From Branchiostoma floridae (taxonomy: Eukaryota > Chordata > Leptocardii > Amphioxiformes > Branchiostomatidae): a stretch of DNA of 64,000 nucleotides. Position 1 is the stretch's first letter; each line of letters starts with the position of its first letter. The stretch spans positions 670,895-734,894 of the forward strand of contig NW_023365714.1 in NCBI RefSeq assembly GCF_000003815.2. The letters run 5' to 3'. The notes under the pieces are model-generated. The model had not been told where the DNA came from. It did not search any database and saw only the letters and a program-made list of their open reading frames with translations. Shown piece by piece: positions 1 through 64,000 of this stretch. The position numbers and the translations under genes are program-made.

Positions 1-1280
1 CATCAAATTTTTCCTTGGTTTTCAATGTAATAATGTACATTCAAGTTTAAGAAAAGGAAAACACAAAAACAGAGGACTGAGGGGAAAAGTTGAACCCAAC
101 AATGAATCTCACCCCCTGAAACTGTGCAGACTTTTCTCTCACAGTCTGTCTATTTTCACATTGATACATTATACTCATTGTTGAGCATCAAAATCTCCAG
201 AAGTAAATTTCCATTTTTTTTACCCAGTTAGAGATTGATTTAAATTTGAGTATTGCAAACCTGGATGTCAAACCTTAAAAAAACAGTGTAGCATTATATT
301 TTGAAATCCCAAACAAACAAATTACATTGATGTGGCCCATAGAGACATCCAATAGGTTAGCCCAAAGTCTGTCTACCATGTTAAAGACACACACACAAAA
401 CTCTGCCACACTAAAAGCATTTACCAGCCATCCCACACTACCCCATTTTGCTAATGGTACAGCCCAACATGTGCATATCTACTGAGTGCTGTAGGAACAC
501 TCCACTTCACAGGAGGGGGTTACGGGTACAGAGGGAAATGTGGTAGGAAGGTTCTTACTGTCTGCACTCCATTTGTCCTGCCGCCACCCCACTACAGGAA
601 ACAAGGGGGCAAAGGTCAGGGTCAGAGGTCACCAACATGCCAACACCACTACTCACCATGGACAGTTTTAGCCTTTTTTGCAAAGTTTGGTTTGAGGAAC
701 TCTTACTGGAAATTAAGTCCAGGGAACTGGCATAGTTAAAGGGTACAACATTTAGTATAGGGGAGGATGTATTGGATCCTAATTGTTCAAACCTCACACT
801 GCAAAGTATGCAGAAAATGCAGTCTTAGGGTTAAACACCTTATAACATTTGAAAAAGAAATAAAAGTGTGTATTGTACAAAGTGTACACATGTACTTGTA
901 CATATAGAGAAAAGGGCATCATATGCAGAAGTGTAAAACAGTTTTGACGGGGATGGATGGAAAATGTGAGAATGGAGGATTTACAAGATTTTGTTTGTAA
1001 GATTTCAGACTTACTTTCCACTTCTGTTGGTAAACATAAGCTGCTGTTTTGTAAATGAATGTATTTTGTGGAATGTCTTTAAGATTTTAATGGAATGTCT
1101 TAAGACTTCGATGTAATGTCTTTGAGAAGTGTGACTCACTCTCCATGCTCCATTTTTGCTGGTGAACTCAAGCTAAATGAACAGAAAATTTGGATTTTGT
1201 GTATAAGATCCTACTGAAATATCTTTAAGACTTTGATGTAATGTCTTTAAGACTTTGACGTAATGTCTTTAAGACGTGTG
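1..1280. other. Parvin intron, left edge
   Basis: No further parvin exon could be identified here. Holds a cluster of nuclear-receptor-like half-sites (613-631) and degenerate repeats of a phrase like aagactttgatgtaatgtcttt (about 1070-1275), a short tandem array leading up to exon 5. Confidence 0.5.
613..631 (+). promoter_or_regulatory. Three AGGTCA-type half-sites
   Basis: AGGTCA (613-618), GGGTCA (619-624) and AGGTCA (626-631). The last two form a DR1, the usual spacing for RXR-, HNF4- or COUP-type binding. Intronic; occupancy is unknown. Confidence 0.35.
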
Positions 1281-1286
1281 ACTCAC

Positions 1287-1433
1287 TCTCCATGCTCCAC
1301 TTCTGCTGATGGTTCCACCTCGGCAGGTTCAGCAGGCGGTTTGTCGTGTCCAGAACCGTCTTCAGCTTCTGTTTCTGTCCCTGCTCTGATTGGGTCACCT
1401 CCGCCACCTCTAGCTTTATATCTGCTAGCTTCT
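1287..1433 (-). CDS. PARV: Parvin exon 5 (middle of CH1)
   Basis: Acceptor TTTACAG, donor GTGAGT at 1281-1286, phase 1 in and out. Encodes (E)KLADIKLEVAEVTQSEQG, QKQKLKTVLDTTNRLLNL and PRWNHQQKWSME; the VAEVTQSE and QKQKL motifs are parvin signatures. Its 5' half is repeated four to five times in the upstream intron. A fragment of its donor end recurs at 1128-1157. Later exons are off the window. Confidence 0.92.
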
Positions 1434-4400
1434 CTGTAAACATCAACAACATAAACAACAACACTGTACATGTAAATAACAACATAATAATCGACAACAA
1501 CAACATTTATTCAGCTTCTGTTTCTGTCCCTGCTCTGATTGGGTCACCTCCGCTACCTAAAGCTTTATATCCGCTAGCTTCTCTGTAAACATAAACATAA
1601 ACAACAACAACATCATTTAGTCTGCTTCTGTTTCTGCCCCTGCTCCGACTGGGTCACCTCCGCTACCTCCAGCTTTATATCTGCTAATTTCTCTGGAAAC
1701 AACAACAAACATTCACTATAAACAACAACAACATTTATTGTAAACATCAACAACAACATTTATTCAGCTTCTGTTTCTGCCCCTGCTCTGATTGGGTCAC
1801 CTCCGCTACCTCTAGCTTTATATCCGCTAGCTTCTCTGTAAACATAAACATAAACATAAACAAAAACAAAAACATTTAGTCTGCTTCTGTTTCTGCCCCT
1901 GCTCCGACTGGGTCACCTCCGCCACCTCAAGCTTTATATCTGCTAACTTTTCTGTAAACATCAACAACAAACATTTATTGTAAACATCATTGACAACATC
2001 TATTATAAACAACAACATTCAGTCAGCTTCAATCTGTTTTTGTCTTCATATCTGCTAATTTCTCTATTTGATGTTCAAGAATATTGCAGTGGGAGTTTAC
2101 ACAAAGAAGATTGGGAAGGGTTGTGGTCCTTAGGCTGGGAAGTTAAGCCGTGGTCCACTGTCCATTGTGCTTGTCAAAAAGAGCTAGGGGCATTTCCCCT
2201 GTTAAATGAACCTATAGTTTCTGCTCTGTCATGACCAGGGGAAGACTAGCTTTTCAGTAAGGTAAAACCTGGATTGAGATCCCCCTTTTTTTCGTGCACA
2301 AACGAGAAGTTTCCGACCTACCGATGAGTTTCCCGAGGATCTGACCATCGAACAGATCCTCCTCGATGTCCTTCACGATGATCCTGTTCTCCACAAGGGT
2401 GTCGTTTATCCACTCGATCAAAACCTGGATCAGACAACGGTCGTAAATAACAACAAACAAACAAACAAACTTCTCTACAGACACTGATGTAAATGATCCG
2501 GTTCTCTACAAGAGTGTCGTTTATCCACTTGATCAGAACCAGCATCAACAACTCAAGGGGTCGTAAATAACAACAAACAAACAAACAAACAAACAAGTCC
2601 TCTCTGTGGGCACTGAGGTCTAGCAAGATGAGTGTTGCTGATCTTCTTTCCAACACAGGAGACCACAAAGGACTATTAATGAACAGACATTCAGCCTGCT
2701 GATTATGAGGTAGCTTTATAGCACCAACTCTGTATGTATTACACAAACCTTGGACCTAAAAGAGGATGAGGGTAGACTGTGTGTCTGAGAACTGTTGGTG
2801 TTAGTTTTGGTGGATTATTATCCAGAGTAAGTCCTTCACACCAATTAAGGCAGTAAGTCCATCTTCAGTCCTCCCTGAGTATGTCCATTTTCAGACCATT
2901 GGACTTGCTGTGGGTGAAAAAAGGACTATAGTCCATGGTAAGTCAGCGTGCAAAATACCACTTACACACTTGCACATTGCAACCACTTTTAGCTTGGTGC
3001 AACTTACCTCTAAACTCAGGTTGCACAGGGTGCAACTTAGATTTTGATCATCAGAACTCGATTTTGTTGTCAATTTACGTGGAAGAAATAAATGGACCGA
3101 GGCAGCTACGTTTCATATCAGCCAAACATGTATGTATTGTACCTTTTTTCAGAAGTTAGTGAATTGTAGGTGGCGCAACTTGCAATTCAGTTGTGCAACC
3201 TAGTTTTTGCCCCAGGTTGCATACTGTGCAACCTGGCTCAGAAAAGTATTTTGTACACTGTAAGTTGTTCATAAGTCCAAGGTTTTCCAATGTGTTAAGG
3301 CAGATGGGAGAAGGTTCAGCTAAGGTCATGTGTATCACAACAGTTGTTTCTTTCTTTCTGCAGAAGTCCTAAGTTTCAGTTGAGAAATCAGTGAGTGGAG
3401 ATCTTATTTAGTGTTAGAAAAAAGTATGAACACTTTAGGGACTGTGGGGTTAGACTAGTACATACGCATTTATATGGACTAGTCCATTAGGAAAGCTAAG
3501 GAGGGATCGTCCTCCCTTTCTGTTTTGATCCATGCTCACTGCAGGTGAGAAGAAAACTCTGTTCCCACCTTCTGCAGCTCCTTGAACTTGAGGTCATCTC
3601 TGGAGGCGGGCTCGATCATGGACCGCTCCTCCCCCTCATCTGGAACACAGCATTGCCATGGCAACCATCACAATCAGACATCATAAAATCACAAAACATC
3701 AAAACTCTCAACTACAGCTGCACTGATTTTCCCTTAGCCTAAGATTTCAACTGTACAAAGGATGGAATCTGTGAATCCATTTCTAGTTCTTCCTATGTGC
3801 CATCATGAATCATGGGTAGAAAACCTGACCCTAATGACACGTCTCGTTGACAATCATATGTTTATGGATTGCTAACGACTAAAATTCTCATGTATAATCT
3901 GTATCTATGTTCCATTCTACCTTAAAAAGATTAAAGTTTGCAGAACACTGCCTTAGGAGCAAGGAAATAATTGCTGACCTGGTACTCTGGGCACCCAGGC
4001 ATGGTAAGAGGAGGCCAGGTACATGTAGGCAGACAGCATACATAGACAGACATACATAGACAAGCTCAAGAAAGACACCGGCCTTCTTCCATTCTGCCTT
4101 ACCCTTACCTGCTTGAAACCCTCGTGGCATCAATGAAAAGTGGCCTTTTTTAGCTCTTCATGAGTATCTAAATGCTGAAACAAACAAACAAACAAGCAAA
4201 CAAACATGACAGCCTTACCCAGTATGAAGGTGCCCGCCAGATCAGGTGACAGGGACGGGTCGTCGATGGCATGTTTACCCTCCTCCTGTAGCTCGTTTAC
4301 TGCAGGGAAAATAAACAAACAAACAAACAAATAAAGCACCACATAACACAATGTTGTTTGCAATTATTGTTTCTTACTTTTGGGATGTGGTTTATTTTCT

Positions 4401-7400
4401 AATCCAGTTTCTTGTAACCGCATACTAGTAAGTAACCTAAGAGTAAGTGATCGCAACTTTTTGCTTATACTTCCCAACTTAATATAGAAGAAGTTAATTT
4501 GCAAGTTCTTGCCCGAGGGCTAATTGCAACATGAAACATACAGAAAATATAGTAAACATACATAAAATAAAGTAATTTGGTATAGATACCAATGGTGGCA
4601 AGTGTAAACAAGTGACTATTCTATCAATGATATGGACTGCTGAGAGCTACAATCTACGCATTTGGGGTTTGACTTCTTTTCTGAAAGCAGGGGAAGACAA
4701 ACTTTCACGTCACAAAGTACCCCACTTTTTCTATGATGAGTGGGTTATGTGACATTAACAGCGTTATAGTTTTGTTTTCGTCGGTAAGCGTTTGGAAATT
4801 TTGTGTGTTATAATATAAGACATTATTTTTCATTCCATTTTATCACCATGGTTACGGCATGAACACAATCTGCCCATGTGGCATGATGGACAGAAGATAT
4901 TTTACCAGATATTTACAGAAGATATTTTGACGATGATGGAGGCCATAAAGAGGTTTTACAATGTCAAGTTTTGTTAATCAGCAGCACAATTCCCCCTTTC
5001 ACCCCCTCCCTACAGACAGCGGAAGGCTGTTGGCACCAAATGTGTGTTGGTTATGGGCAGGTAGAAGTTCACACATACATGTACATACCTATTGCCTAAT
5101 GCCCATTATGGTACTAATGTAAAATGCCTAAAACATTGAGTAGCTTTGCACAGATTATACTTTGGCAACACTTTGTCCTGGTTNNNNNNNNNNNNNNNNN
5201 NNNNNNNNNNNNNNNNNNNNNNNNNNNNNNNNNNNNNNNNNNNNNNNNNNNNNNNNNNNNNNNNNNNNNNNNNNNNNNNNNNNNNNNNNNNNNNNNNNNN
5301 NNNNNNNNNNNNNNNNNNNNNNNNNNNNNNNNNNNNNNNNNNNNNNNNNNNNNNNNNNNNNNNNNNNNNNNNNNNNNNNNNNNNNNNNNNNNNNNNNNNN
5401 NNNNNNNNNNNNNNNNNNNNNNNNNNNNNNNNNNNNNNNNNNNNNNNNNNNNNNNNNNNNNNNNNNNNNNAGATAGGTCTCACAACTTGACCCCCACCCA
5501 AGAAGAAAGGACCTCGTAAGAATCGTTTTACGGCCGCCGCGTTTCAGCAGATTTTCTACACACGCATCCCAGAGTCCCTCCTGACAGAACGTAAGGCGGC
5601 CATCTCAAACCTTCGTCTCGGTACACCTTCTTCTCCTTCTTCTTCTCTTTCTCCTTGTCCTTGTCCTCCTTAGGTTCCACGAAGGTCGTCTTGTGTCTCT
5701 TGAAGACCCTGGAGTCTTCCTCGTCGTTTTCCTTCGCCTCGTGGGTCGTGAAACACGACATTCTGACGGGCGCGGCGGGTTTTTGTTTCTGTTCACACGT
5801 CCAAATCTCTCGCAGGCACCACTACAGGCAGGCTGAGGGTGCGCATGGGGGATCACAGGTCGCTGGAAATGTCAGGTCTATTTTGGAGCTGGATGACCTG
5901 TGGGGGTCTCTGGGGTTAATGAGGGTGTGATGGGGGTGACACTGAGGCCTTCCTGTACCAGATGAAGGTTTCCAGACTGTTGTTCTTTTGGTAAGTAACG
6001 AAGACTTGGGTTCAAGGTTTTCAAAACTCAAATTACAAGTTGATAAAAACAAAGCAGTGCTTCTGTTTAGATAACAATTATTCAATACGTAAACATATAC
6101 CATTCAGTTTCACTACAGACTCTCTACAATTGGTTCCTCATTTCCTTTTTTATTGATTAAGTTACAAAACACCATATGGCAGTGTTAAATTGATTGAGCA
6201 CAATCAATTTATGGTGTTCTACTTCACTGTGAATATTGGAGATAGTTTTCTGTTGTTGCCATTTGTTTGTGTCTATTTTTTCAATGTATGATTAGAAAAA
6301 GAAATTAGATTTTGACCCATTTCTGCTAAAATAACATCATCAGAACCGGAGACTCTGATTGGTCCAGCCCACAGTCTGGATGATGACATCATTATGGTTG
6401 GTCAGCCAACCTGACAGGTAATCAGCAGGGGCCAGGGGTCAAACATGGGAGATGGGGAGCTTCATTGATTAACTAATATGGTGGCAGATTGGCAAACAGA
6501 TTTTCTAACTTCTCAGACAGAGACGACAACCAAAATAATGTGTGAACAGCTGGTTTGTCACAAGGCAAAAATGGGTTATATGGGGAAATCCAATTTCCAA
6601 ATTAAAAAAAAATAAATATAATCCATATATTTCATTATAACTTACAAGTTGGATTCTGTGACTGAAAACTGAACAGTTTGTTGACCTGTTTTGTTGGTTT
6701 GAAGCTTTGCCATGGTGGAGTATTACTAGTAAGGGCGGCTAGCCTGTGTTAGTGAATCACTTCTCCAACTGTTTACTTGCCTCTTATGGAATGGATGCTT
6801 GATGCCGGTCCCTTCCAAACAGTTAATTAAGTCTAGCCAGGATGTTCCATTGTGGTAGTATGAAGGGTTCTGGGCCAAGGGGCACAGGTACACACAACAG
6901 CACAGTAGACAGTACATAATATACCCTATGGCCTACACTATACACTACAGATGCAGACAGTACAGTCTGGGCAGGACATGAACAACTCTGCCACTGATGA
7001 CACAACTGATACTGATAGTCATTGTGGAACCATGTCTGACTGCTTCATGTATTCATCAACACTGACAAACTATTCAATTAATTGATTGATCGATTTGATT
7101 ACATTTACCGAACTAACAGTTCGATATCTGATAAAGGGGTGTGGCCCATTGAGTACAGTATGTAAATTCCACCATATCACTTTAACTTACAGTCGGCTCT
7201 AGATCTGTCATATAAAGAAATATCTTGTAACCCAGGACTTAATATAAGGCTTGTATTACAAGATCAAGTTCCCTACGTGCTCCCGGAACCCCCATGCACA
7301 CCCCACAGTTCGCTCCCTGAACATTCCGGGAATTCCTACACAAATATGGCAGCTATTTCACGGGCCGACTCCTGCCAGATCGATTTAACTCGTTTTCTAT

Positions 7401-7757
7401 TCATAGCTCCTCACTCAGACCGGCCCGGCACGGTAATATTTGATACCCTGGCCCAGAATTCAGGCCACGACATTAATATCGGCGCTGGGGAAAGGAAACG
7501 GGGGCAATTTTGACCCGAGTTCGTCTCACAACACAGGAAGTCCGGTTTCCGACAAGACCAACCTCCGCCCTGAACTTTAAGAAAAGTTCTTTCCGGTATT
7601 AAGAAAGAGATGACAAAAAGGTTAAGATGGGCTATTACTTGGACTTACCCTCTTTCGCCTTGTGCTTTTTTCTGGCCAGAGTTCCGCTGATTTTGTCGAA
7701 AAAAGACTCGTCTTTTTTGTCTTTCTTGAACGTCGGAGTTTTGGGTGAAGTCGCCAT
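1287..7757 (-). CDS. PARV: Parvin (actopaxin/affixin family), N-terminal part, 5 exons joined
   Basis: Parvins are cytoplasmic adaptors of the ILK-PINCH-parvin complex at integrin adhesions; they link integrin to actin through two calponin-homology (CH) domains. Five exons (7649-7757, 4219-4299, 3569-3639, 2322-2424, 1287-1433) join on the minus strand with GT-AG sites and matching phases (1,1,0,1,1) into 511 nt, 170 codons plus one base. The start MATSPKTPTFKKDKKDESFF and the stretch GTLARKKHKAKEVNELQEEG match the parvin N-terminus. Residues about 64-80 match the family's E-E-x-R-x-M-I-x-P linker. CH1 begins near residue 87 (KVLIEWINDTLVENRII) and continues with VAEVTQSEQGQKQKLKTVL. The rest of CH1 and all of CH2 must lie left of base 1. 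Vertebrate alpha- versus beta-parvin cannot be decided; a pre-duplication single gene is expected in an invertebrate chordate. Confidence 0.92.
1500..2070 (-). repeat. Tandem partial copies of parvin exon 5 with its acceptor
   Basis: Units at about 1511-1590, 1621-1700, 1764-1845 and 1880-1962, plus a degenerate one at 2021-2070, each repeat the first 70 or so bases of exon 5 with its intronic acceptor, separated by AACAAC-rich spacers. Three units (1621, 1764, 1880) keep the 23-residue reading EKLADIK...QKQK unchanged with synonymous differences only; the 1511 unit has one in-frame stop (GAG to TAG). No unit has the exon's donor. Confidence 0.9.
2322..2424 (-). CDS. PARV: Parvin exon 4 (start of CH1)
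   Basis: Acceptor ATCCAG, donor GTAGGT, phase 0 in and 1 out. Encodes VLIEWINDTLVENRIIVKDI and then EEDLFDGQILGKLI, the first helices of the first CH domain. A partial copy of its 5' half lies in the upstream intron (about 2480-2550). Confidence 0.92.
2480..2560 (-). repeat. Partial copy of parvin exon 4
   Basis: Repeats the first 16-17 codons of exon 4 (reads VLIKWINDTLVENRII), with five synonymous differences and one replacement (E to K). The acceptor AG has changed to TG, so it is not a usable 3' splice site. Flanked by CAAA runs (2450-2470, 2571-2597), which suggests duplication of a roughly 120-bp unit. Confidence 0.8.
2960..3250. repeat. TTGCAAC/GTTGCAC-rich interspersed element
   Basis: Many inverted short words (ttgcac, gtgcaac, gcaacct) occur around both ends of this roughly 290-bp intronic stretch. 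It looks like a decayed palindromic element, but I could not define termini or a target duplication. Confidence 0.4.
3569..3639 (-). CDS. PARV: Parvin exon 3
   Basis: Acceptor TTCCAG (3640-3645), donor GTGGGA (3563-3568), phase 1 in and 0 out. Encodes (D)EGEERSMIEPASRDDLKF and then KELQK, the acidic linker just before CH1; the phase-0 junction into the next exon's VLIEWIN reproduces the family's K-E-L-x-K-V-L-I-x-W junction. Confidence 0.9.
4219..4299 (-). CDS. PARV: Parvin exon 2
   Basis: Acceptor CTGCAG at 4300-4305, donor GTAAGG at 4213-4218, phase 1 in and out. Encodes (V)NELQEEGKHAIDDPSLSP and then DLAGTFIL. The NELQEEG motif directly follows exon 1's KAKE in known parvins. The flanking introns carry short CAAA runs (4179-4206, 4312-4336). 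Confidence 0.9.
5184..5470. other. Assembly gap (287 N)
   Basis: Run of N inside the first parvin intron; ORFs crossing it are meaningless. Confidence 0.99.
5611..5761 (-). CDS. Candidate alternative first exon of parvin, Lys/Glu-rich
   Basis: An ATG at 5759-5761 opens 50 codons beginning MSCFTTHEAKENDEEDSRVF and continuing with a highly charged K/E/D run (residues about 28-45). A GTTTGA donor at 5605-5610 would end it in phase 1, the phase parvin exon 2 needs, so it could replace exon 1. The surrounding 5.52-5.83 kb is CpG-rich, as in a promoter, and the ATG has A at -3. The donor is weak (T at +3), and the Lys/Glu run comes from a simple GAA/GAG-type repeat, so a chance ORF or a separate small gene is possible. 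No known family recognised. Confidence 0.35.
5800..7640. other. Parvin intron 1, no gene recognised
   Basis: AT-rich intronic sequence. Only a small palindrome (about 6185-6211, taaattgatt...aatcaattta) stands out. ORFs of 60-90 codons have no recognisable domain. Confidence 0.5.
7649..7757 (-). CDS. PARV: Parvin exon 1 (start codon)
   Basis: Encodes residues 1-36, M-A-T-S-P to K-A-K-E, and ends in phase 1 at a consensus donor (G|GTAAGT, donor at 7643-7648). The Lys-rich start and the GTLARKK motif are typical of parvin N-termini. The ATG at 7755-7757 sits in a good context and just downstream of a ZNF143-like promoter motif. Confidence 0.92.
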
Positions 7758-7766
7758 GTTGTTGTA

Positions 7767-7783
7767 TCCCAGCATGCACCGTG
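7767..7783. promoter_or_regulatory. ZNF143/STAF-like motif at the parvin start
   Basis: TCCCAGCATGCACCGTG lies 10 bases upstream of the parvin ATG and closely matches the core of the ZNF143 (SBS) promoter motif, TCCCAGnATGCA. This motif typically marks transcription starts of CpG-type promoters in animals, so the main parvin promoter is probably here. Confidence 0.5.
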
Positions 7784-9027
7784 GATCGTAAAGCGTATTT
7801 ACGTGTCAAAGGTTATCGGGACATACCACTCTTTATTAGGAGTGGGCTCTGTAATTGCTACATGTAATTACGCAGCTTCATTATTTATTTATCACGGCTG
7901 TTCAACGCGATTAATTTCTGCGGGGAGTCAACACTTAATTAGCTCCAAAATACCAACATATTACCTCAAGTTTTTCTTCATATTTGCCCATGCGTAAGAA
8001 ATCCATCTAAACTGTATTAAAGTTTCATCACGTAAAACTGTGTGTAATACCACTCTTGCTCACTAGGCGTCACTTCTGTACCGCATGCACTGTTGTGTGT
8101 CCAAGGAGGTTTTATCAATTTGGGGACAGAAATTGGTTGCCAATTATGTTCAATCTAAGTAATTCTGGTACAAACCAATTCTGGTACCAAGCTAAATTCA
8201 AATTAATAATAAATTTACGAATCAACATTCTATGGGAGGGACGTAAAACGGGGGTCCCGTGCTCGAGGAGGTGCCTCGACCACGTTAAACAGCCTCATTA
8301 CCCACACTTTGGGTACCTACTGGCTGCAAAATATACCAGATGATTATGCCCCATTTCTGTACTCACTTTATGGGCATGAAGAAAATTAATTTAATTAGGC
8401 CCGACAACACATCACACATGCTGTGTTGTTTGGCCTTTAATCAATTTGAGTGTACATACCATGCAGAGGTCTGGTTTCGAATTCATGACCCAGAGATTGA
8501 AACTAAACAGCAGGGTTTGAGGACAGTATGTAAAGAACCCACCACACATCAATGAAGGTCAGGTTACACCATGTAATGGCTAAAACTATGCAGGATCTGA
8601 GGGCACCACCAAAAACAGTATTTCATAAGGCCATGTTGATTTTATTATATGGATGTCATCTGTGTGCACATCAATTTTTGGCCGTGTCCGAATATAAAAA
8701 AAGTTTCAGACAGGACTGAAAATCATACAAAGCAGCTGAATCGTGATGCATAGGAAAACAGTATTTAAGTCACAGATTGTCAAAATCACTCCCAAAGTCA
8801 AACAAAGAAGGAGAAACATGTACACAGTACAGAAATAAAAAATCTGTCATTCGCTATCCCATATATTTGCTCAACCTTCAGTCCACATAGATTTCATAAG
8901 AAAGGCAACATTTTTTTTTCTTAACTCTTTTTCTTTTATTTGCACGCTCGCATCAGTTTTAGGGTTCCCAAATGATGTTATCCATATAATCAAACTAACA
9001 TGGCCTTAACTGGTGTGTCAGGCCATC

Positions 9028-9147
9028 TTGTCTCACCAGACCTACTGTGCCTTAGAGATAGTATCAAAGCTGTCCGGCTACACTCCTTGCCCAGCTTTCA
9101 TACTATCTCTAAGGCACGGTAGGGTCTGCTTGGAGACTAAGGCCATC
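9028..9147. mobile_element. Palindromic MITE (CTCCAAGCAGA termini)
   Basis: Arms 9041-9064 and 9100-9124 (cctactgtgcc...tatcaaag versus its complement) form a hairpin. The right end carries gtctgcttggaga, the same terminus as the element at 43135-43309. Confidence 0.6.
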
Positions 9148-9444
9148 AGGGATTTCATTCATGCAAATATAACTATAAATGCTATTTACACACTACAAAG
9201 AGAACACCACAGACGTGCCCAGAGAAATCAATATACCTGTATTATATCATTTTCACAGAGAAACAACTTTGGTAACAAATCATTCTTACATCGTACATAC
9301 AGGAGTACAGATCAGCCCATCGTACATACAGAAGTAAAGTTCAGCCCAGACGTTTGGAAAAGCACCACGGATGGGACCATCGACCGTTTGGTCTTCCACT
9401 TGCCACTATATGTTGTTTATTATTAATATTACATTATTTCATAT

Positions 9445-9648
9445 CAGGGCTCGAAATACCACCTGCATATGCAGGTTAGTACAGGTAAAATTGGAGCTGT
9501 GCAGGTATTTCAAAACTAGCAATGGTTCCTGAACAATTTAAGTATGATTTCCTAAATTCAGAGTGCAGGTAAAATCTGTCTGGTGCAGGTACTTATCAAC
9601 ATTACCTGCACCTGTGCAGGTATACAGAAAAAAGTATTTCAAGCCCTG
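9445..9648. mobile_element. MITE, CAGGGCTCGAAAT termini, TGCAGGT interior
   Basis: Starts CAGGGCTCGAAATA and ends TATTTCAAGCCCTG. Flanked by a perfect 5-bp duplication CATAT (9440-9444 and 9649-9653). The interior is built of repeated tgcaggta/acctgca words. A related right half lies at about 61890-62079. Confidence 0.85.
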
Positions 9649-10388
9649 CATATGGAGCTTTAGAAAAGACTTGGGTAGTCGTAACAGTGCTATAGTAATG
9701 ATGGTAGATGTCATTGTTGTTGTTTTTTACCAAATTTCACTTTAGGTATCACATGTACAGGTTTAACGAGTGAAACTACAAGAAAACATTGGTATAGAAA
9801 CAAGCAGATGTACAGACTATATAGTGTACTTTACGAAGTGAAAATATTTCTTGTTTATTAGAGGATTTCTCAGCGCGACGGCTTTTACAAAGCCCACCCT
9901 GTCCCCCCCTAAATTGGTGTTTCACACCTTCCATGGGTGATGGTTATCAGTTAATTTTGAAGAACATACCACTATCTGTAGGGGGTCTTGGCAGATTTTT
10001 TTTCATTTTTTATTTTACAAAACTACTCATTTATATTCACACTTTTTTGTTCCACGATATCCACTCTCGTGTATAACCATTTCCTATATATCATTTATCC
10101 ATCATTAGAATAAATTTGCATTATACACAATATCTGTAATACAGGCCACACCTTATACAGAGGCGGGCTATAGTTGTGGGTATCCTACTGTCAGGCCATA
10201 CCAAAATATTTCCTTGGTTCTCCAATGTCTTAATGTGTTATATATAGCAAGCAGATAAAACCAGAGGGTAGGGAGGAAAACTTGGAGAAAACAGAGTGAA
10301 TCAAGGCATACCGAACAACATGTGTGAAGGCGTCAATCTTATTATGTTCTTTCATCCGAAATTAGTTTCATCAGGTTGGTAGAATTAA

Positions 10389-10479
10389 TATAGGATGAAG
10401 CAGAATTCTTGTGACACAACCAGTGGTAGGCTATGTAAGTACCCATTAATTGTGTAACAAGAATTCTCCTTCATCCTAT
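10389..10479. repeat. Short inverted repeat
   Basis: Arms of about 23 bp (ataggatgaagcagaattct and its complement) around a roughly 45-bp loop; probably a small MITE or its remnant. Confidence 0.55.
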
Positions 10480-11442
10480 GTTCTTTTAGTTCTGCACATT
10501 TTTTTCTATATGTGAGAGAACCAACAAATTAATTTGGTACGGCCCTAGTTACGCTGATTGTGGTGCAATTTCTAGTTCTGCAAGACGCCCCTAACAAATT
10601 TTCACGCCCCAAAATCTGAGCCTTCATCACCAATATGTACAATACATTCCCTTCTTATAGAGTTCACTAATTTACTAAGAGTCACTCAAAATTAATGTAA
10701 GATTAATACATAAAACAGAACAGCTAATAGATATTTATAATTTCATTCTTTTAAAAATAACACCTAATATAATAGTAGTATTTAATAGTTTGAGCACTTT
10801 CCTTCTGGGGTACAAGGGTCGGGGGACTGTACCATTGCAGCAAAGTAAAGGGGTGTTGTGTGATTACAACTCGACACTGATTTGTTCGTATGTACAGCTC
10901 GCATGCATTTCAATACTGTTTACCATGTAAAAAGTCTTTATTTTTCAATATCATGTATCATTTATGTGCTGCAGATATGCCCTCTTTGCTGTAGTTACCA
11001 GGGTGATAGTTGCCATGGGAACATGTCAACACCTAAAGATGAAGTTAACGCCTGAACATCAGTTTTTAAGAAGCTTTAACATCGAGTAAAAACCCACGAT
11101 CTAATTTAAACTCTAATTTGACCACTTGTACTTGATTAGGAGAGTGCTCCTCTACACCTAAATGAGGTTGGATACTCAAATATGACAGCATTTTTTTTAC
11201 ACAGAAAAACTCGATAAAAGAAGTGGAATCAAACACAGACATAGGGAGGAAAATACGACAAAAAAACAAACGGCAAAACAAAAACTCGCAGAAGTTTCCG
11301 AATCAACCTGTGACCATTATGTACATAGCTAACATCTTCCCCAATTTTTGGAGCATTGGAAGAATGATTATTATAACATATGACGGAATCCCCCCTACTG
11401 TAAAGTCTAAGCGCCCAATGGGAGCCTTCTGGTTGGCTGCAG

Positions 11443-11684
11443 CTACTGTGGAACGTCCCATATCTCTGAGAGGAGGGGTGGAATCTTGTGGTTCTCCACC
11501 TTGAGAGCGAGGAGCTGCTCACAGTGGGTGTTGTTGATGGCTCGCAGGTCAGTCAGCTTCATCAGGATCCGGGGCAGGAGGAGCCGGTCCGAGGGCATCG
11601 TCGTCTTGATGTACGCCTGGAGAGTCTCGAGGAACACCTCCTGCATCTTTTCTACAGTGTGGTGGTCGCTTACATCAGCACGGT
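11443..11684 (-). CDS. LXR: LXR terminal exon: helices 9-12 and stop
   Basis: CCCCAG acceptor, phase 1 in, 79 codons and TAG stop (11443-11445). Helix 9-10 segment ([40 protein letters not shown]) and activation helix [12 protein letters not shown]. The conserved E in LLSEIW needed for coactivator binding is present. Two partial copies upstream. Confidence 0.95.
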
Positions 11685-14600
11685 CTGGGGGGAGGGAGGC
11701 AGAGATAGTCAACATTAACTACTACAAACATACACCAACACAAACATCGTCGTCTTGATGTACGCCTGGAGGGTCTCAAGGAACACTTCCTGCATCTTTT
11801 CTACGGTGTGGTGGTCGCTCACATCAGCCCGGTCCGGGGGGTGGGGCAGAGATCGTCAACATTAACTACCACAAACATACACCAACACACACACACACAA
11901 AGATACATCAACACACACACAAACATACACCAGCACAAACATCGTAGTCTTGATGTACGCCTGGAGCATCTCAAGGAACACCTCCTGCATCTTTTCTACG
12001 GTGTGGTGGTCGCTTACATCAGCCCGGTCTGGGGGGAGGGGGGGTGGATTGGGAGATATTCAACATTAACATAAACAACAAACATACACACACAAAGACA
12101 GACATAGACAGACAGACACACACACAAAAGCTCACAAACACTTCCTGCACCTTCTGGCCACAATAGTCTACTTACTCAAACCATTTATATACACCAGGGC
12201 TAGATTGCTCATTTCAGGAAAAGAATATGGACCATGTCAATTCCACAATACATTACTGTACTATTTGTGCAGTCCCTCACCCATCCACAAGGTGGCACTG
12301 CTGCATGGCTAACTACCCAGCAAGGCCCCCTAGCACCCACCTGGGGAGAGCACGATGATGGAGGCCAGGATGGCGTAAGCCGTGTCATCGATGTGGACGT
12401 TCCTGATTCTCTTGGAGAAATCGTACATCGGATTCACCAGCTCCGTCAACCCTGCAGGGGGCAAAGGGCAGAGGTCAATCAAGGCCCCCTACACCTACCC
12501 GGAGAGAACACTTTTCTAAATGTTTCCTTAAGTTTTCTCAAACATGATTTCGGATGTACAAGGTACATTCTAAAGACTGTATTCAGGTTTCTGTGATTGG
12601 TACGTCACTGAATAAAGAGACTCTTCTTACACAAGCATTGCTTTATCCTCATCGACGTTTCGGTGACTGTCTGTCACCTTCCTCATTGCAATTCTGACTC
12701 TGAAACGTTGGTTAGAATAAAGCATTGGTTGTGTAAAAAGAGTCTCTTTATTCTGTATTTATGTTTCCATTTTCCTTACCTGCGTGTTTGAAGTTGTGTC
12801 TGCTGTACGGGAGCCCATTCCAGAAGTACAACATGTCCATCTTTTCATCGTATCTCCTGGCAACGTCCAGAACCAGAATCTGTAGAACAGAACAGAACAC
12901 AACAGAACAAATGTTAGCTGCAATGCACAACTAAACAGCTAGGGGGCAGTGCTGACACACAACATGCCCATTTTCTCATCGTATCTCCTGGCAACATCCA
13001 GAACCAGAATCTGTAGAACACAACAGAACATAAGTTAGCTGCAATGTGTAACTAAACAGCTAGGGGGCAGTGCTGACATACAACATGTCCATTTTCTCAT
13101 CGTATCTCCTAGCAACTTCCAGAACCAGGATCTACAGAACACAACAGAATAGAACAGAACACTTGTTAGCTGCACTGCATATTTAAATTGCTAGGTGGCA
13201 TGCATGGCCTTTCCAGAATACAACATGTCAAAAAGAAGCAAGGAGATTTCCTTTTCTCGATGACTGATGACGATCCAATCCTCCCGTGTAAGTCTGAAGA
13301 ACCCAGGGATCGTCTTACAGAAATTCTAAGATAAGAAAGGCGGAGGTTTCCTTACCTCGATGGCTAAAGACTTAAGGAGGTTTCCTTACCTCGATGGCTG
13401 AAGACTTAAGGAAGTTTCCTTACCTCGATGGCTGAAGACTTAAGGAAGTTTCCTTACCTCGATGGCTGAAGACTTAAGCAGCACAATCTGGTCCTCCCGT
13501 GTGAGTCTCAGAAACCCCGGGATCCGCTTGCTGAACTCCACGATGGCCTGCACCCCCAGGATGGTCAGGTCTGTGAAGTGGGAGAACCTCGCCTCTGCTG
13601 CCTCCTTCGACTGGTCTGAGTCATTCGGCCACGGCTGAGGGGAACAAACAGAGCTTTGATTAATAAAGAATTTGTAAAAATAATACTACAATCACATCAG
13701 ATGGATCAACTTTAAGAGAAGCTCTTAATGTTTAAGAAATAAAAATACTAGGTCAAAAACTGTCACGTGTTTAACGTAGAAATCTAAGGGTTGTGGTGTC
13801 ATATTGAAGGGACAGACGGAGTTTTCTTTGATGAAGGTCAAACATCGAGGTTAACAATACTAAAAGACAACTCAATCTCTACAACTGCATTAGTAGATTA
13901 TTTCTAACTGAGCTCTCAGGACTCCCCAAAAGGAATTATCATAAACTTACAAAGATGCCGACAACTTCAGTCAGTTTAAGTATCGAACATCAAGTTTTAG
14001 GAATACCATTTAAGGATTTTACACAAGACATTTTGTGTAGATCCTTTGAACTTCTATTAGACTTCAAAATCTTTTAATCTAATCTTTCTCAATAGTTTAT
14101 GAAATTGATTACAGCACAATTAAATACTCTAGAATGTTTAACAAAGCAATAACTAGTTCATGAAAGATTAGTGTGACAAAATTGTATGACAAGTTAAGGT
14201 AACAGTTTTCTACATTTTTGGTGCCTCAAAGGAAGGCAACAATACTGATAACTCACCGTGACCTTCTCCACGTCCTCCTTACTCGGGTGCAGGACCTCCT
14301 GAACAACCACACTCCCCCTGCCCCTCCTATACTACTCCCCCTCCTGAACACCCACACTCCCCCTGCCCCTCCCATACTACTCCTCCTCCTGAACACCCAC
14401 ACTCCCCCTGCCCCTCCTATACTACTCATCCTCCTGAACACCCACACTCCCCCTGCCCCTCCTATACTACTCACCCTCCTGAACACTCACACTCCCCCTG
14501 CCCCTCCTATACTACTCACCGTGACCTTCTCCACGTCCTCCTTACTCGGGTGCAGGACCTCCCTCTGCGCCTTCAGCAGCTGTTCTACGATCTCCGTCTG

Positions 14601-17600
14601 TTCCGGCGACATTTTCGCGGGAAGCGTTGGCGTGGCGGCCGCGGCAGGAGATGCGGGGTCCGTGCTCTGTCTGCGCAGCCGTTTCGCCTTGATCTGATCC
14701 TCCGATAACAAACCTGAGAAGAAAACGGCAGTTTTGTTTGTATGCACTGAATAATAAATAATTCACACATTCAACCATTGCTTTATTCTCACGAACGTTT
14801 CGTTGACCGTCTGTCACCTTCTTCAGGGCAATTCTGACTGGTTCACATTGTACTGCAGGACAGGTGTCGCTGCTCACAGTTCAGATGCGGTTACAAAACG
14901 TAAAGTATTTACATCAATACGTACAGACAGCTTTGTGCAAAATATTTACAATGCACATAGGTAAGATTAAAGCAATAATAATAATAATCATCTGGTGTAT
15001 GGTTCACGGAGTCTCTTTATTCAGTGACGTACCAACCTGATGAAACTATAATTCAAGGATGTTTACATGCAGCTTCAAGAGATTTGAATCATTTTCCTTT
15101 AAAGTCTTGCACAATATCAGCCCCTGCAGTTCCGAACATGATACTAGGTGGCCCAAACATATGCCACTGGGTGTTTGTCTTGCATTCAGTAGGTCATACC
15201 AAATGGTACATGCTCATCGAATGCTGCTTTCTCTACTTAGCATTCAGCACTAATGAGGAAGAGTATGGGAGTTTAAAGGAAAGCATCAGAAAATCTTCAA
15301 TTCATTATTTTCCAGTAGTTTACTCATTAAAAAGTTGATTTACGTCAATTTTTACATTAATCCGCCCAATATGACCCTGTAGACACGTTTGAACTTCGCG
15401 CTCTCCCGCCGCGCTGGCCGATGACGTAATGGCCTCGTTCTGATTGCCTGCGCGCTGACGTCACAAATCAGAATTGAAACTTCTGGCCATGCCAGCCATT
15501 TTGCTCGGTGAACCTCGGTCCCTTCGGCGGGAAATCACACCGCCATTCTGGAAGCCAGTCCGTTGTTGTTGACAATTAACTTCGTGGACCTGTAAGTCGC
15601 GTTGTGAGCTGTCTACGAAGCCATAGTCCCCGGGAGACTGAACATGAATTAGCTTGTCTGCAGCGGGTGAACCGCGCGGCGACGGGACGAAATCAAAACA
15701 ATGGTTTTTGGGGAGGTTCACGCACCGTGCCATTCTGGACTATTACAAGAGCGAGTTCGGGTCAGTTCTTACCTTCTCCTTTCCGAACAGCACAGTGATA
15801 ATTACACGTAAGCTTCCACGAATTTTGGTTGAATTCACAGTTGTAGACCTCGTTTGTTCTACTGACAACATACCCTTGATCGCTACATATCGAACAACCC
15901 CCTTTTCGCGCCGAAACAGATAGCACCACAACTTGTACAGATCGTGCGAGTTACGCCTCGCCTCTCACTTTATTTTCTGTTTCTCGGGTAAATTATCTGG
16001 ACTGGTCGGTTTTTCAATCATGTAGCTTTGGCGGAGATTGCTGGGGGTTCATTCAAAACAAATCACGGACTCTGAAACGAAGCCGACATTTCGCGCCATT
16101 CACAATGCCGGCCTGTGTTGTATGTAAAAACAACAATGCTGTATGTATGTTTCGGCGCGGAAGGGGGATCGTTCGATATGTAGCGATCAAGGGTATGTTG
16201 TCAGAGAATGATTTTTTTAATGTCCCTGCCAGTTGGACAATTGTGAATTCAACCAAAATTCGTGGAAGCTTACGTGTAATTATCGCTGTGCTGTCCGGAA
16301 AGGAGAAGGTAAGAACTGACCCGAACTCGCTCTTGTAATAGTCCAGAATGGCACGGTGCGTGAACCTCCCCCACCACCATTGTTTTGATTTCGTTCCGTC
16401 GCCGCGCGGTTCACACGCAGGCAAGCTTATTCATGTTCAGTCTCCCGGGGACTATGGCTTCGTAGACAGCTCACAATGCGACTTACAGGTCCACGAAAGT
16501 AATTTTCAATGACAACAAACTGAACTCCAGAATGGCGGGGTGATTATTTACCGCTGAGAGGACCGAGGTTCACCGAGCAAAATGGCTGGCTAGAAGTTTC
16601 GGATCCGTGACGTCATATACAATCTCAGACGATCAGAACGAGGCCATTACGTCATCGGCCAGCGCGGCGGGGAGAGGAGGAGAGCGCGAAGTTCAAACGT
16701 GTCTACAGGGTCATATTAGGCGGATCAATGTAAAAATTGACGTACATCAACTTTTTAATGAGTAAACTACTGGAAAATAAAGAATTGAAAATTTTCTGAT
16801 GCTGTCCTTTAACACACACTACTACCTGACAGTGGACTAGCCCCCTGCTGTAGTGACTTGCATAAATGTGTGGCCCAAGGGCTACAGAAATGAAGATGGG
16901 TGCCACCCCTAAGCATCTGTTGTGTACAGCAGGGGGCTGGTCCACTGGTAGTAATGTGTGTTAAACTCCCATACTCTTCCTCATTTAGTGTGAGTGCTAC
17001 CCACTCGGCCAATGTGTCGGCTTTTTTTCTTCTTTTTTTTTAATCAGGTTCGTAGGGCCATCACGGCCCATAGGGATAACTGTAGTAGCATCTCATCTCC
17101 CTATATTTATAAGTCAGAAACATCAAGCTTAGGAAAGCTTGACTTCACTGACTTAATAGGCGAAGCAGGGGTTACGAGGCTGCTCGGGAAATTCCCTACC
17201 CCATTTTGGCCGGAATGGTTTGATCCGCTCACATCACCACTTTCTTTAACTTGTTTATATTTCTTTTTTCTTCTTTGTTGTAGAATTCTCCTTTTCACTC
17301 AGCCAAGCAAGTTTGGTTGAACTTCTTAATTCTGTGTGTGTTTGTTGTAACTACTTTAAATGCAAGTTTGTGGGGATTTAATTTCGCTGTAGCGGGGAAA
17401 AGGACTTTTCGCGGTGGTTTTAAGTTCGCGGTAGCAACATGCACTGTTGTCTCTTACTGCTATGGAAAATGTTCGCGGTGGTTTTAAATTCGCCGTGAAG
17501 CAGCCACCGCGAAGACCGCGAACATTAATCCACCGCGAAAGTTTCTGCATTTACAGTAACTTAAAGGAAAGGGACTCACATTCCTCGAGCATGCCGACCT

Positions 17601-20600
17601 CCCTGCACTTCCTTAGCCGACACTCCTGACACTTCCTCCTCATGTACATGTCCATCTCACACTTCCCGCCGTACTTGCACTTGTACACTGCGTTCTTCGT
17701 AATGCTGCGACGGAAAAACCCTGCAACACAAGGGTCAGGGGTTAGGGGTGAAAGGTCATGTACATGTCCATCTCACACTTCCCGCCGTACTTGCACTTGT
17801 ACACCGCGTTCTTCGTAATGCTGCGACGGAAAAACCCTGCAACACAAGGGTCAGGGGTTAGGGGTGAAAGGTCATGTACATGTCCATCTCACACTTCCCG
17901 CCGTACTTGCACTTGTACACCGCGTTCTTCGTGATGCTGCGGCGGAAAAAACCTGCAACACAAGGGTCAGGGGTTAGGGGTGAAAGGTCATGTACATGTC
18001 CATCTCACACTTCCCGCCGTACTTACACTTGTACACAGCATTTTTTGTGATGCTGCGACGGAAAAAACCCTGCACAGTGACACACAAAGGTCATAGGTTA
18101 AGGATGCAAAGGTCAAAGGACAGAGGTCAAGGCCCATGTGAGATCTAATGTGACATCCTTGCCATTCTGAACTGTCACCTTCGCAGTCTGTATGACATTA
18201 CACGCTGGTCAAACACCCAGGACTGTAAAAACTTTGAAGTGATCCCCTAACCACTGAACATTGGTTTGAGACCCACAAATTGTAGTAATACCTAGCCACT
18301 CAGAATGTTGTAGGGATACCTAGATAATCAGAACATTGTAGCCATACCTAGCCAGTAGCCACTCAGAACATTGTAGTGATACCTAGCTAATCAGAATGTT
18401 GCAGTGAAACCTAACCTGTCAGAACGTTGTAGTGATACCAGTGTAACACTCACCCTTGCATCCCTCGCAGCTGAGAACGTTGTAGTGATACCCTGTAACA
18501 CTCACCCTTGCAGCCCTCGCAGCTGAGAACGTTGTAGTGATACCCGGACGCCCGGTCGCCGCAGACCCGACATAGCTCCGGCTCCGTCAGCCTGGGCGCC
18601 GGACCCTTCTTCCGCTTGACAGGGATGTTCTCGAAGCTGCCGTTGCAATCCTGCGCGGCGACCAGCAGCGCGCCGGGGTCGCCCTTTATCGTACTGTGCA
18701 CCGGCTCAGGTAACGACACTGTGGCGGGAGGGAAGTGAAAGTTAGTGAAAGTGATGATGCAATCCTGCGCGGCGACCAGCAGCGCGCCCGGGTCGCCCTT
18801 TATCGTACTGTGCACCGGCTCTGGTAACGACACTGTGGCGGGGGACAGGAAGGGAAAGTTAGTGAAAGTGATGTCAAAATTCAGCTCACAATCCTGCACA
18901 TCTCAGGTGTACAGATCAGAGAAAACAGAGATTCTCCTGTCTGCACACTGTAATGTTCTCCTCAAGCTGAATAATAAAGAAATATCTGACGAAACCAGCT
19001 CAGGGGGAACGATACTCAGGTGGGAGAAAGAGAAAGTGAAAATCTGAGTGAAAGTGATCTTTAACCAGTTCAGCTCACTGAAGACCTAGCAAATCTTCTA
19101 CTGGTCATGACAAAAGAAGAAGGACATCATATACAGTATTTACACTATAATTACAGGTTCATTGTATTAGGGGAAATTCCCCTAGCTCTTTATGACAAGA
19201 AAGTTGTACAGTGGACCACGGCTTAATATTCTGTCCTAAGGACTGCAACCCTTTCCAGCAGCGAGCAAGTCAGGCGAGTGACAACAGCCAGGATTCGAAC
19301 TCCGAACCTTTGGTCCTGAGGCAGGGTCACCTAGCCTAAACCACAGGACTACACACGCACCTGCAGTGTTACTAAACAGCAAGGAACTGTCCAAATATTC
19401 CAACATCTGCAGGAAACCAGAATCATCATGTGTGTGAATGGATCTCCTCATGATGGGATAAAGAGGAACCTTCAAAGCTCAGCGCAGATTAAACGGTACA
19501 ACCACAACCTGTTCAGTTACTCTGGAGTCACTTACACCACAGGACTACACAGTGTCACGTACCTGTGATGTCACTAAACACCAACGAACTGTCCAAATAT
19601 TCCAACATCTGTAGGAAACCAGAATCATCATGTGTGTGAATGGATCTCCTCATGATGAAATAAAGAGCAACCTTCAAAGCTCAGCGCAGACTACTCAGCC
19701 GTACAACCACGAACTGTTCAGCTACTCTGGAGTCTGCAGAATATAGGAACTATCCTGTCTACAGACGTTCTTATAAAGCTGAAATAAACACGGCACAAAC
19801 ACCACACAATCAGTTTAACTCACTGTAGCTATGGAAACCATGATGGAACTATCCTGTCTACAGTCGTTCTTATGAAGCTGAAATAAACACGGCACAAACA
19901 CCACACAATCAGATTTACTCAATGTAGCTATGGAAACCGTGACTGTACATATTTGGCACAAACAATTCCACACTAAAGTGTTGCAGCAGAAACTGATGAT
20001 TCTTCTTTTCTACAATTATCTCTGAGATTGGAACTCGACCCTCCACCCTGCAGCTGTGGTTGCTTAGCAACACGCCCACAGACATGTACAGACCTTCGAA
20101 CATATGTGATGTTGTTTAAAGCCTTCTATAATTGTTGATTAATCTGCAAGGCATTTCACATCTGCTGCATTAGCTGGCCTCTTCATGTTGTAAATTGCAT
20201 TGAAAAGACGACAGAATAAAGCCGACATACTTATAATTATTATTTTACATGAACGCAGGCTTCTCTAGTTTGACTCTATTATAACATCAAACATTACACA
20301 AGACCCCAGGCTATAGATAGCCTTTCAGCAACACTACAACATGTATACTAATGATATCAAACGGTATCCCAAACAAGCCTGAGCTCTTGGTATAACTCAT
20401 TAGAAAGACACACTCCACTCTAGTTCACATCTATTCTGATCAAATATCATACGCGATCCCAGGTCACTGATAGCCACTCTACAACACTATAAATGATATC
20501 AAAGGCACAGAAACAGTGTCTGAAATCAGCCAGCTCTAAGTATTTTTCATTAGAATTTAAGACACACTCCACTTCAGTTCACATCTATTCTGATCAAATA

Positions 20601-23600
20601 ACATACGAGACCCCAGGCCACAGATAGCCTAGTTTCTACGACTACAAACGGACATCAAACGCACAAAAACTCTTGTCCAACTCATGCTGCTCTATTCTTA
20701 TTAATTAACTTTTCATCAGGAAGGACACACATATAAACACGTCTCATCCAGGCAACCTGGCTTGGAGCCATCCAACTGGTCCAAACACTTGTCAAGATTT
20801 CTACTAGTAACGAAGACGAAAATTATTCTACCACTGACAGCACAAACGTACATGTAGTCGACTAAAACTATCATCTACCAAATGTCTGACAGATAATTCA
20901 ATACACATGAATCTGGTGAATATGACGTCCCTTTCATACTGAAACAGTAGTTGTAGTACAGACAGTGAAAATAGCCACACCTCCACAGAACGAGTGACCC
21001 CAACCGTGAACGCCGTGAAGAGATGTCCAGAGTTGAACCGTAGAGTTACCATACAGCTGAAGCCTTCCTGCCATTATCATACATGAGCAGCCTGTCTTCC
21101 AGCCCTAACTCCAAAAACCACTTCATAACAACATCATGCACACATCTCCTGCACCAGTCAGGGCAGGAGAACTTCAAAGAGAGGACACATCAATGAAACC
21201 ATGGCAACCAGCCTCTTGGTCAGGTGACCGTGGCAACAGGCTTCGTGGTTATGCAACCATGACAACCGGCTTTCTGTCCGCACACTCCGGTCACGAGTGA
21301 GATTATGGGATATTGTGACAACCGTAATCTTGTGTAATACTGTCAAACCTACAATTTGGTTCTTTCTCAAATTAACTGAAGTTGGTGGTCGTTTTATTTT
21401 CAGGGCACTGAGGCCACATACAGGTACACAGGGGGCCATAACCATTCTATTTTATAGATATCTTGGCTGTTTCCTGGGCTTTAAGAAATACATGTAGGTG
21501 CTAACTTTTTATATCAACTTAAAAACAGAGCCTGTTTGCTGTGGGTACCAACAGTTTGTACTGTCTACCCTTCTCCCTCACCTACAGTACCCAGGGATCG
21601 AAATCCTTTTTTTTTTGCTACATGCAAAATTGCAAGTTGGCAAAAATTTTATGTGCAATTTGAAAAATTTACATGCAAAATACAACTAGTCTATACTGCA
21701 ATGATCTAGCCAGCATCCGTCATTCTGTCCTTTGGCGGCAAGGAAAAAGAAAGATTTCCATATATTGTTCTGTCTAAGAGTAGGGTGTCTAATTCCTCAG
21801 TATTTTTACTATGGGCCAGGTATTTTCAACATGCAAGATTGCAAGTTTAGAATATTTTTACGTGCAAATCTCGAAAATTACGTGCAAATTGCAAGTTAAG
21901 TATGTGTATTTCGAACCCTGGTACCGCTATAGTCAATGTCATTCACCAGCACCATTCAGAAGCAGACATTGTCAGAGTTAAACTCTAACTACATGTAGTC
22001 CCTATCAGCATTTATGATATGTATGAGATGGGGTCAGGTTTCATGTTTATTTTTCACCCAACAAAGCAACAGCAAGTTCTCACCTCCTGGCTTGTGTTGC
22101 ATTGTTGCCACAAAAGACGGTAAACCAGTAACGAGTACAGGGTTGAACAAGTTTTCTAAAATCCACTTGTCCTATCGGGCAAGCACATAAAAAATGTACT
22201 TGCCCGAACCAATTTTTCACTTGCCCAAAATTCAAATGTCACTGTAGCATATGCATTTTCACTTCCAGCAATGGAATTCTCTGTAGACAATTGCTTGATG
22301 TCATGACTGTAAAAAGTAACAAGTACATGTATATCAAAATTGCACTAAAATCAATGGAAAAATCTTACTTGCCCGATCGGACAAGTGGGGTAGGACATGC
22401 ACTTGCCCGAACAGCACTTTCACTTGCCCTGGACAATAGGGCTAGTGGACTCTTTATCCCTGGAGTAAGGGATAGAAAAATGGTAGCCATACAGCTATAA
22501 CTCTCAGTGTGCGAAAGGTGGAAGCCTGACTAACGTATGATGTCATTGTTTAGTACAGTCTGACACTGTTTATATAACAACAATGCAAAACAGGATATCA
22601 TAATACATGGACGGGAGCTGAAAGAAAAGGATTGTTTTGGCTGACTGCATAATTATCATTATTGGAAAAACAAGCAGCCTTCAACAACATAAAAGATATT
22701 ATCTAATATTTATTGGTTTGGCTGTTCAGCACGCACAGCCAGGGCTGCCCAACTTGCCTGTGGCTATTACAAAGGGCTAACCCTGCTGACTGAGACAAGG
22801 ACGATACAAAACGAACATTATGGACAAAATAACTATCAATAACAATATTCTAAGTGCATAAAATCATAATAGGAAAAATAGTTGATATTTCTGCCCACCT
22901 AAAACTTGTGAAATGGGCAACCAAAACAGCTGACATCTCAAATCAGTTTCACCCTGTCAGTTTGTGACCTATATCTGTTTAAAGTAGGTCAGGTAAAACT
23001 CAGGTGACAATGCTGTACACAAACACCTGTAACCTACAGGTGTACACCCATCCACACACCTGGACAGGTGTAACAAGGTGTGCGTGTTTGGTGATAGGTA
23101 AAAGGTACACACGTCTCCACACCACACAAGCCACAGGACAGGCTGACACAGTCAAGTGGTTACACTTGGAAATTGGATACAAATGTTACGAAATAAACTG
23201 CTACCTCGTCTCGCAGACAGTTCTGTAGTAGTTGAAGGACATTCTTGTTGAAATCTAGCCGATCTATTCATTACATTTTAAACATACATAATAATGTACG
23301 AGTCTGCTGTGTTTGCTTAATGCTTTCTGTTTGAATATTAGGCACGTAATATTGGAGTATTGCCAAATTGCCAAACAGAAGACTGCTGACAGAAGAAGAA
23401 AGAGACTTGAACTGCATCAAAATAATTCAGCTGTGAAACCTGCAGAAAGGCCTGCAGAAGTCTGGCTGGTCTTGTTGCACACAGGCGGGCCCTTCTGCGG
23501 TGAACATTACAACATTTAAGTGTATGATGAAACTGAGAGCTAACCTCTGACCTCACGACCGGACCACGATTAAATACAACAGTCTTTTGTGTATATTATT

Positions 23601-26600
23601 TGTATGTTATGTATTGTGTTGATGTGTCATGTACTATGTGTTATCCAGGGCCCTTCTGTACAGCAGTGTGGTTACACTGAGTTGGGCCACACTGGCTAAA
23701 GAAAACAGAATAAACAAAAAAAAACAAAAACAAAAACAGAGTATCAAGACGAGAAGGCCTGCTATGTTGTCCTCAACTTCAAGACATCTGTACTTAGACT
23801 TGTGTCATGTAAATTATCTTAACAAAGTTCTTTGTGCTCAAACAACCCTTGGATCTGTACAAACAACTCCTATCTAATGATTTCCCAGCCTGATGAAAGT
23901 ACCCAGCTGTACTGCCATGTCATGTTACTAAAACTCGGTCCATCTGTTACCCAGTCACAAAACACAGCTCCCCTCCAGCCCACTCCAACATGTTTGTTTG
24001 TTTAGAACTCTGTAAGAAGCATCCCTCAAAACATCCACACTGCCACTATAGGAACTCTAGATTTTTCCACCCTGGTAAGGCTTACATGTAGGTCACATTT
24101 CCAAAGCGGCGCAATATGTCAAAATTACAGCAGGGCTCGAAATTCATTTTTTGGATTAGGTGCACTGGTACACCAAGCTTAAAAAAATTGGGTGCACCAA
24201 AAAATTTTGGGTGTACCACATGAAATAAAGTAGAATGTCAAAAAAAACTAGTAACAAAACTGAGTTACAAGCTATCAAATTCTTAAACAAGTAACATGAC
24301 AGACATTTTATTATCTTTCTAACACTTAGATGTCAAGAATATGATGTATACTAGTATACTTGATATCTTTCCATACATAAACCTAAGAAAATATTTGGGT
24401 GCACCCTGTGCACCCACTGAAAAAAATTGGGTGCACAGTTTCCATTTTGGGTGCACCTGAGTGCACATGCACCCAGTATTTCGAGCCCTGTAGAGTCATG
24501 GGCATGATTTGTGTATATTTCTAGGTATACAGTTTTATTTTTCGTTTCTTAAAACATCCCGGCCGGGCCCCAGTTTTGAAATGTGACCTAAGCCTAATGA
24601 AGCTGTCTTCCAACAAGGCGGAGAACTTTTTGTCAAACAAACCTTCCCGACTAAGTGTGTTTCCGTACATGTCTCTTTTCTGTCACCACCCCCACTCACT
24701 ACCACTTCTCCTGTAACTGGTGTACTACCCTGGGAGCCAGACAGGACCGGGTAGCTAGCGAGTTTTTTTCGGAGAGCCAAGGCAGTCAGCCCGCCGATCT
24801 CACATAAGCGCTCCGGGGGAGTTTAAGCCTGAAGGAGTTATCGCTACCCTTGTCCTTGAAAGGGCAGGTGGACCTCATCGGGCTTAAACTCCCCTGGGCG
24901 CTAATAGGAGATCGGGCGGGCCTGACTGTCTTGAGCCACCGAATAAACTGTCCTAGCTGCCCGATCCCGGCTGGCTCCCAGGGTACACCTGGTGTACATG
25001 TAGATCTGTTCTCATGGGGAGGGGGGCAGCTCCTGCTACACATGTAGGTTGGACCAATCCAAGTTGTTGGTTTTCAAGCATTTCTGAACTGAAAAAATCA
25101 AGTTGAACATGAAAACTGAGTCTGAGGGGAAGTTTACTATACCAAGGCGGTTACTGTAAATGCAGAAATGTTCGCGGTGGATTAATGTTTGCAGTTTACG
25201 TGGAGATCACTTCACCGCGAACTTAAAACCACTGCGTACATTTGTCTATCTATGGTATTAAACTACAGTCTATGGTCTTACCACGAAATTAAAACCACCG
25301 CGAAAAGTCATTTTTCCCGCTACCGCGATATGAAATAACCCACGAATTTGAATGCATTTACAGTATTCCCACAGTTCTGAGTGGTGAATTTGTTTGTTTG
25401 AACCTTTGTCAATTCATGACTTCCAATTCGCCTGCAGGCCGCTTTTCATTGAGGCCATGAGGGAAGAGCCAAGGTCAGATAAAACACATATCAATTAACA
25501 GAATGTGATGTACAGTGTATATCAATCAATGTCCTTAAATAGCCAGGCGGATTCAACTTTTCCTCCCCCTGTTGAATACGTAGTACGTCAAAACATCTGA
25601 ATATGAAAACTTAACATGTGCCAAAAAAAAATTGAGGCCTACGTCACATTTCCAAACCGAGGCCCGACCGGGCAACTTTCAGGAGTGAAAAGTAAGATAT
25701 AAAAGACACCAAACTACATAAGACGTAAGGTCAGTCCTGGGCATTCTTTTGTATATTTTTACGTATACATCTCTATTTTACAATTCCCCAGGTAGCCAAG
25801 CCAAGCCCAGGTTTAAAAATGTGACGTTAGCCAGTATCAGGTAACATAGACATGCACTTTACTCCAATTTCCTTCCTGCCGGCAGGGGCGGCCTCAAAGG
25901 CAAACTGGAATCTTGCCAGTCCGACCTTTTGTGGAACTCTTACAGACAGACAGAAGGGTTCACCAATCTGATAGGACAGGTCTGCATACTGGAACAGGCA
26001 AATGGTCAACTGGATTAAAGAAACCCTTATAGTGGATTAACTGGAAATAAACTTGGCTGCTTCAAAAACATACATGTACTCTGTATCCTCTGCTTTTTCC
26101 AATTATAAGTTATATTATATATGTACACAATCATGTATCTTTCAAACATAAACTGCAGTTTGTGCCTGTGTTGTTATTACATCAGGACTTTGTTTTAATT
26201 TTAGATGGTACTGATGGTTATGACAATAGTATGGTTCCTGGTCTTTGTTTATATAAAATCATAACTGAAAGTTGCCACCTTATAGTTATTCCGTTAAGAA
26301 CAAAAATTTTTCTCAATAGAGTGCAGTTTCATCCATTCTTCATCTATTTAAACCTATGTTGTTGTTTTTTTCAGAGTGGTTCAGGTCCATGTAGAATTTG
26401 CCTGTTGCTGGTTATCCTGCATATCTGATATCGGTATTCTGTATCAGGGCTTGAAATACCTTTTTCTGCATACAAAATAAAGCTGTACAGTAACAGCTGG
26501 TTATATTACACTGAACACCTAACTTTTCACATCTGACTGCACATGTTGTTTGCATTTTCTTTGCAATCAATTGCGCAAATGTTTGCATAGTTATATTACC

Positions 26601-29600
26601 TGCAAATGTTTGCATTATAGTGCCTGCAAATGTTTGCAAACTATACTACCTGCACGTCTGCAAGTGTACATTAGAACTACTGTACTATGGCCTTAGTAAT
26701 ATGCACAGCTGCTACATTGTAAGTACCGCCCAACCAAGGCCATCAGCCTCTAGTGCTCTCATCAAAAGGCCAACAACCCTAGATGTATCTGTATCTGTAT
26801 CTATATAGCCGGTATAACCGCCCTTCGGCGTAACACACCAGCTTCTGTATCTGTATCTGTATAGCCGGTATAACCGCCCTTCGGCGTAACACACCAGCTT
26901 CTGTATCTGTATCTGTATAGCCGGTATAACCGCCCTTCGGCGTAACACACCAGCTTCTGTATCTGTATCTATATAGCCGGTATAACCGCCCTTCGGCGTA
27001 GCACACCAGCTTCTGTATCTGTATGTCTGTGGTAGCCAGTATAACCGCCGTACGGCGTAACACACCAGCTTCGCAGGCATGCGGCGTGGCAGCAGCTGGT
27101 TATATTACACGGAACGATCCGTCACACCTAGCTTTTGCACATCCATCTGCAAGTGTTCTTTAAAACTACCCAGAGAAGATGCCCCTACTATGCTTGGTGG
27201 TAACAAATTCCACTCTACGATAGTTCTGGGAAAGTACGAATTTTTGAACACATCAATCCTAGGTTGGTAACTCTGCTATTTGAAGGCATGACTGTTTCTT
27301 GTTCTTTTTTGAGCTGGTATTTAAAACTCTGTCTGTTTAACCAGAAATGCACATACAGGGCATTCACATCTTCTATATGTAACCCTGAACTCCATACATG
27401 CATACAGTCGGAAAAGGCAAGACCATAGCATGTCCATGGCAAAGGATACAAAAACCATATCTAAAGTTCTGCTGCAGTACCAAGGTCACACACCAGGGGG
27501 CTCAAAATGGAGCTCAACCTTTGTCTTCCCAATACCTAACCACATATCAAATATCACTACAATCCATCCAGAGGTTCTAAAGTTATGCTAAAACAGATAT
27601 GCTTGCAGACACACAGATGAACACCAAAAACAATACCTCCATTTTTCATGGAGGTAAAACCTGAAAAGCCCATATGTAGCCCACATTTGCTGCTGTCAGA
27701 CTAAGAAGTGTTTATTTATTTACTTACCACAAAACAAACCACAGTCTCCTTTCTCAACTAGCCCCAAAATGTAAGTCGGCAACAAAAGTTCCACATTGAA
27801 CAAACAAAGAGGTGGAAACTCAAAAACCCGCATGTACCTTGCCGTTTGACTAATCAAGCGTAGACAGGCCATAACCACAACCACAGACTGTCCATCCCTG
27901 CCTGACCACCTTTACATAGAAACTGGGTTATGTTTACTTTGTGGTCTGTACAGAATGCAAAATATAGGTCACTCCTAACCCTCTATTTTAGCAGTAGAAT
28001 AAGAATGTAACTAGGCTGTCTGCACATATTTTCTAAGTTGCAACAACATTTAAAACGTTACAGAAAATTTAGAACTTATTTCACCACACAGCACGTTTCG
28101 TATGACGTCACGCTCTTTTACGCAACTGTTTATACAAGAAAGAAGTGTTTGTACAAGATATATGTACAAGTTTCATCAGCTACATAAATTTCTAAACATT
28201 GTTGCTGAAAGTATCAGAAACCTGCATACCAGATATTCTCGTCCGCAGTGTTAGACAAAATTGTAATGATTAGAAATAGTAACGATTGCCTTCAACAAAA
28301 ACCTGGCTAAACCGAAGAGGCATTCATTTCAATAGAGCATGTAACATTAGAACATTATTCAGTAGGCCACTGAACGATCGGTTATGTTACGTATGTCAGA
28401 CTAAAGCAAGAATGGAGGCTTAACTGTTCGCAGGACTGCACATGCCAGCTTCGTGGCTCTACAGCCAATATACCCAAAAGGAAATTTTACCTCAGTTAGA
28501 CCTTGATCAAAATCTGTGTGATAAAATTTCCAAGGTGGCACGAAGGCCCTATATTCAAGAAGCTAGCCTAGAAACAGTTTAACATATACAGGCTAGCCAT
28601 TACCTTACACTAGAAGGGATCAATGTCTAACACTAACCCACCTTGTCTAATACAATCACTATAGAAGCTGTGATAGGCTCTCGAGTTAAACCAAACACTT
28701 CTAAAGGGAGGCCCTAAATCAAGAAGGAACTTGCCTGTGTAGGCCCTGGGAACAGTTTAACATACAGGCTAGCCATTACCTATACACTATACGCTATCAA
28801 TGTCTAACACTAACCAACCTTGTCTAATGCAATCACTATAGGAGCTGTGATAGGCTCTCCAGTTAAACCAAACAATTCTAAAGTGAGCCCCAGTCTGGAA
28901 TCCATTAGGGAAAACTCAGGTCCAGACTTTCTCCTGCCGTAGACAAGTGCAGGGTACACACACTTCTACTAACCTTTACACAAACAAACTTCTTACAAAA
29001 CATCAAAAACCTCACGCAGAAGAGTCTTAAGACGTTAAAGATGGCTTCTTGAGGAGAAAAGCGGCCTGACCTTGAATCATGGCGACTTTAAGACGACGGT
29101 TTCACCAGCGTCGCAGCAGGCTGAGTTACCCGGACGGAGGAAAATGGCCGGTCAGTGACCTTTGACCTGAGCCGTCATGTGACCAGGCATGTAAACAAGC
29201 CTTGCTGACACAGCCCAGGTGACCTTGTCATGCACTGGGGATGACCTTACTACCTAAACTGGAGGTTTTTAGCTCAAAACTGCCACGTCTGGGCTAAACA
29301 TGGTTCTGAAATCAATCCCAGTGCCAGTGTCTGGGCTTAAGTCTACTGTATATTTAACACCTTTTCTAATCCTCTTTACCTTGTGGTATGTCACTGGTAA
29401 CGTGTAAATATGTATATCAGTGGCAGAAGCAATGTAGTAAGTGGGTTTTCATCAACTTTGTGAGTAAAATCATGTGTCTCATACAAACATTGATGTTTTG
29501 ATAGCAGTAACATCTATTTTTCTATCTAATAAAAATGTTTATCGTACAAGTATCACCGTTGTGTTTCTTTTCAAAAAGCTAACTGTATTTCTACTAATTA

Positions 29601-32600
29601 TAGTCTTTTAGTTATCTTAATTAGCCCAACCCTTTAATTACCTTCTCACTGATTAATCAAGATCCAGCAACACCAGTTCTTCTACTGACCTCAATGACCT
29701 ACAGGCTGATTTCAGCTTCTCATGAATAAACAAAGCTTCAAACAAACAAACAAATGAAGTTAATTGGACCCTTACCCCCTCCCACATAACCTGAATGAAA
29801 AGTGTCCAGCAGGTCAATTTCAGTCTCATAATTAAAGCAGGGGTCACGTAAACAAGTAGACAAACTTTAGTAACAAGATATCTGTCAATCATTACATCAA
29901 TAAATCAGACACAGCTGACAAAAAGAGTAATATTTAAATGTTTGTTTTCGTCGCCAAAAACCCTACATTCCAATGGTCCATTGAAATCTGCCTCCGGGCG
30001 AAACTTTGGGAACAATTATACTTCATTACAGAAAAATGTAAACAGACCAGTCCTATCTGGTCCAAAGTTCTGTTGTCACAAAGCTGAATAGTCTAACATT
30101 TGTTTAACGTTGATGACAACATTTCTAGGGGTTATCCTAAATCATAGTCTGCAATATTAATTTGAAGAAAAGATTACAACATTTGAATATACACTGGTCT
30201 GCCCTGCTTTGAATTTCTGAGAAGTGTCAACTTGATCTTCATGGGTTTTACTCTACTATATAAAATATTATTGTCTACTAGTAGCATTTCTAAACTAAAA
30301 TAAAATGAAGATGCAATTTCAAGTTCTTTACAAATATCGAAACACAGAGCTGCCATGTATTGAGGGAAAGTATGATACAAAAAAAAATTATTAATGCACA
30401 TGAAGGTTTAATCTAAGCAAATTTCGACTTTTAACATAACAAACTTGCATGTATATTCAATGCTTACCATGTGTATTACATAAAGCCATGGTACTAGTAT
30501 ATTTATATCTAGGTATTAATATCCCACCAGTATTCATAATCTACATACTAGAAAGGCCGACATTTGCTTGAGAGCAAATACAGCATATTTCAGCCATCTC
30601 CCTCCCCATGCAACAATAGGCTATTTCAAAATCACCCATTTGAAAAAATCACTTTTACTAATGACGGTTTAACCCAAAAATGAGTCTTACAAAATTCCCC
30701 CGTTCAAGAATGGACTCCAGTGCACCCTATGTGAATTTGCACAATAGACCAGTCCAGAAATACTCCCACTGAAACCTTGGCCTTTTGAATAAGAAACCAA
30801 ATCCAAAATTGAATTTAGCAAAAAAGGTCCCAGTGCATAAAAAGGTATAATAGACCAGTCTAAAAACACTTCCACTAAAATTGAATTTTGAATCATCACC
30901 CGTTCAAAACTGAATTTGAAAAAATCCCCCTTCCGTGTGCAAAAAATGGACTCTTCCATGTAAAGTAGAGCAGTCCAAAAATACATCCGCTAAAATAGGA
31001 CTTTGACATAATCACTGAAGTCCAAAAAATGGATTTAAAAAAAAATCCCCCTCTATGCAAGAATGGACTCTTCCAGAACACCCATGTAAAATTGCAAATT
31101 AGACCAGTCCAAAAATAACCCTACTGAAAGACTTTGACAAACTAGAAGTCACCAAAGTCCAAAATATGAATTTTGAAAAATCCCCCCTCCGTGCGAGAAT
31201 AGACTCTTCCAGCACACATTCTGTAAAATTGCAAAATAGACCTGTCCAAAAATGCATCCACTGAAAGACTTCACCAGTCCAATGATGAATTTAAAAAAAA
31301 ATGAACCCCTCCGTGTAAGAATGAACTCTTCCAGATAACACCGGGCTCGCTGATTGGCTGCAACCCCCCTCTTTAGGATATAGATTCAGGCTAAGTGATT
31401 GGTTACCTATCTAATTAGATTAAATAGACATATATGCCAGTAGGTGCAATCTGCAGCTGGGGGTCAACGACCTTAAGGTCATTGACCCCTCTGGCTATTG
31501 GAAAATGACAAAAAATCCCCAAATATATCATTTTGACGTAGTCTATGACAAAAATTATACATGTGTCATTTGAATAAATATCTAGTGCACCCTTTTACCA
31601 AAATTTAGGTCATTTGGTTTTAAAACCAGAGCACAAGAGCCAAAAGTGTACTTTTTGGTCATAAAATGGCCAAATAATCGCAAAATTGAGCATTTTATTG
31701 TACCGTATGCCTCAAGTGTTATTGAATCCATGTGCGCATATGTCTAGGGCACTCCTATCCTAAATTTCAGGTCATCCGGTTCTAAAACCAAGGTACAGGA
31801 GCCAAAAGTGTCCTTTTTTGGTAAAAAAATGACCAAAAAATCGCAAAAATAAGTATTTCGTTATACTGTACACCAAAACTGATATTGAATCTATATGGGG
31901 GACTTATCGAGGCACATCTGTACCAAATTTCAGCTCATTCGGTTATAATACCAGGGTACAGGGGGCCCAAATATACAGTTTTGGTCTTAAGATGACCAAA
32001 AAACCTTAATAAAATCATTTAAGAGACAGATATGGAAAAAATGAAAAAAACGTCCGAGGGTATTGGCCCACTCTACTCTTGTGCCAAATTTCAAGTCATT
32101 CGGTTGAGGAACAAGGGAGATACCGTGTTCTGAAGATTTGACAGGAGAAAGAAAGAAAGAAAGAAAGAAACATTACGAATACAATATATTTCACCATACC
32201 TATGGTATGGCTGAAATATAACTATATTCAAACTTATTGAGGCTGGCATAATGTGACCTTGTTATTGTACACAACCTTTTGTGAAGTCTTCTACATGTAT
32301 TTATTAATGGCATGACCTTGGATATGTCTACCTAAAGAGGCCGTCATTATTCTTTCTTCCAATTACAATTACTTAAGTTAAGTGTTTTTTTATGTACTGA
32401 GAATATTGTTACAGTTTTAGTATCCTGTCCATGTCAAATTCCATTTGTATTGTTCTTGTCTCTGTCCCTTTATATTACTGTAAGTGCAGAAATTTTCGCA
32501 GTGGTTTCATCTTTTTCGCATTACAAATTTATGGCGAACTTAAACCACTGCAAACATTTTTCCTTGGCAGTAAGACACTACAGTGCATGGTGCTACCGCA

Positions 32601-35600
32601 ATCTTAAAAGCAAAGGGACTTTTCCCGCTACCGCGAAATTAAATCCCTGCGGACTTGAATGCATTTTACAGTAGCCACAGGCTAGTTGGACAACCCTGGC
32701 TTTGCGTGCTGAACAGCCAAACCAGTAAATAACATGTTCACATATAAGACAGTTTCCTTCTTGAGCTTTTATCTGAAGTCAAAGTCCCGTGGGATCGATA
32801 TTGCAGGTTTAACAAATACAACTGTAAGGGGGCTGAAATTTCTGTGACTGTGAAACACCATTAATATAAAACTTCTGAAGTGTTCTGTGGAATAATATGA
32901 AATATTTATGACCTTTCTGTTTAACGACAGACACGCCCACTGCGTGCGTCATAGGAGCGTTCCAAGGTCACAGCTGGACTCGGGCAGAATCAAAATGGTT
33001 CACTGGTTTTGTCAATTTGCAATGATAAATAAAGATACAAAAACTGAAGAAAGCAATATGCTAGCAGGAAGATACATAATGTACACTTTTGTTACAATGA
33101 AAAGAGTAGAGGGAAGAGGGACAAGTACAATAAAGTAGTACGTAGTAAATTATGTTACATGGGTTATACATTGTATACAGCATCCAGCTAAGGAATAATG
33201 TAAAAAAAATTATCTGATTTTTTTGCCTGATTTCGAAGGACTTGTGTTTGTAAGTGATTGCAAAGAGCTTTTTGGTGTCTTTAGGAAAGCGCAGATGCCT
33301 TCTAAATTTGTAAAGGCAAACACCTGACTGCCCCCCCCCCACTATTACCACGACCTCTACCTGAAGGTCAATCTGGTGTGCTGAGAGCAGCTCAGTCTGA
33401 AGGTCAGACAGTAAACCTGACGACCTTGTCAGGACAGAGGAGATGAGCTCTGGGCTGCTATTGGTCAAAACACGAGCATCATGTTCAACTCATATCGCCA
33501 GACGGACATGACTGTGCTATTATCCATTTTATATTAAATTTTGTTGGTCTGTATGTAGCCTCATAGTACTACAATTGTCTATATAGCTAGAAGTTGTTAT
33601 TGGTTGCCATACAAAATGTACATTGTACCTTGTGCAATGACGTTCAATCATTCATTCTGCTGGTTATGTTACAGGAATCCCATTAACTCCCATCTTTCCA
33701 TTAATCAAATTTACTTAGTAAATGCATTCAAGTTCAAAAACATCTGGAAAAATTGCTGAATATCTTATCAAATTTTAGAGATTGCATTGTGTGTTAGTCA
33801 TCATTGTGAAGCATTTTGCTTCATAATTACATCGATGACGCCCTTCACCCCCACCCCGTTATCAATTCAAGCACAATCAGCATTCCACCCACCAGATACT
33901 TCCCTCTCACAGACCATATAAGGTAAAAACAACAGGTACCTTACCCGCCGGTGTGTCCTACTTGCATTGCTAATTAGTTCTGATGAGTTATAAAAAAATA
34001 CTTGAAAATATGTTCCCATGGAAACGAATCAACAGATCAGTAATCACTTTCAGATCTAGTAGAAATCGTGTTAATTATAAGTACGTGTAGTTTCTGATTG
34101 CTGTGAATTCTGTTATGTTTGCAGGAACTTGTTTTCGCAGTACACACATGTGGAAGGGTAGGGGCATCTTCTCTGGATAGCTTTAAAGAACGCTTGCAGA
34201 TAGATGTGCAAAGGTTAGGTGTGACGGGTCGTTCAGTGTGATATAACTAGCTGCTGCCGCACCACGTGCCTGCGAAGCTGATGTGTTACGCAGAAGGGCA
34301 GTTATACCGGCTATATATACATACAGATACAGATAGAAAGGGGAATAGAGGTTTCTCCGTCTTTTAAGTTTGTGATTGTAACAATTTTTAGTACGGGTCG
34401 GAATGGCAAAATTTCATGGTGTATATTTCATAAAGATGAGGTCACCACAAAAAAATAGGACAGTTAAACCATCATGAATATCTAAAATCTGAAGTATTAC
34501 ATTTTTATATTCTATTTATAAAAGGCTTATCACTATGCCGAAAAAAGGCAAAATGTTATGATAGAAAACAGATAAGTTGACTCTCCAAATTTGCTTCTCT
34601 TAACATCTTCACAAAAATTAAATCCCAACCAGACGTCGCCATGTCTATCATCCTGTCATATTAAAACTTGAGTTCGAAGTTCAAACTTCACCCCTGTGTG
34701 TCACAAGGTACAGACTTACCCCTCAAACTCTTTGAGGTTGAAATTCAAGTTCAACTTTGTCTTTTTAACTACAGAACTGACTCTGCAGCGTCCAAATCTG
34801 AAAATCACAGCTAACTGAGGCTCAGATCAGTCCCATCATGCCCCAGGGGACGGTGAACTTGAACCAGCTGGCTGCCATGACCCGTGACCCCTCAAGGTCG
34901 GAGGTCACCACAGATAATCCGATAAGTTCCCCCAGATTAGGAGAGGTCACACCAGGTCAGGCCGGAGGGTTGGACATGTGTGGTTCAAATCATTTTTCAT
35001 CTATTAATAGAAGTTGCATTTTAGGACCAGGAGGTGCAGGTTCAAATCCCGGCCGATTCACAACATGCAGCGTTCTGAACTGTACCCCCTGGTGAGGGTC
35101 GCAGTCATTTTACATGAGATTTTAAAGGTTAAAATCGATTCAGACTTAGGTTCAGATTGTAGAAGAGCAGCTTGAGCTTGTTAAAGAACTCAGCTGAACA
35201 GAAATAAGAGGGAACCTGTATGTTATGTTACATACATATAAAGAGCAACCAGCTGTTTTAACTCTGCGAAATTCTTCTTCACCAGACTGCTCCAAATTAT
35301 CGTGGGGCAATATTGCTGCATTCTGCCTCATCAGTGTATAATGTAAAATGGGTACCTGATGTAGGTTCCTATAGTCCGGACTAAATCCCAGCCCTCAAAT
35401 AGACACACACATTCAGGCTAGCCTAGCCTGAGCTCAAATCTAAATTGGCCTTGTTTTACTTTTAGTTTTATTTCATTTTCTATCCGATGTAGTTGTTACC
35501 ATCTCTGGACCCTCGGGTTCTGGGTTCGAATTCTGGCAAGCGATGACTCAAACTTTCTGTATCCCTCCTTCACAGATGTTCAGATTAGCTCAAACCTTTG

Positions 35601-38600
35601 GACCTTCATTCCATTTTCCATCTGTACAGTTCAGTAGTTGGCATAAATCACACTGATAATTCGGCTTTCGAGCCGCAAGTTGGTTGTGAAATGAATAAAC
35701 CATTCTCTCTTCTATCCGATGTAGTTGTTACCATCCCTGGACCCTCGGGTTCTGGGTTCGAATTCTGGCAAACCGGGACTCAAACTTTCTGTATCCCTCC
35801 TTCACAGATGTTCAGGTTAGCTCAAACCTTTGGACCTTCATTCCATTTTCCATCTGTACAGTTCAGTAGTTGGCATTAATCACACTGCTGGATCATAAGG
35901 TTCTGAGTTCGAATCCTGGCAAATAGTCAAACTTTCCGTATCCCTCCTTCACAAATGTTCATGTTAGCCTTGGTCTGAGTTAAACCCTTTGGACCTTCAT
36001 CTTACTTTTCATTTGTACATGTACAGTTGTTGGCATTAAATCACACTGTTGGACATGAAATGAAATGGACCATAAGGTTCTGGGTTCGAATCATGGCAAA
36101 TAGTCAAAATTTCCCTCCGGATCCTTCACAAACATTTCAGGTTAGCGTTAGCCTCAGCTGAATAGGTCCTTCGATCAGTCAATTTGTCATCTATACTTGA
36201 GTATGATGAAAGGAGTTTTTATGTTCAGCTGTTACCAGTGAAAGCTGCCTAGGATTACCTCACTAGCGTAATTATTTCGCTGCTAATAGATACAAAATTA
36301 TCTAACACAAAAAACAAAATGACACAAAATCACTCTTTGGACCATGAGATGTCAAGGTTCAAACCCTGCCCAGCACTCAAACTTTCTGCAATTCCTCTAA
36401 CGAACGTGTTTATCTATTTATTTATTTATTAGCGAATGTGACAAGGTACATTGCTCAGACTCTCATGCAGCACTGTTGATATTGAAGAGTCTACAACAAG
36501 TATAGAGGCATACATTACAGTGGGCATGTTTAGCCTTATCTTGAACTGAACCTGTTCTGTATGAATACACCCTGAGTTGAGGAAAAACTGAGTACCTTAC
36601 GCACATGCGTACACAACACAAACTCTCATGCAGCACTATTGATATTGAAGAGTCTACAACAAGTATAGAGGCATACATTACAATGGGCATGTTTAGCCTT
36701 ATCTTGAGCTGAACCTGTTCTGTATGAATACACCCTGAGTTGAGGAAAAACTGAGTACCTTACGTACATGCGTACACAACACAAACTCTCATGCAGCACT
36801 GTTGATATTGAAGAGTCTACAAATTGGGACAGACAGTACAATAGAACGGCATGTTTAGCCTTAGCCTGAGCTGAACCCATCCTACCTGAATAAACCAGTT
36901 CAGGGAAAAGCATGGATCTGACGCATGTGCATAAACCCTGACACGATCCCAGCTATTTTGAGATACAATTTGTTTTGCTTCTGCTGCTGGCTGTCACAGA
37001 GATTCGTGAGACGTTTAAATTTATTAAAGTGAACTTATCATTACCGATAACAAATAATTCTTCTTGGTGACAACAAATATTTCGTTAACCGTGAACGAGA
37101 ACATTTAGTTCCGAGAATAAGTTAAATTTTCTCAGACCGTGAAAGTTTGGTACTGAGAGGAAAAAGCACTTCCCCAGTCGCTGCAGTTTGCTAGATGGTA
37201 TGCTGCGTTTACAGATGTGAAATGCCCCAAATCCTATAAGATACTGGACCACATACAGGCATCATATATGTGCAAAAAGCTCAGCAGGACAAGAAAATAA
37301 TGGTTTTGAAGCAACAACTACATGTTAAGTACCCATGGGTAAAAAATGTTCAGTGTTATAGGTTCTTTTTTGATTATCATTTACAGTCAAACCTGTATTA
37401 GGGGCCACCTCTACAGAGGGGCCACCTGTCCATAGTGGCCACTTTTTGTCGGTCCCTTGGGTATTTTATCTACAAGTTGCCACCTCTATACAGAGGCCAC
37501 CTGTCTATAGTGGCCACATTTGTCCAGTCCCTTGAGTGGCCACTATAAACAGGTTTGACTGTATCTTGATCAATAATCACCAATCCATAATTGATTTGAA
37601 TAGCAATAAATTGGTTCAATACTAAATTGATCTATCAATAGTATTGCTGATTCGACCAGCTGATTTTCTGCATTGAACTATTGGTTTATTGATATTCTGA
37701 TATTCTGTGTAGTAGATGGATTAAACCGTATAATAATACATAAACCAATGATTGATTGATTGATTGATTGACAGACTGTCAGAATGAGGAAGTGCTTACC
37801 CCCGTGTGTGTAGGCTTCTGCCAACAAGGCTTCTGGAACAACAGGGAGAGGGAGGCATGGATTATTATCACAGCCATCGAACGTCTATTTATACAAAATG
37901 TATTATATATATCTATATATAGAGAGAGAGAGATAGATAGATAGATAGAGTTCATGGTGATATACATACAGTGGCGATCACGCCATAGTTAACACCCGTC
38001 AACGTCAGTGACACGTCAGAAATCGTCAGTGTCGAGTCAGAAATGGATTATCACAGCCCATCTAAAGTCTATTTATACAAAAATGTATATACATAGAGTC
38101 TAGTTCAGTTGAACTTTCATCCTCCGAGAGAGGTGCAGATCTAGAGTTTACCGTTTTTTTCTCCAGGGCAGTTCTCTACACAAGTTTGTCTCAATTTTTA
38201 CAATTGGGTGGCCCTAAACTTTATCATTTATCATAATACAGTATCTTAAAACATCAAATGAAATGTAATCATATTTCAATATATAATTTAGTAACTTAGC
38301 ATAAACGTACATGTGCATATCTGTACATCATTTTCAAACAAAGACAAACTGAAATTGAAACTGAATGTAACAAATCTAAGATATCCTCCTAACTGTGAAA
38401 AATTCCTTTCTCCAACATTACATATTAACCTTGATCCCCCCCCCCCCCCCCCCGAAAACCCCTTCCCTAAATTGTTATTAATAAGCTGATGTGAACTTTC
38501 CAACCCGCTGGCTTCAGTGGTGGCCATTAAATCCTCACAGTAACCTCACAATAATGCAGCAGGGTAGAACAGTCGCCATAACCAGCAACATGGGGTACTT

Positions 38601-41600
38601 TCATGGGGAGAGTACAGATTTCATTCACCTTGGTTACATCCGGGTAGTACACATACATGTACTTCACTCCCATGTTCCCATGTTCTGGGGAACTGTACAC
38701 TCAACGTCAGTTACTGAGTGGATTTAGAAATGGCTTCTGGAGCATTTGATCAAAAAGGCTGTCTGACACCTGTTTGAATCCAGCGATAATTAGTTAATCT
38801 TTGTATGTTAGAATTTAGATTATTTACCCATGTATTTGATTTTGTTCACTTTCAATTAGCCAGATGGGCCTGACTTTGCAATAAAACATCGAACTTACGA
38901 GTGAACTACTACTACCCAAATGGGACCAATCAGCGCTCTCGTCCAAAATTTGGACCAGAATTGAGTATTCTAGGCTTTAGACATGCCCATGTTTCCGGAC
39001 GGTGTTTCCAGACGGTATAGCAGAAGACTGACAGTATTTAGTCTTAAATGTATAATAAACATTGAAGCAAACTACTAACCGGATGGGCTAAGATTTCATT
39101 GATTATTTGACATGTGCGATGAGCTGTTCACCTCTCCATGTCTGACCACTAGACTGTACACACTAATAATCTCATCTGACTTACTTTAGACTAATTATTG
39201 CTCACTCAACTTCTCGTTATCACTAATCAACTTTTACTTTCACTGACAGCATTATTGCTTTTGCCGAAATTTTGTTTTACAATTGTGCCATTTGTATGTC
39301 TGTGTGAGAAGCATAACTCAAGAAGCTGGGGATGGATGTTAAAGGCACCCAATGCAATATTAGAGCATTAAAACTGGAAATATTCTGCATATTAAGACAA
39401 CCGGTACAATATTGACAATTACTTCATCATAATAGCACATTTGTATCATTATTTTCATACCTAAATAATTTAGAATTTAAATTTCTCAAATGCAATCTTG
39501 GACTTTGAGCCTTGAAACTCGTTGGTTGGGGGTTGGGAAGACTAAGGTCAAGTTCGATAAGATTCCCTAGTGGCTTCCTAAGGGACTACAGCAGAACTTC
39601 CAGTTTCCTTTATCTCTTTCCTTTTAGCCAGTTGGTATCCTAACCCTGGGATCTAAGTTCATTAAATACTGGAAGGTCATCACATTCCTGCGCTCAGAGC
39701 TAATTTACACCAGCCTGATTAAATCTCGCTTATAGCAGCCCGACTAACATCCGCCGGTCCCCTAGAGGCCAGTTACAGCACTGGACAGCGGAGTTTGTGT
39801 TACACAGACTAAATTTACACCAGCTCTAGATTTCATATCTCATCAAAATTCATTTTCAAACACCCCAATCCACATATGCTCAGACATGTGAAATTTGAAA
39901 TGTGTAATATGCAGTAAGAAATATTCAAAGACAATCTGTGAGTCTAAATGATAGGAATAAAATTTCAAATTAGGAACCTACAATAAGAGTATAATATATC
40001 ATAAGAAAGAATATAATAGTAGGAAGAACTGCCTTGGTTGCGAAATACATTCTGTGCCAGTCTGACTAGAGTAGGGTTATTCTATCATTCAGTCAGGTAT
40101 ACCACACAGGCAGAACTGACATCACACACAATACATGAATGTAGAAACCATCAACCACATTGAATCAAAAACTGTATACACCATATCAATAATCCATAAA
40201 CATGCGAGCTAGGCCTGATAGAAATTCATACTGTTATACTGTGTGAAATAAAAAATCATCCCCTACTGCGTGCACATATCTACCCTAACAATCCAGTATT
40301 AGAGGTAAGTGTATATTGGCTACATCAAAATTACACTCGGCAAATAACAGCCTATACTGCACTGTAAGCCCTGACAACTCACCGATGTTTTTTAACAACC
40401 GGTAATTTTGCGACGTTGACGTCACCGCGGTAACCGTACGCACAAGACAGTAATTATAGACGACTGTGGAGTGATGGCACTCCATGCTAACTCCTGTCGG
40501 CAGGATGGAGCTGTTTCCTGTCCATAGGTACAATCCTCTTGAAAGTCTTCAGAACCAATTTTCAGTCTGCTATCTCCTAGCTCAATCATTTTTCTGCTAT
40601 TCTGCCATTTATTACATTCGGTTCACTGCCTAGAAGTGGTCAAATGGTCTTGCATTGAACAAACCTTTTTTTTTGTAACATTAAAAAGGCAGAAAAATAA
40701 ATAAAAATCATGTTTTATATAATTCAGTGTTTTTCATTGACATGCAGGCTAAATTATGATTACTGACTGACAATGCACAAATGTCTGGGTTGGAATTAGA
40801 AAGAGGGAGGGAGGGAGGGAGGGAGGTATGGAGAGAGGGATTTTTAAAATCAAAGTTGAACACATGACACTGCAACTAAATCTAATCATCAATTCTCTTT
40901 GCCACACTTTTATCGACAAATGTGTATTTGAAGTATGACTACACAATTGGAACAGCGTGGGACCGCGTGGCGCAATCGGCAGCACATTTGACTCAGGTCC
41001 AGAAGGTCCTGAGTTCAAACCCCGCTGTGTCACCGATCTTGTGCCCTTGGGAAAGGCACTTTACACGACTTTCCTATATAGGCTACAAAAGTCTTCAGCA
41101 AATTGAAGTTGGTAGCCTCAAAAACGGAAGAAAAAAAAATGACACATCACAAACCCCCATGAACACAGCCGTGCATAGGGCTGGGTACCGGTACAGAAAA
41201 TTCAGGTCCAGGTCCGGTTCAGGTCCAAAAGATCAGGTCCAGGTCCGGACCTGAACCTGGACCTGATTCAGTATGACTCATGCCAATGGTCCATTTTACT
41301 GCAAAAAAATCTGTTTGATGGAGTATTAGACTTACACTGGCGTTTTAAAATCCAACAACGCTAACTGAACCTGTAAGATTGGCTGTAAAACTTGGTAGAA
41401 ATTACTATAAACTCTACTCTACGTCACTCTTGTTATTTTCTTCCACCTGCAAGCACCGAAACGTGTGAATGCCTGATCAAATAATCTGTTAATTTTCTAA
41501 CAGGTCCAACATCCGGTCCACCTAATTTTTTCAGGTCCGGTTTTTCTGGACCGGTCCAATAACAAAAACCGGTTTTGTACCGGTACGCTGTACCGATACC

Positions 41601-42019
41601 CAGCCCTAGCCGTGCACGGTCGGTAGTTACACATATCTTTAACTTTAAGACTCATTTCTATCCCACTGCAACTGTGAGGCAATCAGACGGTGTGCCCTCC
41701 AAATCCTCAGACACTCCAAAGGTCAAGCCTGCATCTTAAGTCGATTGGAAAGGATCTTAAGGAGGAAAATGAAGACTGGCAGACAGTAAGGGCGGCCTCA
41801 AGGATTTCTCTGGTTCTGGCTTTGTCTCTTTCTCAGTTTTATATAAAGGTTAACATTTAAAAGATGGGATAAAATATTTGTAATTACAGATATGCTGTTC
41901 ATTCTGAATAGTATAAACATTAACAAACACAAAGATTGTAGTATATAAACATCATACATGTAAACAAAAGCACATATGCACACGACGTGTACGCACGAAC
42001 ACACACTGTCACGCACACA

Positions 42020-42058
<39 letters not shown>

Positions 42059-44332
42059 TATATACATACAATTTGTACACAAACACTTTCATAGACATAC
42101 AAAAACAGACACACAAACACATAGACATTCAAACATACTGGTATAAATACAGTCTGTGACAACAGGACCAACATGTACCTGCCATAACATAAGGCTATGT
42201 AATAAGTAGGTTGTCATATAGTTTTGTCTAATCTGAAGTCCTGTAGTTGTTCCAGTGCTGCCGACACAGTTCCGCCTCCCTGGCGCCACATTGTGACGGT
42301 GTTCTCGCCACATTAAGCACAAATTTCGCCCCCAGCTACAAAACCTCACCTCATCGGGCCTTTGTTCTGCATAGTCAACATTCTTGTTGTGGCGAAAACA
42401 TTCGCTACGTAATCACAACATTCGCTACGTGATCACAACATTCGCTACAGGTTCTCTTTCTACACACTATATAACAGTAGCAAAATATGTTAACACCACA
42501 TGAGCTAGACTTCCAAATAGATTTGTAGCCGGTCATACTCTGTAGTATTTGTCACATTTTGTGACTTTCTGATAGCCATCATTCTATGATTCATTTTCAC
42601 ATCCTTGTTGTGGCGAATAATCGTCACAGTCATCGCAACAAACACCGATTTCGCTACATCTACTTTTCCTGACAGTGCACAATCCCCAAGAACAGTGGAC
42701 ACTATCCAAACACCCTCTCTTTTTGTAGACTTTCACAATAATTTGTATAATGTCACATTATCCAGTATTTGCAATTTTTTTCTGACAATCTAGAAAACAA
42801 CTCGTTACACGCCTGACCGACGGGTCACAATTTCTGGACACAAAAATGGCAGAAATCCAGACCACTTCAAGGCAAAACTCTTCGTCCATGCAGACAATTC
42901 AAATTCTTAAGTAGAAATTAAAATCCCAGCAAGCTGAAGCTAGCAATTTGCTGAGGGAACAAGTGGTTTACACCCTTCAAAACCGTTTAATTCACTGGAA
43001 ACGCACCACGGATGCCTGTTTAGGGAGCACTAACTGCCCTCCCAGGATGTGATTATTGATTTATACCATAAATCATTTATCTGATGAGGTTTCTAGTCTG
43101 TAGTCACACTTGTGAAAGGCAGGCACTGATTGAATTAATCTCCAAGCAGATCCTACAATGGCATAAAATAGTACCCAACTGGCAAAGGAGTGTAGTCAGC
43201 CAAGAGGTGTACATTTGCCTGGTAGCAAAACACACTCCTAAGCCGGCTTCACTCCTCTGCCAGCTTTAGATACTATCTTATGCTACCGTAGGATCTGCTT
43301 GGAGATTAGATTGAATGACTCTGCCATGAAAACTGTACTTTTACAAGGTATTTATTACCTAACAGCAAAACTCTACGATGATACTATAGTGTGTATCAAC
43401 AATAAAATATCATTTACAAGAATTGATAATCTGAGGATTCGATGTTGTTGCCACAAATACTTACTAAGTTCTTCTAAAATTGAATAAAGTTCATGTTTTT
43501 AACGTGTTTTAAGAGCTATACACACATGGTAACATTAAGTCTTTTTAGATTCAAGTTGACGTGTACCTATCACAATCTTACAGGGACTATGAGCTAAAAT
43601 ATTGGGCTACAGATAATTATCTACATGTAGGAACTTAAGTAAGAGAACAACTTGTCTGTAGACAACAACACACTGTCTCCCAACATGCCAGAATAACCAT
43701 ATTTGTGGGCATTACAGGGAAGAAGAACATTAATTACTCTCAACTGTTATAATGTATCTTTGCCTCGAATCATTCTTAGTACTAAAACAAATAAGATGTT
43801 GGACAATAAAAATGTGTGTTGGTCATGTTGTAATTTTTTACCACAGACAAAGACAGAATCCCATTTTCAGCTGTGTTGCACTGTTGATAAACAAGAGCGA
43901 TCAAATCAACTCAACCGTTCAAATCAACTCAACCGTGCTAATTCCACCTCTGTGGTGTAATTACTATAAAGTTGTAAAACCAACCTCTCCCACCAGACAC
44001 CTTCACACATTCTCACACTGGTGAAAACTACTCAATCAATAACTGAATATTCCCTACGAGGAGCAACATTTGTGACATGTGATATCTATAAACCACCCTG
44101 GTTCCGTCTCTCACAACATCCACCATATTCATGACCTTGGCCTCAATGTCAACCTCCTTTTGTCGCCCGTCACTCGATCCCACCGAGGGTACACTAACCA
44201 AATCACACCAAACGCACACTCTCGCCTCGTTAGAGTCTAATTAACACCTAACGAACCAACAGGTGTCGCCGTGGCGACCTTACCTTGCCGTATGAAGGGG
44301 GGAAACTCGTACTTGATGTTGGCAAACTGCAT
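11443..44332 (-). CDS. LXR: Liver X receptor-like nuclear receptor (NR1H), 9-exon model
   Basis: Ligand-activated transcription factor; LXRs bind oxysterols, pair with RXR and control sterol and lipid genes in the nucleus. Exons 44284-44332, 37800-37832, 18506-18718, 17580-17720, 14520-14713, 13458-13634, 12780-12879, 12341-12451 and 11443-11684 join at GT-AG sites in consistent phases to 1260 nt, 419 residues. DNA-binding domain about residues 77-142, with eight zinc cysteines (77,80,94,97 and 113,119,129,132) and P-box CEGCKG. Ligand-binding domain about 196-419: [20 protein letters not shown] signature, and the activation helix [12 protein letters not shown] at the C-terminus, nearly the LXR consensus. 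The ligand domain and finger I ([11 protein letters not shown]) look LXR; finger II ([16 protein letters not shown]) looks more FXR-like. Body exons are certain; the two upstream exons are inferred from phase. Confidence 0.93.
11743..12045 (-). repeat. Tandem partial copies of the LXR terminal exon
   Basis: Copies at 11745-11850 and 11938-12045 repeat the first 29-30 codons ([20 protein letters not shown]...). Ten codons differ synonymously and one by replacement (T to M). The first copy has lost the acceptor AG (GG); the second keeps it. Separated by ACAAACATACACCA-type simple repeats (to 12120). Confidence 0.9.
12341..12451 (-). CDS. LXR: LXR exon: helices 7-8
   Basis: CTGCAG acceptor, GTGGGT donor, phase 1 in and out, 36 codons: [36 protein letters not shown]. 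Followed in frame by DRADV, the receptor's L-S-P/A-D-R motif. A partial copy of its donor side lies at 12480-12512, on the acceptor side. Confidence 0.93.
12460..12515 (-). repeat. Partial copy of the LXR helix 7-8 exon donor side
   Basis: 12480-12512 resembles 12322-12355 (aaggccccct...ggagag), so a fragment of the exon's 3' boundary has been copied to its 5' side. Confidence 0.6.
12600..12770. repeat. Interspersed element (cgtttcggtgactgtctgtcacctt)
   Basis: Bounded by inverted words (gtcactgaataaagagactctt, aagagtctctttattct) and shared with 14755-15030, where the same internal phrase and flanking gagtctctttattcagtgacgtac recur. Likely a nonautonomous DNA transposon family with two copies in this gene. 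Confidence 0.6.
12780..12879 (-). CDS. LXR: LXR exon: helices 5-7 region
   Basis: CTACAG acceptor, GTAAGG donor (12774-12779), phase 0 in and 1 out. Encodes [20 protein letters not shown] and [13 protein letters not shown]; compare the LXR pattern ...SRRY...F...YNREDFAKAG. Two partial copies follow in the upstream intron. Confidence 0.93.
12890..13200 (-). repeat. Tandem partial copies of the LXR 12780-12879 exon
   Basis: Two units of about 120-130 bp (exon part at 12960-13018 and 13080-13140) repeat 17 codons plus acceptor and the intronic cagctagggggcagtgctgac phrase. Seven synonymous versus two replacement differences (D to G, D to E). Confidence 0.88.
13237..13457 (-). repeat. Tandem copies of the donor end of LXR exon 13458-13634
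   Basis: Three units of about 33 bp, tandem with the exon's own end, each repeat CTTAAGTCTTCAGCCATCGAG plus the GTAAGG donor (first has tca to tta). Below them, 13237-13330 is an older, decayed copy of a longer stretch of the exon's 3' part. Here the copies are on the donor side. Confidence 0.88.
13458..13634 (-). CDS. LXR: LXR exon: ligand-binding helices 3-5
   Basis: CCTCAG acceptor, GTAAGG donor (13452-13457), phase 0 in and out, 59 codons. Starts [17 protein letters not shown] (LXR-like PWP), continues [20 protein letters not shown] and [22 protein letters not shown], the nuclear-receptor signature including the coactivator charge-clamp region. Confidence 0.95.
13650..14215. other. LXR intron, nothing recognised
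   Basis: AT-rich sequence without repeats or ORFs of note. Confidence 0.5.
14255..14519 (-). repeat. Copies of the donor end of LXR exon 14520-14713 around a 40-bp minisatellite
   Basis: 14256-14298 duplicates 14521-14563 (exon end coding KEDVEKV plus donor). Between them a roughly 40-44-bp unit (cctgaacacccacactcccc) repeats about five times. The minisatellite abuts the true donor. Confidence 0.88.
14520..14713 (-). CDS. LXR: LXR exon: hinge and helix 1
   Basis: TCTCAG acceptor, GTGAGT donor (14514-14519), phase 1 in and 0 out. Encodes (C)[17 protein letters not shown], an Ala/Pro-rich hinge, then [19 protein letters not shown], matching the LXR helix-1 SPEQ motif, and ends KEDVEKVT. Confidence 0.93.
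14755..15030. repeat. Second copy of the 12600-12770 repeat family
   Basis: Shares cgtttcgttgaccgtctgtc and ttcagtgacgtaccaa with the copy near 12600; decayed. Confidence 0.55.
15190..15272 (-). mobile_element. SINE, left part (split by the fold-back element)
   Basis: Reverse complement of the SINE 3' region at 46860-46930 (actcttcctcattagtgctg, aagcagcatgtaccat). The same SINE resumes at 16813, beyond the inserted element. Confidence 0.8.
15277..16808. mobile_element. 1.5-kb fold-back (long inverted repeat) element, TTAA target
   Basis: Arms of about 645-660 bp (15277-15920 and 16147-16808), roughly 85-90% identical by eye, around a 226-bp spacer. Ends AGGAAAGCATCAGAAAAT and, inverted, AGGACAGCATCAGAAAAT. 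Flanked by TTAA on both sides (15273-15276, 16809-16812), the target of piggyBac-type transposases. It interrupts a SINE whose two halves join exactly. Each arm has a perfect TGACGTCA (CRE) site (15456-15463, 16608-16615). Short ORFs (for example 16105, [11 protein letters not shown]...) have no recognised domain. Confidence 0.88.
16813..16905 (-). mobile_element. SINE, right part (continues 15190-15272)
   Basis: Continues the interrupted SINE in the same orientation (ctagccccctgctgtagtg, tgtgtggcccaagggctacag). A further SINE fragment in the opposite orientation follows at 16930-16990. Confidence 0.8.
17353..17557. mobile_element. MITE with CTGTAAATGCA termini (GCGGT-rich)
   Basis: Ends resemble TACTGTAAATGCAGAAA, with interior words ttcgcggtgg/ccaccgcgaa in inverted order. 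Family members at 25152, 32476 and 47811. Right end lies only about 16 bp from the donor of LXR exon 17580-17720. Confidence 0.75.
17580..17720 (-). CDS. LXR: LXR exon: zinc finger II and C-terminal extension
   Basis: TTGCAG acceptor, GTGAGT donor (17574-17579), phase 1 in and out. Encodes [20 protein letters not shown], then [19 protein letters not shown] and REVGMLEE. The [20 protein letters not shown] and GM motifs are universal in the NR1H/EcR group; the TKNAVYKCK stretch is closest to FXR. Upstream intron has three partial copies. Confidence 0.95.
17732..17758 (+). promoter_or_regulatory. Array of four DR1-spaced half-sites (recurs at 17848-17874 and 17964-17990)
   Basis: GGGTCA, GGGTTA, GGGTGA and AGGTCA follow each other, each separated by one base. 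The same 27 bp recur exactly in the next two tandem units. DR1 is the preferred spacing of RXR homodimers and several partners, while LXR-RXR itself prefers DR4. Binding is inferred only. Confidence 0.4.
18088..18129 (+). promoter_or_regulatory. Further DR1 half-site cluster
   Basis: AGGTCA (18088) and AGGTTA (18095) one base apart, then AGGTCA (18110), AGGACA (18117) and AGGTCA (18124), each one base apart. Lies where the fourth repeat unit's array should be, in diverged form. Confidence 0.45.
18290..18505 (-). repeat. Degenerate tandem copies of the donor end of LXR exon 18506-18718
   Basis: 18454-18490 is a near-exact 52-bp repeat of the exon end (LSCEGCK plus GTGAGT donor). Further down, the phrase cagaacgttgtagtgatacc recurs at least four times in decaying form, a minisatellite apparently born from coding sequence. 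Confidence 0.85.
18506..18718 (-). CDS. LXR: LXR exon: hinge to zinc finger I
   Basis: CCACAG acceptor, GTGAGT donor, phase 1 in and out, 70 codons. Begins [20 protein letters not shown] and contains the basic [11 protein letters not shown] and finger [21 protein letters not shown] followed by CK. Part copies flank both ends. Confidence 0.95.
18740..18860 (-). repeat. Partial copy of the acceptor side of LXR exon 18506-18718
   Basis: 18756-18840 repeats 25 codons ([24 protein letters not shown]) with acceptor; two synonymous differences, no replacement within the copied part. Confidence 0.9.
19190..19345. repeat. Interspersed repeat shared with 2105-2235 and 58480-58560
   Basis: All three contain cagtggaccacg(g/a)cttaa or its complement. 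The copies at 19190 and 58480 also have a line like ggattcgaactcc, resembling a tRNA B box, so a SINE origin is possible. Confidence 0.5.
19361..19406 (-). CDS. LXR: Candidate LXR N-terminal exon, copy 1 (distal in coordinate, 3'-most)
   Basis: Acceptor-like CTGCAG, then ATG and 15 codons [15 protein letters not shown], then a GTGCGT donor in phase 1 that fits exon 18506-18718. The frame also stays open upstream (an earlier ATG gives [15 protein letters not shown] before MLEY), so it may instead be a true first exon. Tandem twin of 19563-19608. Confidence 0.5.
19563..19608 (-). CDS. LXR: Candidate LXR N-terminal exon, copy 2
   Basis: Same structure as 19361-19406: TTCCTACAG acceptor, [21 protein letters not shown] donor, phase 1. 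Unlike the other exon copies here it keeps both splice sites, and it differs in protein (L/V, N/D, T/I, A/T), as expected of mutually exclusive exons. Joined to the body exons it gives a 407-residue receptor. Confidence 0.55.
20285..20700. repeat. Roughly 165-bp tandem repeat, about 2.5 units
   Basis: The phrases cacactccac, ttcacatctattctgatcaa and accccaggc recur at regular intervals. Intronic. Confidence 0.7.
20700..21585. other. LXR intron, no recognised gene
   Basis: Unique-looking intronic sequence; ORFs without domains. Confidence 0.45.
21592..21920. mobile_element. MITE, CAGGGATCGAAAT termini, TGCAAGTT interior
   Basis: Starts CAGGGATCGAAATCC and ends ATTTCGAACCCTG, with perfect 5-bp duplication GTACC (21587-21591, 21921-21925). 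The interior repeats ttgcaagtt/tacgtgcaaat words. Confidence 0.85.
22138..22462. mobile_element. MITE, CAGGG termini, ACTTGCCCG interior
   Basis: Ends CAGGGTTGAACAAG and, inverted, CAGGGATAAAGAG. Perfect 5-bp duplication GAGTA (22133-22137, 22463-22467). Interior words cacttgccc/gggcaagtg occur at least six times. Confidence 0.85.
22470..24075. other. LXR intron
   Basis: Contains a 22720-22765 fragment found inverted at 32685-32730 and, around 23640-23720, a phrase (ggcccttctgtacagcagtg...ggctaaagaaaa) with the look of a LINE 3' end followed by an A-rich tail. No gene. Confidence 0.45.
24076..24597. mobile_element. MITE with AGGCTTAC..GTCACATTTCCAAA termini, interrupted
   Basis: Left end (24076-24130) and right end (24491-24597, ...gaaatgtgacctaagcctaa) are inverted copies. 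Between them sits the whole element 24131-24490. Intact relatives lie at 25632-25832 and 55494-55691, and share the internal catgactnttnt...acgtctt region. Confidence 0.75.
24131..24490. mobile_element. MITE, CAGGGCTCGAAAT termini, GTGCACC interior (nested)
   Basis: Ends CAGGGCTCGAAATTC and TATTTCGAGCCCTG. Imperfect 5-bp flank (TACAG/TAGAG). Interior repeats ggtgcaccc words at both ends. Same subfamily as 47073, 60316 and 62133. Confidence 0.85.
24726..24985. mobile_element. Palindromic MITE (TACCCTGGGAGCCAG termini)
   Basis: Terminal inverted repeat TACCCTGGGAGCCAG (24726-24740) and its complement (24971-24985), with further inner inverted matches (gggagtttaag/cttaaactccc, ccgatct/agatcgg). 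Confidence 0.8.
25152..25365. mobile_element. MITE with CTGTAAATGCA termini
   Basis: TTACTGTAAATGCAGAAATG start and GAATGCATTTACAGTA end, consistent with a TA target duplication. Interior of ttcgcggtgg and accgcgaa words. Confidence 0.85.
25632..25832. mobile_element. MITE with GTCACATTTCCAAA termini
   Basis: aggcctacgtcacatttcc at the left and its near complement (aaaatgtgacgttagcc) at the right; relative of 24076-24597 and 55494-55691. Confidence 0.75.
25833..26785. other. LXR intron
   Basis: Contains a decayed CAGGGCTTGAAATAC-type element (from 26445), with a TGCAAATGTTTGCA interior but no clear right end. No gene. Confidence 0.45.
26790..27070. repeat. 56-bp tandem array, 5 units
   Basis: tagccggtataaccgccctt recurs at 26809, 26865, 26921, 26977 and about 27035. 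It follows directly the stop codon region of a LINE remnant, and a single unit follows the LINE remnant at 34158 as well, so it is the LINE's 3' tail, expanded. Confidence 0.9.
27105..27254 (-). pseudogene. LINE reverse-transcriptase ORF, C-terminal remnant
   Basis: Reads [20 protein letters not shown], then [20 protein letters not shown] and LGVTDRSV to a stop. The FPRTIxEWNxLP and SLxSFKxxL motifs are the usual C-terminus of CR1/RTE-like non-LTR retrotransposons. 5'-truncated, as typical for LINE copies. Confidence 0.75.
27395..27665. repeat. Interspersed repeat (ggttctaaagttatgct, ...catttttcatggaggta)
   Basis: Shared with 50130-50270 (gaggttcttgagttatgctga...catttttcattgaga) and 52305-52385 (aaagttctgctgcagtaccaaggtcacacaccagggg). 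Family unknown. Confidence 0.6.
28530..28885. repeat. Roughly 185-bp direct duplication
   Basis: acagtttaacatacaggctagccattacct...gctgtgataggctct appears twice in tandem. Intronic. Confidence 0.8.
29037..29168 (-). promoter_or_regulatory. Possible internal promoter region of LXR, with DR1
   Basis: GC/CpG-richer than its surroundings, with AAGATGGC (29037-29044) and GCCATTTT (about 29146) YY1-like sites, and a perfect DR1, TGACCT-T-TGACCT (29156-29168; AGGTCA-A-AGGTCA on the minus strand). It could drive the isoform starting at the 46-nt exons. Inference from composition only. Confidence 0.3.
29170..30600. other. LXR intron
   Basis: AT-rich, with a short CAAA run (29740). No gene or repeat recognised. 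Confidence 0.45.
30640..31350. repeat. Decayed roughly 115-bp tandem repeat, about 6 units
   Basis: The phrases aatggactcttccag, tagaccagtccaaaaat and cactgaaagactttgac return in the same order about six times with many changes. Confidence 0.85.
31440..32220. repeat. Decayed tandem element ending in GAAA repeats
   Basis: aaatttcaggtcattcggtt and ggagccaaaagtg recur at about 160-bp spacing four times; ends with a (GAAA)n run at 32150-32170. Internally repeated interspersed element of unknown class. Confidence 0.7.
32476..32673. mobile_element. MITE with CTGTAAGTGCA termini
   Basis: Diverged member of the 25152-type family: TTACTGTAAGTGCAGAAATT to GCATTTTACAGTA. Confidence 0.75.
32680..34130. 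other. LXR intron
   Basis: Unremarkable apart from a C10 run (about 33331-33340). ORFs have no domain. Confidence 0.4.
34158..34241 (+). pseudogene. LINE ORF C-terminal remnant with tail
   Basis: Reads [27 protein letters not shown], stop; homologous to 27105-27254 in the opposite orientation, followed by one tail unit (34270-34340). Confidence 0.7.
34350..35500. other. LXR intron
   Basis: Includes a tRNA-like word ggttcaaatcccggcc (about 35040-35055), hinting at an old SINE. No gene. Confidence 0.4.
35500..36395 (+). repeat. Tandem array containing tRNA-like B boxes
   Basis: ttctgggttcgaattctggc (B-box-like) recurs at about 35517, 35747, 35897, 36075 and, diverged, 36355, each followed by actcaaactttctg..tccctcctt and a shared roughly 130-bp body. 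Probably a tRNA-derived SINE amplified in tandem. Confidence 0.7.
36460..36915. repeat. 163-bp tandem repeat, 3 units
   Basis: ctcatgcagcactgttgata begins units near 36461, 36624 and 36787. The first two are nearly identical, the third diverged in its second half. Confidence 0.9.
37384..37561. mobile_element. MITE with CAGTCAAACCTGT termini, TA target
   Basis: CAGTCAAACCTG...CAGGTTTGACTG flanked by TA on both sides (Tc1/mariner-type target). Interior repeats ggccacctctata and tagtggccac in inverted order. Confidence 0.85.
37800..37832 (-). CDS. LXR: Candidate 33-nt LXR exon (A/B domain)
   Basis: TTCCAG acceptor (37833-37838) and GTAAGC donor (37794-37799) enclose 33 nt in phase 1 in and out, coding (E)[10 protein letters not shown] between isoform-A start and DNA-binding exons. 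It can be included or skipped without frameshift. Very short, so conservation or transcript evidence would be needed. Confidence 0.45.
37920..40950. other. LXR intron 1, left of the 44.3-kb exon
   Basis: GATA run (37921-37946), C17 run (38438-38454), GGGA run (40800-40825). 39710-39815 shares an interspersed repeat with 58795-58900 (ttatagcagcc...ggacagc). No gene. Confidence 0.45.
40950..41135 (+). mobile_element. tRNA-derived SINE (5' part)
   Basis: tRNA-like head with A box TGGCGCAATCGG (40968-40979) and B box GAGTTCAAACCCC (about 41012-41024), then cttgtgcccttgggaaaggc body, as at 59870. The head does not fold into an intact tRNA, so this is not a tRNA gene. Confidence 0.8.
41176..41608. 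mobile_element. hAT-like MITE, TAGGGCTGGGTACCGGT termini
   Basis: Inverted ends TAGGGCTGGG/CCCAGCCCTA with perfect 8-bp duplication GCCGTGCA (41168-41175, 41609-41616). Interior full of caggtccgg/ccggacctg words. Confidence 0.88.
42018..42058. repeat. (CA)n microsatellite
   Basis: Pure CA run in intronic sequence. Confidence 0.95.
42070..43130. other. LXR intron
   Basis: cattcgctac occurs three times at 42399-42449. No gene recognised. Confidence 0.4.
43135..43309. mobile_element. Palindromic MITE, TTAATCTCCAAGCAGATCC termini
   Basis: Left end TTAATCTCCAAGCAGATCCT and inverted right end, with inner arms (aggagtgt...acactcct). Related to 9028-9147. Confidence 0.8.
44284..44332 (-). CDS. LXR: Candidate LXR first coding exon, isoform A
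   Basis: ATG at 44330-44332, 16 codons ([16 protein letters not shown]), phase 1 end at a strong GTAAGG donor (44278-44283). The phase fits both the 33-nt exon 37800-37832 and exon 18506-18718. No homologue recognised for the peptide; assignment rests on position, strand, donor strength and phase. An array of 85-bp-type repeats lies upstream (44.7-45.5 kb). Confidence 0.55.
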
Positions 44333-44689
44333 GTCTGCGACAGAGACGGTACTGAAAGTGTAAATCCTGGTTTTGTGGCCGTCAGTCAGAATCGCGGGGA
44401 GACCAGACAGCAGGGATCCCTGCCTGGGGCGACCTCAGCGCTAACAACCTGCGTCTCGCTACCTCACGCTCACAAGGACATCCTTATACGTCTTACACAG
44501 CACGGCAAGACGTCAATCAACGTCTTAAACACACCGGCGAGGCGTCAGTCAACGTCTTACAGCTCCTGGGGAGCTGGCAAGGAGGACTCAAGACGGTACG
44601 AGGGGAGCTAAGACGCTGGTAAATTGTCTTAGTGCCAAGATTATGGCAAGGTCCTGAGCAGCTCCAATCTGCAGTCTGGGCGGGAGGAA

Positions 44690-45545
44690 GGTAAATGTGG
44701 GGTTCACATCAACAAGTCTGGTCTGAAAACGTGAATTACAACTTTCATGTGGATAGTTCTGGGCTGAACTAACTCAACTGTAGGGTTCACATCAACAAGT
44801 CTGATCTGAAAACGTGAATTACAACTTTCATGTGGATAGTTCTGGGCAGAACTAACTCAACTGTAGGGTTCACATCAACGAGTCTGATCTGAAAACGTGA
44901 ATTACAACTTTCATGTGGGATCACAACTTTCATGTGGATAGTTCTGGGCAAAACTAACTCAACTGTGCGGTTGGCATCAATACACAAGCTGGGCGGGAGG
45001 AAGGTAACTGTGTGGATCACATCAAGTCTGATTTAATCTCTCAATTCTCAAACCTGAATTACACATTTTGTGTGGATAGTTCTGGACAGGACTAACTCAG
45101 CTGTGGGGTTACTGCCTACATGTATACACAAACTGGGCGGGAGGAAGGGAAAGGTGTGGTTCACATCAACACGTCTGATTTTAATCTGTTAAACCTGAAT
45201 TACTACTTTCATGTGGATAGTTCTGGGCAAAACTAACTCAGTTGTGTGGTTATCATTAATACACAAGCTGGGCAGGCGAAAGGGAACAGTGTGGTTCACA
45301 TCAAGAAGTCTCATTTTAATCTGTTAAACCTGAATTAGAACTTTCATGTAGGATCAAAGGCAAAACCATCTCAGCTGTGGGGTTATAATTAGTGATTATA
45401 ACAATCTACAATCTGGGCAGGTGGAAGGGAACTGTGGGGTTCTCATCAACAAGTCTGATCTGAAAACGTGAATCACAACTTTCATGTGGACAGTTCTGGG
45501 CAAAACTAACTCAGTTGCTTCTTACAATCAGTTTGTAGGCAAAAG
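44690..45545. repeat. Roughly 85-bp tandem array, decayed
   Basis: aactttcatgtggatagttc and ttcacatcaacaagtctgat alternate at about 85-bp spacing; first three units nearly identical, later ones with insertions (ctgggcgggaggaagg). Lies 350 bp upstream of the candidate LXR first exon. Confidence 0.85.
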
Positions 45546-45929
45546 CAAGTCAGCTGTGTGGTTTGCACCTACAATGCATCAAAGGTGGGGGCAGAAGGAA
45601 AAGATGAATGGTTCACAACACATCTGTTTTCTGCTAGTTTCAATCTGATCTTAAGTAAACCCTGTCACAAACATCACATTCACAGACAGCACCTTTTTCT
45701 GGACATACGTTTGTGGGCAGAAACAAGTCAACTGTACGGTTACCATCTCTGCATAGTCTTGGCAGGAAGAAGGCATTTACATCACTGGTCTGGTTTCTGC
45801 CTGTTCTGGTGTGAAAACCCAGTAACAGCATTTCACAGAACCATTTTTATCACAAAGAAAAGTCTACTGGCAGAAACAAGTCAGTTGTTTAGGCTGAAGG
45901 AAGTCAATTGCATACTTCTTGTCCCATAG

Positions 45930-46310
45930 TTAGGCATACATGTCATACAAGCCGATTCTGAAAAGCGCACCCACGGCCACTCCTAAAAAGACTGTCAGAA
46001 GTACATACATCCTACTATGGATGGAAGGCAGACACAGGTCAACTATGTGGTTATTGATAGGCAACCAGAAACAGCTCCACCAAAAACAGCTCCACCAAAA
46101 ACAGCTCCACCAAAAACAGCTCAGAGATGGTATAAAATATCCTTAAAAACATATATTTCAGCTTTGACTATATCTTTAAGACTTGGATACTATACTCAGT
46201 CCATCAGCTAACCATACATAATGTGTAGGTAGCTAATCTTCCTGGACTTCGGGACCTTAAAACATGACGCACAAATTACGTACTGTATCCTGAGCTCAGG
46301 CAGAACAAAG
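45930..46310. repeat. 15-bp tandem (ccaaaaacagctcca) and paralogous region
   Basis: Four copies of a 15-bp unit at 46077-46123. The surrounding 46040-46210 is a diverged duplicate of 46995-47470, which contains a MITE at 47073. Confidence 0.75.
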
Positions 46311-46479
46311 TTTGTTCCTTGGTTACCATGGTAACGGCTCTCTCCCCACTAACGATTTTGCTTTCCCTGCCACCCCCCCCCACCCCCCCCCTGGTTTGTT
46401 TGTGTTGGAACGGTCCGTACCTTGGGCGCAGCCAAGACAAGTACACGTTAGTCATCGCCTGACAGTGTCTGGTCTCCAG

Positions 46480-46930
46480 ATCTCCGCCATAATGTTAGGT
46501 TGCCAGAACATCTGTCACAGATGCTTAGGGGTGGTGCCCATCTCCATTTCTGTAGCCCATGGGCCACACATTTGTGCAGTTCACTACAGCAGGGGGCTGG
46601 TCCACTGGTAGTGATGTGTGTTTAACTTCCATACAGCAGGGGGCTAGTCCGCTGGTAGTGATGTGTGTTTAACTTCCATACAGCAGGGGGCTAGTCCGCT
46701 GGTAGTGATGTGTGTTTAACTTCCATACAGCAGGGGGCTAGTCCGCTGGTAGTGATGTGTGTTTAACTTCCATACAGCAGGGGGCTAGTCCGCTGGTAGT
46801 GATGTGTGTTTAACTTCCATACAGCAGGGGGCTAGTCCGCTGGTAGTGATGTGTGTTTGACTTCCATACTCTTCCTCATTAGTGCTGAGTGCTAAGCAGA
46901 AAGAGTGCTAAGCTGAGAAAGCAGCATGTA
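46480..46930 (+). mobile_element. SINE 3' region with 47-bp VNTR
   Basis: SINE tail (catgggccacacatttgtgc, ctcttcctcattagtgctg) in which a 47-bp unit (cagcagggggctagtccgct) is repeated six times at 46587, 46634, 46681, 46728, 46775 and 46822, exact period 47. Confidence 0.88.
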
Positions 46931-47072
46931 CCATTTAAAAGTTTTCGGTACAGTGTGTATGACTCGGCCTGGGATGGAACTTATAACCAACCAAACTATG
47001 TGGCTTTTGATAGGCAACCAAAAACAGCTCAACCAGAAACAGCTTAAAGACATACATTTCAGCTTTGACTAT

Positions 47073-47421
47073 CAGGGCTCGAAATTCATTTTTGGGATTA
47101 CAGTAGGTGCACTGGTGCACCTAGCTTAAAAAATTGGGTGCACTAGAAAAATTTTGGGTGCACCACTTAAATCTAAGTAATAACTTAATAATAAAACTTA
47201 GTTACAAGCTAATATCAAATTCTTAAACAAGTACCATAACAGACATTTCCATCATCTTTCTAACTTAGATGTCAAGAATATGTTGTATACTAGTATAGTT
47301 TGATATCTTTACCTACATAAATGTAAGAAAATATTTGGGTGCACCCACTGAAAATAATTGGGTGCACAGCTCCAATTTTGGGTGCACCTGGGTGAACATG
47401 AACCCAGTATTTCGAGCCCTG
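47073..47421. mobile_element. MITE, CAGGGCTCGAAAT termini, GTGCACC interior
   Basis: Perfect 5-bp duplication ACTAT (47068-47072, 47422-47426). The paralogous site at about 46163-46195 lacks the element and has one copy of ACTAT. Confidence 0.92.
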
Positions 47422-47559
47422 ACTATATTTTGGATACTTGGACACTTTACTCAGTCCATTAGCTACCATACATCTACTGTCACAGCTTGTAAACAGTTAC
47501 TATACAGCTACTATACAGCTAGTTGTCTTGTACAATATATTCAAGTTTGCCTCACATTG

Positions 47560-47664
47560 TACCTCTTGCAATTGTTGTGCAATAAACTTGACTTTATCAA
47601 AGAAAGGTGTGATGCAGGCAGGCTTCTTGGTACTACACAGTCAGCATTCTGACAAATAAACCAT

Positions 47665-47709
<45 letters not shown>

Positions 47710-47710
47710 C
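47560..47710. repeat. Probable retroelement 3' end with (TTGA)n tail
   Basis: Ends gacaaataaaccatttttga followed by nine or so ATTG units (47667-47708); tail type of some LINEs. Confidence 0.5.
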
Positions 47711-47810
47711 CTGTCTGTCTGTTCCATGTCCATGTAATACACCAGGGGCTTCAAGTTCAACACTCAGGCTGCAGGCATATGTCAAAACAAATTGGACACT
47801 CCAGGAAACA

Positions 47811-48070
47811 TACTGTAAATGCAGAAATGTTCGCGGCGGATTAATGTTCGCGGTTTTCGCGGTGACCACTTCACCGCGAATTTGAAACCACCGCGAACAT
47901 TTTTCTATTATGATATTAGATTGCAGTCTATGGTGTTACCACGAATTTAAAACCACCGCGAACATTTTTCTATTATGATATTAGATTGCAGTCTATGGTG
48001 TTACTGCGAAAAGTCCCTTTTCCCAGTACCGCGAAATTAAATCCCCACGAACTTAAATACATTTACAGTA
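47811..48070. mobile_element. MITE with CTGTAAATGCA termini
   Basis: TACTGTAAATGCAGAAATG to CATTTACAGTA with an internal 66-bp duplication (ccgcgaacatttttctatta twice). Confidence 0.85.
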
Positions 48071-48079
48071 TCCTCTGAC

Positions 48080-48260
48080 AAGCATGAAATTCTGATTGAC
48101 CAGGGATGCTACAGTCTTCTACTCTGACCTCTCTGACAATCATGTTGCACAGCAGGATACCTTAAAATGCACCATTTTAACTTCAAAATTCTCTAACACT
48201 CTTCACCATGGACCTTGGAAGGTGGACGCCCCCGGACCCTGCTACAATACTCGCGCCTGT
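48080..48260. repeat. Interspersed repeat shared, inverted, with 55985-56220
   Basis: gaccagggatgctac, aatgcaccattttaac and accatggaccttggaaggtgg recur in reverse complement near 56050-56205. Confidence 0.75.
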
Positions 48261-48399
48261 AGCACTTTCCGCAACTCACCACCAAATTTTGCCATACCAC
48301 ATCCATCATTTATGATCACCCTCCAACTGCCACTTATCACTATTCCCTGCACACCAGCATGTACAAATGTAGCAAACCGGAGGTCATAGGTCGTCACCA

Positions 48400-50460
48400 T
48401 GACGTCAGAAAGTGTCAATATGATTCAGCAACAACTCAGCTTCACAAAGGGGAAGAATATTCCACAGGAGATCGCCATGTAAAACGTCGAAGAGTTCAGT
48501 ATTCAGTCAGTCGTGTGTGGGAAGGTTATATTGTGTGGTGGAGGACTTTATTGTGTCAGTGCTGAAAAGGTGTTTTGGGAGTAAATTATCACGGGGCGCT
48601 CCGACTGAGTCGTCGGGATATTAGCTGGGACGCACACAGAAGTCTGAGTGGGTCAGGTCTAACGGTACCTTCAACTCATGACAACAATCTTCACTTGCAA
48701 CAGCTTCAGTTAGCTTATTATACTTATAGCTTAATAGTTGCTCACTAACAGTAACGCATACTAAAGGCTGAATGGGTCATTTGACTACATTCACTCACAC
48801 TCACTCTCCGGTTTATCGTCTGTTGTTCCCCATCCTGTGGGGGTTAGACGTGCTTGCATGTAGATGAGGGGGAATACTGAAATATAATGAAGTATGATTG
48901 TGTCAGGACTACATTCAACCCACTACAAGAATGTCCACTCTCAACAGCAACAGCCAGCTTAAGTATAGCTGAATGGTTGCTCTTGAACACATTACAAGTG
49001 ACTGAGTGGGATCACCAAGTTGCATTAATACAGAAATAACTGAAAAATTTCTACTTTTAAAACTTTACTTTCCTACAAGGCTATTCATGCCATGGTCTCA
49101 AGTTCTCCCAACTGACTACCAGTGGCTGAGTGGATCACTACTGCATTCATACTGAAATATAATAATCTCCATTCACACGAACTACAGTTACAAAATGTAA
49201 CTTGCTGAATGTTAGCTCAAGAACATATACAGTAGGTTGAATGGTCCACCACTGCATCCATACTGAAATATCTGAAGTGAAACTAGAAAGTTATTCTAGT
49301 GAAGCATATTCTTTCTTATCCAACGAATTATCCAGGAGTAGCCTAACAACAAAATTTGAAATTTAATATAACTGACAATGCCAGTCCATTAAACCTGGTC
49401 CTCTAGCTTTCTTGTTGTTACATGAATGTTCTTTATGGCAAAGCATATTTTCTCTTATCCAATAACCCACAAATTAACCTGTTGAAGCCTAACAGCAGAT
49501 TTGAAAGGACAGTTCAGGAGATGAGTCGGTACCAGCGGAGATTGTTTCTGTTATGTTCTTCTAGTAAAGCGATATTCTCTGCAATCTGATAACCCACAAA
49601 TTAACCTGTTGTAGCCTAACAGCAGGTTTGTAAGGACAGCTCTGGAGATGAGTTGGTACCAGCGGAGATTGTTTCTGTTACGTTCTTCTTGTAAAGCAAT
49701 ATTCTCTGCAATCTGATAACCCACAAATTAACCTGTTGTAGCCTAACAGCAGATTTGAAAGGACAGTTCTAGCGATGAGGTGGTACCAGTGAAGATTGTT
49801 TCCCCAGAAAGGTTATTACCTGAGAGGAGGACAGGCTTTAGAAGAATGCAGCCAGCGGGAACAATTTCTCATCTTACCTAGGCAAAACCAAATTAACATG
49901 TTGGTTCTCTGATGTTTAAAAAAACTGCCTCACTGAAAAACAAACCCTGGGGACTAAATTCCAACCTTGGCACGCTCAGTTTTATGGAGGCAACACAGGA
50001 ATATATCAATGAAGATTAGACATCCAGGTAATAAGACATGCCAAAATAGCAGTTTCTCAAGCAACTGGATATGATTTTGGAAACAGTCAGAGGTTTCAGG
50101 TAACCTCCGTTATCTTTCGTCAGTGATCACTGATCATACTAGGGGCCCCAAATCGACCAAATATCATCGTAATCCCTCCAGAGGTTCTTGAGTTATGCTG
50201 ACTAAAAAAAATCTGGAAAAAACAGACAAACAGATAGACACACCCATTTTTCATTGAGATAATGACTGAATACAGTCATATTGATGTTTTCCTACCTGCC
50301 TTCTGCCATTATCATGTCTGCTTACCCTATATATTTTCACTTCAAATTGTCCATGAGAAGACTAAATAATTTGATCTAGCCCTTTATCATATTCAATCCA
50401 TAACATTGGAAGTAATACAGAATTCCACATCCAGATGATCCAGCCCAAACTATCACCATC
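48400..50460. repeat. Noncoding, with a roughly 128-bp tandem repeat at 49455-49810 (3 units)
   Basis: ataacccacaaattaacctg...gagatgagttggtaccagcg repeats three times. The rest looks unique; 50130-50270 belongs to the repeat described at 27395. No gene. Confidence 0.75.
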
Positions 50461-50479
50461 CCAGCTTCACGGCAATCCG

Positions 50480-52010
50480 AACATTTTCTACTTCTTCCAG
50501 TCAGCCTGGAGTTGGAAAGTTATGTGGGACTTAAGCCGAGAGTCTGCCAGGGTTTTACACTCAGTCTGACGTCTTTTCAATATCGTATTCAAGACATACA
50601 GTAACATTTGAGGTAATACAGAACTACACATCCAGTTATAACTATCACCAGTCAAGCTTCTGGCAATCGGAGATTTTTTATTTCTAGTCAGTCTGGAATA
50701 TTGAGTGATGTGAGACTTAAGCCGAGAGTCTACCAGGCTTTTACACCTACGTCTTTTCAATATCATATTCAAGACATAACTTTTGAGGTAATACAGAACT
50801 ACACATCCAGTTATAACTATCACCAGTCGAGCTTCTGGCAATCGGAGATTTTTTATTTCTAGTCAGTCTGGAATATTGAGTGATGTGGGACTTAAGCCGT
50901 GAGTCTACCAGGTTTTTACACCTACGTCTTTTCAATATCGTATTCAAGACATAACTTTTGAGGTAATGCAGAACTACACATCCAGTTATAACTATGACCA
51001 GCTTCTGGCAATCGGATATTTTTTATTTCTAGTCAGTCTGGAATATTGAGTGATGTGAGACTTAAGCCGAGAGTCTACCAGGGTTTTACACTCAGTCTGA
51101 CGTCCTTTCAATATCATATTCAAGACATAACATTTGAGGTAATACAGAACTACACATCCAGTTATAACTATCACCAGCTTCTGGCAATCCGGATATTTTC
51201 TATTTCTAGTCAGTCTGGAATATTGAGTGATGTGGGACTTAAGCCGGGAGTCTACCAGGTTTTTACACCTACGTCTTTTCAATATCGTATTCAAGACATA
51301 ACTTTTGAGGTAATACAGAACTACACATCCAGTCATAACTATCACCAGTCGAGCTTCTGGCAATCGGAGATTTTTTATTTCTAGTCAGTCTGGAGTTAGA
51401 GAGTTATGTGGGACTTAAGCCGGGAGTCTGCCAGGGTTTTATACTCAGTCTGACGTCTTTTCAATGTCGTATTCAAGACAATCATGACTTTTGAAGTAAT
51501 ACAGAACTACACATCCAGTTATAACTATCACCAGCTTCTGGCAATCGGATATTTTCTATTTCTAGTCAGTCTGGAATATTGAGTGATGTGAGACTTAAGC
51601 CGGGAGTCTACCAGGTTTTTACACCTACGTCTTTTCAATATCGTATTCAAGACATAACTTTTGAGGTAATACAGACCTACACATCCAGTTATAACTATCA
51701 CCAGCTTCTGGCAATCTGGATATTTTCTATTCCTAGTCAGTCTGGAATATTGAGTGATGTGGGACTTAAGCCGGGAGTCTGCCAGGCTTTTACACCTACG
51801 TCTTTTCAATATCATATTCAAGACATAACATTTGAGGTAATACAGACCTACACATCCAGTTATAACTATCACCAGCTTCTGGCAATCGGATATTTTCTAT
51901 TCCTAGTCAGTCTGGAATATTGAGTGATGTGGGACTTAAGCCGAGAGTCTGCCAGGGTTTTATACTCAGTCTGGCATCTTTTCAATATCGTAGTCAAGAC
52001 ATAACTCCTA
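50480..52010. repeat. Roughly 175-bp satellite, 9 units
   Basis: cagtctggaatattgagtga marks units at 50502, 50689, 50864, 51044, 51211, 51386, 51568, 51739 and 51908 (spacing 167-187). Opposite-strand ORFs of 110-120 codons are by-products of this periodicity. Confidence 0.95.
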
Positions 52011-52389
52011 GGATGAGTCAGACGCCAATATTCTTTCTTCGTATGAACGTCTCAGATTTACACTCTGTGAGCACGAATGGGGTTTCTTAAAGAAAAGAGT
52101 CTCGCCAGACAGACTGACTGGGAAGGATGTAATATAATTCAAGTTATTCTGATAATTTGAATGAAGATATTCAGGCTCATAGTTTATAGTCTTATACTTT
52201 CAGTCATTAGAAAACCTTGTGGCTCTTCTTCTTCTGTTTTCAACAAAAAATAGTCAGACTTGCTGAATTTTCAACATGAAAACAAAAGGAAAGAAGACCA
52301 TAGCCTGTCAAGGACAAGAGATACATGAAAAACCAAAAGTTCTGCTGCAGTACCAAGGTCACACACCAGGGGCCCCAAAATCAATATTT

Positions 52390-55300
52390 GACAAGTTGGT
52401 ACATGTTGATGAGACCTGAAAATGAGACTGATTTTTTTCCTTTTTCATATAAACCGAGAACCAAAAAATCAAATTACAGTGGCCTAATAACCAGGTTTAA
52501 AGCCAGGCAGTAATAAGACGTCTTTGAAGGAAAACTGTCTCACAAAAAAGACTTAAGACGTGGGAGAAGAAACAAAAATCCCAGCCTGCAGTCAGAGTGC
52601 TTGTTACACTCGGATCTTTATTACATTCAAGACAACCCAATGAAATTTATAGCCAAAGTTTATTTCTCTCGAACCAGATTTGTTCCCGAGCCATCGCCCC
52701 TCCAGCCTGAGATGTTTGAATCAGGGTTGTAGCCAGCCTAAAATCATTTTCCGTCCCCTTGACTTTGAATCCTATCAAGCGCCCTTGGCACAAAACATTG
52801 TGCTTTCCTAGGGGGAATGCTCCCCTGGAAAATTTGGAAATCAATCAAGACCCTCTGAAATGCTATTTCCTGCATTCTAAGGTGCAAACTTTTCTAGTAG
52901 ACTAAGCTGTTCAATGGCATCTGTTTTGGAGAAAAATTACACAAGGGAGTCAGTTTTATTTGTCTGTCACAGAGGACGGAATGGGCAAGAAATTTTTCCG
53001 TCCCAAACAGCAAAATTCCGTCAAAAAACGGAAGGACGGGTGCTGGCTACAACCCTGGTTTGAATATTCCCAGCCTCTTCATGTTGTATTCATGCCGCAG
53101 GGTTTGAGTGAGACAACAAAGCCGTATCTCAGCCTACGCTAACTAGCTCTGATATGTGCGGAAAGCAATTTAGCAACATCCTGTCTCTGACATTCAGGGG
53201 AGAAGCTGGAGGTGTTTTATGTAACAGAATTTGCTCGCACACGAATTATCAATGTTAATGTTAAAATGAAAACACAGCATAATTTACAAAACGTTGTTAA
53301 GTTCTACATTTGTGCTCTGTTAGACTTAAAACATTGTGCATAGTATTCACTGCAACATATATAGTTGCTTGTATCCTTTACTGTATATAAACTGCACATT
53401 GCAATATTTAGTTTAAGATCACTAAACTGCATGTATACATTCATTACTACTATTGTTACAAAATGTATATAGTTCCATCCATGTAAAGTTAATGGTCCTT
53501 CTTAGCAGGGCTGTGTTATGCACTTTCCATTGTGCACCTGACATTGTACACTCTTTCTGCACCTGCACACGTTATGCACCTTTTAATTTTATTGTAGCAG
53601 AGACTATTGTTGTTGTACACTACTTTTACGTTGCACCTGTTACTTTGCACTTGCTCTTTTGCACCTGCTCTTTTGCACCTGCTCTTTTCCACCTGCTATT
53701 GTCAACCTGCCACAAATTATGTGCACCAGTTGCTGTGCATCATTTAATACTAGGCACCTGCCATTTTGCATCTGCTAGTTTGCATCTGCTAATCTCACTA
53801 TAAGAAAGCCATTTTAACACACATCTAAAGTCAAATATGCATCACTTCAGACAAAATATATCAATAGACTTAAATAAAATGTCAAAATACCTAGTACTTA
53901 ATCTAGTGCTAAATGACAGTTTCTAGCATTGTTTATTCAGAAACTTTGCAACGTTCACCAAATGTAAATTTTGTCAAATGTACATATCCCTGAACCAAAA
54001 TCAACCAATCAACAGTGGGGAGACAACTTGCAGAGGTGGTATCACCTGTTTTGTCTCCCCACCATTTTTATATGGGAAGTGTAATAAACAAATAATCAAA
54101 TAAACAAACAGTTGTGTACAATTGTGTAGCTTCTTCTTGTCCTCATACACAGCACGTCCTGACCTTGCCCCAGACAGCGGAATGACCTTGAGGCCAGCCG
54201 GAGACAGCCAGGAGACAGGAGAATCATCCCTTATTGATCCTCCTTCCCCGCTTCTCAAAAAATCGTCTGCTTCCGTCTAACTACCATAACTCAAATCTGT
54301 CAACATGAGACACGGCAATCTATCTCTGGTTAGGTCAGGTTTGGAACACCATTGCCCAAATTGGGACGGCACCATGTTGGAAGCCTCCAGTTTCCACTTG
54401 TTACAGTTGGGCCAAGTTTGGAAAGGCTGTTAGGCCAAACCAATTCAATTTCTTGGTTAAGGCTCTTTCTAATTTTTCCTATTCTATTAATTTTTTTTTA
54501 GCCCTGTTTTTGTGATTTTCATTGTAAGGAGTTACATATCCATAAATCAATCAAACTTTTCAGGTTTCTTAGCCACCACCAAAGCTTAAAATGCTACATT
54601 AGAAAATAGATACTTCCACGACGCACCGTCCGCTCTCCAAAGTCCAATTTGATTTTATCCCCTTGTACATGTTGCCAGAATACAATATTCCTAACCAGAT
54701 TTCTGTACTCCATCATTCTGTATTCCTGTCCTATACCATGAATCCCGCCTCCCCGGAACCAGCCTGAACATTTCCTGATAACAGCGCTCTCAGCACCTCA
54801 GCCAGCCCCGTACCAATTAGCAGGGTCTATAAAACTCTACTCTGTGGAGAGGCACTGAGGTGCAGCGAGCCTAACCCTACTGTCTCCACGGAGTAGGCTC
54901 ACATGTCCCCGGAGTAGGCTTCAAACTGCAGGGAGCCATTCTTCAAAGGGCTTTTAGAATATCGCTGGGATTATGAGTTATGGTTGGTGTTATTGATATT
55001 CACTGTGCACAAATGTTGGTTTTCCCGGGGGGTTCGGGTGAGTGGTGATACATTAATGTGCTATTATGTAAGGTAGGAGTGCACACTTTCAGATAACACG
55101 GTTAATATTTATTACTATTACTCTGAGTTTGAAAGGAAGAGTTTGAAAAGTCAGTAAACTTTAAGTTAGATTTTCTGTTATTACATTTTGACTCAACTTT
55201 TACTTCAAAAAAATCAGAACTTCATGACATGAAATTGGTAACGGTGTGTTTTCCTAAGTTTTAAATGAGAAATTCAACTATTCCAATCTACACAGCAGAC

Positions 55301-55490
55301 TAACAGCCAATACTCACCTATACTATTGGTAGATGTGGTACAGTAATTCTTTCATTGAGTTACAATGCTAACTCTATAGTACAACCAAAGGAACATTTTA
55401 TACACATATTTTGAGATGGCGCAGCTTTTGCTACCATATGAACTGACAAGAAAATATTCTGATATAACTATACAAGAACTTCCTACTAAT
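52390..55490. other. No gene recognised
   Basis: Holds a degenerate gcacctgctcttt minisatellite (53515-53800), a hairpin (gtggggagacaa at 54015 and its complement near 54050), and otherwise unique sequence. Confidence 0.5.
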
Positions 55491-55493
55491 CAC

Positions 55494-55691
55494 CAGATGT
55501 CACATTTCCAAACCGGGCCGGGCCGGGATGTTTGTGGAAATGAAAAATAGGGATGTGAAAAAATATACACAAATAATGCCCATGACTATTCTCCTTACGT
55601 CTTGTGTAGTTTGGTGTCTTTTGTATCAAACTTTTTTGTTCCAGAAAGCTATCCAACCTGGCCCCAGTTAGGAGATGTGACGCAAGCCTAA
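55494..55691. mobile_element. MITE with GTCACATTTCCAAA termini
   Basis: gtcacatttccaaaccggg to gatgtgacgcaagccta; intact relative of 24076-24597. Confidence 0.75.
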
Positions 55692-56754
55692 ATAATGTGG
55701 TCTAGCTCGAATCTTAAACCCCTTTCAGACCCTCCTACAGATCACTTACACAAACTCCTTCATCTTGACCTTGAGAGGTCAGGCTGCAGTAATGTAAGGA
55801 AACTTGACTCTTAAGAAGGTCATCAAGACGTCACCCCATCAATAAGACTGAAGTACATCTTAAGAGAAGACACGTTTCCATCCTCCCTCTGACGAACAAC
55901 TGCGCTTACCGGGGGTGTCATAAAATGGACCGGGTACTCACCGTGCTGAATAAACATGGGATCAGGCTTTTAGCTGGAATTTTATTATAGGGGGCAAATT
56001 TCTTGGTGAGTGGTGGCAAGTGATATAGGCATGACTATTGTAGGGGGGTCTGGGGGCATCCACCTTCCATGGTGCAGAGTTTTAAAGAATTCTAAGTTAA
56101 AATGGTGCACTCTAAGGTATCCTGAGGGGCAAAATTACTGTCAGAGAGGTCACAGTAGAAGACAGTAGAAGACTGACCACAAGAGACCCAGTAGCATCCC
56201 TGGTCAATCAGAATATTATGCTCCCCAATGTAAGGGCTATCTTCACTTACAAGTACAGTATCTTCAGAACGTCTACTTAGTGCATCCAATTTCTTATTAT
56301 TGTTAGAACAGCTTATCCAAGAGATGAACAGACGCATTACAGTACAAACTTGCAGCACGTCCAACAGGGCACACAGTCACCACCTGCAGCATATAATCTG
56401 CTGGTATGATATGAAGTAGGAAATAAACCCTGATGAGACAGTCATATACTCAGTGATATAGAACATCGTACAGTAGCTTTTGTGGGCCTGGAATCCCACA
56501 GGCTGTGTGGTGAGAGGCCGTCAAAGCAAATCCTGGTCATCACTTGTGCATTTATCATTTCTGTTTCACTGTCAGGAGGTTCCTTTGTAGTAATTCTGAA
56601 CTTCTTTTGCTGTTAAACTGAGCTCTAATCAGCTTACAGCTTCATACAGTCAAGCAAAAGGAACTGGGTTACGAATAAAAAGTCCAGTTTTAGAAAGAAT
56701 TGATACCTCCGCACTAAACATCCATTCCAGATCCAATTCTTGAGCTGTGAATGA

Positions 56755-57310
56755 AAATGTTTTGTAAAATATTCTGACAAAGAAAAAGAGGATTATCATT
56801 TTGAACAATAAGTAGCTTAGTCTAAATCAGGAAGCTTTCTTTCATAATTTTTCCACAAAAAGAAACATCTAGTCAAAGCTTTAAAGTAAGAACCAGAGAA
56901 TTGTCTTCATACTGCCTTCATACAAACCTCATGTATCGATAAACATAATGCTGTTATTGTATATTGTACAGCTACCAGGGCTAGCCCTTGATAATAGCCT
57001 ACAGCTAGTTGGGTAGGCCTGGCTGTATTTCTCTCTATACTGTATACAGCCGAATAAATAAATCAAAATCTAGTCAGGGCTGAAATAACCAGAGAACTGC
57101 CTTCCTATCGCCCACGCTCTACCCACTAACTCTCACTCACAGCTCTATCAGTGAATAAAAATGTTTTGTAAAATATTCTGACAAAAAAAAAAGAGGATCA
57201 TCATTTTGAACAATAAGTAGCTTAGTCTAAATCAGTAAGCTTTCTTTCATAATTTTTCCACAAAAAGAAACATCTAGCCAAAGCTCTTATTAGTAAGAAC
57301 CAGACAATTG
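56755..57310. repeat. Direct duplication of about 140 bp, 395 bp apart
   Basis: aaaatgttttgtaaaatatt...acaaaaagaaacatctag occurs at 56755-56875 and 57150-57275, about 95% alike. Confidence 0.85.
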
Positions 57311-57590
57311 CTCTCCTGCTGCCCACCCCTCTATACATGTATCACCCACTCTCAGTCTAACTCACGGCTCTGTCAGTGAATGAAAAGCTGGCTACCTCTC
57401 TATCTCGTGACCACTGAATTAATTGGTTTATTCGCGGCGGCACACGTGGCGAGGAACGCTCACATGCGCATGTTCAAGGGTTTTTCCTGGAAACTCGGTG
57501 ATCAGAAATGCGCAGGGTGATGTGGGGATAAGGTTGGGAGTACAGTTATAATGTACTGCTTACTGGGTACATGTACACTTTGGTGCACAC

Positions 57591-58019
57591 TAGGGCTGGG
57601 TACAGGTACAAAACCGTTTTTCTTATTGCACCGGTCCAGAAAAACCGGACCTGAAAAAAATCGGTGGACCGGATGTTGGACCGAACATATTATATTAAGT
57701 TAACAGGCATTCACGCGTTTTGGGGCTGACTAGTCGGGGAATATAACAAGAGCGAGGCAGAGTAGACTCTATAGTAATTTCTACCAAGTTTTACAGTCAA
57801 TCATACAGAGGCAGTTAGCTTTGTAGGATTTTAAAACACCAGTGGGAGTCAAATATTTCACAAAACAGATTTCTTTGTAACGAAATAGACCATTGTTTTG
57901 AGTATCATCCATTCACAAGTTTTCAAATATTGAATCAGGACAAGGTTCAGGTCCGGACCTGATCCTCTGGACCTGAACCGGACATGAACCTGATGTTTCT
58001 GTACCAGTACCCACCCCTA
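57591..58019. mobile_element. hAT-like MITE, TAGGGCTGGGTAC termini
   Basis: Relative of 41176-41608 in opposite orientation; 8-bp flanks GTGCACAC/ATGCACAC differ by one base. Confidence 0.82.
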
Positions 58020-58664
58020 ATGCACACAACATTGGAGATGGCCACCTGATGGTTGAACGTGGGTGTTAGGTTTATTGTTTATTGTTTATTAACTCCTTTA
58101 GTTGTTGACAACTTTTGACAGTCTACAACATCTACCCTTCCAGGAGTAATAATTACACATAACACTTGGACATCACATACACAACATATAACATGTCATT
58201 CACAATATCATAATAAAAACAAAAGTATGTGCCTTATCAAAGGTAATAAATACCTCACGTGCCATTAGCTGGACTTCACGTGTGTTTCATTAGCTGTTAA
58301 CTCATTTAGGGTGTTAACTCATTTAGGGTTACACATTTAGTATTACCTGTTTTAATGTCTTGAAGTATAGGAAGATTAAAGTTAACTACAAAATAATGTA
58401 TGATAGTTAATGGGCTAAATGAAGTATCCAATGATACAAGTCAGAGATTCTGAAGGTGCTAGACGTCATTCTCAAAGAACAGTGGACCACGACTTAACGT
58501 CCCGTCCCAATGACTGTGACTCTTTCCCACCGAAGGGACAACAACTCTTGGGATTCAAACTCATAACCACCAGTTAAAGAATCCCCAATACTAATTAAAG
58601 GACTGTACTGCGCTTAAAACACATTATCCTTATCATTGCTGCCTCCTCTCAGCAGTATCCAGGT

Positions 58665-58745
58665 CTAGTGACTGACAAGTGGCTGGGATTGGAACTCCCA
58701 ACCCTCAGGTTCAGAAGCAGTATCACTAACCACTGTACCTCACAT
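58665..58745 (-). mobile_element. tRNA-derived SINE fragment
   Basis: Minus strand reads tacagtggttagtgatactg...gagttccaatcccagcc, the A-box and B-box layout of a tRNA head. Confidence 0.55.
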
Positions 58746-58988
58746 GGTATCCTCCATGTATAATATGTTTGCTGTGTTTTTCTTAGCCTAATTAAATCTT
58801 GCTTATAGCAGCCTGCCAAACGTCCCGCCTGCCTCCTAGGAGAAGCCAGTTGCACTTACAGCATTGGACAGCAGGATTTGTGTTGCACAGGCTATGTTTT
58901 TCTTTTTATTTACAGAGTTGATTGTGACGTATCTGTTGTTGTGCAAGCGGTGTTGTTTTGTTTATTTACAGAGTTGTTTACAACATAC

Positions 58989-59043
58989 CTGTTGTTGTGT
59001 CGGCGGTTGCCGGGACGATGACTCCGCTGGGTGAAATGTTCAT
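58989..59043 (-). CDS. Candidate start exon, phase 1 (possibly a distal LXR first exon)
   Basis: ATG at 59041-59043 with good context (GCCATGA), 18 codons MNISPSGVIVPATADTTT, phase-1 end at a GTATGT donor (58983-58988). CpG-richer than its surroundings. The phase fits LXR exons 37800-37832 and 18506-18718, and no other gene lies between, so it may be a third LXR start; a different gene is equally possible. A diverged copy of its boundary lies just downstream (58905-58950). Confidence 0.4.
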
Positions 59044-59800
59044 GGCTGTTTCTGGGTTCCTCCAGTAGTATCAGGTTTCACTGGGCATCAGCACAGATCT
59101 GCACGATAATCAATAAATAATCAATTAGTTACTCAATAAATAATCAATCAGTTAATCAATAAATAATCAATAACAAAGAACAATGGTGAATATCAAGTTT
59201 CCACTAGGCATCCGCTCAGGTCTAAACAACCAATAAGTAATCAATTAGTTGATCTTCGCACTAATTAATACAAATATTTCTGCTTAAATTAAGAGTTTGG
59301 GATCAAATGTTTGTTTTGAAGATGATTATGTCAGCTTCAATTGAATGCAGTACACAAAAATATGTGTTCGAACATTATGATCGCACAGAAATTTATTACT
59401 TGTACTGGAAAAAAAAGTCTTTGTTATGAATCAAAAATTTCTACAGACCATCATAAGAAAGCAGCAAATGATACAAGAACTGGTGTGTAGAACAACGTAT
59501 ACAACGTTTGGGCAACTTGAACTGCAGTACCAATCTGAACCACTAGAGGGGGTCATGACGAGGGCTGGTTTAGAGTCAGAAGGACATTATTATGACTGAG
59601 CACTTCAACAGAGTGCTAATGTGAAATCATTTTACTTACAATGTAGTTAGCCCCAATTCCCCCAGCTTACACTTACAAGCACAAGTGTACTTGCCACCAA
59701 GCATTTAGAGGCTCATGAGTTGGAGCTCAGAGCACGATTTGATTGCACTAATATTCTCTAAGTACAAATGTACCTACTAAATAAAAAATCTACAATTGAA
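59044..59800. other. No gene recognised
   Basis: aataaataatcaat tandem words at 59100-59180; otherwise unique. Confidence 0.4.
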
Positions 59801-59804
59801 CTGG

Positions 59805-60310
59805 GAGTAACTGCTGGGTGTTTGGCTCAAATCCAGAGGTCATGGGTTCAAACCCTGTCATGCTTACAATCTTGTGCCCTTTGGAAAGGCATTTTACCCG
59901 ACTTTCCTCACTCCACCCAGGTGTAAAAAATGGTACTTGACTTTGGTTGGGGAGGTAAAAGGCAGTAGGAAGAGAGGGATGGGTTCCTCCCCCCAAAATG
60001 GGGCCCTAGAAACACAGAGAATAACAACCCNNNNNNNNNNNNNNNNNNNNNNNNNNNNNNNNNNNNNNNNNNNNNNNNNNNNNNNNNNNNNNNNNNNNNN
60101 NNNNNNNNNNNNNNNNNNNNNNNNNNNNNNTCCTCACACCATGATGGGCTACAAGGCACCAATAAAAAAAATGTCCCTCCCATGTCTGATGGCGCATAGG
60201 GCGGCGCCCATCTCCATTTCATCAGTAGCCCTGGGCCACACAACTTTGTGCAATCATTACAGCAGGGGGCTAGTCCACTGGTAGTGGCGTGTGTTCAACT
60301 CCCATACTCA
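59805..60310 (+). mobile_element. SINE, nearly full length, with gap
   Basis: tRNA-like B box gggttcaaaccctg, cttgtgccctttggaaaggc body, gggccacaca and cagcagggggctagtccac tail. Interrupted by the N run 60031-60130. Confidence 0.8.
60031..60130. other. Assembly gap (100 N)
   Basis: Exactly 100 N, the usual placeholder for an unknown length. Confidence 0.99.
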
Positions 60311-60315
60311 CATAC

Positions 60316-60680
60316 CAGGGCTCGAAATACTGGGGTTTTGTGCACCCAGGTGCACCCAAAATTGGAGCTGTGCACCCAAATTTTTTCTGTGGGTGAACAG
60401 GGTAATATTTTGATAGGGTTATGTATGTTTAGATGTCAGCATACTAAGTAAACACCATATTCTTGACATCTGTGAGATAGAAAGACAATAAAATGACTGT
60501 CATAGTACTTCAGATTTCTGAAGATACTAATTACTAATTATAATAGGTAGGTTTGCAATCGTGTTATTCTGATATTCTACGTTATTTTATGTGGTGCACC
60601 CAAAAATATTTTGGTGCACCCAATATTCTAGCTTTGGTGCATCAGTGCAACTATTCCCAAAAATGGATTTCGAGCCCTGC
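60316..60680. mobile_element. MITE, CAGGGCTCGAAATAC termini, GTGCACC interior
   Basis: Same subfamily as 24131 but inverted; ends ATTTCGAGCCCTG. Directly abuts the minisatellite at 60690. Confidence 0.82.
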
Positions 60681-60689
60681 AGATGCTCG

Positions 60690-61855
60690 ACAAAAACAAG
60701 TGCGCGACAGAGATATAGGTGCGCGAGAGAGAAACAGATGCGCGACAGAGAAACAGATGCGCAAGAGAGAAACAGGTGGACAAGGGAGAAGCAGGTGCAC
60801 AAGAGAGAAACAGGTGAGCAAGAGAGAAACAGGTGGACAAGGGAGAAGCAGGTGCACAAGAGAGAAACAGATGAGCAAGAGAGAAGCAGGTGCGCAAGAG
60901 AGAAACAGATGCACAAGAGACAAACAGATGCGCAAGAGAGAAACAGATGCGCAAGAGAGAAACAGATGCGCAAGATAGAAACAGATGCGCAAGAGAGAAA
61001 CAGATGCGCAAGAGAGAAACAGATGCGCAAGAGAGAAACAGATGCGCAAGAGAGAAACAGATGCGCAAGAGAGAAACAGATGCGCAAGAGAGAAACAGAT
61101 GCGCAAGAGAGAAGCAGATGCGCAAGAGAGAAACAGATGCGCAAGAGAGAAACAGATGCGCAAGAGAGAAACAGATGCGCAAGAGAGAAACAGATGCGCA
61201 AGAGAGAAACAGATGCGCAAGAGAGAAACAGATGCGCTAGGGAGAAATAGATGCGCAAGAGAGAAACAGATGCGCAACGGAGAAACATGCGCAAGAGAGA
61301 AACAGATGCGCAAGAGAGAAACAGATGCGCAAGAGAAGAACAGATGCGCAAGAGAGAAACAGATGCGTCAGAGAGAAACAGATGCGCAAGAGAGAAACAG
61401 ATGCGCAAGAGAGAAACAGATGCGCAAGAGAGAAACAGATGCGCAAGAGAGAAACAGATGCGCAAGAGAGAAACAGATGCGCAAGAGAGAAACAGATGCA
61501 CAAGAGAGAAACAGGTGCACAAGAGAGAAACAGATGCGCAAGAGAGAAACAGATCCACAAGAGAAACAGGCGTGCAAGAGAGAAACAGATGCGCAAGAGA
61601 GAAACAGATGCGCAAGAGAGAAACAGATGCGCAAGAGAGAAACAGATGCACAAGAGAGAAACAGGTGCACAAGAGAGAAACAGATGCGCAAGAGAGAAAC
61701 AGATGCGCAAGAGAGAAACAGATCCACAAGAGAAACAGGCGCGCAAGAGAGAAACAGATGCGCAAGAGAGAAACAGATGCGCAAGAGAGAAACAGATGCA
61801 CAAGAGAGAAACAGGTGCACAAGAGAGAAACAGATGCGCAAGAGAGAAACAGGAT
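60690..61855. repeat. 19-bp minisatellite, about 60 units
   Basis: Unit cagatgcgcaagagagaaa. Because 19 is not a multiple of 3, all frames cycle through one 19-residue repeat, giving long ORFs in all six frames (up to 411 codons on the minus strand). Variant units (cacaagagagaaacaggtg, gacaaggga) cluster at both ends, and a higher-order unit of about 175 bp with atccacaagagaaacaggc repeats at 61550 and 61725. Not a gene. Confidence 0.95.
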
Positions 61856-61889
61856 TTGTACAGGCTACATTGACTCTTACCACCAGGTG

Positions 61890-62079
61890 AAGTATAAAAG
61901 GAATAACGGCAATGGTTTCTGAACAGTTTTAGTGTGATAAGATACTTCCTAAACTCTGAGTGGTTTGAGTTTGAGTGGTGCAGGTAAAATTTGTCTGGTG
62001 CAGGTAATTTTCCATGTTACCACTTATCATGCAGGACCTTACCAGTGCAGGTATAAATAAAAAAGTATTTCGAGCCCTG
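61890..62079. mobile_element. Truncated MITE, TGCAGGT interior
   Basis: Matches the right three quarters of 9445-9648 (caatggtt..ctgaac, ggtaaaatttgtctggtgca) and ends TATTTCGAGCCCTG; the left end is replaced by the minisatellite. Confidence 0.75.
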
Positions 62080-62132
62080 ACATTGATGTGGGTAAGTAGG
62101 TTCCATGGCACAGAGCATCCCTCATCACATGG

Positions 62133-62497
62133 CAGGGCTCGAAATTAATTTTTGGGATTAGGTGCACTGGTACACCCAGCTTAAAAAATTGGGTGCACCA
62201 AAAAAAATTTGGGTGCACCACTTAAATTTAAGCAGAATGTCAGAAAAACCTAATAACAAAACATAGTTACATACTATCAAATTCTTAAACAAGTACCATG
62301 ACAGACATTTTTGTTATCTTTCTAACCCTTAGATGTCAAGAACATGATGTATACTTACTAGTACACTTTGATATCTTAACATGCATAAACCCAAGAAATA
62401 TTTGGGTGCACCCTGTGCACCCACAGAAAATAATTGGGTGCACAGCTCCAATTTTGGGTGCACCTGGGTGCACATGCACCCAGTATTTCGAGCCCTG
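62133..62497. mobile_element. MITE, CAGGGCTCGAAAT termini, GTGCACC interior
   Basis: Full-length relative of 24131 and 47073; 5-bp flanks CATGG/CAAGG. Confidence 0.85.
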
Positions 62498-62626
62498 CAA
62501 GGTGATGTAGGTACACGGCAGCAGGTAATGGGGTTAATTTGGCAGCCAGGCTGATAATGGAGTTCTAAATGGTTCAGTCAATAATGGGGGCTGAAAGATC
62601 GGGGTCAGAGCTGTTTAACTGATATA

Positions 62627-63204
62627 CGAGGGGCGTGCAATAAGTAATGGTCCTGACCCACTTCCAGTTGTCTGATCTAAATGAAATGTTGTATGTGTAA
62701 TAATTCATATCTCTATGGGTTATGTTGCAAAAGACAGCTCTGAACTAATTGTGGTTTCTGATTTACTGGTGTTTGAACTTAGTCAGGTGCGAAATGGACC
62801 AGGTGTGAAATGGAACCAGTTGAGTGTCGTGCAGTGATCCGGTTTTTGTATTTGAAAGGACGCACACCAAAGAAGACTTTTGATGAAATAAATGAAACTT
62901 ATGGTGATGATGCCCCATCATATGACCTTGTAAAACGCTGGCATCCTGAATTCAAACGTGGCTGGAAGTCTGTGGAAACAGCTCCCAGACCTGGTCGTCC
63001 CTCTTGTGCCATTGATGAGGCATCAGTTGGAGGACCAACCTGGGGTGTCCTACAAAATCGGTGTCCAGAGCTGCATCAAACGATGGGAGAAATGCATAAC
63101 TCTGGGTGATTCCTATGAAGAGAAAGACTAATAACTGTGCCAAGTTTCATTAATCTCCTGCTATGGGAAATGGGTCAGGACCATTACTAATTGCACGCCC
63201 CTCG
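62627..63204 (+). mobile_element. Internally deleted mariner element
   Basis: Inverted ends CGAGGGGCGTGCAATAAGTA / ...CTAATTGCACGCCCCTCG, extending inward (ggtcctgaccca), flanked by TA on both sides. Encodes only the two ends of a mariner transposase; cannot transpose by itself. Confidence 0.92.
62810..63130 (+). pseudogene. Mariner transposase remnant (N- and C-terminus fused, frameshifted)
   Basis: N-terminal part MEPVECRAVIRFLYLKGRTP through SVETAPRPGRPSCAIDEAS is the helix-turn-helix DNA-binding region with the GRPS hook. After about residue 72 the frame shifts: the other frame reads SYKIGVQSCIKRWEKCITLG and ends at a stop near 63130, the transposase C-terminus. The catalytic DD34D core is missing. 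Confidence 0.85.
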
Positions 63205-63206
63205 TA

Positions 63207-64000
63207 AGCCTCAATATCAAGACAAGGGGCAGGATAGAGGAATCTGGAACAGGAGGTGATTATATATCAAACAGCCTCATTAATTGGGTACATACTGGCT
63301 GGTAAAATACACCAAATGATAATTATTATATGCATGTGTATTAATCTGTCAAACCACTGAAGACGAAGTATGCATGTGGTGCCTTTCCGTTAGCTAGTAC
63401 GTGATGATGATGATGAGTACGTGTAGCACAAAGCGGCTTCGCTACTAGCTAATCAGGCAAATCTCTGAGGACAAAACATGGTGATTTTTCATTAGCTATC
63501 TAGACGTGCAATGTGGCTTTGGCTACAGCTCGCATACTTGCATCAAGAGATGCTGCCATTTAAATTAAGATGTAACAGGAATCGAAACTAGAAATCTTTG
63601 TCTGAAAAGAAAAACAGAAAAACAAAAAAGGAAAACACCTGAACAGGTGTTACCTAAACCTCCCGAAGCCCGTTTAATTCCACAGGTAGACTTAATGCCC
63701 TTCCTTCCAGCTGAGACTATCGTTAGGCACAGGTGCAGGAAACAGGTAAAATTACCTGTACAGCGCAGGTCTTACCTGGATTTTATCGGCAGGAAGACTA
63801 GGTTTTAAATAGGACAGGACTGGTGAAACTAGAAACTGTTTGGCAACACAACTAGCCATTAGTTAAGCAACTAGATATGATTTTGGAAACTCTCAAGATA
63901 TTTCAGGCAGCATCCACCACTAGTTACCTTTCTTTGTAGCTTACAGTGTTGCGAAACCATTGCCATTCTTATTGACAACCCATGGGATAAAAATTATGAC
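63207..64000. other. No gene recognised, right edge
   Basis: 63265-63335 resembles 8280-8345. Short acctgt-rich stretch at 63640-63780. Otherwise unremarkable. Confidence 0.4.

Follow-up and report, generated by a model that had tools for sequence, protein, structure and literature searches.

Tandem copies across exon edges in lancelet LXR and parvin genes match published amphioxus mirages and probably form with a modest bias towards exon ends

Why do exons of two neighbouring genes carry tandem copies of their own boundaries? In a window of 64,000 nucleotides from Branchiostoma floridae, the first-pass annotation had noted such copies along an LXR and a parvin gene and read them as a saturation of nearly every exon of both, with a hint that splice junctions or transcribed DNA are targeted. 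Structures of this type in Adh3, known as mirages, were reportedly described by Canestro et al. in 2002.

Copies were sought by scanning every lag of 15-700 bp, with a score of at least 18 and at least 6 bp matched on either side of the edge. LXR is a cholesterol-sensing receptor; the ligand-binding part of the gene matches LXR-alpha, and at these thresholds a local tandem duplication spans 7 of the 13 LXR splice edges, on six of seven exons (Table 1); 6/13 edges are crossed at a margin of 8 bp, and 5/13 at 12 bp. TRF arrays coincide with these lag-scan copies in LXR. With arrays collapsed, the seven crossed edges compare with 1.27 expected (P 0.00025), while the excess is weaker in raw per-base coverage (P 0.006-0.13, depending on margin). 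In parvin, 4/15 edges on three of eight detected exons are crossed (3/15 at a 12-bp margin), among them the donor edge of exon 6, which lies left of the window. Here the collapsed count is 4 versus 0.42 expected (P 0.00025) and the raw excess is again weaker (P 0.03-0.10, depending on margin), in two genes that were picked for their striking look, i.e., after the fact.

The lag scan thus recovers the copies described earlier at LXR exons 18506, 17580, 14520, 13458, 12780 and 11443 and at parvin exons 2322 and 1287. Saturation describes LXR well, but not parvin. LXR exon 12451-12341, for which a copy had also been claimed, shows none even at score 12 and a margin of 4 bp, and no coding support was found near 19760 for a 46-nt N-terminal LXR exon said to be flanked in the same way. 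A 99-bp repeat is present at that site.

Table 1 Exons of LXR and parvin and the tandem copies at their edges
Feature	Coordinates	Strand	Evidence
LXR first DNA-binding-domain exon, both edges crossed	18506..18718	-	splice sites, zf-C4 match, crossed edges
Acceptor-side array of LXR exon 18718-18506, unit 114 bp, 2 copies	18644..18873	-	TRF; contiguous in gapped alignment
Donor-side array of LXR exon 18718-18506, unit 52 bp, 2.4 copies	18421..18545	-	TRF, lag scan, gapped alignment
Decayed older repeats beyond donor-side array of LXR exon 18718-18506	18280-18439		
LXR second DNA-binding-domain exon, acceptor edge crossed	17580..17720	-	splice sites; zf-C4 match
Acceptor-side array of LXR exon 17720-17580, unit 116 bp, 3.7 copies	17640..18074	-	TRF, lag scan
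LXR hinge exon, donor edge crossed with only 6 bp of intron	14520..14713	-	splice sites
Donor side of LXR exon 14713-14520, second copy of exon end, 43 bp exon and 6 bp intron, lag 263	14250..14520	-	
LXR ligand-binding-domain exon, donor edge crossed	13458..13634	-	Hormone_recep match
Donor-side array of LXR exon 13634-13458, unit 34 bp, 4 copies	13342..13478	-	TRF, lag scan
LXR ligand-binding-domain exon, acceptor edge crossed	12780..12879	-	
Acceptor-side array of LXR exon 12879-12780, 3 copies spaced 131 and 121 bp apart	12816..13200	-	TRF, lag scan
LXR ligand-binding-domain exon without detectable copy	12341..12451	-	lag scan
LXR last coding exon, acceptor edge crossed	11443..11684	-	Hormone_recep match
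Acceptor-side array of LXR exon 11684-11443, 3 copies spaced 149 and 195 bp apart	11575..12098	-	TRF, lag scan
Parvin exon 4, acceptor edge crossed, copy at 2493-2547 (lag 115)	2322..2424	-	lag scan
Parvin exon 5, both ends crossed	1287..1433	-	coding and splice scores
Acceptor-side array of parvin exon 5, 5 copies spaced 110-149 bp apart	1365..2017	-	TRF, lag scan
Donor-side copy of parvin exon 5, lag 147	1100..1311	-	lag scan

The exon-edge copies are real. A Markov-shuffled control of 117,537 bases, covering 12 of the 20 dynein loci introduced below, gave 0 repeats. Acceptor-only, donor-only and both-end cases all occur in LXR and parvin, as had been stated, and the unit length differs from exon to exon (34 to 263 bp). 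Cross-comparison of ten units returned only two cross-hits, of which one joins overlapping slices and the other is 13 bp long; the ten thus share no family, in agreement with the earlier view of independent events. In gapped alignment the LXR units are contiguous and tandem at 6/7 edges, with spacers of 0-2 bp; the seventh edge, like other entries whose spacer is negative, is a trivial self-overlap and was disregarded. In two parvin units the spacers measure 22 and 46 bp, and the second copy of the end of LXR exon 14713-14520 sits past an intronic array (unit 45 bp, 5 copies). Some dynein cases had suggested unrelated intronic flanks for young edge copies, as from conversion or templated insertion, an idea that was rejected given the contiguity of the LXR units.

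Whether exon edges are favoured was addressed in 29 dynein and CCT loci with 492 exon edges. The dynein part comprises 20 of 21 loci (one omitted) and retains 400/428 exon ends, those with a splice score of 3 or less being dropped; the CCT part comprises 9 loci, after omission of three apparently single-exon loci, a locus with only one match and the far portion of two genes. Six exon calls that copy a neighbouring exon (three in locus L002 and three in L007) were removed before counting, and missed exons count as intron in the edge-versus-intron comparison. Myosin, nuclear-receptor and kinase loci from further searches lie outside the sampled set, and five GFP loci, partly chosen for visible copies, are excluded from all counts. 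With a fluorescent protein derived from a lancelet, 68 matching exons were found (identity up to 88%), which marks the genome as that of a cephalochordate, the setting of mirages; the Pfam GFP model had no match in it, and a globin search gave 9 matches.

About 5% of the 492 edges are crossed in these loci. In the raw per-base test there is no excess (22/492 versus 26.1 expected, P 0.84), coverage being 4.5% at edges, 4.6% in near introns and 8.9% in far introns, and the comparison before cleaning (30/400 dynein edges) likewise gives none. Taken literally per base, the claim that repeats are more frequent at edges than in introns therefore fails. This test was demoted, however, because an intronic array counts once per copy whereas an edge exists only once. 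With each array collapsed to one copy, 25/492 edges are crossed versus 8.3 expected (circular shift, 29 loci), and the excess is limited to about 60 bp around the edges. The collapsed ratio is 2.7-3.0 across score thresholds of 18-40 and margins of 10-20 bp, about 3 with union-find collapse, and drops to 2.0 when lags of at most 300 and a match over at least half of the unit are required; an earlier cluster-based correction gave 2.1-2.6. TRF arrays alone cross 9 edges versus 4.0 expected, and the CCT loci alone contribute 2/102 versus 0.82 (P 0.16). Matching for GC gives 1.75 (1.07-2.54) to 2.48 (1.36-4.03), with lower bounds near 1. Masking coding-like intron on the raw sequence raises the GC-matched ratio to 3.6-4.0, and the interval widens to 0.56-16.6 when identity of at least 95% is also demanded; the mask on collapsed sequence, preferred because arrays themselves can look coding, gives 2.15-2.20.

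We consider it probable that these structures are mirage minisatellites, presumably inert, which splicing tolerates and which form with a modest bias towards exon ends. Head-to-tail units, different at each exon, cross the junction from either side, and may have originated by slippage or unequal exchange. Splicing would stay with the junction of the complete exon, i.e., that of the last copy on the acceptor side and of the first copy on the donor side, so that the remaining copies would become inert intron and be tolerated. The bias, about 2-3 fold, would act when duplications form, and LXR and parvin would mark a locally very active spot. Our preferred reason for it is that exons may be islands in which the very polymorphic lancelet haplotypes resemble one another, so that recombinational repair could engage there and misprime where similarity stops, i.e., at exon edges. 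More tentatively, exon ends might then be birth hotspots of tandem duplication in lancelets, with exon similarity between polymorphic haplotypes starting the repair and the edges continuing to yield copies with working splice signals, a lasting source from which new introns and exons could be built.

The strongest competitor, doubtful but worth taking seriously, is that duplications fall evenly on a minisatellite-rich genome and that LXR is the extreme gene that got noticed. Edges would then seem special since exonic copies are easier to recognize, remain recognizable or undeleted for longer, and lie in GC-richer sequence. The after-the-fact choice of LXR and parvin and the flat raw coverage suit this explanation, as does the higher density of intronic arrays in GC-richer sequence, which lowers the ratio from 2.5 to 1.75. 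The raw coverage, however, carries the per-copy counting described above, and even placement does not predict the threefold collapsed excess. A neutral simulation with exon constraint, run without large deletions of intronic arrays or their replacement by new insertions, yields from decay asymmetry a ratio of only 1.00-1.12, and 0/70 replicates reach 2.5. Furthermore, the youngest copies, at least 97% identical, are in excess at edges (6 versus 1.34 expected, P 0.001); those of 93-97% (3 versus 2.14) and below 88% (2 versus 1.46) are not enriched.

Targeting of the splice junction itself, with splicing-linked breaks or R-loops, for example, setting off duplications at the splice signals, is improbable. 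The narrow zone of the excess and the share of LXR edges crossed would fit it, but acceptors (12/250) and donors (12/241) are crossed alike in the 29 loci, and across 14 arrays the position of the edge within the unit ranges over 8-89%. This distribution is compatible with uniform (KS P 0.10), and breakpoints are therefore not anchored at the junction. The earlier hint of targeting accordingly stands as far as the edge excess goes, which occurs in unselected genes, persists at 1.75-2.5 fold after GC matching and is absent from the neutral simulation, but equal acceptors and donors and the lack of a fixed offset speak against the junction as its aim. Transcription alone cannot separate edge from intron, since introns are transcribed too.

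It is still less probable that selection keeps the copies, with duplicated splice signals aiding splicing or supplying alternative exons. The 114-bp acceptor unit of LXR exon 18718, whose frame is open through both copies, could be cited for it, and so could dynein locus L002 (4975-5335), where copies of a 69-nt exon alternate with gt...ag spacers. Against this, the length of most LXR units is not divisible by three, stops interrupt the frames of the copies at exons 17720 and 11684, and divergence among copies is nearly as high in their exonic parts (101/1643 positions, 6.2%) as in their intronic ones (95/1255, 7.6%), so the copies look unprotected. Least credible is an assembly artefact that sets allelic or misjoined pieces side by side: the region does lie on a scaffold of 913,760 bases, but its copies, nested in age, show mutual differences of a few to 16 percent, comparable structures occur on chromosome-sized contigs, and, in the cases covered by the respective reports, mirages were checked again against raw data (PMC3902484) and observed on two haplotypes (PMC3087553).

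Among known systems, intron gain by tandem genomic duplication, the Rogers model (PMC4974935, PMC2891723), likewise duplicates splice signals; relative to the model as these sources outline it, the duplication here overlaps an existing intron, and neither LXR nor parvin shows a new intron inside a former exon; the exon copies with gt...ag spacers in dynein locus L002 are a possible candidate. Should the bias hold up, lancelets would offer a view of splice-signal duplication, and perhaps of intron gain, in progress. Sequence shared between places, the mark of an introner-like (intron-spreading) family, was not found among the ten units compared. Ordinary minisatellites also consist of head-to-tail units in unequal copy numbers, several within the same window, but the present ones lie across coding-exon edges at a frequency above that expected from even placement. 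The LXR and parvin structures match the published mirages, a kind already known, and the earlier expectation that the phenomenon had been reported in amphioxus is borne out: mirages are in print for the globins BflGb6 and BflGb9 (PMC3087553) and for PGBD5 and troponin C (PMC3902484). As there, tandem duplications lie over the exon-intron boundary on either side, with a unit length specific to each place and splice signals within the copies; the published units span 10-160 bp, and splicing is described as normal despite the globin and Adh3 mirages (PMC3087553). The published cases were described gene by gene, whereas here most exons of one gene, LXR, are affected, and both the rate and the edge bias have been measured. 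According to the same globin report, mirages may be general in cephalochordates and their mode of formation is unclear (PMC3087553); the rate over the 29 loci and an initial estimate for the bias now put numbers to that remark.

Local direct repeats, scanned for at all lags of 15–700 bp, cross seven of the 13 exon edges (exon ends at splice sites) of the LXR gene and affect six of its seven exons; the same scan applied to 117,537 bases of Markov-shuffled sequence returned no repeats. The ligand-binding part of this gene resembles LXR-α (PDB 3ipq, E 1.4e-70), and its exons are matched by the Hormone_recep and zf-C4 models. LXR edges were placed by splice-site reading. In the left-hand gene of the window, which is probably parvin, judged by protein sequence, edges were placed by coding score and splice score, and 4 of 15 are crossed, on three of the eight detected exons, one crossed edge lying left of the window. 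The first-pass annotation, which described nearly every exon of two genes as affected, is thus borne out for LXR but not for parvin; furthermore, the copy it listed at LXR exon 12341 was not found in the lag scan, and its 46-nt N-terminal LXR exon lacks coding support. Duplication and contiguity of the units are directly observed, with contiguous tandem units in six of seven LXR cases, the contiguity test being uninformative for the seventh. No family is common to the 10 units compared, in agreement with the proposal of independent events rather than one repeat family.

Were splicing to use the upstream acceptor of the 114-bp unit at the first LXR DNA-binding exon, an in-frame repeat would result. 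Exon 13634–13458 carries two generations of duplication, an older, decayed copy lying beyond a young 34-bp array.

Features of the window and of other loci, with positions in the window unless another sequence is named
Feature	Position	Strand	Description
LXR gene	11443-18718	minus	LXR-alpha structure match and Pfam models
First LXR DNA-binding exon	18450-18902		114-bp acceptor unit, 38 codons; frame open across both copies
Older copy of exon 13634-13458	13263-13316		decayed, coding-like; past the young 34-bp array
Inverted repeats, LXR intron	15273-16812		six nested pairs, 45-182 nt, 89-96% complementary; fold-back element of ~1.5 kb
Frame in parvin region	5612-5752	minus	strongly coding-like; N stretch adjoins
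Minisatellite outside both genes	60701-61852		19-bp unit, 61 copies
Minisatellite outside both genes	50518-52006		175-bp unit, 8.5 copies
Exon-end repeats, dynein locus L002	4975-5335 (gene orientation)		69-nt exon end repeated; 44-nt spacer starts gt and finishes ag
GFP-like gene L032	C17:14896100-14898700		98-bp unit, two copies, 100% identity, across exon end
GFP-like gene L033	C4:24588900-24591000		partial exon copy, acceptor side, 97% identical, lag 127
zf-C4 (nuclear receptor) exon matches	C4:21590000-21640000		closely spaced, clustered; local expansion of receptor genes

Mirages, the tandem duplications straddling exon–intron boundaries published for lancelets, are common in 29 control loci (20 dynein heavy-chain and 9 CCT), the exons of which were annotated through paralogue comparison and Pfam matches. 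Depending on the margin, 20 to 27 of the 492 retained edges are crossed, a rate of ~5% (25/492; Wilson interval 3.5–7.4%). The highest values belong to the loci L005 (3/10) and L002 (4/15), and LXR, at 54%, exceeds every control locus. The tabulated repeats in L002 look like nascent exon–intron units. A lancelet-derived fluorescent protein yielded 68 exon matches in the genome, with identity up to 88%, where the Pfam GFP model alone yielded none; the L032 exon seems to contain a stop-bearing insertion of ~22 bp.

A raw per-base count did not reveal the suggested preference for exon edges (4.5% at edges, versus 4.6% in near and 8.9% in far introns; P 0.84 by circular shift), but was demoted because a ten-copy intronic array fills ten intron units, whereas the edge exists once. 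When copied positions were merged, 25 edges were crossed versus 8.3 expected across the 29 loci, a value reached in none of 4000 shifts, and the excess is limited to ~60 bp around the edges. GC-richer sequence has denser intronic arrays; with GC matching, 24 of 491 edges are crossed versus 13.7 expected (ratio 1.75, bootstrap over loci 1.07–2.54), and the ratio is 2.48 (1.36–4.03) on collapsed sequence and 2.15–2.20 (lower bounds 1.16 and 1.15) if coding-like intron is masked as well. TRF arrays only give 9 versus 4.0 expected; taken separately, dynein loci give 22/390 versus 7.1, and CCT loci 2/102 versus 0.82 (P 0.16).

Because one partner of each exonic copy pair is conserved, such pairs could remain visible longer. 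Simulations of this decay on the control loci included constraint on exons, small indels, removal of within-exon events and optional GC weighting; they gave pooled ratios of 1.00–1.12, with none of the 70 replicates attaining 2.5 (pilot 0.87–1.34). Among real copies, the youngest class (≥97% identity) shows 6 versus 1.34 expected (P 0.001), followed by 3 versus 2.14 at 93–97% (P 0.24), 13 versus 3.12 at 88–93% and 2 versus 1.46 in the oldest (P 0.35); in these small numbers there is no steady rise of the excess from younger to older copies, unlike the prediction of a survival effect. Large intronic deletions and new insertions may contribute as well. The data support a modest bias at formation.

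Acceptors (12/250) and donors (12/241) are equally affected, the edge falls at 8–89% of the unit in 14 arrays, and divergence is almost alike in exonic (6.2%) and intronic (7.6%) parts; this suggests that the duplications would be inert, the intact junction beside the full exon continuing to work, and that the bias would concern the exonic stretch itself and not the splice signal. Stops in the reading frames of two copies, together with the divergence, likewise point to inert copies. Lancelets are polymorphic, and exons may be islands of haplotype similarity, which might in turn cause the bias.

The LXR and parvin structures share the sequence features of mirages as described in PMC3087553 and PMC3902484, in agreement with the first-pass suggestion that the phenomenon may not be new; normal splicing is reported for the Adh3 and globin mirages (PMC3087553). 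No genome-scale count of mirages was found in the literature searched, a limited collection of papers; the present figures give a first estimate of rate and bias, and the LXR and parvin copies add to the known mirages.
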